A DNA stretch of 44,892 bases from Clostridia bacterium (GTDB lineage: Bacteria; Bacillota; DUOV01; Zhaonellaceae). Below, piece by piece: positions 1-44,892 of the stretch (its first letter is position 1; every line of letters begins with the position of its first letter). Below the pieces are notes generated by a model. That model was not told the DNA's origin, did not search any database, and saw only the letters and a list, made by a program, of their open reading frames with translations. The stretch is from contig DUOV01000209.1 in assembly GCA_012838615.1 (NCBI GenBank), forward strand, positions 1 to 44,892, in the 5' to 3' direction. The position numbers were made by a program, and so were the translations under genes.

Positions 1-1036
1 CATCTTGGGCTTGTTTTTTTGTATTGTATTCCCTGGTTACTTCCGGCACATAGTCTTTACCGTATTGTTCTAGTATAAAATTACGTGCTTCTTCCTGAGC
101 TTCAGCCGAAATTCTCGTAGAATCTGTTCTTAGATAAGTTATAAGCCCCACAATGCCCTGCTTTTTATCAAGTTCTATTCCTTCGTAAAGCTGTTGGGCC
201 AACATCATAGTCTTTTTTACTGTAAAATTCAATTTTTTATTTGCCTCTTGCTGTAAACTACTAGTTGTAAAAGGGGCAGCTGGATTTCGCTTCTTCTCTT
301 TTTTCTTAACTGAGCTTACTAAAAATTTTTGTCCCTGAAGCTCTTTTACAACATTATCCTTTTCCTCGGCAGAACTAATTTTTATAGGAACATTTTTTAT
401 TTTTATTAGTTTAGCTTCAAATTGAGAATCAGGTTCCTTTTTTAATATTGCACCAATAGTCCAAAATTCTTCAGGAATAAATTCGCTTATTTCGTCCTCT
501 CTGTCGCAAATTAACCTTACAGCTACAGATTGAACCCTGCCCGCACTCAGCCCCTTCTTAACTTTTTTCCATAGTAGTGGACTTAGACTATAACCTACAA
601 GTCTGTCAAGAATTCTACGGGCTTGTTGGGCATCAACCCGATTCATATCTATCTTTCTCGGTTCTTTAATAGCTTTTTGGATAGCATTTTTTGTAATCTC
701 ATTAAATTCTATTCGACAATTAGAGTTGGGATCGATTTCTAATAACTGCTGAAGGTGCCAAGCTATAGCTTCACCTTCCCTATCAGGGTCGGTTGCAAGT
801 AAAATAGCTTTACTTTTTTTAGCAGCCGCTTTTAGTTCTTTAACTAAACTGCCTTTACCCCTTATGGTAATATATTTAGGTTTAAAACCGTTATTTACAT
901 CAACGCCCCATTGGCTTTTAGGCAAATCTCGCACATGACCCATTGAAGATTTTACGATATATTTTCTACTTCCTAAAAACCTACTTATTGTTTTAGCTTT
1001 GGCAGGCGATTCAACAATCACTAACACGTTTGACAA
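1..1036 (-). CDS. topA: DNA topoisomerase I, N-terminal part (cut by window edge)
   Basis: Type IA topoisomerase that relaxes negative supercoils; about 345 residues are visible and the C-terminal part lies outside the window. The protein opens with the TOPRIM segment [17 protein letters not shown]. Near the cut end it has [14 protein letters not shown], whose Tyr is the catalytic nucleophile of the family. I chose the TTG at 1036, which gives the usual short N-terminus before the TOPRIM strand and follows a GGAGTG ribosome site. It lies directly downstream of dprA on the same strand, the common Firmicute order dprA-topA. Identification is firm. Confidence 0.96.
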
Positions 1037-1066
1037 AATTAGATCACTCCAAGACAACTCGTTGAT

Positions 1067-2152
1067 TTATTGAAAAGTATTAATGTATTTTTGCCCAGGT
1101 AATTGTTTTATTATCCCTTTTATTTCTAAAACTGTCAACTGACTTATTACCAATTCAGGCTTAAGACCTGTTTTTCTTATTATTTCTTCTAAAGTTATGG
1201 GCTCAGTCGAGAAAAATTGAACAATACTTCTCTGAACAGGGCACAACTCCATCTTTTCCTTAGGTTCTACCTTACTTGTTATTGAAAGACCATATTCCTC
1301 TAAAATATCATTAGCATTTTGAACCAACTTTGCTCCCTGCTGAATCAGGCTATTAGTTCCTTTACTATAAGGGCTGAGTATTGAACCAGGTACAGCAAAA
1401 ACATCCCGCCCTTGCTGCAAGGCCAATTCGGCAGTAATCAAAGACCCGCTTTTCTGAGCTGCTTCCACGACAATCACCCCGTCGGAAAGCCCACTAATTA
1501 TGCGATTCCTGCGGGGAAAATTTTTAGCCTCGGGAGGCATTTCAGGAGCGAATTCAGAAACAACCACTCCACTTAAACGTATTTTATTGTAAAGTTTTTT
1601 ATTTTCAGGCGGGTATACAATATCTATTCCACAGCCAAGAACGGCGATTGTTTCCCCCTGAGCTTTTATGGCGCCCCTATGTGCCCAACTGTCTATCCCT
1701 CTTGCCATACCGCTCACTATAGCAAAACCAGCCTTTGCTAAATCAAAAGCTATTTTTTCAGCAATTTGTTGTCCATGGATGGTAGCTTTGCGAGACCCTA
1801 CTATTGCTAAACTTTTACTTTTTAAACTAGCTATGTTTCCCCGGTAGTAAAGAAGCGGTGGACAAGAATAAATATTTTTCAGTTTATCAGGATATTCTTT
1901 ATCTTGTATGGTTACGATACTAATATTGTATTTACTTAACTTTTTAAATGACTCTTCTAGATTAAATTGTTTTTTCCAGGCTATTAATTGGTCAACAAGA
2001 CAAACTTTTTTCTTGAAAAAATCATATAAATCTGCAGGAGTTGCATTCCATACTTGTTTGGGCGTCTCAAAATGATTAAGTAAGCGGTTGTAGGTTTGGG
2101 GACCTAGTCCAGGAACCATATTTAAGGCATGCCAATATATTTTATCATCCAT
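1067..2152 (-). CDS. dprA: DNA processing protein DprA
   Basis: Protein of about 361 aa that in transformable bacteria loads RecA on incoming single-stranded DNA. An N-terminal helix-hairpin-like region (residues about 1-70) precedes the Rossmann-like DprA domain with GSRKAT near residue 119, SGMARGIDSWAH, and FPRRNRIISG. A C-terminal winged-helix-like region follows. I prefer the ATG at 2152 over the TTG at 2158 because GAGG lies 8 nt before the ATG but only 3 nt before the TTG. It reads into topA. DprA is widespread in non-competent Firmicutes, so its presence does not prove competence. Confidence 0.95.
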   Translation of the reverse strand: MDDKIYWHALNMVPGLGPQTYNRLLNHFETPKQVWNATPADLYDFFKKKVCLVDQLIAWKKQFNLEESFKKLSKYNISIVTIQDKEYPDKLKNIYSCPPLLYYRGNIASLKSKSLAIVGSRKATIHGQQIAEKIAFDLAKAGFAIVSGMARGIDSWAHRGAIKAQGETIAVLGCGIDIVYPPENKKLYNKIRLSGVVVSEFAPEMPPEAKNFPRRNRIISGLSDGVIVVEAAQKSGSLITAELALQQGRDVFAVPGSILSPYSKGTNSLIQQGAKLVQNANDILEEYGLSITSKVEPKEKMELCPVQRSIVQFFSTEPITLEEIIRKTGLKPELVISQLTVLEIKGIIKQLPGQKYINTFQ

Positions 2153-2576
2153 TTGCAAAACCTCAAATTGTTTTTGTCTCTCATTCGAGAAGAAAAATTG
2201 GTTTTCCTCCTTTTTAATTATAAAAGGTTAATTAGTTCCTGTTTATTATTATTCATGACATTATAATAGTTTGAGTAATTATTCTAAGCAAGGCAGAACA
2301 TTTAAGAAAATCTAACATTACAGCTTCTGGTTTAGCTAAGTGAGCAACTTTAGAAAACCAAGGATGCAACTCAATGCCCCCTTGGTTTTCTAGTCAAAAA
2401 AGTGAAAGCGTTACCATTGGACACTCTTTTTGAATAGGGTATGAACTATTCGGCAATATTATAATAATAATTTAAGAAAGAGCTTTTTATAGGGCCAAGG
2501 TTTGACCAATAAACTTTTTCTAGATTGCCCCAAAAGCTATTATCAGATTATCATTTTATTAAGAGTCTTACTCATT
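2153..2576. other. Gene-free stretch with one strong hairpin
   Basis: No coding region is supported here. The only clear structure is a 13-bp perfect inverted repeat, TAGAAAACCAAGG at 2351-2363 against 2380-2392, with a 16-nt loop. It lies between the end of the spore-protein gene and the start of dprA. Neither strand has a proper T-run directly after the stem, so I do not call it an intrinsic terminator. Confidence 0.5.
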
Positions 2577-2810
2577 TTATTTCTGAATATTACTGTTTGA
2601 AACAAGTTGACTTTCAGCCAGGGACATCAATCTTTTTACCATTGTCCCACCAACTTTGCCACAATTTTTTGCTGATAGTTCACCCCAATAATCTTCACTT
2701 CCCTGATAAACAGGTAATCCTAATTCTGCAGCTATTTCATATTTCATATTATCTAAGGCTTGGTGGGCTTCAGGAACTAATTGTTTTCTTTTCTTCCGGC
2801 CTTTTGCCAA
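2577..2810 (-). CDS. Alpha/beta-type small acid-soluble spore protein
   Basis: About 77 aa. Proteins of this family coat and protect DNA in the dormant spore. The family core is plain: MKYEIAAELG, containing the site cut by the germination protease GPR between E and I, then GSEDYWGELSAK and VGGTMVKRLM. The N-terminus is rich in Lys and Arg. The TTG at 2810 is chosen because GGGAGG lies 8 nt before it; a GTG three codons upstream sits on top of that ribosome site. The gene is monocistronic and would be expected to depend on forespore sigma-G, though I did not resolve a promoter. It is the best marker in the window that the host sporulates. Confidence 0.93.
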   Translation of the reverse strand: MAKGRKKRKQLVPEAHQALDNMKYEIAAELGLPVYQGSEDYWGELSAKNCGKVGGTMVKRLMSLAESQLVSNSNIQK

Positions 2811-2992
2811 ATCAAACACCTCCCAAAATTATTAGAGAAAACACTTACTAGTATTTTGACCAATAATATTACAAACATAATATAAAAAAAATAGCATTTA
2901 AGATATTTTAAAGTCATTTTGCAAAAAAAATCAGGCAATCTACCTTTCCAGGGGTCATGCCTTCACTCTATTACAGCCTCTAGCATATTTAT

Positions 2993-4282
2993 CTAATCAA
3001 CAAGACTTTCTTCTCCTTCTAGGTAATCAATAAACTGTTTTGCCAGACGACCGGATCGGCCACTATGACGCAGCTCCCACTGGGTTGCCATTTTTTCAAG
3101 TTTCTTTGGATCAATAGTCAATTGTCTTTGTTTAGCAAGCTCCTTTACAATATGAAGGTACAGCACTTGATCTGGTGATTGGAAAGCTACTTGTAAACCG
3201 AATCGATCAGCTAAAGACATTTTTTCTTCTATAGTATCGCGCTTATGTATGTCATCTTCACGTTGGGTAAAACTTTCTCTTATTATATGTCTACGGTTGG
3301 AGGTAGCATATACTAAAACATTAGCAGGCCTTGCCTCCAACCCTCCTTCAAAGGCTCCTTTTAAAGCTTTGTATTCTACCTCGTGTTCCTCGAAAGATAA
3401 ATCATCAAGAAATATTAGAAATTTATAGGGCAAGACTGATAACTGCCTAACTATAACAGGAAAATCACATATATAATTTTTTTTAAGTTCAATGATTCTT
3501 AAACCTAAATGGCTATATTCATTCACTAAAGCTTTTACCGTGGAAGATTTACCAGTACCTCTATCGCCATATAAAAGGACATTGTTAGCCGGGTAACCTT
3601 TTAGGAATTTAATAGTATTTAAGATTACTTTTTGCCGTTCTTTCTCATAGCCGATAAGTTGTAAAAAAGTTACCTTATCCTGATTTATAACGCCACAAAA
3701 TCTTTCAGCCCTACCATCCCAGTACAAGGCGTGATACTTGCCAAATAGACCAACCCCAAGCTTTTTATAGTGCAACAAAAATAAATTTAATTCCTTAGTC
3801 CAGTCTTTTCCACTAAGCATATATTCGACTAATTCTAATGTTAGCTTATGATGTTTAATAAAATTTTTCGGCCCTACCTGAAGATTTTCCCAGCTTAATA
3901 AAGGAAATTTGTCGTTTATTGATACCAATTTTTCAAGGTTAAAAAGTTCCTCTAAGATGATTAGATCATGGCATAAGGCTTTACGCCATGAATCGCTCAA
4001 ATTTTGACCGCTAATAGTTCCTTGTCTGGTCACAGGGTTGTCATCCCATATAATTAAATTAATAAGATGATTTTTCCAGGCATTTGGTGTGTAAAATCTA
4101 TCAGTTTCATGAGCGGCTAATAGTTCCCAATACAGTTTTCCAAAATTGCCAGCCTCAAGACTATCCTCCGCACTTATAAAATCAAGCAAACTTAAAATAA
4201 CAGGATCTTCTAATACATTGCGGAAAACTGCTAATTCTTTAATTTTCTCCTTTAAATATTTTAATTTATTTTCTGTTTCCAT
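2993..4282 (-). CDS. DUF815-family AAA+ ATPase
   Basis: About 429 aa. The C-terminal half is a P-loop ATPase with Walker A GDRGTGKSS near residues 239-247 and Walker B LIFLDDLSF near 295, followed by a sensor-like YATSNRRH. The sequence order and the GRSGRLAKQFIDYL tail match the DUF815 family of uncharacterised bacterial ATPases. The N-terminal half has no motif I can name. The ATG at 4282 has GAGG 9 nt upstream; the TTG two codons earlier is too close to it. Nothing in the neighbourhood tells its substrate. Confidence 0.85.
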   Translation of the reverse strand: METENKLKYLKEKIKELAVFRNVLEDPVILSLLDFISAEDSLEAGNFGKLYWELLAAHETDRFYTPNAWKNHLINLIIWDDNPVTRQGTISGQNLSDSWRKALCHDLIILEELFNLEKLVSINDKFPLLSWENLQVGPKNFIKHHKLTLELVEYMLSGKDWTKELNLFLLHYKKLGVGLFGKYHALYWDGRAERFCGVINQDKVTFLQLIGYEKERQKVILNTIKFLKGYPANNVLLYGDRGTGKSSTVKALVNEYSHLGLRIIELKKNYICDFPVIVRQLSVLPYKFLIFLDDLSFEEHEVEYKALKGAFEGGLEARPANVLVYATSNRRHIIRESFTQREDDIHKRDTIEEKMSLADRFGLQVAFQSPDQVLYLHIVKELAKQRQLTIDPKKLEKMATQWELRHSGRSGRLAKQFIDYLEGEESLVD

Positions 4283-4366
4283 GGTCAACTACCTCATTAA
4301 AAAGTGATTTAGAACAAAATAACCCTCGCTTATTATCCTACAATATTTTAAAGTAGTTAAAACAAT

Positions 4367-5164
4367 TTAAGTAAAATTCTGTCGAACTGCATCATAGATC
4401 AAAATACCAGCAGCAACTCCTGCATTTAGAGACTCAACATCGCCAAGCATAGGAATTTTTATTATAAGGTCTGCATTCTTTTTAAATAGTTGAGATGGAC
4501 CACTATTTTCATTGCCTATTACTAAAGCAACTGGTTGTTTTAAATCTGCTTCGTAATACATTATTTGACCTTCTAAATCGCCAACAACAATTCGATAACC
4601 ATTTAGTTTTAATAGCTCTACAAAAGATCCGCTGTTTTCTACTGATAAAACTGGAAGAAAAAATATGCCACCCATACTTGCCCTTACTACTTTCGGATTA
4701 TATATATCTACACTACCTTTTGTAACAACCAAACAACTTGCACCTGCAGCAGCTGTAGTTCGTATAATAGTTCCTAAATTACCAGGATCTTGAACACTAT
4801 CTGCAACAACTATAAATTGGGGCGATGAAGTCAAAAAAGTTTCGAGAATATGTTTTTTTTGTCTAACTATAACCATTACACCTTGCGTATTTTCAGTTAA
4901 AGCTAATTCTTGGAAAAGACTATCTTCCACTTCCATAAGTGGAACACTTTTGTCAACCTTGGACAGTAGCCTTTTCGCTTCTGTTTTTGTTTTAAAAACT
5001 GAGTTAATTAATATGGCTTGTAATGTATAGTCTGATCTTAGAACGTCTTCTAAACTACGAACCCCTTCAGCAATAAATAAACCTGTTTTTTCCCTCTGTT
5101 TTCTCTGGTTTAGCTGACGAGCTAATTTTATAAATCTATTATCTTTGGAAAAAATCTTTTTCAT
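4367..5164 (-). CDS. TrmH/SpoU-family RNA 2'-O-methyltransferase
   Basis: 265 aa. The N-terminal RNA-binding segment (about 1-95) contains NRFIKLARQLNQRKQREKTGLFIAEG. The C-terminal SPOUT knot domain has the three family motifs: VQDPGNLGTIIRTTAAAG, VIGNENSGPSQ and IPMLGDVESLNAGVAAGI. Members transfer a methyl group from SAM to ribose in rRNA or tRNA. It lies near rplT, as in many Firmicutes, where the family member is often called YsgA or RlmB-like. The exact target nucleotide cannot be told from sequence. Confidence 0.9.
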   Translation of the reverse strand: MKKIFSKDNRFIKLARQLNQRKQREKTGLFIAEGVRSLEDVLRSDYTLQAILINSVFKTKTEAKRLLSKVDKSVPLMEVEDSLFQELALTENTQGVMVIVRQKKHILETFLTSSPQFIVVADSVQDPGNLGTIIRTTAAAGASCLVVTKGSVDIYNPKVVRASMGGIFFLPVLSVENSGSFVELLKLNGYRIVVGDLEGQIMYYEADLKQPVALVIGNENSGPSQLFKKNADLIIKIPMLGDVESLNAGVAAGILIYDAVRQNFT

Positions 5165-5277
5165 CTTAACTATTACTCCTCTTGGTAAGACACTTACTTC
5201 GAGAAACTGACAAATTTTCTACTATTATTCTTTTATTATAACCTAATCATAAGAACCTGACATGTTAATATACTTAA

Positions 5278-5301
5278 AAAGGTGACCTAACGGTCACCTT
5301 T
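5278..5301 (-). terminator. Terminator of the infC-rpmI-rplT operon
   Basis: A 10-bp perfect stem, AAAGGTGACC/GGTCACCTTT with a 4-nt loop, overlaps the rplT stop codon. On the minus strand it is followed by a short T-run. Confidence 0.8.
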
Positions 5302-5659
5302 AAGAGTTCAATTGCTGCTTAGCAACATCGATTAAATTATTAAATGCTTGTGTATCGTTAACAGCTAAGTCAGCAAGCATTTTTCTATTAATCTCAACGC
5401 CGGCTTGCTTTAAACCACTAATAAATCTATTGTAAGATAAACCTTGCATTCTTGCAGCAGCGTTTATCCTAGTAATCCAAAGCTTTCTAAAATCGCCTTT
5501 TCGTTTTTTTCTATGAGCATACGCATATGCTAAAGATCTCATAACCTGTTGGTTAGCCGGACGGAAAAGTTTTGATTTTGCACCCCTATATCCTTTGGCT
5601 AGCTTAAGTATCTTTTTGTGACGACGATGAGCTGTAACGCCCCTTTTAATGCGAGCCAT
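5300..5659 (-). CDS. rplT: 50S ribosomal protein L20
   Basis: 119 aa, the usual length. The start [20 protein letters not shown] and the later [19 protein letters not shown] are diagnostic. It is a primary-binding 23S rRNA protein needed early in 50S assembly and, in Firmicutes, the repressor of its own operon through the leader upstream of infC. It is the last gene of the infC-rpmI-rplT operon, 27 nt after rpmI. Confidence 0.98.
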
Positions 5660-5686
5660 GATTAAACCTCCTTTTAATTCTAGAAT

Positions 5687-5884
5687 TTATGCATAGGGCA
5701 ATAACTTTGTAATACGCTTCTGATCTGATTTTGAGATCAAGGTAGCTTTTCTTAATTTACGTTTTCTTTTAGGGGACTTTTTTTCTAAAATATGGCTTTT
5801 GTATGCATGATATCTTTTGAACTTGCCGCTTCCTGTAATCTTAAATCTTTTAGCAGCACCCCGGTGGGTTTTCATTTTTGGCAT
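5687..5884 (-). CDS. rpmI: 50S ribosomal protein L35
   Basis: 65 aa, very basic, starting [20 protein letters not shown], the L35 signature. A good GGAGG site precedes the ATG. It lies between infC and rplT in the universal Firmicute order. Confidence 0.98.
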
Positions 5885-5918
5885 AACGGTGACCTCCTAA
5901 TTGATTATGGTTAAAAAT

Positions 5919-6431
5919 CTATTCATGTTTAGGTGATAAGATCATTGTCATATTTCTGCCCTCAACATTTGGTAACTTCTCAACTACAGCAATATCACTT
6001 AATTGATTAGCAAGTTTGAGACATATAGCCTTGCCAAGTTCAGCATGAGAAATTTCACGCCCCCGGAACATAACAGTAACTTTAACTCTGTCCCCGTCTT
6101 TTAAAAACCTAATAGCATTCCTAGCTTTTACCTGAAAGTCGTGTTCTTCAATACCCAAGCGAAATTTAACTTCCTTCACGTTAATAACTTTTTGCTTCTT
6201 GCGCGCCTCTTTTTCCCTCTTACTTTGTTCAAAACGATATTTACCGTAATCGATTATTCGACATACAGGTGGTTTCGCGGCAGGAGCAACCTCAACTAAA
6301 TCCAAGCCTTGTTCCTGTGCGATTCTTAATGCTTCTTTGACAGGTACAATTCCTAACTGTTCTCCATCTGTTGAAATTAAACGAACCTCCCGAGCGCGAA
6401 TTTCCTCATTTACTCTCAAATCTTTACTAAT
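5919..6431 (-). CDS. infC: Translation initiation factor IF-3, rare AUU start
   Basis: IF-3 binds the 30S subunit and proofreads start codon choice. The product is 170 aa when started at the ATT at 6431, reading ISKDLRVNEEIRAREVRLI, which matches the N-terminus of other Firmicute IF-3 proteins. GGAGG lies 9 nt before the ATT. The only usual start codon nearby is the TTG at 6419, which has no ribosome site at proper distance and would cut off the conserved SKD. AUU starts are a known autoregulatory feature of infC, since IF-3 itself discriminates against them. The C-terminal motif VEGRNMTMILSPK is intact. Confidence 0.95.
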   Translation of the reverse strand: MSKDLRVNEEIRAREVRLISTDGEQLGIVPVKEALRIAQEQGLDLVEVAPAAKPPVCRIIDYGKYRFEQSKREKEARKKQKVINVKEVKFRLGIEEHDFQVKARNAIRFLKDGDRVKVTVMFRGREISHAELGKAICLKLANQLSDIAVVEKLPNVEGRNMTMILSPKHE

Positions 6432-6454
6432 AACTTTTCACCTCCAAAAGCTTA

Positions 6455-6585
6455 ACATCCATAAAAAAACGGATGCATAAAAGCATCCGCATGGCAAACA
6501 ACATAATGTTTTCCTATTAACCTTATGTGCCTGAGCAATAAGGTGAGAAGCGGATAGCTTCTACTTGTAACCTGACATCATAAAG
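6455..6585 (-). promoter_or_regulatory. L20 (infC-rpmI-rplT) leader with attenuator
   Basis: The untranslated leader of infC ends in an intrinsic terminator: stem CGGATGC/GCATCCG at 6470-6489 followed by seven T on the minus strand (6463-6469). Upstream are a GTAGAAGC/GCTTCT hairpin and two ACCTTAT/ATAAGGT segments able to pair. Position and composition fit the Firmicute L20 leader, where excess L20 favours termination. Assignment rests on motif recognition, not on a covariance search. Confidence 0.8.
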
Positions 6586-6724
6586 TATAGCAAATAATTT
6601 GTTTAAGTTCAACTATACTTTTCTAATTTCTTTATATATTTTGTGATAATGAGTCTAAGAAAAAGTTTAATGGAGCAGTTTTTATAAAATAAAAGGTAAC
6701 CAACTCACAACTTGCTACTACATT

Positions 6725-8644
6725 CTATACAAGTTTTTCCGAAATTTCCTCGGTAATCTTGTTTACAAATTCCGAAACTGTGCTAGAACCTATATCACCT
6801 TCAGCACGTTTTCGAATAGATACTTTCCCCTCCTCCGTTTCTTTATCACCGATCACCAACATATACGGTATTTTTTCTAGTTGGGCTTCCCTTATTTTAT
6901 ATCCAATTTTTTCGCTACGGTAATCTACCTCAGATCTAATTCCTCCAGACACGAGCCTTTTCTTTAATTCTTCCGCATATTCATGCTGACGATCTGTTAT
7001 TGGTAGTATCTTAACTTGAACTGGTGCTAACCAAACAGGAAATGCTCCTGCATAATGCTCAATTAAAATTCCAATAAATCTTTCAATACTGCCTAAGATA
7101 GCTCTGTGTATAACAACAGGTCGATGTTTTTGTCCATCTTCTCCAATGTAAGTCAGATCAAATTTTTCAGGCATTTGAAAATCCAACTGTATGGTTCCAC
7201 ATTGCCAATCACGGCCTATCGAATCCTCTAAGTGAAAATCAATTTTAGGTCCATAAAAAGCCCCGTCACCCTCATTAACAGTATAATCAATTTCTTTTTC
7301 TTCAAGGGCTTGTCGCAAAGCATCAGTAGCTTGTTCCCAAATCTCATCTGACCCCATGGCTTTTTCTGGTTTAGTTGATAGCTCCACACGATATTTGAAT
7401 CCAAAAATGCTATATATATAGTCAACTAAACTAATTACATTTTTAATTTCTTCAGTTATTTGGGAAGGAAGCATAAAGATATGAGCATCATCTTGGGTAA
7501 AAGATCTAACTCTCATTAAACCGTGTAAAACCCCTGACTTTTCATGTCTATGAACTAGACCCATTTCTGCCATCCGTATTGGAAAATCTCGGTAACTATG
7601 CTGTTCTGTTTTAAAAACTAACATAGCACCCGGACAATTCATTGGTTTTATCGCATAATCGATCTCATCAATTTTTGTAAAATACATATTTTCTTTATAA
7701 TGATCCCAATGACCTGATCTTTCCCACAAAGAACGATTTAAGATAACAGGAGTTTTAATTTCTAAATAGCCCCATTTACGATGAACCTCCCGCCAAAAAT
7801 CTTCTACTTGGTTTCTTAACACCATTCCTTTGGGATGGAAAAAGGGAAAACCAGGACCTTCTTCCTGAATGGAAAACAACCCTAACTGAGTTCCTAATTT
7901 TCTATGGTCTCTTTTTTTCGCTTCCTCTAATTTAGCTAAATACTCATCAAGTTGAGATTTTTTTGCAAAGGAAGTGCCGTAAATCCTTTGTAACATCTTA
8001 TTCTTTTCACTACCACGCCAATAGGCACCGGCTAAATTCATAAGTTTAATAGCCTTAATTTTTCCGGTTGAGGGGACATGAGGACCAGCACACAAATCTA
8101 AAAAATCCCCTTGTTTGTAAATACTGATAATAGCATCTTTTGGTAATTCCCTAATTAACTCTACTTTATACTTTTCTCCTGACTTTTCAAATAATTGCAA
8201 AGCCTCCTCACGAGGAACTTCTTGTCTTTCGAAAGGATAATCAGCTTTTATAATCTTATTCATTTCTTTTTCAATAAGTTCTAGATCTTCTGGAGTAAAA
8301 ACATGTTCGGTATCAAAATCGTAATAATAACCATTGGAAATAGAAGGGCCAATGCCAAACTTTACATCTGGAAAAAGATGTTGAACAGCTTGAGCTAAAA
8401 TATGAGCACTACTATGACGGTAAGCTTCTTTTCCTTCGTCATCATCAAATGTATAAATTTCCAACTCCCCATCTTGCTCCAACTTAGCGGAAAGATCCAC
8501 AATCTTACCGTTCCATTTAGCAACAAGGGCTTCCTTCCCTAACCTTTGGCTTATAGCCTTTGCCACTTCCTGAATAGTTGTACCTTTAGTAAATTCTTTT
8601 ATTAGACCATTTTTTAACGTTACTTTAATACTTTCCACACTCAC
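6725..8644 (-). CDS. thrS: Threonyl-tRNA synthetase
   Basis: 639 aa, full length. An N-terminal TGS domain (about 1-63) is followed by the editing domain with HSSAHILAQA, then the class II catalytic core with KPMNCPGAM, VLHGLMRVRSFTQDDAH and VVIHRAILGSIERFIG, and an anticodon-binding domain at the end. It charges tRNA-Thr. The start is a GTG with GGAG 8 nt upstream. Expression is controlled by the T-box leader just upstream. The thrS-infC-rpmI-rplT order is the classical Firmicute arrangement. Confidence 0.98.
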   Translation of the reverse strand: MSVESIKVTLKNGLIKEFTKGTTIQEVAKAISQRLGKEALVAKWNGKIVDLSAKLEQDGELEIYTFDDDEGKEAYRHSSAHILAQAVQHLFPDVKFGIGPSISNGYYYDFDTEHVFTPEDLELIEKEMNKIIKADYPFERQEVPREEALQLFEKSGEKYKVELIRELPKDAIISIYKQGDFLDLCAGPHVPSTGKIKAIKLMNLAGAYWRGSEKNKMLQRIYGTSFAKKSQLDEYLAKLEEAKKRDHRKLGTQLGLFSIQEEGPGFPFFHPKGMVLRNQVEDFWREVHRKWGYLEIKTPVILNRSLWERSGHWDHYKENMYFTKIDEIDYAIKPMNCPGAMLVFKTEQHSYRDFPIRMAEMGLVHRHEKSGVLHGLMRVRSFTQDDAHIFMLPSQITEEIKNVISLVDYIYSIFGFKYRVELSTKPEKAMGSDEIWEQATDALRQALEEKEIDYTVNEGDGAFYGPKIDFHLEDSIGRDWQCGTIQLDFQMPEKFDLTYIGEDGQKHRPVVIHRAILGSIERFIGILIEHYAGAFPVWLAPVQVKILPITDRQHEYAEELKKRLVSGGIRSEVDYRSEKIGYKIREAQLEKIPYMLVIGDKETEEGKVSIRKRAEGDIGSSTVSEFVNKITEEISEKLV

Positions 8645-8691
8645 CCATCTCCTGTTTTGAAAATAATAAATTACTACATAACTTAAATATA

Positions 8692-8930
8692 AAATAAAAA
8701 CAACCTATCTCCTGTAAGAGACGGTTGTCCCGCGGTTCCACTCTTCTTAGAAAAGACAAACTTTTCTCACTCCAAGCCCTAACGCAGCTAACGCCAAAAC
8801 ATACTCTTATTTCTGCTTTGGAACTCCAGGGTGGTCTTCACTTTGTTTCAACTTAAAGAATACTTTCAGCCTAGGTATTCTCTCTCTAATAAGTAAAAAC
8901 AAGTTACTCTCCCTATCCTCGTCATTTACT
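8692..8930 (-). promoter_or_regulatory. T-box leader of thrS
   Basis: On the minus strand the leader shows an AGAGAG stretch, a stem I hairpin GAATAC/GTATTC with a GGCTGAAA-type terminal loop, a downstream ACC triplet that could be the Thr specifier, and the T-box AGAGTGGAACCGCGGG (8728-8744). It ends in a terminator with stem CAACC...GGTTG (8701-8727) and a T-run. Uncharged tRNA-Thr would stabilise the antiterminator and let transcription reach thrS. The specifier choice is less certain than the T-box call. Confidence 0.92.
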
Positions 8931-8976
8931 TTTTTATGCTTATTTAATTATAGCCTCCCCGTAAAAGTGTGTCAAA

Positions 8977-9588
8977 TCAAAAAGTATTCAAATAAAAACT
9001 GATAATTAATTGAACGAGCCCAATCATAAAACCCAAAACCCCACCTAATATTTCGATGTGGCGCAGTTCCCGTTTCGCTATACTTAGTATTATATGTTCT
9101 AAGCTAGTCCAGTCCATGTCATTTATTTTTTGCTGAATTATTTCAGCAAAACTAAAACTTTGTTTAAGCTCTGAAGAAATATCTATCCTGAATTGTTCAA
9201 GTAAGCCAGGTAACTCACTTGCCAGTACATCGGTAATTAAGGAAGCAATTATTTCTTTAATTGCATTGGGAATAAAATGGGGAATCCTATGTAAAATAGT
9301 CTGTTTTAAAATAGGGCTAAGTACCCCAACAGTTTTATCCAAGAATTTACTAGTTTTTAGTAATTGTAAGATATCGTCTATAGATATTAATTCCTCTTCA
9401 ATAACTTGTCCAATGGACTGGGCTATTTCTGCCTTTCTCTTTGGTATCAAGCCCTGAATAGAGTAATTAAGCAAGGGCAACTTAATTGGTTCATAGGGCC
9501 TAAATAATAATTTTATCGCTAATACATTTGTAATCCAGCCAATTATTGCTCCAATAAGCGGGATGGAAAGGTAGGATATTAATACCAT
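8977..9588 (-). CDS. DUF445-family membrane protein
   Basis: 203 aa. The N-terminus has a hydrophobic segment and the DUF445 signature IGWITNVLAIKLLFRPYEPI. A middle part with amphipathic helices and a C-terminal membrane segment (GVLGFMIGLVQLIISFYL) follow. This matches the YheB/DUF445 family of inner-membrane proteins, some members of which are linked to sporulation. The ATG has GAGG upstream. The function is unknown. Confidence 0.85.
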   Translation of the reverse strand: MVLISYLSIPLIGAIIGWITNVLAIKLLFRPYEPIKLPLLNYSIQGLIPKRKAEIAQSIGQVIEEELISIDDILQLLKTSKFLDKTVGVLSPILKQTILHRIPHFIPNAIKEIIASLITDVLASELPGLLEQFRIDISSELKQSFSFAEIIQQKINDMDWTSLEHIILSIAKRELRHIEILGGVLGFMIGLVQLIISFYLNTF

Positions 9589-9677
9589 TATTTAAACCTC
9601 TTTTTCATGAACTAATAAAAATATAGCAAATTCTCGCCGAATTCACAAATAGCACCTTGTTAAAGTAACCTACTAAA

Positions 9678-9697
9678 AAGAACCCAAAAGGGTTCTT
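9678..9697 (-). terminator. Terminator after ytxC
   Basis: An 8-bp stem AAGAACCC/GGGTTCTT with a 4-nt loop directly follows the ytxC stop codon. The minus strand continues with a T-run. Confidence 0.8.
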
Positions 9698-9699
9698 CC

Positions 9700-10572
9700 T
9701 CAAAATTCAAAGTTTAAATTTTTACACTTGGGACAGCCCTCACATATGGTTACTCTGTCACCGAATACATTTTGTATTGTGTTTATTACATTTTTTGTCT
9801 GATAACATTTAACTGTGTGTAAAATTATTTGTCTTGGAGCAATTGTTATGAGAGCACTAATAAGAAGATCTTCATAGTTTATTTCGCTAGTTGGCAAATC
9901 AAAGATTAAGCCTTCCAAATATTCATTACTGATTACATTTTGATTACCATCATACAAAGTAAATAAGCCGGAGGGTTTCAATAAAACATGAACCAATTCA
10001 GCTCTCGGATCTTGAATATCTACAAAATATCTAAGTAACCGAATGAACTCGTTATATTCTTTCTCCATTAAAAAATCTTCTACTGCTCTATCAACAACGT
10101 CTTCCAGATCACTTAAGTATTCTTTTAAGCGGAATTTAATAAAACCATCGATAATTAAATCATCATTATTTTCAAGATAATCAATGACTTTAAAAAGTAT
10201 TTTATTTTTTCTCTGGATACTATTATCTAGCCTTAGCATTTCTAAAGTTTTTTCCAAAATAATGTTCTTTTCTTCGTTTGTAAAGTAATGATAATTATTT
10301 TTTATAATTCTGCTAACAAGTTTTTCTTCCCACTTTCCAACTACCAAATCAGATATTATCTTAGCTACATATTGTTTAAAAAGAGTTCTATAGCTGTTAA
10401 AACTTGTATCCTGATCAGTTTCCACGTCAAACCCTAAAAAAGTATAATTGCCACTTGCTTTTTCCTTACAATATATTTGCACACCTTCAGCCTGCAATAA
10501 CTTGAATTCATCATCAAGTCTATTGCGGATGAAATCGATGTGGCGCGTGCTTCCAATTGATATCAGCGACAC
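9700..10572 (-). CDS. ytxC: YtxC-like sporulation protein
   Basis: About 290 aa. The order of conserved segments (IYCKEKASGNYTFLGF, a helical middle, LLISALITIAPRQIILH, and a C-terminal CEGCPKC) matches the putative sporulation protein YtxC, which sits near thrS in Bacillus as it does here. No enzymatic motif is visible. I prefer the GTG at 10572 because AAGGGG lies 8 nt upstream; the GTG at 10581 overlaps that site. The C-terminal CxxC may bind metal. Confidence 0.8.
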   Translation of the reverse strand: MSLISIGSTRHIDFIRNRLDDEFKLLQAEGVQIYCKEKASGNYTFLGFDVETDQDTSFNSYRTLFKQYVAKIISDLVVGKWEEKLVSRIIKNNYHYFTNEEKNIILEKTLEMLRLDNSIQRKNKILFKVIDYLENNDDLIIDGFIKFRLKEYLSDLEDVVDRAVEDFLMEKEYNEFIRLLRYFVDIQDPRAELVHVLLKPSGLFTLYDGNQNVISNEYLEGLIFDLPTSEINYEDLLISALITIAPRQIILHTVKCYQTKNVINTIQNVFGDRVTICEGCPKCKNLNFEF

Positions 10573-10581
10573 CGTTTTCAC

Positions 10582-10924
10582 CCCTTTCTTTAATTATTAT
10601 ATGAGCAAAAAAAAATTTGTATACAAATTGCTTTAATAAAAGAAATGAGTCCTAAAACTGCTTCGCCTGAAAACTTTCAAAAATACTAGAAAACTTAACT
10701 TATCAAAAGGAGAAAGCCTTATTATTTAAAAATCAGAAAGCTTGTTCTTTCTGATTTATAAAAAGCACCTATCGGTGCGTTATTTTATTCTCCGTTGATT
10801 AAATTGAAAAAACCAGTTATTGAATTTTCGTTAAAACAGTTCGTGGGAGAAAAAAGAGGGGAATTTGAGTAATGATGAAAAGAAAAATACCAAGGGCATA
10901 AACCCTTGGTATTATATGTTTTTA
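10582..10924. other. Gene-free stretch with three hairpins
   Basis: No gene seen. It holds a hairpin AATCAGAAAG/CTTTCTGATT (about 10728-10753) inside a repeat shared with 14070-14168, a small GCACC/GGTGC hairpin (10767-10780), and ACCAAGGG/CCCTTGGT (10889-10910) just downstream of tRNA-Val, which is probably the end of its transcript. Confidence 0.55.
10684..10765. repeat. Hairpin repeat, copy A
   Basis: Shares with copy B (14070-14168) the ordered pieces AGAAAA, AAAGCCTTA, AATCAGAAAGCTT, CTTTCTGATTT and ATAAAAA. Both have a central 10-bp stem. It may be a small repeat family or a reused terminator. Confidence 0.55.
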
Positions 10925-11001
10925 TGGTGGTCGCTACTGGACTTGAACCAGTGACCCCTTGCATGTCAAGCAAGTACTCTAACCAACTGAGCTAAGCGAC
11001 C
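10925..11001 (-). tRNA. tRNA-Val(GAC)
   Basis: 77 nt including an encoded CCA. Acceptor GGTCGCT pairs with AGCGACC; the anticodon arm is CTTGC-TTGACAT-GCAAG with anticodon GAC; the T arm is ACTGG-TTCAAGT-CCAGT. All stems are intact. Confidence 0.96.
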
Positions 11002-11050
11002 AATAACAATGAGATTATAACATAACTTTAGGGAACAATGCAATATTTTT

Positions 11051-11078
11051 GAGCCGGGTGTATAAATTCCCGGCTCAA
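11051..11078 (-). other. Hairpin after lpdA
   Basis: 8-bp GC-rich stem GAGCCGGG/CCCGGCTC. It sits where a terminator would be expected, but the minus strand continues with A rather than T, so it is only a candidate transcript end. Confidence 0.5.
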
Positions 11079-11099
11079 TTACCTTATTTCTCAATTGCT

Positions 11100-12482
11100 T
11101 TATACATGAATACTCATACCATGAACACCTTCAGCTGCTTCCATTAAAGTTTCAGCTAAAGTAGGATGGGCATGTATTGTTTTAGCCAATTGTTCAGAAG
11201 TCAGACCATTGTTAATAGCTAATGTGGCTTCAGCAATCAGATCTGTAGCGTGAGGTCCCATTATATGAGCGCCTAATATTTTATCAGTTTCTATATCAGC
11301 AATAATTTTAACCATACCATCTGTTTCACCGAGACAAACTGCTTTTCCACTAGCCATAAATGGGAATTTCCCAATATTTACAGCTAGGCCTTGTTCTTTA
11401 GCTTGGTCTTCGCTAATTCCTACAGTAGCAATTTCAGGCGCTGTAAAAATACATGACGGAACTGCAGAATAGTCCATTTTTTCTTTTTTACCACCAAATA
11501 AATTTTCCACTAACAGGATACCTTGTGCACTTGCCACATGAGCTAGTTGAACTTTATTTGTAACGTCCCCAATAGCATAAATACCAGGAATATTTGTTTC
11601 CATGTAGTCATTTACAAGGATTTCCCCTTTTGGACCTAATTCAACCCCAACATCTTCTAATCCTAAACCTTTTGTATTAAAGGTTCTTCCAATACTAATA
11701 AGGACTTTTTCTGCTGTAAGCAAATCACCGTTTTCTAATTCAGCACTAACACCATCTGTACCTTCTGTAACGGCTTTTATCATTGCCTTTGTTTTGACTT
11801 TAACGCCACGTTTTTTCAGGAGTAAAGTAAATCTTTTAGTTAATTCACTATCAACCATTGGTAAGATTGAAGGCATTGCTTCTACAATAGTTACTTTTGA
11901 ACCTAATGCTGCAAAAATTGTTGCAAACTCACATCCTATTACTCCCCCACCAATAATAAGCAAACTTTCGGGAATAGCATCTATATCAAGAATTTCATTA
12001 CTTGTAATTACTGTTTTGCCATTATACCCTAGTGAACCTATTAAAGCTGGCTCTGAGCCAGTAGCAAGAACAATATTATTACCCTCAATTTTTTCTAGGC
12101 TACCATCGTTTTTCATAACTTCAACTTGATCTTTACTTAAGATTTTGGCAGTACCTTCAAACAAGTCAATCTTATTTTTCTTAATAAGATAACTAACCCC
12201 TTTGAGCATTTGGTTTACTACGGACTTTTTCCTGTCCATAATTTTTTCAAAATCTATTTTGTAGCTTTCGACTTGGAAACCAAAATCGGCAGCATGTTTT
12301 ATATTATCTAATACCGAGGTACTTGCAATTAAAGCCTTAGTAGGAATACATCCTCGGTTCAAGCAAGTACCACCAACTGCGTCTTTTTCAACTAACGCTA
12401 CTTTTACTCCAAGTTGAGCAGCACGGATAGCTGCGACATAGCCCCCCGGGCCTCCTCCAACAACAATTAAATCATATTTCAC
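11100..12482 (-). CDS. lpdA: Dihydrolipoyl dehydrogenase
   Basis: 460 aa FAD enzyme that reoxidises dihydrolipoyl groups with NAD+. It shows the N-terminal FAD site VGGGPGGYVAAIRAAQLG, the redox-active disulfide GGTCLNRGCIPTK, the NAD-binding GGGVIGCEFA, YAIGDV, and the C-terminal His-Glu pair in HAHPTLAETLMEAAEG. The start is a GTG with AGGGG upstream. No lipoyl acyltransferase or glycine-cleavage gene lies beside it, so the partner complex is not visible here. A GAGCCGGG/CCCGGCTC hairpin lies downstream. Confidence 0.96.
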   Translation of the reverse strand: MKYDLIVVGGGPGGYVAAIRAAQLGVKVALVEKDAVGGTCLNRGCIPTKALIASTSVLDNIKHAADFGFQVESYKIDFEKIMDRKKSVVNQMLKGVSYLIKKNKIDLFEGTAKILSKDQVEVMKNDGSLEKIEGNNIVLATGSEPALIGSLGYNGKTVITSNEILDIDAIPESLLIIGGGVIGCEFATIFAALGSKVTIVEAMPSILPMVDSELTKRFTLLLKKRGVKVKTKAMIKAVTEGTDGVSAELENGDLLTAEKVLISIGRTFNTKGLGLEDVGVELGPKGEILVNDYMETNIPGIYAIGDVTNKVQLAHVASAQGILLVENLFGGKKEKMDYSAVPSCIFTAPEIATVGISEDQAKEQGLAVNIGKFPFMASGKAVCLGETDGMVKIIADIETDKILGAHIMGPHATDLIAEATLAINNGLTSEQLAKTIHAHPTLAETLMEAAEGVHGMSIHV

Positions 12483-12660
12483 TATTACAGCACCCCTTTT
12501 AACAATTTTAAAAATACTGTTTATCTAGTAAATTATACTACTTTATACAAAATAACTCAAAAATATTTATAATTAGATATTACTATTTAATGGTGTCAAA
12601 ACCACCTGTCAACGCATAAAGTAATCATACACGATACTAAGGTAATTTAGGAGGTAGGTT

Positions 12661-12947
12661 ATGAAATATGAACATATAAAAAAGGTTTTCCCAGGTGGCA
12701 ATACTTCCCAAGGTTTTTACTCATTTTATAATTACATACTAGGTCCCAACGCCAAAAGACTTTTTATTCTTAAGGGTGGGCCAGGTGTTGGAAAATCCAC
12801 TTTCATTAGACAAGTGGGTGAAACAATGATTGCTAAAGGGTACGATATTGAATATCATATTTGTTCCTCTGATAGCAATTCTCTTGATGGAATCGTTATA
12901 CCCACCTTGCAAATTGGTATTATTGATGGTACAGCACCCCACGTAGT
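12661..12947 (+). CDS. 5' part of an interrupted two-P-loop ATPase gene
   Basis: Encodes residues 1-95 of a 366-aa protein whose remainder is at 18482-19305. Strong ribosome site GGAGG before the ATG. The piece has Walker A GGPGVGKST at 39-47 and then GYDIEYHICSSDS and LQIGIIDGTAPHV. It resembles the uncharacterised Firmicute ATPase family annotated PRK06851 (recognised from memory). As the DNA stands, the frame runs past the junction into foreign sequence and stops at 13071, antisense to the end of ddh. Joined to the 3' part through the 10-bp core it continues in frame with no stop. Function unknown. Confidence 0.88.
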
Positions 12948-12957
12948 GAGTTCGTTA
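12938..12957 (+). other. Left attachment site of the element
   Basis: Core CCCACGTAGT (12938-12947) lies in codons 93-96 of the ATPase gene, followed inside the element by the recombinase arm GAGTTCGTTA. The likely central dinucleotide is CA at 12940-12941. Confidence 0.85.
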
Positions 12958-12983
12958 AACAAATTAATACCTTGTAATATTTA

Positions 12984-13967
12984 CTATAACAGACGTGCAC
13001 GCAAATCTTCATCTGACAGATTAGATAAATACGCAGGAGGAACGTCAAAAATAGTTTTGGCGCCATACTGACCTTGTTGATAAAGCCGATATACCGCGCG
13101 CGCATATGCCACAAGAACACTCGCTGTAAACTCGGGGTTGCTTTCTAGTTTTAAAGAATATTCAATGATATGATTATTTTGTTTTGTACGACCACTTCGA
13201 ATTACGAATCCCCCATGAGGAATTTTATTATGGTTAGTTCGCAGTTCATCTTCTGTTACAAAAATTACTTCTGTGTCATAATCAGCAAAGTAGTTAGGCA
13301 TTTTTTTAATTTCTTGCTCTATTTCATTTAGATCTGCTCCTTCCTGAGCAACAACAAAACATTGTCTATAATGCTTTTCTCTGGTTGAAAGTTTAGGATT
13401 TTCACCTCTCCTTACTGACTCAATTGCGTCCTCTATTGGAATAGTATATTGAACACCAGCCTTCACCCCTTTTACCCTACGAATTGCATCTGAATGACCT
13501 TGGCTCACACCTTTTCCCCAAAAAGTATAAGTTTCCCCTTCTGGTAGAATTGCTTCGGTCATCATACGATTAAGAGAAAAAAGCCCCGGGTCCCATCCAA
13601 CTGAAATTATACTAGTCTTCCTGGCTTTTTTAGCTGCCTTATCAAGCGCGGAAAAATATTCTGGGATTCTGGCATGGGTATCAAAGCTGTCAACTGTATT
13701 AAACATTTGAGCCAAATAAGGGCCTTGCTCCGGCAAATCTGTCATGGACCCTCCACAAAGGATCATCGTGTCAATAATACCTATATATTTTTCTACACGG
13801 TTATAATGCTCGACTATAGCCGACGAATTTTCTAGATTAATGAGATTTGGATCTCTTCTTGTAAAAACCGCCACCAACTCCATGTCCGGTTGATTAAGAA
13901 GTGCCGCTTCAACGCCTTTACCTAAATTACCGTACCCTACAATTCCAACTTTAATCACAGAATCCAT
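12984..13967 (-). CDS. ddh: meso-Diaminopimelate D-dehydrogenase
   Basis: 327 aa, full length. NADPH-dependent enzyme making meso-diaminopimelate directly from tetrahydrodipicolinate, for cell wall and lysine. N-terminal Rossmann motif VGIVGYGNLGKGVE; substrate-site segments CGGSMTDLPEQGPYLAQ, SVGWDPGLFSLNRMM and GVSQGHSDAIRRVKGV are as in characterised Ddh proteins. An AAGGAGG site precedes the ATG. It is cargo of the intervening element; its stop lies only 36 bp inside the left core and no terminator separates it from the junction, so its transcript probably runs antisense into the 5' part of the split gene. Confidence 0.95.
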   Translation of the reverse strand: MDSVIKVGIVGYGNLGKGVEAALLNQPDMELVAVFTRRDPNLINLENSSAIVEHYNRVEKYIGIIDTMILCGGSMTDLPEQGPYLAQMFNTVDSFDTHARIPEYFSALDKAAKKARKTSIISVGWDPGLFSLNRMMTEAILPEGETYTFWGKGVSQGHSDAIRRVKGVKAGVQYTIPIEDAIESVRRGENPKLSTREKHYRQCFVVAQEGADLNEIEQEIKKMPNYFADYDTEVIFVTEDELRTNHNKIPHGGFVIRSGRTKQNNHIIEYSLKLESNPEFTASVLVAYARAVYRLYQQGQYGAKTIFDVPPAYLSNLSDEDLRARLL

Positions 13968-14069
13968 GTGTACCTCCTTACTAGGTTATCATACCAGTTT
14001 AATTTATTATTTCGCTCTAAAAATAATTTTAAGCGATTAATCGTCTATGTTTTAAAAATAAAAAATTAT

Positions 14070-14168
14070 TAGAAAAACTTGGCTTGCTACAAGTTCTTTG
14101 GAAGAAGGCAAAAGCCTTAATTGCTATTAATTATAATCAGAAAGCTTATACTTTCTGATTTTATAAAA
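14070..14168. repeat. Hairpin repeat, copy B
   Basis: Related to copy A at 10684-10765, with the stem AATCAGAAAG/CTTTCTGATT at about 14136-14160. This copy is inside the intervening element, between trpP and ddh, while copy A is outside. Confidence 0.55.
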
Positions 14169-14192
14169 AAACGGCCAGCATTAGCTAGCCGT
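14164..14192 (-). terminator. Terminator after trpP
   Basis: On the minus strand the stem ACGGCTAGC/GCTGGCCGT with a 4-nt loop is followed by seven T. It begins a few bases after the trpP stop. Confidence 0.88.
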
Positions 14193-14199
14193 ATAATAC

Positions 14200-14718
14200 T
14201 TATTTTGCTATTGTGGTTTCAATTGTCTTCTTACTAAACACAACAACAGGATACAAAATTAATACCACGATAGCATTTGCTAGTGTTGCAGGAAGTACAA
14301 CCGTAGCAAATAAAAACTCGAAAGAAGCTGGTAGGCCAACAATAATCAAAGTGCATAGTAAAAAGACCGACCCGCTAATCAATGTTCCAACAATACCAAC
14401 TAACAAAGAGATAATTTTGGAATTTACTTTACCGCTTAAATATTTAATTAGGAAATATACTGCTATGGTTGTAATTAACTTATCAACTACGTTAGGAATT
14501 TGGCCTCCTGGCATAGAAGTAGTCAAAGCACTTAATAATCCTGCTAGAAAGCCAGCTAAAGCTGCTGTTTTAGAATTTTTATACATCATTAAAATTATAA
14601 ACAGCATACTTAGTAATAGATCAGGTTTTATTCCCCCACCGTACCCAGGAATAACTAGATGCAAAAGTGTTCCAATAGCTAATAACAACGCAATTTGAAT
14701 AGAATCTCTTAAACTCAT
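14200..14718 (-). CDS. trpP: Tryptophan transporter TrpP
   Basis: 172 aa, almost entirely hydrophobic with about five membrane segments. The N-terminal IALLLAIGTLLHLVIPGYGGG, then KPDLLLSMLFI, LSALTTSMPGGQIPNVVDK and GTLISGSVFL, closely follow Bacillus TrpP (YhaG), the tryptophan permease. The identification is supported independently by the leader: 11 GAG triplets spanning the ribosome site, as expected for control by the tryptophan-sensing protein TRAP. It is cargo of the intervening element. A thiamine- or biotin-type ECF component was considered, but the motifs and leader fit TrpP better. Confidence 0.9.
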   Translation of the reverse strand: MSLRDSIQIALLLAIGTLLHLVIPGYGGGIKPDLLLSMLFIILMMYKNSKTAALAGFLAGLLSALTTSMPGGQIPNVVDKLITTIAVYFLIKYLSGKVNSKIISLLVGIVGTLISGSVFLLCTLIIVGLPASFEFLFATVVLPATLANAIVVLILYPVVVFSKKTIETTIAK

Positions 14719-14789
14719 CTCATCTCACCTCATTAAAATGTTTACAACGTAGGGTTCTCAGCTCAGCTCAGCTCCTTTCCTCCTTTCTC
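14706..14789 (-). promoter_or_regulatory. TRAP-type binding site: 11 GAG triplets over the trpP start
   Basis: Reading the minus strand there are 11 GAG triplets. The upstream group lies at 14787-14789, 14780-14782, 14772-14774, 14767-14769, 14762-14764 and 14757-14759. The downstream group lies at 14729-14731, 14724-14726, 14719-14721, 14714-14716 and 14706-14708. Most are spaced exactly 5 nt apart (2-nt spacers), the spacing TRAP uses. The second group covers the Shine-Dalgarno sequence and start codon of trpP. TRAP has 11 subunits, each binding one triplet, so tryptophan-loaded TRAP should block translation. The 25-nt gap between groups is unusual. Confidence 0.88.
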
Positions 14790-14892
14790 AGAGATTCTTA
14801 CCACTACTTAAAAATATTATATTCGCAATTTTTCTTGTTTACAACAATAAAATTTATAAAATAAAATTTTATTAAGCAACAAAAAACCAACC

Positions 14893-16602
14893 TTATTTAT
14901 CCTGCAATTTGGCTTTTTGGATTTTTGCCCAGGTGTCTTTTAAGCCTACAATACGGTTGAAGATTAAATTATCTTCATCAGAATCTTTATCAAGGCAAAA
15001 GTAACCTTGTCTTAAAAATTGGAAACGCTCACCTGGTTTGGCATTTTTTAGAATTGGTTCTACTAAACAATTCCTCAAAACAGTAAGTGAATTAGGTGCT
15101 AAATTATCTAGAAAGCTTTGTCCTTCTTCAACGTCTTCCGGATCCTCTTTAATAAAAAGATTATCGTACAAACGAACTTCGGCTTTTAAAGCATGAGACG
15201 CAGATACCCAGTGTGAAGTACCCTTAACCTTGCGCCCATCTGTTGACCATCCACCTTTAGTCTCTGGATCATAAGTGCAATGAATTTCCACTATTTCCCC
15301 AGTTTCCTCGTCTTTTATTACATCAACACATTTAATATAATAGGCGTGTTGCAAACGAACTTCTTTTCCAGGTGAAAGGCGATGAAAATTCTTGGGAGGA
15401 CTTTCTTGAAAATCCTCTCTTTCAATATATACTACTTTTGAAAAAGGTACTTTTCTGGAACCTAATTCAGGTTTTTCTGGGTTTATGGTTGCATCTAACC
15501 ACTCTACTTGTCCTTCAGGATAGTTATCTATAACTACTTTTAAGGGTTTTAATACAGCCATTACTCTAGGTGCTTTTTTATTCAGATCTTCACGAATACA
15601 ATGTTCAAGCAAAGCAATATCTACCATGCTATTACTTTTAGCTACCCCGATACGTTCGCAAAAGTCTCTAATGGATTCAGGAGTGTACCCTCTTCTTCTA
15701 AGTCCCGATATAGTTGGCATTCTAGGATCATCCCAACCAGCTACATGACCATTTTCGACTAATTCGCGGAGTTTACGCTTACTCATTACTGTGTAGCTTA
15801 AATTGAGCCGGGCAAACTCAATCTGAGTCGAATGACAATCAACTTGTAAGGTATCTAAAAACCAATCATATAGCGGCCTATGATCTTCAAATTCAAGAGT
15901 ACAGATTGAGTGAGTTATTCCCTCAAGAGCGTCAGATAACGGATGGGCAAAGTCATACATAGGGTAAATACACCAAGTGTCACCGGTTCTATGATGTATA
16001 CTCCTTTGGATACGGTAAATGATTGGATCACGCATATTAAGGTTTGGGGAAGCCATATCAATTCTTGCCCGAAGAGTTCGGGAACCGTCCGGAAACTCTC
16101 CGTTTTTCATTCTCTGAAACAAATCCAAATTTTCCTCTACCGAGCGATTTCGATAGGGACTTTCCTTGCCAGGTTCAGTCAATGTACCTCTATATTCCCT
16201 TACTTCCTCAGGGCTTAAGTCACAAACATAGGCCTTGCCTAATTCTATTAATTTAATAGCATACTGATAAAGTTCTTCAAAATAATCTGAAGCATAGTAT
16301 AATCTGTCTTCCCAATCGAAACCAAGCCACTTAACGTCTTCCATAATTGATTTAACATACTCTACATCTTCTTTGGTGGGATTTGTATCATCAAAACGTA
16401 GATTACATAAACCATTATAGGCTTTGGCAATACCAAAGTTTAAACAGATAGATTTAGCATGTCCAATATGTAAATAGCCATTGGGTTCAGGGGGAAAGCG
16501 AGTATGAACTCTATTACCGTATTTCCCGGTTTTTAAATCATCATTGATAATAGCTTCAATGAAATTTGACGGCGCTTTATCTACTTGACTTAAATTAGGC
16601 AA
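14893..16602 (-). CDS. glnS: Glutaminyl-tRNA synthetase
   Basis: 569 aa, close to the usual 550-570. Class I motifs: [15 protein letters not shown] near residue 38, and VMSKRKL (KMSKS equivalent). [35 protein letters not shown] and [10 protein letters not shown] are GlnS-specific; the C-terminal part is the GlnRS beta-barrel anticodon domain. I start it at the TTG at 16602: GAGGAGG lies 8 nt upstream and the protein then begins just before the conserved [10 protein letters not shown]. The frame is open further upstream, but that stretch does not look like GlnRS. Most Firmicutes make Gln-tRNA by the GatCAB route, so a GlnRS gene on a mobile element is notable. Confidence 0.96.
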
Positions 16603-16749
16603 CTTGTATACCTCCTCAATATTAACATCTCGAACATCATTCTTTAAATCATTATAAACTCTATATTTTTTTTGTAAAGTTTCACCTCCAAAAGACTGAA
16701 TAGGACAATTTAAGGCTTCATACTTATTCAATATGAAGGAGGTGAACTT
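16603..16749. promoter_or_regulatory. Divergent control region between glnS and the recombinase operon
   Basis: About 147 bp separate the divergent genes. It holds two oppositely oriented Shine-Dalgarno-like sequences forming an inverted repeat (TTCACCTCC at 16680-16688 and GGAGGTGAA at 16737-16745). The left one, on the glnS strand, has no ATG/GTG/TTG start at proper distance. Promoters must lie here but I cannot place them with confidence. Confidence 0.45.
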
Positions 16750-16860
16750 ATGGCAAAAAAGCTGACTAAGTACATTATAAATGAAAAGTACAAAGAAAAC
16801 GTACAACTAGAAGATATCATTAAAAAAATTGTTGAACAAATTATTTTTTCTTGTGAATAA
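16750..16860 (+). CDS. 36-aa protein preceding the recombinase
   Basis: Reads [20 protein letters not shown] then a helix-like [13 protein letters not shown] and the ending SCE. It has a strong GAAGGAGG site 7 nt before the ATG and ends 20 nt before the recombinase start, so the two are very likely co-transcribed. I recognise no family. Position and size suggest a small accessory or directionality protein, but that is only inference from context. Confidence 0.65.
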
Positions 16861-16880
16861 CTTACATACGAGGTGTGTTT

Positions 16881-18467
16881 ATGAAATCAGAAGCAGCTTT
16901 TAGTAGAGTAACACCTCAAGTAGCAATATATGTACGACTCAGCGATGAAGATAAAAATAAAACTGATAATCTAGGAAATAGCGAAAGTATAAAAAATCAG
17001 ATTGCCCTGGCAACTAAATACGCTAACGAAAAAAAGTGGGTAATCCATGATATTTACATTGATGATGATTGGTCAGGGTTAGACAGAGACAGACCTGAAT
17101 TTAACCGCCTGCTTAAAGATTGTGAAGCAAGAAAAATTGATATTGTACTCTGTAAGGACATGAGCCGATTTACGCGCGATAAAATAGTCACCGAAGAATA
17201 TTTAGAAACTAAATTTGTTGAATGGGGTATCCGTTTTATTGGTTTAAGCGACGGTGTTGATACTTCAGATAAAGCGAACAAGAAATCAAGAGAAATCAAC
17301 GCTCTCGTGAACCAATGGTACGCCGAGGATATTTCAATTAAAGTTAAAGATACACTTAAAATAAAACGTGAAACAGGAAATTTTATCGGCAGCTTTCCGC
17401 CATACGGCTATAAAAAATCAGCTCATAACAAAAATAAACTTGAGATTGATGAAGTTGCTGCCAAAACAGTTCGCATGATTTTCCAACTATATTTAGAGGG
17501 CTATGGGACAACTGCCATAGCAAAAATATTAAATGCAAAACAAATACCAAATCCTTGTACTTACAAAGAACTTACCATACAAAATTACAAGAACCCTTTT
17601 AAAAAAAAATCTACCAGCGTTTGGAATAAAACCTCCGTGAAGAGAATTTTACGAAATGAAGTATATTTAGGGATACTTCAGCAACACAAGTCTGAAAAAA
17701 TTCATTTCAAAAGTAAAAAAAGAAAACAAGTACCTAAAAAATATTGGACAGTAGTGAAAAATACTCATCCACCCATTATTGATAAAGCTACCTTTTTTAC
17801 TGTGCAGAAATTAATGGATACAAAAATTCGTAGTTCAGGTTATGGAAAAGCCCATATCTTTGCCGGTAAAGTTTTCTGTAAAGATTGCAAAAGTCCACTT
17901 ACAAAGTCTTCTTCCGGCAAATATTCATATTTATCATGTGCACTTTATAATTCTTCCCACTTAAAATGTTCTAGACATAGTATTAGATTTGATAGATTAA
18001 TTCAAATAGTAGAAGACCGTCTTAGGCGTCATTTACTAATACTAACACATAAAACCGATGACTTAGTACAAGAGGTATTGGAAAAGGGTAAATTAAAAAA
18101 GGAAGAACAAAACTACCAAGTTTTAAAGAAAAACATAATAAAAAGAATTAACGACTTGAATAATGGACTTAAATACCTTTACATTGACAAAGCTAATAAA
18201 ACAATTGAAGAAGTTGTGTGGCAAGATATTTTTGAACAATTTACAAATGAGAAAAAAATTTTAATTCAAGAACTTAAACGTTTAAATACCGAGGAAAAGG
18301 ATACCAGTCAAATTAATATTAAAGTGTGTAAAAAAGCAGTTAATGATATACTCCAAGTTTCCCCTTTAAATCGTACCTTGATTAATAATTTAATTGATTT
18401 TATCGAAGTTGGTGAAGTTGAAAATGGTAAGCAGGAGATAATTATCAGTTATACTTTTTGTAATTAA
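16881..18467 (+). CDS. Large serine recombinase of the intervening element
   Basis: 528 aa. The resolvase domain (about 14-160) begins AIYVRLSDED with catalytic Ser21 and contains CKDMSRFTRD, the conserved Arg-containing helix. The Recombinase domain spans about 165-300 (GSFPPYGYKK, LRNEVYLG). A zinc ribbon has Cys333, Cys336, Cys353 and Cys363, followed by a Lys/Glu-rich coiled coil (about 395-480). It resembles the TndX/TnpX type of clostridial enzymes. I chose the ATG at 16881, 7 nt after GAGG. It should carry out site-specific exchange between the two 10-bp cores; its gene ends right beside the right attachment site. Confidence 0.95.
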   Translation: MKSEAAFSRVTPQVAIYVRLSDEDKNKTDNLGNSESIKNQIALATKYANEKKWVIHDIYIDDDWSGLDRDRPEFNRLLKDCEARKIDIVLCKDMSRFTRDKIVTEEYLETKFVEWGIRFIGLSDGVDTSDKANKKSREINALVNQWYAEDISIKVKDTLKIKRETGNFIGSFPPYGYKKSAHNKNKLEIDEVAAKTVRMIFQLYLEGYGTTAIAKILNAKQIPNPCTYKELTIQNYKNPFKKKSTSVWNKTSVKRILRNEVYLGILQQHKSEKIHFKSKKRKQVPKKYWTVVKNTHPPIIDKATFFTVQKLMDTKIRSSGYGKAHIFAGKVFCKDCKSPLTKSSSGKYSYLSCALYNSSHLKCSRHSIRFDRLIQIVEDRLRRHLLILTHKTDDLVQEVLEKGKLKKEEQNYQVLKKNIIKRINDLNNGLKYLYIDKANKTIEEVVWQDIFEQFTNEKKILIQELKRLNTEEKDTSQINIKVCKKAVNDILQVSPLNRTLINNLIDFIEVGEVENGKQEIIISYTFCN

Positions 18468-18491
18468 TAAGGAACTCGTTACCCACGTAGT
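18468..18491 (+). other. Right attachment site of the element
   Basis: Inside arm TAAGGAACTC (18468-18477), 4-nt spacer, then core CCCACGTAGT (18482-18491) joined to the 3' part of the ATPase gene. The arm starts one base after the recombinase stop codon. Confidence 0.85.
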
Positions 18492-19305
18492 TGACCCTAA
18501 AATCCCCGGGGCAGTAGACGAGATTGTTAATTTAGGAGCTTTTTGGAATGAAGACAAAATTGTTGAAAAAAAACAAGATATTATCCGAATTTCAAGAGAA
18601 GTAAGTAGATGCTTTCGTAGGGCATACGGATATTTAGCACAAGCAAAATTATTAAATGAAGAAATTGAAAGCTATTATTTAGATAGTTTTGCCCTTGACT
18701 TCGAACAACTCAATAAACAAGCAATTCAACTTATTAACAAAATATTCAGTAAAGTGGCCCAAATTAAGCCCATGGCTTATGAAAGGCATTTGTTTGGTTC
18801 AGCAATAACACCAAATGGATTTGTTAATTATCTAGATACAATATTCGGCAATTTAGAAAAAAGGTATATTATTACAGGAAATGAGGGTACAGGCAAATCT
18901 ACCCTTCTGGAAAAAGTTTTCCGAACTGCAACAAATCTTGGTTATGATGTAGAAGTATACCATTGTGCTTTAATACCTAATAAAATCGAACATCTTCTAA
19001 TTCCAGAGCTTAAGGTTGGAGTGATTACAAGTATAAACGCACATTACTATGAAAAATCTAAAGATGACGTAGTAATCGATACCTCTGAGTATCTAGATTT
19101 CAGGGCTTTAGAAAGATTTAAAGACGATATGAAAGAAGCCAGTAATAGATATACTTCTGCCTTAGAACGCGGGATTTCTTATATTGCACGAGCTAAATCT
19201 GCCCATGATGAATTGGAAAGCTATTATGCACCAAATATGGACTTTAACCAAATAAAATTATATTCCAAGCAGATTATGGAACGTATCCTCAGTTACGTTA
19301 ATTGA
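18482..19305 (+). CDS. 3' part of the interrupted two-P-loop ATPase gene
   Basis: Encodes residues 96-366 of the split protein. The frame entering through the core reads VVDPKIPGAVDEIVNLGAFW and stays open to the stop at 19303-19305. A helical stretch is followed by a second P-loop, GNEGTGKST, at about 225-233. The segment from 191 to about 285 repeats the N-terminal half: GYDVEVYHCALIP and IPELKVGVITSINAHYY mirror GYDIEYHICSSDS and IPTLQIGIIDGTAPHVV. It has no proper start of its own; the GTG at 18754 lacks a ribosome site, so it is probably silent unless the element is removed. Confidence 0.88.
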
Positions 19306-19383
19306 CAGCAAGTCTGCCTCCTTGTTTAACTATTTGCATTTTGGGTAAGTTAATAAAAAGAAATAAATAAGGAGGCTTAAATT

Positions 19384-19659
19384 ATGCCCACAAAATCATT
19401 ATTAAATACAAGCGGCTCCTACGAAGTAATAACTAATAAAACTGAAAACTCTATTGAACTAACATTAATACTTGACAAGTCTTGGGCCAAACAACTAGGA
19501 CTACCGAATAATAAATTTGTTATTAATGAACCAAATACTAATGATGACCAGCATGAACGCCAACTGGAAGAAAAACTATGGGCTACCATCAGCGAAACTG
19601 CTCAACCTGTTAAGATTACAGATTACTACTACCCTGAAGAAGCTTTTAAAAATAATTAG
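19384..19659 (+). CDS. Hypothetical 91-aa protein
   Basis: A real gene by its AAGGAGG site 10 nt before the ATG and a terminator at its end. The product is hydrophilic with an acidic, Asn/Glu-rich second half (NEPNTNDDQHERQLEEKLW) and ends KITDYYYPEEAFKNN. No signal peptide, membrane segment or known motif is visible. It follows the split ATPase gene by 78 bp on the same strand and might share its transcript. Confidence 0.65.
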   Translation: MPTKSLLNTSGSYEVITNKTENSIELTLILDKSWAKQLGLPNNKFVINEPNTNDDQHERQLEEKLWATISETAQPVKITDYYYPEEAFKNN

Positions 19660-19684
19660 AAGGACACCTTTAAGGTGTCCTTCT
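19658..19684. terminator. Bidirectional terminator
   Basis: 13-bp stem AGAAGGACACCTT/AAGGTGTCCTTCT between two convergent genes whose stop codons it touches. Confidence 0.85.
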
Positions 19685-20233
19685 CTAAAAACTAGCGGGT
19701 GTTCCTGTTGACAAAACTCTAGCCATAGTCTCCCCTACATTTTTCCATTTATGAGGAATATGTGACGGATAATAGATGACATCACCGGTTGAGAGTCTAT
19801 ATACTTCAGTTTCATTAAGTAAAACCTCAACCTCTCCTTCAATTACATAAGTAAATTCATCCCCGTAATGGCAACTTGATTTCCCACTATCAAGACCGGG
19901 AGGTATGTTAATAATACTTGACTGTAATTTTTCGTTTTCCGTAGCAAACAAAACATTTATAGTTACCTTTTCATTGTTACGAACATATTCGGAACGTTCA
20001 CTTTTTCTAATCACTTTAACTAACGGCTTTGTCTGCTCTTCAAGTAAAAAGAAAACTGAAGAAACTTCTAAGATATCAGCAATATCTTTTAGAAGTGCTA
20101 CACTAATGTTTGTTCGACCATTTTCAAGTTGACTTAAATAAGATACCGAAAGATTTAATTTTGAAGCTAAATCCTGCAAACTCAAGCCTTTTTTCTTCCG
20201 TAATGCCCTGATCTTTTTGCCTACACTTTCCAT
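19685..20233 (-). CDS. XRE-family regulator with cupin domain
   Basis: 182 aa. The N-terminal helix-turn-helix (about 5-62: GLSLQDLASKLNLSVSYLSQLENGR) is followed by a C-terminal cupin barrel (about 105-180: GDEFTYVIEGEVEVLL, LSTGDVIYYPSHIPHKW). This layout is that of PuuR-type regulators that sense small metabolites. It lies directly upstream of nothing on its own strand but just after the aminotransferase gene, whose substrate it may sense. GAGG precedes the ATG. Confidence 0.88.
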   Translation of the reverse strand: MESVGKKIRALRKKKGLSLQDLASKLNLSVSYLSQLENGRTNISVALLKDIADILEVSSVFFLLEEQTKPLVKVIRKSERSEYVRNNEKVTINVLFATENEKLQSSIINIPPGLDSGKSSCHYGDEFTYVIEGEVEVLLNETEVYRLSTGDVIYYPSHIPHKWKNVGETMARVLSTGTPASF

Positions 20234-20311
20234 TCTATCCTCACATTAATTTACTTTTATTAAATACAATATACCATATTAAGGATTGCAAAACAAGAAT
20301 AGCCTCTTCTC

Positions 20312-21700
20312 CTATTTTTTATTAAATAAAGTATTAACTATGGTTTTTCCTCCTGACAAAGCCATACTTACAAAACCATTTCGCTTGGTAAAAATATCAT
20401 TTAGAGCATCAACTAACCTGTTTAATTCTTCATATGAAACTATAAGAGGCGGTTCTAAACGAATTACGTTAGGATTATTCAGAGTATAAGCAGTTATAAT
20501 ACCGTAATTATTTAATAGTTCACCAGCTACCAAGGAACCCAAATACTCTGTTGAGAGCCTGGTCACAGCCCCCCTAGTAATTTTGTCCAGTATACCTGCA
20601 GAAGGCTTCTCGAATTCAATCCCTATCATTAAACCTCTACCACGAACTTCTTTGACCATTGGGTATTTGTTTTTGAAATCTTTTAATTTACTAAACAAAT
20701 AATTCCCCTTTTCAGCTGCTTCTTTTGCTAGATCTTTACTCACAAATTCATTGATAGCTGCGATCCCAGCTGCTGCAGCTAATGTATTTCCCCCAAATGT
20801 TGAAGTATGTAATAGTGCTTTATCCAATCCCCCGTAAGCTTTATCCCAAATTCTATCATTTGTTATAATGGCTCCAATAGGCATTATTCCTCCGCCTAAA
20901 GATTTAGCCAAGCATAAAATATCAGGCACCACATCTTCGTGTTCCAAAGCAAACATTTTGCCTGTTCGTCCAAATCCTGTTTGAATCTCATCTAAAATCA
21001 TTAATGTTCCGTATTTCTCACAAATTTCTTTTGCCTTTTTTAAATATCCGTGGGGAGGTACAATTATACCACCTTCACCTTGTATAGGTTCTACAATGAA
21101 AGCAGCTACGTCTTTACTATTCAATTCCTTTTCCAAAGGAGTAATTTCTCCAAAAGGTACGGATGTACAGTTAGACAACAAAGGTTTAAATGGATTCTGG
21201 TATTTTTCTCTCCCAGTTACAGACAAAGCTCCAAAAGATTTGCCATGAAAAGAATTTGAACAATAGATAAATCTTGTTCTCTGGGTAGCTGCTCTTGCTA
21301 ATTTGAGAGCCCCTTCTACGGCTTCGGCTCCACTATTACAGAAAAAGGACTTATTTAAATTTCCAGGCGTAATCTTGGCCAAATTAGCCCCAAGTACTGC
21401 TGCCATTGTTCCAATAGAAGCTTGCAAAATGTTGGGTAACCCAATTACTTTTTTTATTCCCTCGATAACTTGATCATTGTTGTGGCCTAAATTTAAAGCC
21501 CCATAGCCACCTAAGAAATCAAGATACTCCTTCCCTTCACTATCCCACACTTTCACACCCTTAGCTTTGACAAAGTGCTTATCAAAATTTAGCAGGGACA
21601 GCATTCCAGCTAAACCTGGATTAACGTGTTCCTTGTAAAGTTCGTTAATTTCCTTGCGTTCAAGTTTCAAGGAATCATCTACTGAGTATAGACCAGACAA
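20312..21700 (-). CDS. Class III aminotransferase, putrescine aminotransferase-like
   Basis: 462 aa PLP enzyme. Family motifs: FLGGYGALNLGHN, FFCNSGAEAVEGALKLAR, NSFHGKSFGALSVTG, the metal-free active-site block LMILDEIQTGFGRTGKMFA and the Schiff-base Lys in LCLAKSLGGGIMPIGA. The N-terminal extension and overall segments fit the YgjG putrescine:2-oxoglutarate aminotransferase group better than acetylornithine aminotransferase. The substrate is therefore likely a diamine, but an omega-amino acid cannot be excluded. The start is TTG behind GGAGGAG. The neighbouring XRE-cupin regulator supports polyamine use. Confidence 0.85.
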   Translation of the reverse strand: MSGLYSVDDSLKLERKEINELYKEHVNPGLAGMLSLLNFDKHFVKAKGVKVWDSEGKEYLDFLGGYGALNLGHNNDQVIEGIKKVIGLPNILQASIGTMAAVLGANLAKITPGNLNKSFFCNSGAEAVEGALKLARAATQRTRFIYCSNSFHGKSFGALSVTGREKYQNPFKPLLSNCTSVPFGEITPLEKELNSKDVAAFIVEPIQGEGGIIVPPHGYLKKAKEICEKYGTLMILDEIQTGFGRTGKMFALEHEDVVPDILCLAKSLGGGIMPIGAIITNDRIWDKAYGGLDKALLHTSTFGGNTLAAAAGIAAINEFVSKDLAKEAAEKGNYLFSKLKDFKNKYPMVKEVRGRGLMIGIEFEKPSAGILDKITRGAVTRLSTEYLGSLVAGELLNNYGIITAYTLNNPNVIRLEPPLIVSYEELNRLVDALNDIFTKRNGFVSMALSGGKTIVNTLFNKK

Positions 21701-21730
21701 TTTAACTCCTCCTTTAGTGGCTAAGGCTAA

Positions 21731-21922
21731 TTAAATGCCATAATGAAATGCAGTTGTAAAAACTTCATGCAATTTCTTTGTTTCTCGACAAACTTCACAT
21801 GTTCCTAGTTTTGTATTTTCTGGAGACGTAATATGTACATCATTATATTTCTTTGCCATCTTAATACAATTATCACACAAATAAAGACGAGCATAACGAT
21901 GACGTCTTTGAACAGTTGTCAT
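21731..21922 (-). CDS. Small CxxC-type zinc-ribbon protein
   Basis: 63 aa with two Cys pairs, LCDNC near residue 16 and CEVC near 43, and a basic N-terminus (QRRHRYARLY). The spacing suggests one zinc site. Strong AGGAGG site before the ATG. It lies 30 bp upstream of the aminotransferase on the same strand. I do not recognise a named family. Confidence 0.7.
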   Translation of the reverse strand: MTTVQRRHRYARLYLCDNCIKMAKKYNDVHITSPENTKLGTCEVCRETKKLHEVFTTAFHYGI

Positions 21923-22191
21923 ACTATACCCCTCCTAATTTGGACCTTTCTTTAATTATAGCTTATTCAATGGCAGAAATATACTTTTCTAAAATAAACG
22001 TCTCTTTAAGCCTAACTAAATTAAAACACTTAATTTACATAAGTTAACCATTAAATATTTAAGGGGTAATTACTTCACTTAAATTCTAGTTAGATTCCGT
22101 CACATTCGCCCTATTTTCATAAATAGTTAGCTAATTACCAATTATATAATACAATAGAAGAAAGAGTGATTATATCGAAGGTGATTAAAAA

Positions 22192-22881
22192 TTGATTCCA
22201 CTAAGAGATAGTGTTCGTCCCAAAACTATACCATTTGTAAATTATGCCTTGGTTTTAATCAATATTTACGTATTTTATATAGAACTAAACCTTTCTCCAA
22301 AAGAACTTGAAGTCTTTATTAACAACTTTGGCTTAATACCCCAATCCATTACTTCTTTACTATGGGATAATTTGATTGATGTAAATTATCGACTTTTCTT
22401 ACCCCTTATTACTTCGATATTTATTCATGGAAGCTTATTACATTTAGTCGGGAATATGCTTTATCTATGGATCTTTGGGGACAATGTAGAAGATCGTCTA
22501 GGACACCTTAAATATTTGCTGTTTTATTTAATAGCTGGACTAGTAGGTAATCTAACCCATATTTACTTTAATAGTACTTCTACAATACCTACTATTGGAG
22601 CAAGTGGTGCAGTAGCCGGTGTATTGGGCGCTTACTTTTTGGCTTTTCCTAAGGCAAAAATTCTTGCCTTAGTACCTGTTTTCCTATTTGTTACAATCAC
22701 TCAAGTTAGAGCTGTAATTTTTCTTTTCTTGTGGTTTTTTCTCCAGTTAATTAATGGATTAGCATCTTTTGGGCTTAGCGAAGAAACTCAAATGGTAGCC
22801 TGGTGGGCACATATAGGTGGATTTGTGGCCGGAGCCGTTGGATATCTTGTTTTCAGAAAAAGGAAACATCTTGAAATATGA
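22192..22881 (+). CDS. Rhomboid-family intramembrane serine protease
   Basis: 229 aa with six or so membrane segments. The catalytic Ser is in TIGASGAVAGVLGAYF and the catalytic His in WWAHIGGFVAGAVGYLVF; the family HGSLLHLVGNMLYLWIFGDNVED motif is present. It cleaves membrane proteins within the bilayer; the substrate is unknown. The start is a TTG with AAGGTG 8 nt upstream. It is convergent with the metallophosphoesterase gene. Confidence 0.92.
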   Translation: MIPLRDSVRPKTIPFVNYALVLINIYVFYIELNLSPKELEVFINNFGLIPQSITSLLWDNLIDVNYRLFLPLITSIFIHGSLLHLVGNMLYLWIFGDNVEDRLGHLKYLLFYLIAGLVGNLTHIYFNSTSTIPTIGASGAVAGVLGAYFLAFPKAKILALVPVFLFVTITQVRAVIFLFLWFFLQLINGLASFGLSEETQMVAWWAHIGGFVAGAVGYLVFRKRKHLEI

Positions 22882-22890
22882 TTCAAATAT

Positions 22891-23586
22891 TTACCGTTTA
22901 ATAAGTAGTGGGGTAAAATTAATACTATCACAGGCTACTAAATGATAGGAAATACCTTCAACCGTACCATTAACTGCGTTTTGATGCGAGTTACCATGTA
23001 AGTGACCATAAACACAAGTTTTAACCCCGTACTCCTGCATCAAACCCACAAAGTCAGAGGGTCTTCCCTGATTATCAAAAGGAGGGAAATGTAACACTAC
23101 AATAATATCTTGTTCAGGCCACTCTTTCTTAGCAGAGTTTAAAGAGCTCTCCAGTCGTAATAATTCCCTGCGATATATCTTAAAATCATGGCTGGCAAAA
23201 TCATCATCAGTCGGGCAAACCCATCCTCTAGTGCCGCAAATTGCTACCCCCTCAACCCAATAAAAATTATTTTGCAACAAAAACATACTAGAAGGTAGTA
23301 CTTGCTTTACTTTACTAAGACTTTGCCACCAAAAATCATGATTTCCCTTAACGAGAATTTTTTTACCAGGAAGGGAACCAATAAATTCTAAATCCTGAAT
23401 AGCCTCTTCTAGTTTTAAGGCCCATGAATGATCCCCTGCAAGTAGGACAACGTCATTTTCGGAAACTTGGTCCAACCAATTTACTCGCAATTTTTCTACA
23501 TGATTAACCCATTTTTCCCCAAATATATCCATTGGTTTATCTTGTGTAAGAGAAAGATGCAAATCACCAATTGCAAAAATACTCAT
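22891..23586 (-). CDS. Metallophosphoesterase
   Basis: 231 aa calcineurin-like phosphoesterase. The metal-binding motifs are all present: IGDLHLS, LLAGDHSW (in place of the usual GD.), VKGNHDFWW, VVLHFPPF and YGHLHGNSH. No signal peptide, so it acts in the cytoplasm. The substrate cannot be told. It follows the LarA-family gene by 39 bp and may be the last gene of that operon. Confidence 0.9.
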   Translation of the reverse strand: MSIFAIGDLHLSLTQDKPMDIFGEKWVNHVEKLRVNWLDQVSENDVVLLAGDHSWALKLEEAIQDLEFIGSLPGKKILVKGNHDFWWQSLSKVKQVLPSSMFLLQNNFYWVEGVAICGTRGWVCPTDDDFASHDFKIYRRELLRLESSLNSAKKEWPEQDIIVVLHFPPFDNQGRPSDFVGLMQEYGVKTCVYGHLHGNSHQNAVNGTVEGISYHLVACDSINFTPLLIKR

Positions 23587-23625
23587 TCATACCTCCAAGT
23601 CGCTTAAATTTAATATTTGGTTATG

Positions 23626-24855
23626 CTAGAGCATAACTGATGATGCATGAGGAATAATTCCGATTTCTACCTTACCTTTACTTCCATTTAACACATGGGA
23701 TAAAGCTGAATATAAATTATCCTCAGATTGTACCATCAAATATCGAGTTTCATGTTTCTTTAATTTAGAAACTAATATTACTTTATGTTTCTTTACAGAT
23801 TGAGCCCAAAGATATGCTTTGTGAGGCCCTATCCTAAAAGGTTCTTTTTCAAAGTGAGTAAGCAATTCGTCCGGCCTGGTAAAGCGTTTCAGATACTGAA
23901 AAAATGCCTTATTGCCTATTCCTTCTTCACAACTTGCTACCAAAATAAGCTGTCCATCAGGTTTTAGAATTCTGGCCCCTGAATTTAATGCTTTTTGCGA
24001 TTGGTAGAGGTTAAGATCTTTAGGATACCCGCCAGGGGAAACAATGACAATGTCTTTCCTGCCCGTTGCAGAAAGACTAAAGAAGCTGGAAGCAAAATCT
24101 ATTGCTTGCTTATAGCTTGCTTCAGGTTCACCGGCATTAATAAAGGCTATTTTGCCCTTGCGATCTAAGATTACGTTGATAAGTATATTCAAGTTTATCA
24201 TTTGAGCAACTTCTTCAATTTCATTTCTGGCGGGATTATTTAAATTACCCATCTTACAAGCAGGGTGGGTCAGCAAACTATGATTAGAAGTAATAAATTC
24301 TTCTCCTCCTAATCCAATAGCAACACTTTTTGTACCGCCTGAGTACCCCACAATCTGGTGTGGTTGTACGGAACCTATGACAATCTTTACTTCTGCTTTA
24401 ACAAATTCCTTATTAATTTGTACTGGGGTTCCCCTTGAAGTGACCCCTATTCGTTGCAAAACACTACTCCTAGCATCATGCACAACAACTTTAAACTCTT
24501 TACTAAAATAACTTCCTAATATTAGTTCTATTTCCTGCTGATTAGCAGGTTTATGCAATCCACTAGCTATATAAAAACATAGCTTATTTTTGCTTATATC
24601 AAAAGATTTTAACTCCGTCCAAAATACTTTTAGAATCTTTTCATTTGGTATAGGCCTAGATAAATCACTAACAACTACCCCAATAGAAGAAGCGCCAGCT
24701 ATTTTTTCAAAATTAAGCTTTTTGAAAGCAGCAGCAATTAAAGCAGTCTCGTCTTGCTCCTGGTTTTCAGGTAAGTCAATAACCTCAACATTTAAGTTAT
24801 TTGTATAAGGCACTTCAAGGAAGCCTCGCCCAAAAGGAATAAGAAAATTACTCAT
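23626..24855 (-). CDS. LarA-family nickel-pincer racemase/epimerase homologue
   Basis: 409 aa. LarA enzymes use a nickel pincer cofactor tethered to a Lys to racemise 2-hydroxy acids. Matching segments: SDLSRPIPNEKIL, VHDARSS, QPHQIVGYSGGTKS (cofactor-binding His and Lys region) and NHSLLTHPACKMGNLNNPAR. Paralogues act on substrates other than lactate. No larB, larC or larE lies nearby, so the cofactor genes must be elsewhere or the protein uses another chemistry. It begins 17 bp after the MocR-type regulator, so the regulator probably controls it. Confidence 0.85.
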   Translation of the reverse strand: MSNFLIPFGRGFLEVPYTNNLNVEVIDLPENQEQDETALIAAAFKKLNFEKIAGASSIGVVVSDLSRPIPNEKILKVFWTELKSFDISKNKLCFYIASGLHKPANQQEIELILGSYFSKEFKVVVHDARSSVLQRIGVTSRGTPVQINKEFVKAEVKIVIGSVQPHQIVGYSGGTKSVAIGLGGEEFITSNHSLLTHPACKMGNLNNPARNEIEEVAQMINLNILINVILDRKGKIAFINAGEPEASYKQAIDFASSFFSLSATGRKDIVIVSPGGYPKDLNLYQSQKALNSGARILKPDGQLILVASCEEGIGNKAFFQYLKRFTRPDELLTHFEKEPFRIGPHKAYLWAQSVKKHKVILVSKLKKHETRYLMVQSEDNLYSALSHVLNGSKGKVEIGIIPHASSVML

Positions 24856-24872
24856 AAATTACCTCATTGTAT

Positions 24873-26360
24873 TTACAAAAGTGGGGTATAGCTTTTTGTT
24901 CTATTTTTTTTCTTTCCTTTTAAAAGCTTGTTTATCGATTTTGTAATGATCCTAATCCCAGCCTCGATATATTCAGGGTAAATGGCAGCAAAACTTAATC
25001 TAAAATGCTGACTTGACCTTGGCGTTGGATAAAAAACCGAACCTGGGATAAAAAGTACATCCTTTTCTAAGCAATCTTCATATAAATCTTGAGCTAAAAT
25101 TCCCTCAGGTAATTTAAACCAGAAAGTCAAACCTCCTTCAGGAGGGATAAACTCTATATCCTGGGGAAAGTATTGACGAACAGCATTTAGCATTTTGTAG
25201 TACCTTTCTTTATAAACTTCTCTCATATAACTAATCTGTTTCTGCCAAATTCCTTTACGCAAATAAAGATCGAAAGCACGTTGAATTAGTCCTGGAGTTG
25301 AAATATCTGAAATATGTTTTGCTGCAAGCACTCCCTCATATAATTCTTGTGGAACGGACAAAAAGGCTAAACGTAATCCTGGCATAAATATCTTAGAAAA
25401 GCTTTTAATATATATCACCCTATCATTAGTATCTAAAAGCTTTAGAGGTAGCAATTCACGTTCACCATAATCGAGCTCAGTTAAATAATCATCTTCCACA
25501 ATCAATACTTCATACTTAGTTGCTAACTTGAGTAATTCTTTTCTCTTAGCATAAGAGTAGCAGTAACCGGTAGGGTTTTGAAAATTTGGCATACAATAGA
25601 TAAATTTAGGACGAAACTTTTTTATTTTATCTTCTAAGATATCTAACTTAATTCCATCTTGTTCTATTGGTACTTCAATAATATGGGCCCCCCTAGACCG
25701 AAAAGCTGCTATAGCCCCAGTATAGGTAGGACTCTCTACTACTAAGCAGTCCCCATAATTAAGAAGAGCTTTAGCGATAATATCTATTCCTTGTTGTGCT
25801 CCTGATATTATCTGTATATCTTCAGGTTCTATTTTACTCGTTCCTACACTAAGATATGTAGCGATAGATTCTCTCAAAGGATAAAAACCCTGACTTTCCT
25901 GGTAGCCAAAAGCAAAACCTTTATCCCTATCTAACACCTCATTAAGGGCATTCTTAAAATCATCTACTGGAAACAATTCCGGAGTTGGTGTAGCACTAGC
26001 AAAATTAATAGTGTTTTCCCCTATTTCAATTTGCCCTTGATTTATTAGCTTAACTTCTTCGAAATCGGAAGACTCCTCTAAAACGCTATTTCCTTCAAAT
26101 AATTCTTTATTCTCTAAATCTGTAACATAAGTTCCACTACCTATTTTAGAATAAACTAAACCATCTGATTCCAAAAGCTTATAAGCATTAACTACAGTAA
26201 CGTTGTTTATTCCTAATTTTTTAGCAAGTTTTCTAATTGGAGGTAATTTATAATCAGCTGGTATTTGCCTGTTTTTTATCATTTCATGTAGCTGATTATA
26301 TAACTGTAGATATAAAGGTTGATCAGATGTTTTACTTAATTTTATTAATTCAACAACCAT
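24873..26360 (-). CDS. MocR-type regulator (GntR DNA-binding + aminotransferase-like domain)
   Basis: About 495 aa. N-terminal winged helix (about 10-75: LRKLAKKLGINNVTVVNAYKLLESDGL-type, ending GSGTYV) fused to a fold-type I aminotransferase domain (IISGAQQGIDIIAKALL, PNFQNPTGYCYS, and the PLP Lys in YIKSFSKIFMPGLRLAF). MocR proteins use PLP or an amino compound as effector, not for catalysis. The ATG at 26360 is preferred; a TTG at 26381 lacks a ribosome site. Upstream is a perfect palindrome that may be its operator. LarA and possibly the phosphoesterase follow. Confidence 0.9.
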   Translation of the reverse strand: MVVELIKLSKTSDQPLYLQLYNQLHEMIKNRQIPADYKLPPIRKLAKKLGINNVTVVNAYKLLESDGLVYSKIGSGTYVTDLENKELFEGNSVLEESSDFEEVKLINQGQIEIGENTINFASATPTPELFPVDDFKNALNEVLDRDKGFAFGYQESQGFYPLRESIATYLSVGTSKIEPEDIQIISGAQQGIDIIAKALLNYGDCLVVESPTYTGAIAAFRSRGAHIIEVPIEQDGIKLDILEDKIKKFRPKFIYCMPNFQNPTGYCYSYAKRKELLKLATKYEVLIVEDDYLTELDYGERELLPLKLLDTNDRVIYIKSFSKIFMPGLRLAFLSVPQELYEGVLAAKHISDISTPGLIQRAFDLYLRKGIWQKQISYMREVYKERYYKMLNAVRQYFPQDIEFIPPEGGLTFWFKLPEGILAQDLYEDCLEKDVLFIPGSVFYPTPRSSQHFRLSFAAIYPEYIEAGIRIITKSINKLLKGKKKNRTKSYTPLL

Positions 26361-26393
26361 CCTAATCTCAACTTCCCCCAAAAAATATGCTTA

Positions 26394-26407
26394 TTGTATC
26401 GATACAA
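26394..26407. promoter_or_regulatory. Perfect 14-bp palindrome upstream of the MocR gene
   Basis: TTGTATCGATACAA, 34 bp before the chosen start. Its place in the promoter region of a regulator gene suggests an autoregulatory operator. MocR operators are often direct repeats, so the assignment is tentative. Confidence 0.45.
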
Positions 26408-26462
26408 AGATATTACTATTTTAAAGTTTTGTTGTCAAACTGACTTGCTTAAAGTAAACAAA

Positions 26463-26501
26463 AGACCCACGTTAATAAACTCAGTTTGATTAACATGGGT
26501 C
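26463..26501 (-). terminator. Terminator after the carbamate kinase gene
   Basis: 13-bp stem GACCCATGTTAAT/ATTAACGTGGGTC with one mismatch and a loop of about 12 nt, followed by a T-rich run on the minus strand. It closes the ygeY-ygeW-ygfK-arcC operon. Confidence 0.8.
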
Positions 26502-26516
26502 GCAAAACTTCACACT

Positions 26517-27446
26517 TTATAAGACTATCTTAGTACCAGTTTCACCCTTAACAGCTTCTCCTAGGTTAGAAAGTGCAGCAATAATCGCTTCGCCACCTGA
26601 TTTTACAAAGCTTAAGGTAGCTTGTACTTTAGGTCCCATACTGCCTTTGCCAAATTGACCTTCGTTCAAATATTTTTCTGCTTCTTGAAGGCTCAGCTCT
26701 TTCAAATTTTTTTGATCCGGTTTACCATAGTTAATTGCCACATACGGTACATCAGTTGCGATAATAAGCATATCGGCACCTAATTGTTTAGCTAGGAGAC
26801 TGGATGCTAAATCCTTATCGATAACGGCCTCAACACCTACTAAGCGCTCAGCTTCTTTAACAACCGGTATTCCCCCACCGCCACCAGCAATTACTATTGC
26901 ACCAGCATCAACTAACGTTTTTATCAAGTTTAGCTCAACTATTTCTTGAGGTTTAGGCGAAGGTACTACCTTTCTCCAGCCCCTGCCACTATCTTCTATC
27001 CAACTTTCTCCTTTGGCCATACCTGCTTCAGCTTCTTCCTTGGTGTAAAAAGCACCGACAGGTTTTGTGGGATTCTGAAAAGCGGGATCTTCTTTGGACA
27101 CTACTACTTGAGTTAACAAGGTAACAACATCTTTCTTAATGCCTAAAGTTTGTAATTCGTTATAAATGCTTTGCTGAATCATATAACCTATTAAGCCCTG
27201 GCTTTCTGCTCCACATACATCCAATGGCATAGCAGGCACCTGATCTCTGGCTGCCGCGTTTTGGAGTAGAATATTACCAACTTGTGGTCCATTACCATGG
27301 GCAATTACAACCCTATACCCTTCTTGTATTAGTTTCACGATACTCTTGGCACTCATTTCAACATTATAACGCTGCTCCTCTATAGTACCTTTTTGCTTTG
27401 GTTGTAAAATTGCATTCCCACCTAGGGCTACTACGACTGTCTTCAC
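26517..27446 (-). CDS. arcC: Carbamate kinase
   Basis: 309 aa. Makes ATP and carbamate from carbamoyl phosphate and ADP in catabolism. Family motifs: VVALGGNAILQPKQKGT, VIAHGNGPQVGNILLQNAA, AGGGGIPV and VIDKDLASSLLAKQLGAD, FGKGSMGPKVQA. GTG start 7 nt after AGGAGG. Last gene of the ygeY-ygeW-ygfK-arcC run, equivalent to yqeA in the E. coli cluster, where the carbamoyl phosphate would come from the YgeW-type carbamoyltransferase. Confidence 0.96.
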   Translation of the reverse strand: MKTVVVALGGNAILQPKQKGTIEEQRYNVEMSAKSIVKLIQEGYRVVIAHGNGPQVGNILLQNAAARDQVPAMPLDVCGAESQGLIGYMIQQSIYNELQTLGIKKDVVTLLTQVVVSKEDPAFQNPTKPVGAFYTKEEAEAGMAKGESWIEDSGRGWRKVVPSPKPQEIVELNLIKTLVDAGAIVIAGGGGGIPVVKEAERLVGVEAVIDKDLASSLLAKQLGADMLIIATDVPYVAINYGKPDQKNLKELSLQEAEKYLNEGQFGKGSMGPKVQATLSFVKSGGEAIIAALSNLGEAVKGETGTKIVL

Positions 27447-27470
27447 AGCTTTGCCTCCTGTTGCATTGAT

Positions 27471-30400
27471 TTAGAATAAATATGAATAATTTTTATAGAC
27501 GGTCCAAATCATGTTTAAAATAGCTGGTTCAATTTCAGATGATGTTGTACCATCTGGTTGGAACCTAACTTTTTCAACTTTGCCGTCCACTCGGACCAAG
27601 AATTCAGGATTATCTCCGTCTTTAACCAATAAGAATCCTGAATTGTCGCTGTCGTTAAAGTCTTCTTCGTTCCAGAACAAAGTTAATTTCTCTTTATATG
27701 GTGCACCTTCATGAGGGCAAAAGATAGCACAGTTTCCGCATTCATTACACATACCATCTATGTGTAATATTTGGTTTCTGTTCTTTAAGACGCCTTCAAC
27801 TTTAATCATCACATTAGCTCGGTTGGGGCATACCTCACTACAAATATTGCATACTTTATTACATTCTAAACATCTTTCACTTTCTGCATCTTCTGATTCA
27901 AATCCTCGTAAGATGCCTCTTCTGGATACAATTTCATTATGCTGTTTTTCTTTTTCAAACAGATCTAAAGTATACTTATATCTTGAGAACTTTTCTTTGT
28001 CGATAATCGCTTCAGATGCTTTAGACGCATGAGCAATGGCCTCAACTACGGTAGAAGGTCCAAACAAAGCATCTCCACCAATGAATACATTTTCTAAATT
28101 CGTCTCAAAGGTATCTGGATTTATGGAAATTGTACCCTTATCATCTACTTGAATGCCATTACGTCTTAACACATCATGGTCTACTTTTTCACCAATAGCC
28201 ATTAATACTGTATCTACTTCTAGTTCCTCAAATTCGCCTTCTTTAACAACTGGCTTTCTACGTCCTGAAGCATCAGCTTCACCAAGCTCCAACACCTGGC
28301 ATGTTAACTTACCTTCTTTTAAGGATACTGGGGTGAGTAGTTCTTTAAAAATGACACCATCTTCCAAAGCTAACTTTAACTCTTCTTGATCAGCAGGCAT
28401 AAATTCCCTGGTACGACGGTAAACAATATAAACCTTTTCTACACCTTTAACTCTTTTCGCAGCTCGTGCTGCATCCATTGCCGAGTTTCCGCCACCGATA
28501 ACAGCAACATTTTTACCTAAATCTATATTTTCGCTATTTTCATTGTAACTTTCTAAGAAACTTAAAGCCCCTAAAACTTTATCCCTATCGCCTTCAATAT
28601 CAAAAGCACTTGTTTTGCCTGCACCAATAGCTATATAAATATACTTAAAGCCTTCTTCTTTGAGTTTATTTACATCAAAATCTTCCTTAATACCTAATGC
28701 AAACTTAACTCCCATTGATTTAATAAGTTCAACGTCGTTTTTAATGGCTTCCCTGGCTATTCTAAAGTTAGGTATTACATATTCAACTGTTCCACCGGCT
28801 CTTTTTCTTTTATCAAATATTGTGACGTCAAACCCTGCCCTGGCTAAGAAATAACCTGCAGCAAGGCCCGAAGGTCCTGCTCCAATAACAGCTACCTTAC
28901 TTCCCCCAGCTTTTCTGTTTTCTTTGGCTATTTTTTCCATAAAAGCCTTATAACCTTTTTCAGCAGCAACTCTCTTCATTTCCCGAATCAATACGGATTC
29001 ATCGTAATCATGTCTAGTACATTTAGTCATACAATTATGATTACAAATGGTACCGGTAATAAAGGGTAGTGGATTTTTAGAAATAATTACTTCATAAGCT
29101 TCATTGTAACGTCCTTCATTAACTAATCTGATATATTCTGGAATATCTTGTCCAATTGGACAACCAACAGTACAAGGGGCTTTAAAACAATCAAGAAGAG
29201 GTAATTTCTGGCTTATCTTGCGACTTTTTACCTTTCTCTTTTCTTTAAGGTGATTAACATCACTTACTGAGCTTTCCGCTAACGCTTTAAGCTTATCTAA
29301 ATCAATACGATCTGATTCAAGGTTATCTAACTCTGGTTCTAAAATCTCCACCATTTGCTTTAAGCGATAATAACCACCAGGTTTTAAAATTGTAGTTGCA
29401 ACAGTTATAGGACGGATTCCTGTTGCAAAAATGCGAGAAACATTGAAAGCGTCTGCTCCGCCAGAATAGGAAATTTTAAGGTCTCCGTTAAATTCCGCTG
29501 CTAATTTATAAGCAAGGTTGATGGTAAGTGGATATAAGGAACGTCCTGACATATACATTTCTTCGCCAGGTAACTCGCCTTGAGTTATTTTTACCGGAAG
29601 GGTATTAGAAAGTTTTACGCCGAAAAATACATTATGTTCTTTGGCAAAAGCTTTTAACCTATGCAGCATTGCAACTCCGTCGTTATACTGTAAATCATGG
29701 GTAAAAGATTCTTCCTTTAAACTGATATAATTATATCCCATCTTGTCAAAAGTTTTTCTGACAAAATCATAACCTAAGAGAGTAGGATTCATTTTAACAA
29801 AAGTATTTAATTTCTTTTCTGAAATTAAATATTTGCTAATGGCTTCTATTTCTTCAGGAGGACAACCGTGCATAGTGGAAAGGGTAATGGAATTACAAAT
29901 ATAAGGAGAAATACTGTCAATATACGCTTCGTCTACATTTTTAAACCTATGGACTTCTTCTTTTAGAACCCTAACACATTCTTTAAAAATGTCAGTATCA
30001 GAAGCATCTTTCATCCCTTCAATAAAAGCATCAACTTTAGGGCTTTGAATTCCTTTCAAATCATAACCAACACTCATATTAAACATGAAAGTTCTTTTTT
30101 CTTGATTAAACAGTTCTTTCTGGAGAAAATGAACCATAAACCAAGCTTTAATATACTCTACTAAAGCACCTTGAATTGAAAGCTCAGTTGACCATTCCGT
30201 ATTATAACATTCATCATCAGCTCGAATACAAGGTTTAGGAAACTCCAATTCATCTAATATTTGGACAGTTTTTAGTTCAAAAAACCTACTACCTACCAGA
30301 TATGCAGCCACTATGTTTTGAGCAAGCTGGGTGTTGGGTCCTGCTGCAGGGCCTAAAGGCGAATCTAATGTTTCACCAAAAAGCTTTATATATGCATCGT

Positions 30401-30518
30401 TTTCTTTATGGTAAAACTTACTTTTTGGTATTCCAAAAATCTCTTGCTCATTGTTTAATTCCTCTAGCACCCAATTGAGTAACTTTTTAAAAGATATGCT
30501 TCGCATCTTATCGCTCAT
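27471..30518 (-). CDS. ygfK: YgfK-like Fe-S flavoprotein (putative selenate reductase family)
   Basis: 1015 aa, near the usual length. The first third resembles a dihydroorotate-dehydrogenase-like flavin barrel (GPAAGPNTQLAQNIVAAYL). The middle is GltD-like: a CTVGCPIGQDIPEYI Fe-S segment, FAD site VIGAGPSGLAAGYFLARAG, and NAD(P) site VIGGGNSAMDAARAAKRV. The C-terminus has two 4Fe-4S clusters, CNICSEVCPNRAN and CNECGNCAIFCPHEG. The selenate reductase label is historical; clusters of this type are now linked to anaerobic purine or urate breakdown (recalled knowledge), where YgfK would be a reductase. It is 24 bp before arcC. Confidence 0.93.
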   Translation of the reverse strand: MSDKMRSISFKKLLNWVLEELNNEQEIFGIPKSKFYHKENDAYIKLFGETLDSPLGPAAGPNTQLAQNIVAAYLVGSRFFELKTVQILDELEFPKPCIRADDECYNTEWSTELSIQGALVEYIKAWFMVHFLQKELFNQEKRTFMFNMSVGYDLKGIQSPKVDAFIEGMKDASDTDIFKECVRVLKEEVHRFKNVDEAYIDSISPYICNSITLSTMHGCPPEEIEAISKYLISEKKLNTFVKMNPTLLGYDFVRKTFDKMGYNYISLKEESFTHDLQYNDGVAMLHRLKAFAKEHNVFFGVKLSNTLPVKITQGELPGEEMYMSGRSLYPLTINLAYKLAAEFNGDLKISYSGGADAFNVSRIFATGIRPITVATTILKPGGYYRLKQMVEILEPELDNLESDRIDLDKLKALAESSVSDVNHLKEKRKVKSRKISQKLPLLDCFKAPCTVGCPIGQDIPEYIRLVNEGRYNEAYEVIISKNPLPFITGTICNHNCMTKCTRHDYDESVLIREMKRVAAEKGYKAFMEKIAKENRKAGGSKVAVIGAGPSGLAAGYFLARAGFDVTIFDKRKRAGGTVEYVIPNFRIAREAIKNDVELIKSMGVKFALGIKEDFDVNKLKEEGFKYIYIAIGAGKTSAFDIEGDRDKVLGALSFLESYNENSENIDLGKNVAVIGGGNSAMDAARAAKRVKGVEKVYIVYRRTREFMPADQEELKLALEDGVIFKELLTPVSLKEGKLTCQVLELGEADASGRRKPVVKEGEFEELEVDTVLMAIGEKVDHDVLRRNGIQVDDKGTISINPDTFETNLENVFIGGDALFGPSTVVEAIAHASKASEAIIDKEKFSRYKYTLDLFEKEKQHNEIVSRRGILRGFESEDAESERCLECNKVCNICSEVCPNRANVMIKVEGVLKNRNQILHIDGMCNECGNCAIFCPHEGAPYKEKLTLFWNEEDFNDSDNSGFLLVKDGDNPEFLVRVDGKVEKVRFQPDGTTSSEIEPAILNMIWTVYKNYSYLF

Positions 30519-30564
30519 CTTTTTTCCTCCCTATAGTAAGCAACAGTAACAAAAGTTATGAAGA

Positions 30565-30608
30565 ATGAGGCAAAGACAAACTTGAATTAAGTATTGGCTT
30601 TGCCTCAT
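30565..30608 (-). other. Intercistronic hairpin between ygeW and ygfK
   Basis: 11-bp perfect stem ATGAGGCAAAG/CTTTGCCTCAT with a 22-nt loop in the 126-bp gap. No long T-run follows, so it may be an RNA-processing or stability element rather than a terminator. Confidence 0.6.
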
Positions 30609-30644
30609 ATAATTTAAAAGAAAATTTATTATGTTATATCAATA

Positions 30645-31631
30645 CTAAGATCTACCACCCATAGTCAAGGTCATTACTGCTTTTGCGGTATGAAGTCTGT
30701 TTTCAGCTTCATCATAAACAACAGAGTGTGGTCCATCAATTACAGAATCTTCTACTTCGTTTCTTCTATCAGCGGGTAGAGCGTGCATGTAAATGCTATT
30801 TTTCGAAGTTAGACTCATCAATTCCTCAGTACATTTCCAGTGTTTATTAGCTTCTAAAAGATCATCTACTACTGCATCACTCGGGTTAGTTACCCAACTG
30901 CCCCAATTCTTTGGAATAACTACGTCTGCATCTCTATAAGCTTCTTCTTGGTCATGAGTAATCCTAAATGTTCCACCGTTTTCTTCTGCATTTTTCTTAG
31001 CCTGCTCAATTGCCCAATCCGGTAGTTCATAGCCCTTTGGATAAGCTAAGGTTACATCCATAGCATATCTTGGGAATAAGAGTGCTTGGCTTAAGGGAAC
31101 GGAAATTGGCTTCTTATGACTGGTTGCGTAAGCCCAAATGATTGATACTTTGACACGCTCTGTTCTTTTGAATTTTTCTTGAATAGTCATCAAGTCCGCT
31201 ATGCCCTGTAAGGGGTGATACAAATCACACTGCATATTAATAACAGGAACTCTTGACCACTTTGCCATTTCTCTTATGTATTTATTACCTTGCTCCCAGA
31301 AGCAGTTTCGGCAGGCGATAGCGTGACCAAAACTGGAAAGAATAATGGCTGTGTCTTTTGCTGACTCGCCGTGAGCAATTTGCATGTTACTGGTATCTAA
31401 GAAATGAGCGTGACCACCTAATTGAGTGATACCGGCCTCCATGGAGTTTCTAGTTCTGGTTGATTGTTCGAAGAACATTAAAAATACTGTTTCATCTTGT
31501 AAATAAGGTGTACGTTGTCTCATGGCAAATTTCTTTTTTAGATCAAAAGATACATCTAGTAAAGTATCAATTTCCTCTTTAGTCCACTCTTGTAAGGTAA
31601 TAAAATGCTTTCCCCTAAAAGATGTTTGCAT
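30645..31631 (-). CDS. ygeW: YgeW-type carbamoyltransferase
   Basis: About 328 aa of the aspartate/ornithine carbamoyltransferase superfamily. The carbamoyl-phosphate loop appears as FEQSTRTRNSME, followed by HGESAKDTAIILSSFGHAIACR and the HPLQGIADLMTIQEKF block; HALPADRRNEVEDSV is the late motif. The missing ornithine-type signature and the neighbours ygeY, ygfK and arcC point to the YgeW group, whose acceptor is not ornithine or aspartate. It likely works in reverse, phosphorolysing a ureido compound to carbamoyl phosphate for arcC. The ATG at 31631 follows GGAG; a GTG three codons upstream overlaps that site. Confidence 0.92.
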   Translation of the reverse strand: MQTSFRGKHFITLQEWTKEEIDTLLDVSFDLKKKFAMRQRTPYLQDETVFLMFFEQSTRTRNSMEAGITQLGGHAHFLDTSNMQIAHGESAKDTAIILSSFGHAIACRNCFWEQGNKYIREMAKWSRVPVINMQCDLYHPLQGIADLMTIQEKFKRTERVKVSIIWAYATSHKKPISVPLSQALLFPRYAMDVTLAYPKGYELPDWAIEQAKKNAEENGGTFRITHDQEEAYRDADVVIPKNWGSWVTNPSDAVVDDLLEANKHWKCTEELMSLTSKNSIYMHALPADRRNEVEDSVIDGPHSVVYDEAENRLHTAKAVMTLTMGGRS

Positions 31632-31682
31632 AATACACACTCCTTTTCTTTATTATTATTTATTATCTTATTTAAACACTAT

Positions 31683-32891
31683 TTATTTACTGGTTTCCAA
31701 ATACATCATTGGAATAGCCGCATACATTGCTGCTGCTTTGACTAAATGGCTCTTATATTGTTTTTCATTAGGAGCATGAGCTTCTTTCTCGTGTCCTGGG
31801 CCAAAACCTACTGTCGGAATATTATAACGTCCCATAATTGATACACCATTAGTTGAGAAAGTCCATTTATCTACTACAGGGTCTTCGTTAAACAAACCTT
31901 TATAAGCATTAACTAAAGCTTGGCACGCTGGATGGTCTTCCGGAATTACCCATGTTGGGAAATAACACTCTGTAGGATAAACCAGACCGGTATAAGAAGG
32001 CCGTTCATAAGAATACATACTAACCTTAGCGTTAGCAGCTTTAACTGATGGTAAATTTTTAATTTGCTGAATAGCTAGTTTATCGTCTTCGCCGTAAGTC
32101 AGTCTTCTATCAATGGAAATAGTACAACTGTCTGCAACTGCACAACGTGACGGAGAGGTGAAGAAAATTTCAGAAACTGTTAAGCTGCCTTTACCTAAGA
32201 AAGGATCGTCTTTTAGGTTTTCGTGTAAAGCTCTTAATTCCATTAAAATTGGAGCCATTTTAAAGATAGCATTGTCCCCTCTTTCAGGTGCAGAACCATG
32301 ACAACTTACACCTTTAACTTCAACTTTGATTTCCATTCTGCCTCTATGGCCACGATATATTTGACAAGAAGTTGGTTCGGTGCTGACCACAAATTCTGGC
32401 TTTAATTTATCTTCATTAATAATATATTGCCAGCATAAACCGTCACAATCTTCTTCCTGAACTGAACCTACAAATACAACTGTAAAATCCTTTGCTAAAT
32501 CTAGTTCTTTAATGATCTTGGCTGCGTAAACCATGGAAGCCATGCCACCTTGCTGGTCACTTCCACCTCTGCCCCAGATTACATCTCCTTCTTCTTTACC
32601 TTTATAAGGATCAACTTCCCATAAATCGATGTCACCAATTCCTACATTATCAATATGTGCATCAAAAGCAATTAATCTTGGACCATTTCCAATATAACCA
32701 AGAATATTCCCCATAGGGTCTATTTCAATTCTTTCAAATCCAACTTTTTCCATCTCTTCCTTGATTCGTAATACTATTTCTTTTTCCTGAGCACTTTCGC
32801 TTGGTATAGCAATCATATCCCGTAAAAACTTGGTCATTTCAGGCTTGTATTCTTCTGCCTTTGCTAAAATTTGTTTGAAATCCACACTCAT
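31683..32891 (-). CDS. ygeY: YgeY-type M20 metallohydrolase
   Basis: 402 aa of the M20/ArgE/DapE family. Metal and catalytic residues: [40 protein letters not shown] and [25 protein letters not shown]; the dimerisation domain then [16 protein letters not shown]. YgeY proteins are cluster-specific members, thought to open or deacylate an intermediate of the purine route. First gene of the ygeY-ygeW-ygfK-arcC run; a terminator-like leader just upstream suggests regulated readthrough. Confidence 0.92.
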
Positions 32892-32920
32892 TTTAAAATC
32901 CTCCTTATTTTTTTTAGTTT

Positions 32921-32985
32921 AAAAAAACCCAAAACACGTACTTCTAGAAGTACATAGTATTTACCAGGAGTACTGTATTTTGGGT
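32921..32985 (-). promoter_or_regulatory. Leader terminator/attenuator before ygeY
   Basis: On the minus strand, ACCCAAAA (32978-32985) pairs with TTTTGGGT (32927-32934) and seven T follow, only 29 nt before the ygeY start. The loop contains a perfect 16-bp palindrome, GTACTTCTAGAAGTAC (32938-32953), able to form an alternative hairpin. It either ends the gntR-zinc-ribbon transcript or acts as an attenuator for ygeY; no room is left for a promoter between it and ygeY. Confidence 0.7.
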
Positions 32986-33007
32986 CTTAATATAAACTTG
33001 TCTGACC

Positions 33008-33175
33008 CTAATATTCAACTAATCTTTTACATCTGGGGCATTTAATCTGCAACCCAACTGGTTTTCTGTAAGCTTTAAAAAGTACTTGCCCGCACTCGCA
33101 GCGGTATGGATGTTTACTTCCCGCATTCACCGTTTCTTGATAATTCTTTTCTACTTTAAATGCAGGTAAACTCAA
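33008..33175 (-). CDS. Com-like zinc-ribbon protein, 55 aa
   Basis: Begins MSLPAFKVEKNYQETVNAGS and then shows a four-Cys ribbon: YRCECGQVLFKA and IKCPRCKRLVEY. The pattern resembles the phage Mu Com family of small zinc-binding regulators. TTG start with GAGGTG 7 nt upstream. It lies 20 bp after the GntR gene on the same strand, so the two are probably co-transcribed. A role in regulation or RNA binding is suggested by the family and position only. Confidence 0.8.
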   Translation of the reverse strand: MSLPAFKVEKNYQETVNAGSKHPYRCECGQVLFKAYRKPVGLQIKCPRCKRLVEY

Positions 33176-33195
33176 AAACTATCACCTCACATGAG

Positions 33196-33927
33196 TTATT
33201 GTCGAACCAATGTAAACTGATACTTGTCACTACGGAAATACTGTCGACCATAATTTACAGGGTTACTGTTTTCGTCATACATCACACCTTCCATTTTAAT
33301 TAAAGGCGTTCTGCGATTAACCTGTAGAAGCTTGTCAACAGGGTCCTTTGCGAGTACTGCGGTCACATTTGAAACGTAATTGTAAGGTTTAATGTTAATA
33401 TATGTTTTTAAGTAATCTACCATACATTCTACATTTTTCCGTAATTGTAAATCTCCGATATCTTTTATTAACCAATAAGGTAAGATATCATAGCAATAAA
33501 TTACAGGGATTCCATCAGCGTAACGCAAAGATTCAATTACATAGCATTTGCTATTTGGTTCAGCATTTAATTTTTCAGCAATAGAAGGCGATATGGTAGT
33601 CTCGTAAGTGCTTAGAACTTTATCTTGAGCTTCAAAACCTGCTCTTCGTATGGTAGATACTAAACTTTCTAATTTCTCGATTCCAGCTATTACTTTGGCC
33701 GGTGTTTCTACGAAAGAACCAATACCATGTTTACGCGATATCTTTCCTTCCTTTTCCAAAATCCCCAAAGCTTCCCTTAACGTTCCCCTGCTTACGCCAA
33801 ATTCATTAGCCAATTCAGGTTCCGAAGGCAATTGAGCGCCGGAGGGATAAATGCCTACAACAATTCTCCTTTTTATTTCATTAGCTATTTCAATATAAAG
33901 AGGCTGTCTAACTTGAAAAACCCCCAA
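33196..33927 (-). CDS. GntR-family regulator with UTRA effector domain
   Basis: About 243 aa. N-terminal winged helix (PLYIEIANEIKRRIVVGIYPSG, then LANEFGVSRGTLREALGILEKEGKI) and a C-terminal UTRA ligand domain (YVIESLRYADGIPVIYCYDILP, then YFRSDKYQFTLVRQ). The TTG at 33927 has GGGGTG 6 nt upstream; a GTG at 33936 overlaps that site. Four copies of a 19-bp motif, two in front of this gene and one before each xanthine-dehydrogenase operon, are the best candidates for its operators. It is likely the local repressor, with a purine or breakdown product as effector. Confidence 0.9.
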   Translation of the reverse strand: MGVFQVRQPLYIEIANEIKRRIVVGIYPSGAQLPSEPELANEFGVSRGTLREALGILEKEGKISRKHGIGSFVETPAKVIAGIEKLESLVSTIRRAGFEAQDKVLSTYETTISPSIAEKLNAEPNSKCYVIESLRYADGIPVIYCYDILPYWLIKDIGDLQLRKNVECMVDYLKTYINIKPYNYVSNVTAVLAKDPVDKLLQVNRRTPLIKMEGVMYDENSNPVNYGRQYFRSDKYQFTLVRQ

Positions 33928-33981
33928 TAGCTTCACCCCGCTTTTTTTATGCTACCGTATTATTTGTCGATTATTAGCCGC

Positions 33982-34000
33982 ACGTCTAGATGTCAAACAA
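33982..34000. promoter_or_regulatory. Candidate GntR operator 1 (gntR promoter)
   Basis: ACGTCTAGATGTCAAACAA, overlapping a minus-strand TTGACA-type -35 sequence with a TAATCG-type -10 about 17 nt later. Direct copy of operator 2, 62 bp away. Confidence 0.6.
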
Positions 34001-34005
34001 CGTCC

Positions 34006-34042
34006 ACTTTATGTAAAGGGGTTATAAACCCCTTTACATAAA
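34006..34042 (-). other. Long perfect hairpin between ssnA and gntR
   Basis: 15-bp perfect stem TTATGTAAAGGGGTT/AACCCCTTTACATAA with a 3-nt loop, placed between operators 1 and 2. It lies after ssnA and probably ends or protects that transcript, though no T-run follows. Confidence 0.7.
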
Positions 34043-34043
34043 T

Positions 34044-34062
34044 TTGTCTAGACATCAAACAA
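34044..34062. promoter_or_regulatory. Candidate GntR operator 2
   Basis: TTGTCTAGACATCAAACAA, sharing GTCTAGA..TCAAACAAC with operator 1 and the TTGT(C/A)TAGA core with the copies at 38145 and 42034. Confidence 0.6.
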
Positions 34063-34134
34063 CTACTATTAATTCTATTCGTTCTTTATTTAAATATTCC
34101 TGCAAATTTTATGAGTTTTTAGTAAAATGTTATA

Positions 34135-35463
34135 TTAAATCCTTTTCCAAACTCGGTCTGCTAATTCTCTACCTTTAGCCATAATTTCTCGTTCATCAAT
34201 ATCTACCAATCGCCTCTCTTCCATCACCACTTTTCCATTGATAATAGTAGTCTCTACTGAGCGCCCCATCATGCCAAAATGTATATGACTAGCAAGATTT
34301 TCGGATTGCATAGTGGTCCATGGTTCGTAATTTACAATAATAACATCAGCTAGTGCCCCTGGAACTAATCTTCCAACTGTTTTTTGAAAGAAGCTGGAAG
34401 CTATATTGGAATTATTCTCAAATAACATAGTAGGTGGCTCAACCCAAGACACACTTGGGTCTTTTTTGTTTAACTTATGCAGTATATTTGCAACTTTTAA
34501 AGACTCAAACATATCCGTAGTATAACCATCGGTTCCTAAACCTACCACAATACCCTTCTCCATCATATCTAGTACCGGAGCAACACCAACTGCATTACCC
34601 ATATTGGATTCAGGGTTGTGAATTACGTTGGAAGAAGTACTTTGAAGTAAATCAATTTCCTTGTCATTAACATGTACACAGTGAATCATAAGGGATTTTG
34701 GTCCTAAAATACCAAAATCAGCAAGACGTTCTACTACCCGTTTACCGTATTTTTGTAAACTGTCTTCCAGATCTTCCGTACCTTCCGCAGTATGCACATG
34801 GAATCCAACTCCAGTATCTGCATTGGCTTCACAACATTTTTCTAAAGTTTCGTTAGAAAGGGTTAACGAAGCATGCAAACCAAACATACCTTTTAACATG
34901 TCATCATTAGCTGAATTGCAATATTTTATGAACTCTATATTTTCTTCAATACCTTGCTTAGCAATTTCCTTACCGTCACGATCAGAAACTTCGTAACAAA
35001 GACTGCTGCGTAAACCGATTAGCTTAGCTGCTTCAGCGATTTTATTTAAACTTCCTCGAACAGCATATGGGCTTGCATGGTGATCGATGACTGTGGTTAC
35101 TCCATTTTTGACGCATTCAATCATAGGCACTAATGCGCTATAGTAAACATCTTCCAAGGTTAATACTTTATCAAGACGCCACCATAATCCTTCTAAAATA
35201 TCAGCAAACGTCTTTGCCGGAGGGCTGTCGGTAGACATTCCTCTGGCAAAAGTACTGTAATAATGCATATGAGTATTTATTAGGCCAGGCATTATTACCC
35301 GTCCTTGAGCATCAACAAAGCGAGCTTCCGGATATTTTGGTTTTAATTGGGCTGTTGGCCCTACTTCTTTAATTAAATTACCGTCAATTGCTACACATCC
35401 ATCTGAAAGATAGGGTTTTGCCGAATCCCAAGTTATTAATCTCCCGTTACCTACTAAAAGCAT
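34135..35463 (-). CDS. ssnA: SsnA-type amidohydrolase
   Basis: 442 aa, metal-dependent hydrolase of the guanine deaminase/TrzN superfamily. Metal ligands: NTHMHYYSTFARG, FGLHASLTLS with HVHTAEGTEDLED, MIHCVHVND, and LGTDGYTTDMFE. SsnA is the cluster companion of ygfK and is thought to hydrolyse a purine-derived ring. It begins 23 bp after the fused xanthine dehydrogenase gene and is co-transcribed with it. Confidence 0.92.
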   Translation of the reverse strand: MLLVGNGRLITWDSAKPYLSDGCVAIDGNLIKEVGPTAQLKPKYPEARFVDAQGRVIMPGLINTHMHYYSTFARGMSTDSPPAKTFADILEGLWWRLDKVLTLEDVYYSALVPMIECVKNGVTTVIDHHASPYAVRGSLNKIAEAAKLIGLRSSLCYEVSDRDGKEIAKQGIEENIEFIKYCNSANDDMLKGMFGLHASLTLSNETLEKCCEANADTGVGFHVHTAEGTEDLEDSLQKYGKRVVERLADFGILGPKSLMIHCVHVNDKEIDLLQSTSSNVIHNPESNMGNAVGVAPVLDMMEKGIVVGLGTDGYTTDMFESLKVANILHKLNKKDPSVSWVEPPTMLFENNSNIASSFFQKTVGRLVPGALADVIIVNYEPWTTMQSENLASHIHFGMMGRSVETTIINGKVVMEERRLVDIDEREIMAKGRELADRVWKRI

Positions 35464-35486
35464 TTATAAACACCTCGCAATAACTT

Positions 35487-38045
35487 TTATTTTTTCTTAG
35501 GCCTATAAGCCGTATCTTCCAAAGGCAAGCTAAAACGTCTTTGGCCATCAAATCTGTAATAAGCTGACGCCACAGCCGGAGCAGTAGGTATAGTTGCAAT
35601 CTCACCAATACCTTTGGCTCCATAAGCTAAAGACGATGGGTTTTTCCCAATAATTTTAGTCTCTACTTCAGGCATATCGGTAGAACGAAGTAAACCCAAA
35701 GTACCAAATTTGGCCTTAGGTACTGAATTGACAAGTGGAAATTCTTCTTTTAAAGCATAACCTAATCCCATCGCTATACCACCTTCAATTTGGCCTTCCA
35801 CGTTTTTAGGATTTATTGCTCGGCCTACATCATGGGCTGCAACTACTTTCTTAACAATGCCGTCTTCATCAAGTATTACTACATGAGTTGCATAGCTATA
35901 AGCAACATGGTTGACCGGGTGTTCTTTAGGTGAATTTAAGGGATCGGTAACTCCTTCAAACTCGCCGTTAAATTCTGCACCTTCTAACTCTTCTAGACTC
36001 TTTTCTTTTAACTGCTCAGCTAATTGCAAAGCTGCTTGCCTTACTGCTTCTCCGGTGAACAAAGTTTGTCTGGAAGCGGTGGTCGAGCCTGAATCGGGAG
36101 CAATTATGGTGTTAGGATGGGCCACTTCAACTTTACTTTCATCTATGCCTACAGTTTCACATATTATCTGGGTCATGGTTGTTGCTAATCCTTGTCCAAT
36201 GCAAGAAGCAGCGGTTTGTAACTGTATTTTGCCATCTTTAATAATCAGTTTAGCTCGCCCTATGTCCGGTACTCCTACACCTAAACCAGCATTTTTGATG
36301 GCACAGGCTATTCCTGCGTTTTTATGACTCTCGTATTCTTCTTTAACAGCTAGTAAGGTTTCGTCGATTGCTGTGCTTTCATCGGCTATTTGGCCGTTAG
36401 GCATAATGTCGCCGGGTCTTAAGGCGTTTCTGTATCTGATTTCCCAAGGTGATATACCAACCATTTCTGCTAATATGTCTAGGTTCCCTTCACAGGCAAA
36501 GGCTGACTGGGCTACTCCAAATCCTCTAAAGGCACCTGCTGGTGGGTTGTTGGTATAGACTCCTGTTCCTGTAAGTTCAACATTTGGTACTCTGTAAGGT
36601 CCTGCTGCATGAGTGCAGGCTCTTTCCAAAACTGGGCCCCCTAGAGATGCGTAGGCTCCTGTGTCAGCAACTATTTTTGCTACCATGACGGTTATATGGC
36701 CGTTTTCATCGCAGCCTGTTGTCATTTCTATGTCCATGGCATGGCGTTTCGGATGAACCAACAGGCTTTCTTTGCGACTTAAGGTGAGTTTGACGGGTTT
36801 CTTAGTTGCCATGGCCAATAACGCGGCATGATGTTGTACGCTTAGGTCTTCTTTACCGCCAAAGCCCCCTCCAATGTATTTGGCTATAACACGTACTTTT
36901 TCTTCCGGTAACCCTAAAATATTAGCTATGCTATGCATGTCGTGGTATACGCTTTGGGTGCCTACATATATGGTTACCCCACCGTCTTCATCGGGTATGG
37001 CTAATGCGCTTTCCGGTTCCAGAAAAGCATGTTCGACAAAGGGAGTTTTGTAGGTTTTGGTCACTACATATTTTGAATTGGCAATAGCTTCTTCGGGGTT
37101 ACCTCTTTTAACATGGGTCTTTGCTAAGATGTTCCCCTTTGGATGTAGTTTGGGTGCATCTTCTTTTAATGCTTCATAGGGGTTTGTTATTGGTGGCAGT
37201 TCTTCATAATCTACTTCGATTAGGTCCAAGGCTTCTCTGGCTGCCTTTTTGGTCTTGGCTGCTACTAAGGCTAAAGCATCTCCCACATATCTTGTTTCTT
37301 CTCCTACGGCTACAAGGGTTGGCCAGTCTTTTTGCAGGTAGCCTTCTATTCTTTCACCCGGAATGTCTTCGGCCAGTAAGACCGCCTCTACCTGTGGATG
37401 TTCTTTGGCTTTACTTATATCTATTCCTTTAATCTTGGCTCTGGGGTATTTTGTCCTAAGTACGGCTGCGTATAGCATGTTTTCTACAAATAGGTCATCT
37501 ACGTATTCTGCTTGGCCTAGTGTTTTAGCTCGAGCATCAACTCTTTCCAGGACTCCTCCTACCTTGGCCTCACCCCGTTCTCCTGGACTTATTTCGCCTC
37601 TTAAGGCCTGAGCTGCCAGCATTACTGCTTTTTCAATTTTTACATAACCGGTACAACGGCAAAGGTTATTGCGTAAGGCTTTTTTCACTTCGCTTGGAGT
37701 TGGGTTTAAATTTTGATCTAAAAGGCCTTTGGCGCTAATCACCATGCCTGGAATACAAAATCCACATTGTACTGCCCCGGCTTCGGCAAATGCCCAGGCG
37801 TAAATATCTTGTTCTTTTTGGGGTAATCCTTCAATGGTTAAAACTGTCTTGCCTTCTAATCTAGCTATTTTTTGAACGCAGGCTCGTGTTGGCTTACCAT
37901 CTACCAGCACCATACATGCGCCGCACACGCCTTCCCCACATCCGTTCTTTAATGAGGTGAGTTGTAATTCATCGCGTAAGTAGTCCATTAGGTTTAATTC
38001 GGCTGGAGCTGTTACTTGCTTGCCATTTAAGTTGAATGTTACCAT
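35487..38045 (-). CDS. Selenium-dependent-type xanthine dehydrogenase, fused 2Fe-2S and Mo domains
   Basis: 852 aa, the length of the Se-dependent XDH family. Residues 1-155 carry two 2Fe-2S clusters (NGCGEGVCGACMVLVDG, CGFCIPGM, NNLCRCTGYVKIE). The rest is the molybdenum-binding part with KYIGGGFGGKED, GAFRGFGVAQSAF (substrate-site Arg), ASCIGQGLATTM and the catalytic Glu in AKGIGEIATIP. No FAD domain; electrons must pass to another protein. In relatives selenium is a labile ligand on Mo, not selenocysteine, and no in-frame TGA is present. A leader terminator and operator lie upstream. Confidence 0.92.
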   Translation of the reverse strand: MVTFNLNGKQVTAPAELNLMDYLRDELQLTSLKNGCGEGVCGACMVLVDGKPTRACVQKIARLEGKTVLTIEGLPQKEQDIYAWAFAEAGAVQCGFCIPGMVISAKGLLDQNLNPTPSEVKKALRNNLCRCTGYVKIEKAVMLAAQALRGEISPGERGEAKVGGVLERVDARAKTLGQAEYVDDLFVENMLYAAVLRTKYPRAKIKGIDISKAKEHPQVEAVLLAEDIPGERIEGYLQKDWPTLVAVGEETRYVGDALALVAAKTKKAAREALDLIEVDYEELPPITNPYEALKEDAPKLHPKGNILAKTHVKRGNPEEAIANSKYVVTKTYKTPFVEHAFLEPESALAIPDEDGGVTIYVGTQSVYHDMHSIANILGLPEEKVRVIAKYIGGGFGGKEDLSVQHHAALLAMATKKPVKLTLSRKESLLVHPKRHAMDIEMTTGCDENGHITVMVAKIVADTGAYASLGGPVLERACTHAAGPYRVPNVELTGTGVYTNNPPAGAFRGFGVAQSAFACEGNLDILAEMVGISPWEIRYRNALRPGDIMPNGQIADESTAIDETLLAVKEEYESHKNAGIACAIKNAGLGVGVPDIGRAKLIIKDGKIQLQTAASCIGQGLATTMTQIICETVGIDESKVEVAHPNTIIAPDSGSTTASRQTLFTGEAVRQAALQLAEQLKEKSLEELEGAEFNGEFEGVTDPLNSPKEHPVNHVAYSYATHVVILDEDGIVKKVVAAHDVGRAINPKNVEGQIEGGIAMGLGYALKEEFPLVNSVPKAKFGTLGLLRSTDMPEVETKIIGKNPSSLAYGAKGIGEIATIPTAPAVASAYYRFDGQRRFSLPLEDTAYRPKKK

Positions 38046-38072
38046 GCTTTACCTCCTTCTAAATAATGTTTT

Positions 38073-38107
38073 AAAAAACCCCAAGCTAAAATTTTAGCGT
38101 TGGGGTT
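38073..38107 (-). promoter_or_regulatory. Leader terminator before the fused XDH gene
   Basis: Stem AACCCCAA/TTGGGGTT around a 14-bp palindrome GCTAAAATTTTAGC, with a T-run on the minus strand, 27 nt before the start codon. Upstream (38130-38137) AAAGGGTC could pair with the 5' arm and prevent termination. The same order is seen before xdhA. Confidence 0.75.
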
Positions 38108-38144
38108 CAAATTACATTTAAGATACTACGACCCTTTTTTGAAG

Positions 38145-38163
38145 TTGTCTAGATGTTCTACAA
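38145..38163. promoter_or_regulatory. Candidate GntR operator 3 (fused XDH operon)
   Basis: TTGTCTAGATGTTCTACAA, an imperfect dyad with TTGT/ACAA ends. A TCCTGCCACAAA box follows 35 bp further (38198-38209), as in the xdhA region. Confidence 0.65.
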
Positions 38164-38238
38164 TTTCTATTATAAATTCTCTAAACGCTATTTATATCCT
38201 GCCACAAACACTAAATGCATATATATTATTTATAATAG

Positions 38239-38700
38239 TTATTGGTTAAGAGCTTTTTCTACTGCCCTAAGGATATTTTGATATCCTGTGCAGCGACAAA
38301 AATGCCCTGATAACTCTCGTTTTATTTCTTCTTTAGTGTATTTTTTACCGCTTTCTACCATGGCAGTTGCTGTTAAGACTAGGCCTGGAGTGCAAAACCC
38401 GCATTGAATTGCTCCTTCATCTATAAAAGCTTGCTGAACTTTTGATAGTTCACCGTTTTTAGCAATTCCCTCAATTGTAGTTATATTTTTCCCATCAGCC
38501 CAAACTGCAAGATAAATACAAGAGTCTATTGGTGTGCCATCGATTAAAACAGTACAGGCTCCACATTCACCTACTCCACAACCTTTTTTAACACCTGTAT
38601 AAAACAATCGGTTTCTTAAAACTTCGAGAAGTGACTCTCTGACATCTATCTCTAAGTCATACTTTTTCCCATTTACGTTTAGGGTTATCTTTTTACGCAA
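38239..38700 (-). CDS. xdhC: Molybdenum hydroxylase 2Fe-2S subunit
   Basis: 153 aa. Two 2Fe-2S clusters: [16 protein letters not shown] near residue 40 and CGFCTPGL with [12 protein letters not shown] near 100-140. Small subunit of the three-part xanthine-dehydrogenase-type enzyme encoded here as Mo subunit, FAD subunit, Fe-S subunit. The TTG start follows GGAGGTG and overlaps the end of the FAD-subunit gene by 8 bp, implying translational coupling. Confidence 0.93.
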
Positions 38701-39574
38701 TTTCTACACCTCCTGCGCGAAGAATGGCCGATTTTAACGCACGCCCAGTTAACTCTTCTACTAGGTGTTCCCTATATTCTTTTGATGCTCTCCAGGAGGT
38801 TCTTGCCTTAGTTGGTTTCACGGCAAGTTTACCTATTTCTTTAATTGTTTCAGTAGTCACTTCCTTATTTCTTGCGTACTCTTCTGCCTCATGGCATCTT
38901 ATGGGGGTAGGGGCTGCAACACCTAAACCTATTCTTAAGTCTTCCATAAGGTTATCTTTTACTTTGCAAAGTACGGATACTCCTAAAGTTGCAATATCCA
39001 TTGCGTTGCGCATTGAAAATTTAATATATTTTCCACTATAGCCTTTATAGTCTTTCTGGTCGATTAGGATTGCTACTAACATTTCACTTGGACGCAAATC
39101 TACTTTACCAGGACCAAGATAAAATTCTTCAATTGGTATAATTCTCTCATCTTTTAAAGACTTAAGTTTAAGTTTGGCATTCAAAGCGAAAAGTGTGGAA
39201 GCACTATCGGCGGAAGTTGCACCATTACAAATATTTCCTCCAATGGTGGCCACATTGCGAATCTGTGGTCCTCCCATGGAAAGGCTGGCTTCGGCTAATA
39301 CCGGTATAGATTTAGCAATGAGGGGGTCGTTGGCAATTTGGCTGAAGGTGGCTAAAGGGCCTATATTAATTGTCCCATCTTCCAACTTTTTTATGTTTTT
39401 TAAAGATGCTATATTGTGAATTGATAATAAGTCTATTTTTTCCAGTTTACCTCCATGCATCTTTATTAATATGTCTGTTCCTCCAGCTACTATTTTCAGG
39501 TCGGGATTCTCAGACAACTTAAAAATTGCTTCATCTATAGTTTTAGCTTCGTAATAGTTTCTAAAATTATACAT
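38693..39574 (-). CDS. Molybdenum hydroxylase FAD-binding subunit
   Basis: 293 aa, CO-dehydrogenase medium-chain family. FAD motifs [16 protein letters not shown] near residue 30 and [16 protein letters not shown] near 105; [12 protein letters not shown] and SMGGPQIRN are typical. It passes electrons from the Fe-S subunit to NAD or another acceptor. Equivalent to XdhB/YgfM. 15 bp after the Mo-subunit gene. Confidence 0.93.
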
Positions 39575-39589
39575 GGCTCACCCTCCCTT

Positions 39590-41881
39590 CTATATAAGTC
39601 CGACTTCTTTAAATTTTTTAAACACACGTTCTGGATTCATGGGTATTTTATTAAACTCAACCCCGGTTGCGTCTAACACAGCATTTCTAATAGCCGGAGC
39701 CGGACTAATTGCAGGTGGTTCTCCTAAAGACTTAACTCCGTAGGCGCTTGTGGGTTCACTAGTTTCTACAAAATCCACTCCAATCTCAGGCGTATCCATA
39801 ATAGTTGGTAGTTTGTAATCTAATAGGTTGTTATTAAGTGGTCGGCCTGTATTTTCATCAAATAGTAACTGTTCTGACAAAGCATAACCAATACCCATGC
39901 TCACTCCACCATGGACTTGCCCTCTTGCTAATTGGGGATTAATTATTTTACCTGCATCATGAACGTTATAAATTTCAATAATTTCAATTTTCCCTGTCTT
40001 AATATCTACTTCCACTTCAGTAAATGTAACACCAAAAGATGGAGCGTTTACTCTGGCATTGTTTGAAGTATCGCTGGTGATAGGTTTTGCGTGTACTGTA
40101 TCGTAGTATGTCCTCATGGCAACTTCTTCTAAAGGCATTACTGTTTCTCCGGAATGTTTGTAAATAATTTGTGAATCTTTAATATCTAAAGCGCTAGCTG
40201 GTATATCTGTCATTCCCCAAGTAAAATCGAGTATTTTAGCTTTTACTTCTTCAGCAGCTTTTTTTACTGCCATGCCAGTAATATAGGTTTGTCTGGACGC
40301 ATAAGCACCTGTATCGAAGGGACTGATATCGGTATCTTGGGTGGAAATAACATGCACTTGTTCAAATTTAATCCCTATGGTCTCTGCTACGATTTGAGCA
40401 AATACTGTATCACTACCTTGCCCAATTTCGGTGGCGCCAACTTGTAGTTGGACTGAACCGTCCTGATTTAGAACAATTCTCGCCCCTGCTATTTCAATAC
40501 TTACTGGGTGGGTCCCTGAGGCATAAGCGAAGCATGCCATGCCAAGGCCTCTCCGTTTGTCGCCTTTTTGAACTGCATACTTAGCCTTTTTGGCTGTCCA
40601 GTTAATTAGCTCTTTCCCCTGCTCTATACATTGGGCTAGGCCATTAGTGTACACCTTCACTTTTGTTAAAGGATCTTCATAGCCAACTCCTGCAAGATTC
40701 TTCTTGCGAAATTCTAAAGGGTCTATATTAAGTTTGCGAGCTATGTTTTCTACATGACATTCTAAGGCGTAATGAATTTGTGGAGCGCCGTAGGCACGCA
40801 TAGCACCTGCTGCAGGTAGGTTTGTATATACTGTTATTGGTTCATATTTTATGGCCTGAAAATTATATAAGGGTCTAAATTTGCTTCCGGCACTCATGGC
40901 TATGGAATGTCCATGGGAAGCATAAGCTCCGTTGTTGGAAAGTAATCTAATATGGGTGGCAACTAGTTTCCCTTCCTTAGATACTCCGGTTTTAATTTTA
41001 AACTTAAAAGCGTGTCTTGTTCTAGAAGCTGCCAGGGATTCTTCCCGGGTATGTTCAAGTTTTACTGGTCTGCCGCCTACTGCTAAGGTCATAGCTGCAA
41101 CTAGTGGTTCTAATACAACATCTTGCTTGCTACCAAAGCCTCCGCCGATATAGGGTTTTATAACTCTTACCTTTCCCCAAGGTATCCCTAAGGCTTGGCC
41201 TACGATCCTTCTTACAATATGAGGAATCTGAGTGGAAGAAACAATGACAATCCGATCATTTCCATCTATATATGCATAGGAAATATGGGGTTCCATATGA
41301 CAGTGTTGTACTATGCTGGTCTCAAATTCGTCTTCAAAAATGTGCTCACAAGCCTTGAGTGCTTCTTCTGTATCTCCAATCTCAAAACCAAAGGAACTTA
41401 TAATGTTATCTTTTTTATCTTCGTGAATTAATGGTGCGCCTTCTTTTAAGGCTGCTTCGGGAGTTAAAAGGGGTTCTAATATTTCATATTCAACTTCTAT
41501 TAACTTTAAAGCTTCTTCTGCTGTCAGCTCATCTACAGCTACTACAGCAGCAATTCCGTCTCCAACAAAACGAGCTTTGTCTGCTAGTATTGTACGGTCT
41601 GCCACGTCTCTTTTTTTCGGATCTAAGGCGTAGGGATGTCCTGCTGTAGGATATAGGTTTTGAGGCGTGTTTTGATAGGTTAATACTGCTTCTACTCCAG
41701 GCAAAGTCTCTGCCTTACTTGTGTCTATTCTCTTAATTCTTGCGTGGGCGTATGGGCTTCGTAAAACTTTTCCTACCAGCATGTCACGTTCATGAAAATC
41801 GCCCGTATACTTGGCCTTTCCGGTAACTTTGGCTACAGCATCAACTCGCTTAACGCTTTTACCGATTACACTATGTTCCAT
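39590..41881 (-). CDS. xdhA: Xanthine dehydrogenase-type molybdenum-binding subunit
   Basis: 763 aa. Mo-cofactor motifs: IKPYIGGGFGSKQD, AAGAMRAYGAPQIHYALE (with the substrate-site Arg), VGATEIGQGSDTVFAQIVAE and the catalytic Glu in VKSLGEPPAISPAPAIRNAV. First gene of the three-subunit operon. Purine specificity is likely from the cluster context but could extend to related heterocycles such as nicotinate-like compounds. Ribosome site GGAGGGGG; leader terminator and operator upstream. Confidence 0.93.
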   Translation of the reverse strand: MEHSVIGKSVKRVDAVAKVTGKAKYTGDFHERDMLVGKVLRSPYAHARIKRIDTSKAETLPGVEAVLTYQNTPQNLYPTAGHPYALDPKKRDVADRTILADKARFVGDGIAAVVAVDELTAEEALKLIEVEYEILEPLLTPEAALKEGAPLIHEDKKDNIISSFGFEIGDTEEALKACEHIFEDEFETSIVQHCHMEPHISYAYIDGNDRIVIVSSTQIPHIVRRIVGQALGIPWGKVRVIKPYIGGGFGSKQDVVLEPLVAAMTLAVGGRPVKLEHTREESLAASRTRHAFKFKIKTGVSKEGKLVATHIRLLSNNGAYASHGHSIAMSAGSKFRPLYNFQAIKYEPITVYTNLPAAGAMRAYGAPQIHYALECHVENIARKLNIDPLEFRKKNLAGVGYEDPLTKVKVYTNGLAQCIEQGKELINWTAKKAKYAVQKGDKRRGLGMACFAYASGTHPVSIEIAGARIVLNQDGSVQLQVGATEIGQGSDTVFAQIVAETIGIKFEQVHVISTQDTDISPFDTGAYASRQTYITGMAVKKAAEEVKAKILDFTWGMTDIPASALDIKDSQIIYKHSGETVMPLEEVAMRTYYDTVHAKPITSDTSNNARVNAPSFGVTFTEVEVDIKTGKIEIIEIYNVHDAGKIINPQLARGQVHGGVSMGIGYALSEQLLFDENTGRPLNNNLLDYKLPTIMDTPEIGVDFVETSEPTSAYGVKSLGEPPAISPAPAIRNAVLDATGVEFNKIPMNPERVFKKFKEVGLI

Positions 41882-41933
41882 AATTCTCCCCCTCCTATAA
41901 ATATTAGCCGTATTATGGCAAAATACTGATAAT

Positions 41934-41968
41934 AATGAAAACCCAAAGTGCTACTATTACTTTGGGTT
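41934..41968 (-). promoter_or_regulatory. Leader terminator before xdhA
   Basis: 10-bp perfect stem AACCCAAAGT/ACTTTGGGTT followed by TTTTC on the minus strand, about 55 nt before the start codon. AAAGGGTC (41990-41997) lies 21 nt upstream of the stem, as in the fused XDH leader. Confidence 0.7.
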
Positions 41969-42033
41969 CGGCTTAATCTAAAGTATGATGACCCTTTGAT
42001 AACATTTTATAAACACATTTAAATTAAACAAAG

Positions 42034-42052
42034 TTGTATAGATGTTGTGCAA
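42034..42052. promoter_or_regulatory. Candidate GntR operator 4 (xdhA operon)
   Basis: TTGTATAGATGTTGTGCAA, with the TCCTGCCACAAA box 36 bp further on (42089-42100). The 312 bp between xdhA and tRNA-Lys hold this, the leader terminator and no gene. Confidence 0.65.
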
Positions 42053-42193
42053 CCTTTTCATTTATTAATTCTACAGTAAAATAATGATTCCTGCCACAAA
42101 TATAAGTTAAGAGTAGATTTTTTCAACATTTCCTAAAATTACCTGGCACAAGATACTAGATTTATGCTATAATTACAACTGTCGCGAAAAAAT

Positions 42194-42269
42194 GAGCCAT
42201 TAGCTCAGTCGGCAGAGCACCTGACTTTTAATCAGGGTGTCCCGCGTTCGAGTCGCGGATGGCTCACCA
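42194..42269 (+). tRNA. tRNA-Lys(UUU)
   Basis: 76 nt with encoded CCA. Acceptor GAGCCAT/ATGGCTC, anticodon arm CCTGA-CTTTTAA-TCAGG with anticodon TTT, T arm CCGCG-TTCGAGT-CGCGG. Confidence 0.97.
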
Positions 42270-42280
42270 AAAGCAGTAAA

Positions 42281-42308
42281 AACACATTATTATTAATGTG
42301 TTTTTTTA
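42281..42308 (+). terminator. Terminator after tRNA-Lys
   Basis: AACACATTA/TAATGTGTT hairpin followed by seven T. Confidence 0.85.
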
Positions 42309-42390
42309 TTTTTATATATTACTGTATATTATTAACTATTTTTGGGGTAATACTAAACTACTGAAGTTAAAATTAGAAGGGAGAAATAAA

Positions 42391-42582
42391 ATGTCCAAGT
42401 TAGCTTTAACATTAGTTATTATTGGTGCCCTAAATTGGCTATTGGTGGGATTGCTGCAATACGATTTAGTCGCAGCACTTTTTGGCGGGAGTTCTTCTTT
42501 GCTTAGCAGACTCATTTATACTTTAGTAGGAATAGCTGGAATCTATAGTATTACCTTCTTGTTTAATGAGCGTAGAGTTTAA
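42391..42582 (+). CDS. DUF378-family small membrane protein
   Basis: 63 aa. Two membrane segments, around LTLVIIGALNWLLVGLLQYD and RLIYTLVGIAGIYSITFLF; the GALNWLLVG motif defines the DUF378 (YuzA-like) family. The ATG at 42391 has AGAAGGGAG upstream; the open frame extends further 5' but that part overlaps the tRNA terminator. Function unknown. Confidence 0.9.
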   Translation: MSKLALTLVIIGALNWLLVGLLQYDLVAALFGGSSSLLSRLIYTLVGIAGIYSITFLFNERRV

Positions 42583-42606
42583 CCTCGGAATAACCGAGGT
42601 TTTTTA
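42581..42606 (+). terminator. Terminator after the DUF378 gene
   Basis: AACCTCGG/CCGAGGTT stem with a short loop and a run of T. Confidence 0.85.
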
Positions 42607-42690
42607 ATTTTTTAGTTGTATGGTCTCCCCTAAAGGTACTTGGATATGCTATAGTTAAATGTAAACATTTTTTAATAGAAGGAGAGTAAT

Positions 42691-44607
42691 ATGAATAAGA
42701 GCTTGCTTTACTCAATACCGAGTGGTAAATATACAACTACAGAAATTCGCGCTTTACTTGAAGAACATTCAGAAATTAAATTCGTATCATTAGTTGGTGT
42801 TGATTTAGGTGGTAACGATACAGATGAAAAAATCCCCATCAAACTATTTCTGGAGAATATTGAAGAATTTTTAAGTGGTGGAATTCAAACAGACGGCTCT
42901 AGTGTTGTCCTACCAGGTATAGCCACCCTTAATAATGGCAAAGTAGACTTTTTAGCTGATACTAACGCAAATTGGTTTGTTGATTACAATATGGAGCATT
43001 TTGATAAAGACACCGGTCTTCCTATTGGTACTTTACGAATTCCTTCCTTTTTACTACATGAAGGCCAAAAGGTCGATTCCAGAGCAATTTTACAAAAGGC
43101 TTGCCAACACTTTCAGAGTGAAATGATCTCTCTGCTAAAAAGTCATCCTCAATTAGCCAAAAGCTTAGATATTGATATCGAACAAATAAAAAGTGTGGAA
43201 TTAACTGCCGCTACCGAATTAGAATTCTGGGTTAGTACTCCCGATGACATTGCAGATATTGAACAGCTTTCCGCTTCTCAAGTTATGCAAGAACAGTATT
43301 GGAAGCGAACCCGGGGACTTGTAAGAACTGCTCTCGAAAAATCTTTGTTACTACTTGATAAATATGGTTTAGAACCTGAAATGGGACATAAAGAAGTCGG
43401 TGGCGTAAAAGCTAAAATAAATTCTGAAGGCAAGCTTAACCACATTATGGAACAACTTGAAATTGATTGGAAATACGCAGAAGCCTTACAATCTGCCGAC
43501 AATGAATTACTTGCCCGCACCACTATTAAAGAAACTTTTCAAAGTCATGGTCTGGATGTTACATTTATGGCTAAACCTATAGAGGGCGTGGCCGGAAATG
43601 GGAAACACACTCATTTAGGAGTTAGATTAAGATTTAAAGATGGAACTGTTAAAAATCTATTTACACCACAAGATCCGACTAAGGATTATTTAAACCCAAT
43701 CGGCTGGGGAGCCTTGATGGGCATATTGAAAAATTACGAAGTTGTCAATCCTTTTATAAGCTCCACTAATGACGCACTTAACCGTTTAAAACCTGGTTTT
43801 GAAGCTCCTGTTTGTATAGTGGCCTCAGTTGGCCATAACGTCCAAACCCCGTCTAGAAATAGAACTGTTCTAGTTGGTTTAATTAGAGATCTAAATAATC
43901 CACTTGCTACAAGATTTGAAGTAAGATCACCTAACCCACACACAAATACTTACTTAGCAATGGCAGCCCTTTATCAAGCTATGTTGGACGGTATAATAGC
44001 AGCTATAAAATCCGGAAAAAGCGCTAATGAACTGGAAAAAGAAATTTCTAAAAAGCCTGGTCAAGAGAGTTTTTACTTAGAAACTGATCGAGCATATCGA
44101 AGTGAACAAGATGTGTTTGAACATTATTCCGAAGATGAACGCAGTAGATTTTTTGGCAATCCTCCGGCTACAGTCTGGGAGAACCTTTTAAGTTTTAGTA
44201 AATACCCAAATAAAAAGGAAATATTACTAAGGGGTAATGTGTTTAGTAATAAAGTTATAGATTCTTACTCCCAGGCAGCTTTAATACGTTGGAAAACTGA
44301 GTTATGTAACCGCATTATTCCTGATAATATCGATTTTATCAGAAGTCTTGTAAAACTGCATCAACATGAAGATAATTCAAACCTTGATGAACTACGTTGG
44401 AATAAAATTAATGAACTCCGTCACGAACTAATGAAGGACACTTTAGAAAGAAAAAGCTTGTTTACCAGGATAAGGGAAGCATTAGAACAGCACAACTACG
44501 ATCTTGCCTCTCAATTACAACTAGAAATGGCAAATCTTATGTCTGAATTAAAAGCTCTTTATACCACTTACAAACGTAATATTATGGATATTGAAATGAA
44601 GGAATAA
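42691..44607 (+). CDS. Glutamine synthetase, long divergent type
   Basis: 638 aa. The catalytic fold shows GGIQTDGSSVVLPG, the metal-site ELTAATELEFW, EPEMGHKEVGGV, the His motif GVAGNGKHTHLG, SRNRTVLVG and the adenylylation-loop-region equivalent RFEVRSPNPHTNTYLA. It is longer than GS type I (about 445) and shorter than typical type III (about 700), with an extra helical C-terminus (about 520-638). It most resembles long clostridial GS-like proteins. Glutamine synthesis is likely but activity on another amine is possible. Good ribosome site; its own promoter region precedes it. Confidence 0.85.
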   Translation: MNKSLLYSIPSGKYTTTEIRALLEEHSEIKFVSLVGVDLGGNDTDEKIPIKLFLENIEEFLSGGIQTDGSSVVLPGIATLNNGKVDFLADTNANWFVDYNMEHFDKDTGLPIGTLRIPSFLLHEGQKVDSRAILQKACQHFQSEMISLLKSHPQLAKSLDIDIEQIKSVELTAATELEFWVSTPDDIADIEQLSASQVMQEQYWKRTRGLVRTALEKSLLLLDKYGLEPEMGHKEVGGVKAKINSEGKLNHIMEQLEIDWKYAEALQSADNELLARTTIKETFQSHGLDVTFMAKPIEGVAGNGKHTHLGVRLRFKDGTVKNLFTPQDPTKDYLNPIGWGALMGILKNYEVVNPFISSTNDALNRLKPGFEAPVCIVASVGHNVQTPSRNRTVLVGLIRDLNNPLATRFEVRSPNPHTNTYLAMAALYQAMLDGIIAAIKSGKSANELEKEISKKPGQESFYLETDRAYRSEQDVFEHYSEDERSRFFGNPPATVWENLLSFSKYPNKKEILLRGNVFSNKVIDSYSQAALIRWKTELCNRIIPDNIDFIRSLVKLHQHEDNSNLDELRWNKINELRHELMKDTLERKSLFTRIREALEQHNYDLASQLQLEMANLMSELKALYTTYKRNIMDIEMKE

Positions 44608-44661
44608 ATCGAGAAACGAACGCATTTTCAGTTCCCTTTAATTGAATACTATCAAAAAAGA

Positions 44662-44686
44662 AAAAGCCAGAACTTTTCTGGCTTTT
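44662..44686. terminator. Bidirectional terminator
   Basis: 11-bp stem AAAAGCCAGAA/TTCTGGCTTTT with a 3-nt loop, between the glutamine synthetase gene and a convergent minus-strand gene. Confidence 0.85.
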
Positions 44687-44892
44687 ATTGATTTTGAGCA
44701 ATAGCATTACCTTCATCAGATATTTGATTAATATAATACTTTGGTACGTATATTAAACGCTCATCAGTTTGAATAACTATTTTTCCCTTTTTTTCACCTA
44801 TTACTTTCCCTACAATTCCTTTAAATCTACCTTTCTGAACTCTAACGTAGCGATTTATTGTACTGAAGGTCTCTCCACCCCCTTGATTTATA
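44685..44892 (-). CDS. C-terminal part of a small unknown protein (cut by window edge)
   Basis: The frame is open from the window edge and ends at TAA (44685-44687). It reads INRYVRVQKGRFKGIVGKVI, then a Lys-rich turn, IVIQTDERLIYVPKYYINQI and an end in AIAQNQ. The pattern of alternating strands with GIVGKV is KOW- or SH3-like. A GGGGGTGGAG sequence near the edge looks like a ribosome site, but no ATG, GTG or TTG follows it in frame, so the gene probably starts beyond the window. Confidence 0.5.
   Translation of the reverse strand, partial: INQGGGETFSTINRYVRVQKGRFKGIVGKVIGEKKGKIVIQTDERLIYVPKYYINQISDEGNAIAQNQ

Follow-up and report, generated by a model that had tools for sequence, protein, structure and literature searches.

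Why is a gene for an ATPase with two P-loops broken, inside a conserved motif, by DNA that carries its own recombinase, and is the gene ever made whole? The question arises in the window, i.e., the whole stretch of 44,892 nucleotides analysed here. In it, the 10-bp sequence CCCACGTAGT occurs at 12938-12947 and at 18482-18491 and nowhere else on either strand, and when 12661-12947 is joined to 18492-19305, a single frame of 366 codons without a stop results. The features on which the argument depends are, in order:

12661..12947, + strand: 5' part of the PRK06851 gene; first P-loop GGPGVGKST; its motif DGTAPH holds the crossover site
12938..12947, + strand: left core CCCACGTAGT, attL; predicted crossover CA at 12940-12941, within a His codon
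12948..12953, + strand: right arm GAGTTC of the attP dyad
12984..13967, - strand: diaminopimelate dehydrogenase (ddh), cargo; sole copy in the genome
14200..14718, - strand: TrpP-type (PF17099) membrane transporter, cargo
14893..16599, - strand: glutaminyl-tRNA synthetase (glnS), cargo; start set at an internal codon of a 637-codon ORF
16750..16860, + strand: 36-codon ORF immediately before the recombinase gene, with a strong ribosome-binding site; candidate for a partner or a recombination directionality factor (RDF)
16875..18467, + strand: large serine recombinase, 530 aa; Resolvase, Recombinase and zinc-ribbon domains
18472..18477, + strand: left arm GAACTC of the attP dyad
18482..18491, + strand: right core CCCACGTAGT, attR; predicted crossover CA at 18484-18485
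18492..19305, + strand: 3' part of the PRK06851 gene; second P-loop GNEGTGKST
19384..19659, + strand: 91-aa gene, also found downstream of the uninterrupted gene in the family relative G001

The joined 366-aa protein matches the PRK06851 ("dual-wield NTPase") model NF005320 nearly from end to end, with residues 5-365 of the query aligned to positions 4-361 of the 363 in the model (E 3e-106). Its score of 355 bits lies below the equivalog cut-off of 556, and therefore the protein is a relative in the PRK06851 family and not a member of the subfamily that NF005320 names. Both P-loops and the conserved Cys and His are present, at motif positions taken from PMC10949312. A second PRK06851 copy was sought in the window's genome, and the only matches were the two halves. 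Accordingly, two claims of the sequence-only reading, that the direct cores are identical and that joining gives one open frame, are borne out. That reading had also taken the divisibility of 5,544 by three as support; this is irrelevant because the element is removed, and what counts is that the halves meet in frame at the core. An initial search of named genomes, with the joined protein as query, gave no relative. In G001, an uninterrupted PRK06851 gene is followed by the same 91-aa gene and by an HTH-cupin gene, as in the window, which places the window's 3' half at its native locus. The 91-aa gene itself is 62% identical to its G001 counterpart and has only weak family matches.

The element comprises 5,544 bp and holds ddh, the TrpP-type gene, glnS, the 36-codon ORF and the recombinase, with no phage structural or replication genes among them; its GC and GC3 agree with those of the flanks and the host. 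The recombinase gene, with the three domains expected of a large serine recombinase, ends 14 bp before the right core, just as had been read from the letters. For the 36-codon ORF no family match was found. The glnS on the element is the only one detected in this 222-contig, 95%-complete draft genome. The two family relatives each have a single orthologue, 79% identical, at other places, so that the excisable element now carries a glnS of apparently vertical descent. When ddh was searched for in the same two relatives, it was found in neither. Outside the element, the window carries at 26517-41881 xanthine-dehydrogenase-type, carbamate kinase, carbamoyltransferase and amidohydrolase genes, which, by their translations, resemble anaerobic purine catabolism.

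Where, then, do the strands cross? The attP of the window, rebuilt from the ends of the element, is an imperfect palindrome in which 14 of 26 positions are complementary (p 0.006), with CA the best of 16 centres. Such a palindrome is present in all nine elements that were reconstructed, and in each it centres best on precisely the CA within the conserved His codon; complementarity ranges from 14 to 20 of 26 positions, with p <= 0.0014 for each of the eight besides the window. The attB sites have no marked symmetry. In some elements of recombinase lineage A (defined below), e.g., that of G052, the two ends share little beyond the CA; therefore, the 10-bp repeat in the window is probably a 2-bp core lengthened by similarity between attP and attB. 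A search of the order's two other genomes for an exact 20-bp attL pattern gave no match.

The site is used well beyond this genome. Among 300 genomes of the phylum, 217 of which have a PRK06851 gene, about 11, from eight families, have that gene cut at the same His codon, always within DGTAPH/VVDP (G000, G003, G004, G030, G036, G052, G071, G161, G175 and G209, and probably G027, where the contig stops at the core). The architecture recurs in single-contig genomes such as G071. The inserts measure 5.1 to 28.4 kb, and their cargo varies widely. Their recombinases form at least four lineages that are only 20-46% identical between groups, which argues for repeated choice of the site. Within lineage A the recombinases are 90-96% identical, with hosts in different families; lineage B consists of those of G036 and G209, 54% identical to each other; the G003 recombinase is 46% identical to lineage A; and the window's recombinase is 20-27% identical to those of lineage A, lineage B and G003. 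Its nearest relative, at 48%, is in G360, where a PRK06851 5' half, cut at residue 96, lies 1.3 kb away. Since the same codon is cut in many genomes, and since the dyad at the circle junction is centred on the core, the split gene is more than chance.

Carriers of lineage A recombinases also include Moorella stamsii, a Syntrophomonadaceae MAG and a Symbiobacterium MAG. At five of the six named loci, the recombinase gene is immediately followed by the PRK06851 3' half, and at the sixth the contig ends. Of these organisms, Moorella stamsii DSM 26217 (L093, NZ_PVXL01000072.1) is cultured, and there the recombinase stands directly before the 3' half. As for cargo, the element in the same codon of G209 (L047, G209:C20:86000-104500) has, by eye from the translations, apparent corrinoid/methyltransferase genes and not phage genes. 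The lineage A elements of G175 (L048), G071 (L051) and G098 (L052) share a gene pair of about 109 and 160 aa (MKVVSNSTPLIALARIKQ...); this pair resembles a PIN-type toxin-antitoxin system and could stabilise the element.

Are the split genes still under constraint? In every split with an intact recombinase, both halves are open and in frame, and between G161 and G209, both split, dN/dS is 0.11, a value that partly reflects older divergence. Most of the sequence conservation could predate the insertion, since the genus offers no genome that lacks the element.

Uninterrupted genes, which the sequence-only reading had proposed to search for, were found, e.g., in G001 and, as a near-identical empty site, in G006. 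G006 has the intact gene, and G052, of the same genus, has 25.9 kb inserted at the core; their flanks show 99.1% identity across 18.8 kb to one side and 99.9% across 8.2 kb to the other. From the end of the left synteny to the core, a stretch that includes the 5' half, G006:C3 and G052:C1 (L119-L123) are only 78-90% identical, so this stretch has been exchanged in one or the other. The G052 recombinase is reduced to its last ~30 residues, and its 5' half has GVDKS for GVGKS, a Walker A change.

A different outcome is seen in G008, G098 and G231, in which no recombinase is detectable. In these genomes the promoter and 5' half are duplicated (380-455 bp), and the duplicate ends at the core to give an intact gene while the old 5' half remains (G008:C5:182542-192973, L041; G098:C1:1302931-1319613, L052; G231:C15, L053); G008 has three 5'-half remnants in a row. 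To judge from the arrangement, the intact gene that follows the extra copies looks like a split gene repaired by partial duplication. Taken together, the pattern of recombinase loss, in a handful of cases, is consistent with a gene that needs either excision or repair in order to function. Extra copies of promoter and 5' half that end at the crossover site are also present in G360, on C5, C12 and C79 (L097, L100, L059, L099). There, two contigs are identical over a 127-bp stretch that stops at the core, and we considered whether G360 is a mix of excised and unexcised DNA; this was rejected as proof of excision, since there is a second upstream context, which indicates duplication of the 5' half.

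What would the restored gene do? CD3298, the C. difficile PRK06851 orthologue, belongs to the sigma-E regulon (PMC3789822), and its deletion gives spores almost without CaDPA, largely undetectable (PMC10449524). Likewise, PMC10949312 describes PRK06851 proteins as dual-wield NTPases with a role in CaDPA and with conserved Cys, Asp and His, including a putative catalytic His. In our 300 genomes, the PRK06851 gene and spoIVA are both present in 214 and both missing in 41, with 3 having only the former and 42 only the latter (Fisher p 1e-23, uncorrected for phylogeny); all 11 of the split genomes have spoIVA. In the window's genome, spoIVA, dpaB, a SASP gene and ytxC were all found, which supports the earlier claim of a sporulating host. 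SpoVAC was not cleanly found in this genome, the match being a SpoVAE-type gene beside a SpoVAD-like end at a contig start. By orthology and the literature, the window's PRK06851 gene is predicted to be a mother-cell sporulation gene. A scan for sigma-E-like promoters gave significant enrichment for the set of orthologue upstream regions; for the window's gene and recombinase, nothing was significant (GAATAGG-14-CATACTTA, p about 0.16-0.20). The sigma-E control and CaDPA role of CD3298 strengthen the case for a skin-like element beyond what had been argued from the window's letters.

We consider it likely that an element has integrated here, that its recombinase restores the gene by excision, and that this takes place, most likely, in the mother cell only. 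The element, lying between attL at 12938 and attR at 18482 in the DGTAPH/VVDP codons of the host's sole dual-wield NTPase gene, would be released by its own large serine recombinase, which would join attL to attR at the CA dinucleotide; a 5,544-bp circle would come out and the gene would be restored exactly. Since it is in the mother cell that the gene serves Ca-dipicolinate loading of the spore, excision would most likely be limited to that cell, which dies afterwards, and the spore would retain the element with its cargo. Integration in a mother-cell gene would be cheap, since the element leaves a cell that is by then bound to lyse, a logic accepted for skin, vfbin, gin and SPbeta (PMC6957869, PMC5595907). 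A directionality factor would be expected to exist; none was identified by homology in the window element. Nor did IMG/VR, searched with the attP circles of the window element and lineage A, as well as with the window's recombinase, give any match; a plasmid search matched solely glnS-like DNA from other bacteria, and the phage records held only recombinases of less than 60% identity. Of the skin-like switch first proposed for this locus, the architecture, the recombinase and the sporulating host are supported, while mother-cell excision is inferred, with no excised molecule, RDF or convincing sporulation promoter found for this element. Skin-like mother-cell excision is the best reading on our analysis, one in which we infer the excision, its timing and the directionality factor.

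Can the locus be explained otherwise? The 222-contig draft might suggest an artefact of assembly or binning, to which we give almost no weight: a 10-bp repeat does not join contigs, element and flanks agree in base composition, the 3' flank is syntenic with that of the uninterrupted gene in G001, and single-contig genomes have the same architecture. It is also very improbable that the halves work as separate polypeptides with no need of excision. The unexcised 5' half does stay open for 136 codons, its frame continuing into the element to 13071, but the first in-frame ATG, GTG or TTG of the 3' frame is at 18754, past about 87 conserved codons, and so the 3' half is unreadable as a complete half unless it is joined. 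Moreover, the break falls inside the conserved DGTAPH/VVDP, adjoining a putatively catalytic His (PMC10949312).

A third explanation, which we regard as unlikely, is that of an ordinary mobile element, an integrative island or prophage remnant, for which the conserved coding site is simply attB; the gene would be inactivated, and excision would be rare and unrelated to sporulation. The near-identity of the lineage A recombinases across families, when the host 5' halves are just 60-65% identical to the query, indicates that these elements move horizontally, and since they do, integration at the site alone is no proof of a switch that serves the host. The wide variation in cargo, the state of G052, with its C-terminal recombinase remnant and altered Walker A motif, and the failure to find a sporulation promoter or RDF for the window element also agree with this explanation. 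Against it stand the open, in-frame halves of every split that has an intact recombinase, the low dN/dS of G161/G209 (with the older divergence it partly contains), and the rebuilding of the gene in three genomes that lack a recombinase, which suggests selection for its function. In addition, known elements in mother-cell genes act as switches (PMC6957869, PMC5595907).

To return to skin-like excision, the cargo invites a further thought. The pathway intermediate that ddh uses lies next to the dipicolinate branch point. It is distinctly improbable, albeit conceivable, that the locus is a two-way switch, in which excision in the mother cell would turn on the CaDPA NTPase and simultaneously remove the only glnS and ddh. 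An element with the only glnS would also act as a germ-line lock, since its loss would leave a growing cell unable to charge tRNA-Gln, provided that the cell has no GatCAB route. Carrying the only detected glnS would, in this manner, account for the retention of an excisable element.

Genes reported as targets of excision at sporulation include sigK, spoVFB, spoVR, spsM, gerE, kamA and yabG. PRK06851 is absent from this list, which was drawn from openly searchable papers, and to that extent it is a family not known as a target, as had been suggested; its splitting, however, is not unique to the window, given the roughly 11 cases in 300 genomes. In the same literature and in the accessible parts of PMC10949312 and PMC10449524, no mention was found of an interruption of a dual-wield NTPase, PRK06851 or CD3298 gene. 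From the sequence comparisons, elements excised at sporulation probably have in the PRK06851 gene a target not reported before: the kind of element is known, and the target gene, its breadth and the cargo are new, with priority not certain. If confirmed, this would add a further target gene, in which at least four recombinase lineages from across the phylum strike a single codon, and would tie a DNA rearrangement to spore Ca-dipicolinate loading. The loci that kept the recombinase, lost it, or rebuilt the gene are a natural experiment on how such elements persist, and the CA-centred attP sites define a set of serine integrases that share one natural target.

Among known systems, skin in sigK of B. 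subtilis and C. difficile is likewise a serine recombinase element in a mother-cell gene, with a short direct core and a frame restored by excision. The window's element differs in that its target is a CaDPA-related NTPase and not a sigma factor, in that it has no phage genes, and in that its excision is predicted from the DNA. The element vfbin also interrupts a dipicolinate-pathway gene that acts in the mother cell, spoVFB of B. weihenstephanensis; spoVFB makes DPA, whereas the target in the window is a putative accessory ATPase of CaDPA accumulation. Similarly, gin in gerE of B. cereus (PMC5595907) is a non-prophage intervening element with a serine recombinase and a 9-10 bp core, but it has 28.6 kb and three recombinases, against 5.5 kb, one recombinase, glnS, ddh and a TrpP-type gene here. 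Finally, yin in yabG of C. botulinum (PMC10747680) shares with the window's element a single recombinase, a sporulation gene as target and a clostridial host; yin is from one strain only, whereas at the PRK06851 site four recombinase lineages are represented, in hosts of at least eight families.

Follow-up and report, generated by a model that had tools for sequence, protein, structure and literature searches.

A putative split TRAP-binding site of eleven GAG triplets over the start of trpP, a gene carried by an inserted element in a Clostridia genome

Eleven GAG triplets, arranged in two blocks around the start of the tryptophan transporter gene trpP, very probably constitute a single split TRAP-binding site through which tryptophan-loaded TRAP, encoded by the host mtrB gene, would repress translation of trpP. 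The gene lies on an inserted element within the window, i.e., the whole stretch of 44,892 nucleotides that was analysed. As judged from sequence comparison, this would represent a known type of control (TRAP placed over the trpP start) in an uncommon layout of two blocks that is also encountered in many related bacteria, the two-block form being apparently new; a literature search of partial coverage yielded no description of split TRAP sites.

TRAP is an 11-mer ring, and its sites are usually described as an uninterrupted series of triplets that fits the ring; a binding site typically comprises about 7–11 (G/U)AG triplets separated by 2–3 nt, corresponding to start-to-start distances of 5–6 nt. 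The minus strand of the window, read from 14789 to 14706, is GAGAAAGGAGGAAAGGAGCTGAGCTGAGCTGAG-AACCCTACGTTGTAAACATTTTAAT-GAGGTGAGATGAGATGAGTTTAAGAG and contains GAG exactly eleven times and UAG not once. The components are the following:

14757 to 14789, minus strand: putative TRAP site block 1 in the trpP leader, six GAG with steps of 7, 8, 5, 5 and 5 nt (sequence and triplet count)
14732 to 14756, minus strand: triplet-free linker of 25 nt, 72% A+U (sequence; diverges in relatives)
14706 to 14731, minus strand: putative TRAP site block 2, five GAG with steps of 5, 5, 5 and 8 nt (near-invariant in five leaders)
14200 to 14718, minus strand: trpP, tryptophan transporter of 172 aa (PF17099, E=1.6e-46)

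Six of the ten start-to-start steps are of 5 nt, three are of 7–8 nt and one, across the linker, is of 28 nt, while block 2 covers the Shine–Dalgarno sequence, the ATG (14718–14716) and codons 2–4 of trpP. An earlier note on this DNA had described eleven GAG in clusters of six and five, mostly 5 nt apart, with a 25-nt gap between them and with the second cluster over the ribosome site and the start codon, and the count on the minus strand bears out each of these particulars, block 2 spanning 14731–14706. Two properties of the array speak against the split-site reading, namely that block 2 partly overlaps what any Shine–Dalgarno sequence followed by a conserved MSLR start would give, and that three steps depart from the optimal spacing, namely those of 7 and 8 nt with which block 1 begins and that of 8 nt with which block 2 ends.

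The array was evaluated by a chain score that rewards KAG triplets spaced by 5–6 nt and allows one gap. The trpP region scores 16.2, whereas its 5000 dinucleotide shuffles average 4.0 and none of them exceeds 12.1; the second-best place in the window scores 7.1. Only five places in the host genome hold four KAG in perfect 5-nt register, two of them being the two trpP blocks and a third the start of trpB; since this short motif is not over-represented genome-wide (5 matches versus 6 for the reversed control), only the location and the clustering of the matches carry weight.

Does the host encode the cognate regulator? Its genome (222 contigs, 95% complete) contains one mtrB (E=4.5e-40, 78 aa), whose absence would have counted against the TRAP reading; it was found on another contig (C105), flanked by coaD and pfkA. 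The same neighbours occur in both same-family genomes, indicating that mtrB is a chromosomal gene of the lineage. The host MtrB aligns without gaps to crystallised TRAPs including 1c9s, and its contact residues were placed using the B. subtilis TRAP numbering. The residues of B. subtilis TRAP contacting each triplet, given in PMC4027176 as Glu36, Lys37, Lys56 and Arg58, all have their match in host MtrB. The ring of the host TRAP may consist of 11 or 12 subunits.

The strongest evidence that TRAP, and not ribosomes alone, would read the array is its co-occurrence with mtrB across the phylum. Of 399 genomes sampled from the phylum, 111 yielded TrpP and 200 yielded mtrB; the 76 trpP leaders that were read belong to the stronger TrpP matches and were all given the same automatic chain score, an array being defined by a score of at least 8. 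An array is present in 37 of the 43 leaders from mtrB-containing genomes versus 1 of the 33 from genomes lacking mtrB (Fisher p=6e-14, the sequences being related) and, upon collapsing to families, in 18/21 versus 1/14 (Fisher p=5e-6). The lone mtrB-less leader having an array belongs to a genome in 450 contigs (G083) whose family mate G043 has mtrB, so that a missing contig is the likely cause of the exception. Several of the trpP genes from mtrB-less genomes (e.g., L053, L055, L057, L064, L071) were seen by eye, unscored, to be preceded by a T-box-like GGGTGGCACCGCG and a terminator, which suggests that TRAP and T-box control may replace each other at trpP.

The two-block layout was called by a script as two blocks of at least 3 triplets separated by a gap of at least 12 nt, and 16 of the 43 trpP leaders from mtrB-containing genomes, in nine families, are listed as split. 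One of these (L013, from G382) was discounted, its gap containing a promoter-like TATGATAAAAT by virtue of which block 1 is probably not transcribed there; the accepted cases are therefore 15 of 43 in eight families, G083 being a further one, and the gaps in split trpP leaders range from 16 to 43 nt. Of the earlier suggestion that the gap represents a variant on the usual contiguous array, what stands is that the interruption is real; it is not special to this gene, recurring as it does in trpP leaders of several families.

In five leaders (that of the window, both copies of the same-family genome G002, G043 and G083) the start-codon block GAGGTGAGMTGAGATGAGTTT / ATGAGGTGAGMTGAGATGAGTTT is almost invariant, whereas the linker aligns poorly. 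Although block 2 is in part coding sequence (MSLR), the first G002 copy has lost the final triplet through a change after which the codon still specifies arginine, the remaining triplets being kept. The recurrence of the split layout with a divergent linker suggests that the ring can bridge a loop, a premise testable by changing linker length; we know of no experiment showing TRAP bridging a linker of 25 nt. The linkers of split sites average 80% A+U versus 59% in coding sequence, a comparison weakened by the fact that the upstream flanks are also A+U-rich, and some of them hold runs of 6–8 T; the trpP linker in the window has 72% A+U and no T run, its own upstream flank having 77%.

Further arrays were observed in relatives. 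G002 has them at its trp operons and at both trpP genes, and a further one where the LarA-like gene begins that immediately precedes the second trpP copy (L114, G002:C1:1621383-1621400). In another same-family genome (L100/L106, G001:C3:227280-227359) a T run and a hairpin resembling a terminator come after a split (G/U)AG array; the next gene resembles the alpha subunit of indolepyruvate:ferredoxin oxidoreductase, which would be an unusual target of TRAP attenuation. Finally, the trpP leaders L083, L084 and L086 of family f38 have a T-rich stretch (up to T8) after the upstream triplets, which suggests TRAP-dependent termination besides start-codon masking in these leaders.

Within the element, the trpP leader of the window is preceded by a candidate promoter:

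14816 to 14844, minus strand: promoter-like TTGTAA-17-TATAAT for trpP (10/12 consensus matches)

The predicted transcription start lies at about 14808, just upstream of block 1, the promoter being a consensus match of a weak kind, in that shuffles yield 1.1 such sites on average. The leader is no more structured than its shuffles (z=-0.38), with some local pairing predicted; a terminator was sought in it and none was found, and a stem–loop in the linker, also considered, received no support from folding. The Rfam matches of the window include no TRAP-site family; among its other leaders, a T-box leader upstream of the threonyl-tRNA synthetase gene (8714-8928, minus strand) and an L20 leader upstream of infC (6455-6572, minus strand) are ordinary.

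In B. subtilis, TRAP represses trpP translation by keeping ribosomes from binding (Yakhnin et al. 2004 and Sarsero et al. 2000, as cited in PMC3971595), and about 7 or more triplets are stated to be necessary for stable binding of B. subtilis TRAP, around which the RNA is wrapped 5′ to 3′ (PMC4027176). Accordingly, blocks of six or five triplets should bind weakly if taken alone, whereas six and five together equal the number of sites of an 11-mer. When tryptophan is plentiful, loaded TRAP produced from the chromosomal mtrB would bind the trpP leader, a single ring nucleating on the six upstream triplets as the RNA leaves the polymerase, looping out the A+U-rich 25-nt linker and closing on block 2, whose five triplets cover both the ribosome-binding site and the start codon. 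Ribosomes could then not initiate, and the importer would not be made; when tryptophan is scarce, TRAP would release the leader and TrpP would be translated. That one ring holds both blocks, in this order of binding, and that the outcome is a tryptophan-dependent repression is what we infer from the arrangement.

Other readings of the same triplets have to be weighed. That they are repeated Shine–Dalgarno-like purine motifs raising translation with no link to TRAP is very improbable: GAGG/GAGGTG does resemble a ribosome site and block 2 sits where one is expected, but block 1 is too far upstream, the 5-nt register is that of TRAP sites, and the trpP leaders of mtrB-less genomes have an ordinary ribosome site and an array in only 1 of 33 cases. 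Even less credit, close to none, can be given to coincidence or to a low-complexity GAG repeat generated by microsatellite-like slippage; the GAGCT and GAGAT/GT units are indeed short tandem repeats, but no shuffle out of 5000 attains the score and the same design recurs in other families with different units and spacers.

The remaining alternatives concern the way in which TRAP itself would operate. Each block could be occupied by a separate ring, giving two rings per leader, with block 2 alone blocking the ribosome. This we consider unlikely; the triplets of some relatives add up to more than 11 (8+7 in G304, 7+6 in G080), too many for one 11-mer to hold at once, but the blocks of the window, six and five, are below the approximately 7 triplets given for stable binding of B. 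subtilis TRAP in PMC4027176, and they sum to exactly 11. It is likewise unlikely that control is dual, TRAP on block 1 also stopping the RNA polymerase within the A+U-rich linker and block 2 serving to repress the transcripts that escape. The average of 80% A+U in split-site linkers and the runs of 6–8 T in some of them would fit such a scheme; against it, block 1 comprises only six triplets here, the linker (72% A+U) has no T run and is less A+U-rich than its upstream flank (77%), the leader yielded no terminator, and Glu60, reported in PMC7430163 as needed for TRAP-mediated termination, corresponds to Arg in host MtrB. Somewhat more doubtful still is a dual-mode switch in which TRAP on the upstream block halts the polymerase in the linker and the same ring then masks the start codon, operating here in an apparent auxotroph whose only TrpP found is on an element; if true, this would mean a two-step control of tryptophan uptake.

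As to the genetic setting of the single split site favoured here, trpP is part of an insertion that interrupts a PRK06851-family ATPase gene at the motif DGTAPHVVDP:

12661 to 12947, plus strand: N-terminal part of the interrupted PRK06851-family ATPase gene, the host target (NF005320 profile positions 4–97)
12938 to 12947, plus strand: left 10-bp direct repeat CCCACGTAGT, element boundary (sequence)
12938 to 18481, no strand assigned: inserted element of 5544 bp carrying ddh, trpP, glnS and a large serine recombinase (repeats and gene content)
12984 to 13967, minus strand: ddh, diaminopimelate dehydrogenase, cargo (TIGR01921, E=2e-139)
14893 to 16806, minus strand: glnS, glutaminyl-tRNA synthetase, cargo (TIGR00440, E=5.4e-239); translation probably begins downstream of the listed TTG
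16875 to 18467, plus strand: large serine recombinase of the element, 530 aa (PF00239, PF07508, PF13408)
18482 to 18491, plus strand: right 10-bp direct repeat CCCACGTAGT, element boundary (sequence)
18482 to 19305, plus strand: C-terminal part of the interrupted ATPase gene (NF005320 profile positions 93–361)

Joining the flanks at CCCACGTAGT restores an ATPase frame of 366 aa, which matches the intact protein of G002 over the full length at 59% identity, without a gap at the junction. The repeats, the recombinase and the restored frame indicate that the element is real, and since it lacks mtrB, its trpP is predicted to be under a chromosomal regulator. Excision would restore the ATPase gene, by analogy with fdxN- or skin-type elements. 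Pattern-based scans of the genome and viral contigs, whose reach is limited to close relatives, recovered no relatives of the recombinase.

The trpP tree pairs the element copy with a copy of the same family (L007; support 84/90, moderate) that has the same two-block leader and adjoins a methyltransferase gene and speE. A distant foreign origin was not adopted in view of this pairing; instead, the grouping and the shared leader indicate that trpP is probably a lineage gene that entered the element along with its leader. The search of viral contigs for TrpP gave one relative (39%), without the array. The earlier proposal that a mobile cargo gene is under the control of a host regulator thus holds as far as the element and its lack of mtrB are concerned, but it does not extend to recruitment of a foreign gene, trpP having a native appearance.

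What would TRAP regulate in this host? Neither trpE nor trpC was found when sought in the 95% complete genome, trpC being present in both same-family relatives. With the reservation that 5% of the genome is missing, the host seems to be a tryptophan auxotroph. The only TrpP found in the genome is the copy on the element. A search for TRAP targets by pattern identified only one further perfect-register array at a tryptophan-metabolism gene of the host, namely at a lone trpB (L099, G000:C36, approximately 1500-1545, minus strand), whose ribosome site and start codon are covered by seven to eight (G/U)AG; this gene is likely a second TRAP target. TRAP would govern uptake and, perhaps, indole salvage, having apparently been kept after the seeming loss of de novo synthesis with two recognisable targets left, trpP on the element and the lone trpB.

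With fdxN (XisF) and skin-type elements the insertion shares a large serine recombinase at one edge, a short direct repeat and a conserved target gene that is cleanly interrupted and regains its frame when the flanks are joined; it differs in the target gene and in its cargo, which is metabolic (ddh, trpP, glnS), and the recombinase scores 101.8 for XisF, far below the family cut-off of 375. The split trpP arrays of related Bacillota (e.g., G002, G043, G083, G116, G304) have the same two blocks, A+U-rich triplet-free linker and second block near or over the start, with differences in linker length (16–43 nt), in triplets per block (3–8 by automatic count) and in genomic setting, none of them being known to lie on an element. 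The B. subtilis trpP (yhaG) leader is alike in the family of the regulated gene, the type of triplet, the position of the array over ribosome site and start codon and the host-encoded regulator family. Its site is reportedly a more or less continuous triplet run, whereas here eleven GAG and no UAG form two blocks 25 nt apart on a recombinase-bearing element. Finally, the B. subtilis trpEDCFBA leader has eleven (G/U)AG matching the 11 subunits, according to PMC4027176 and PMC3913778; the number of triplets is the same, but there all of them are separated by 2–3 nt and the site acts on a terminator, while here the site extends over the start codon and the leader shows no terminator.
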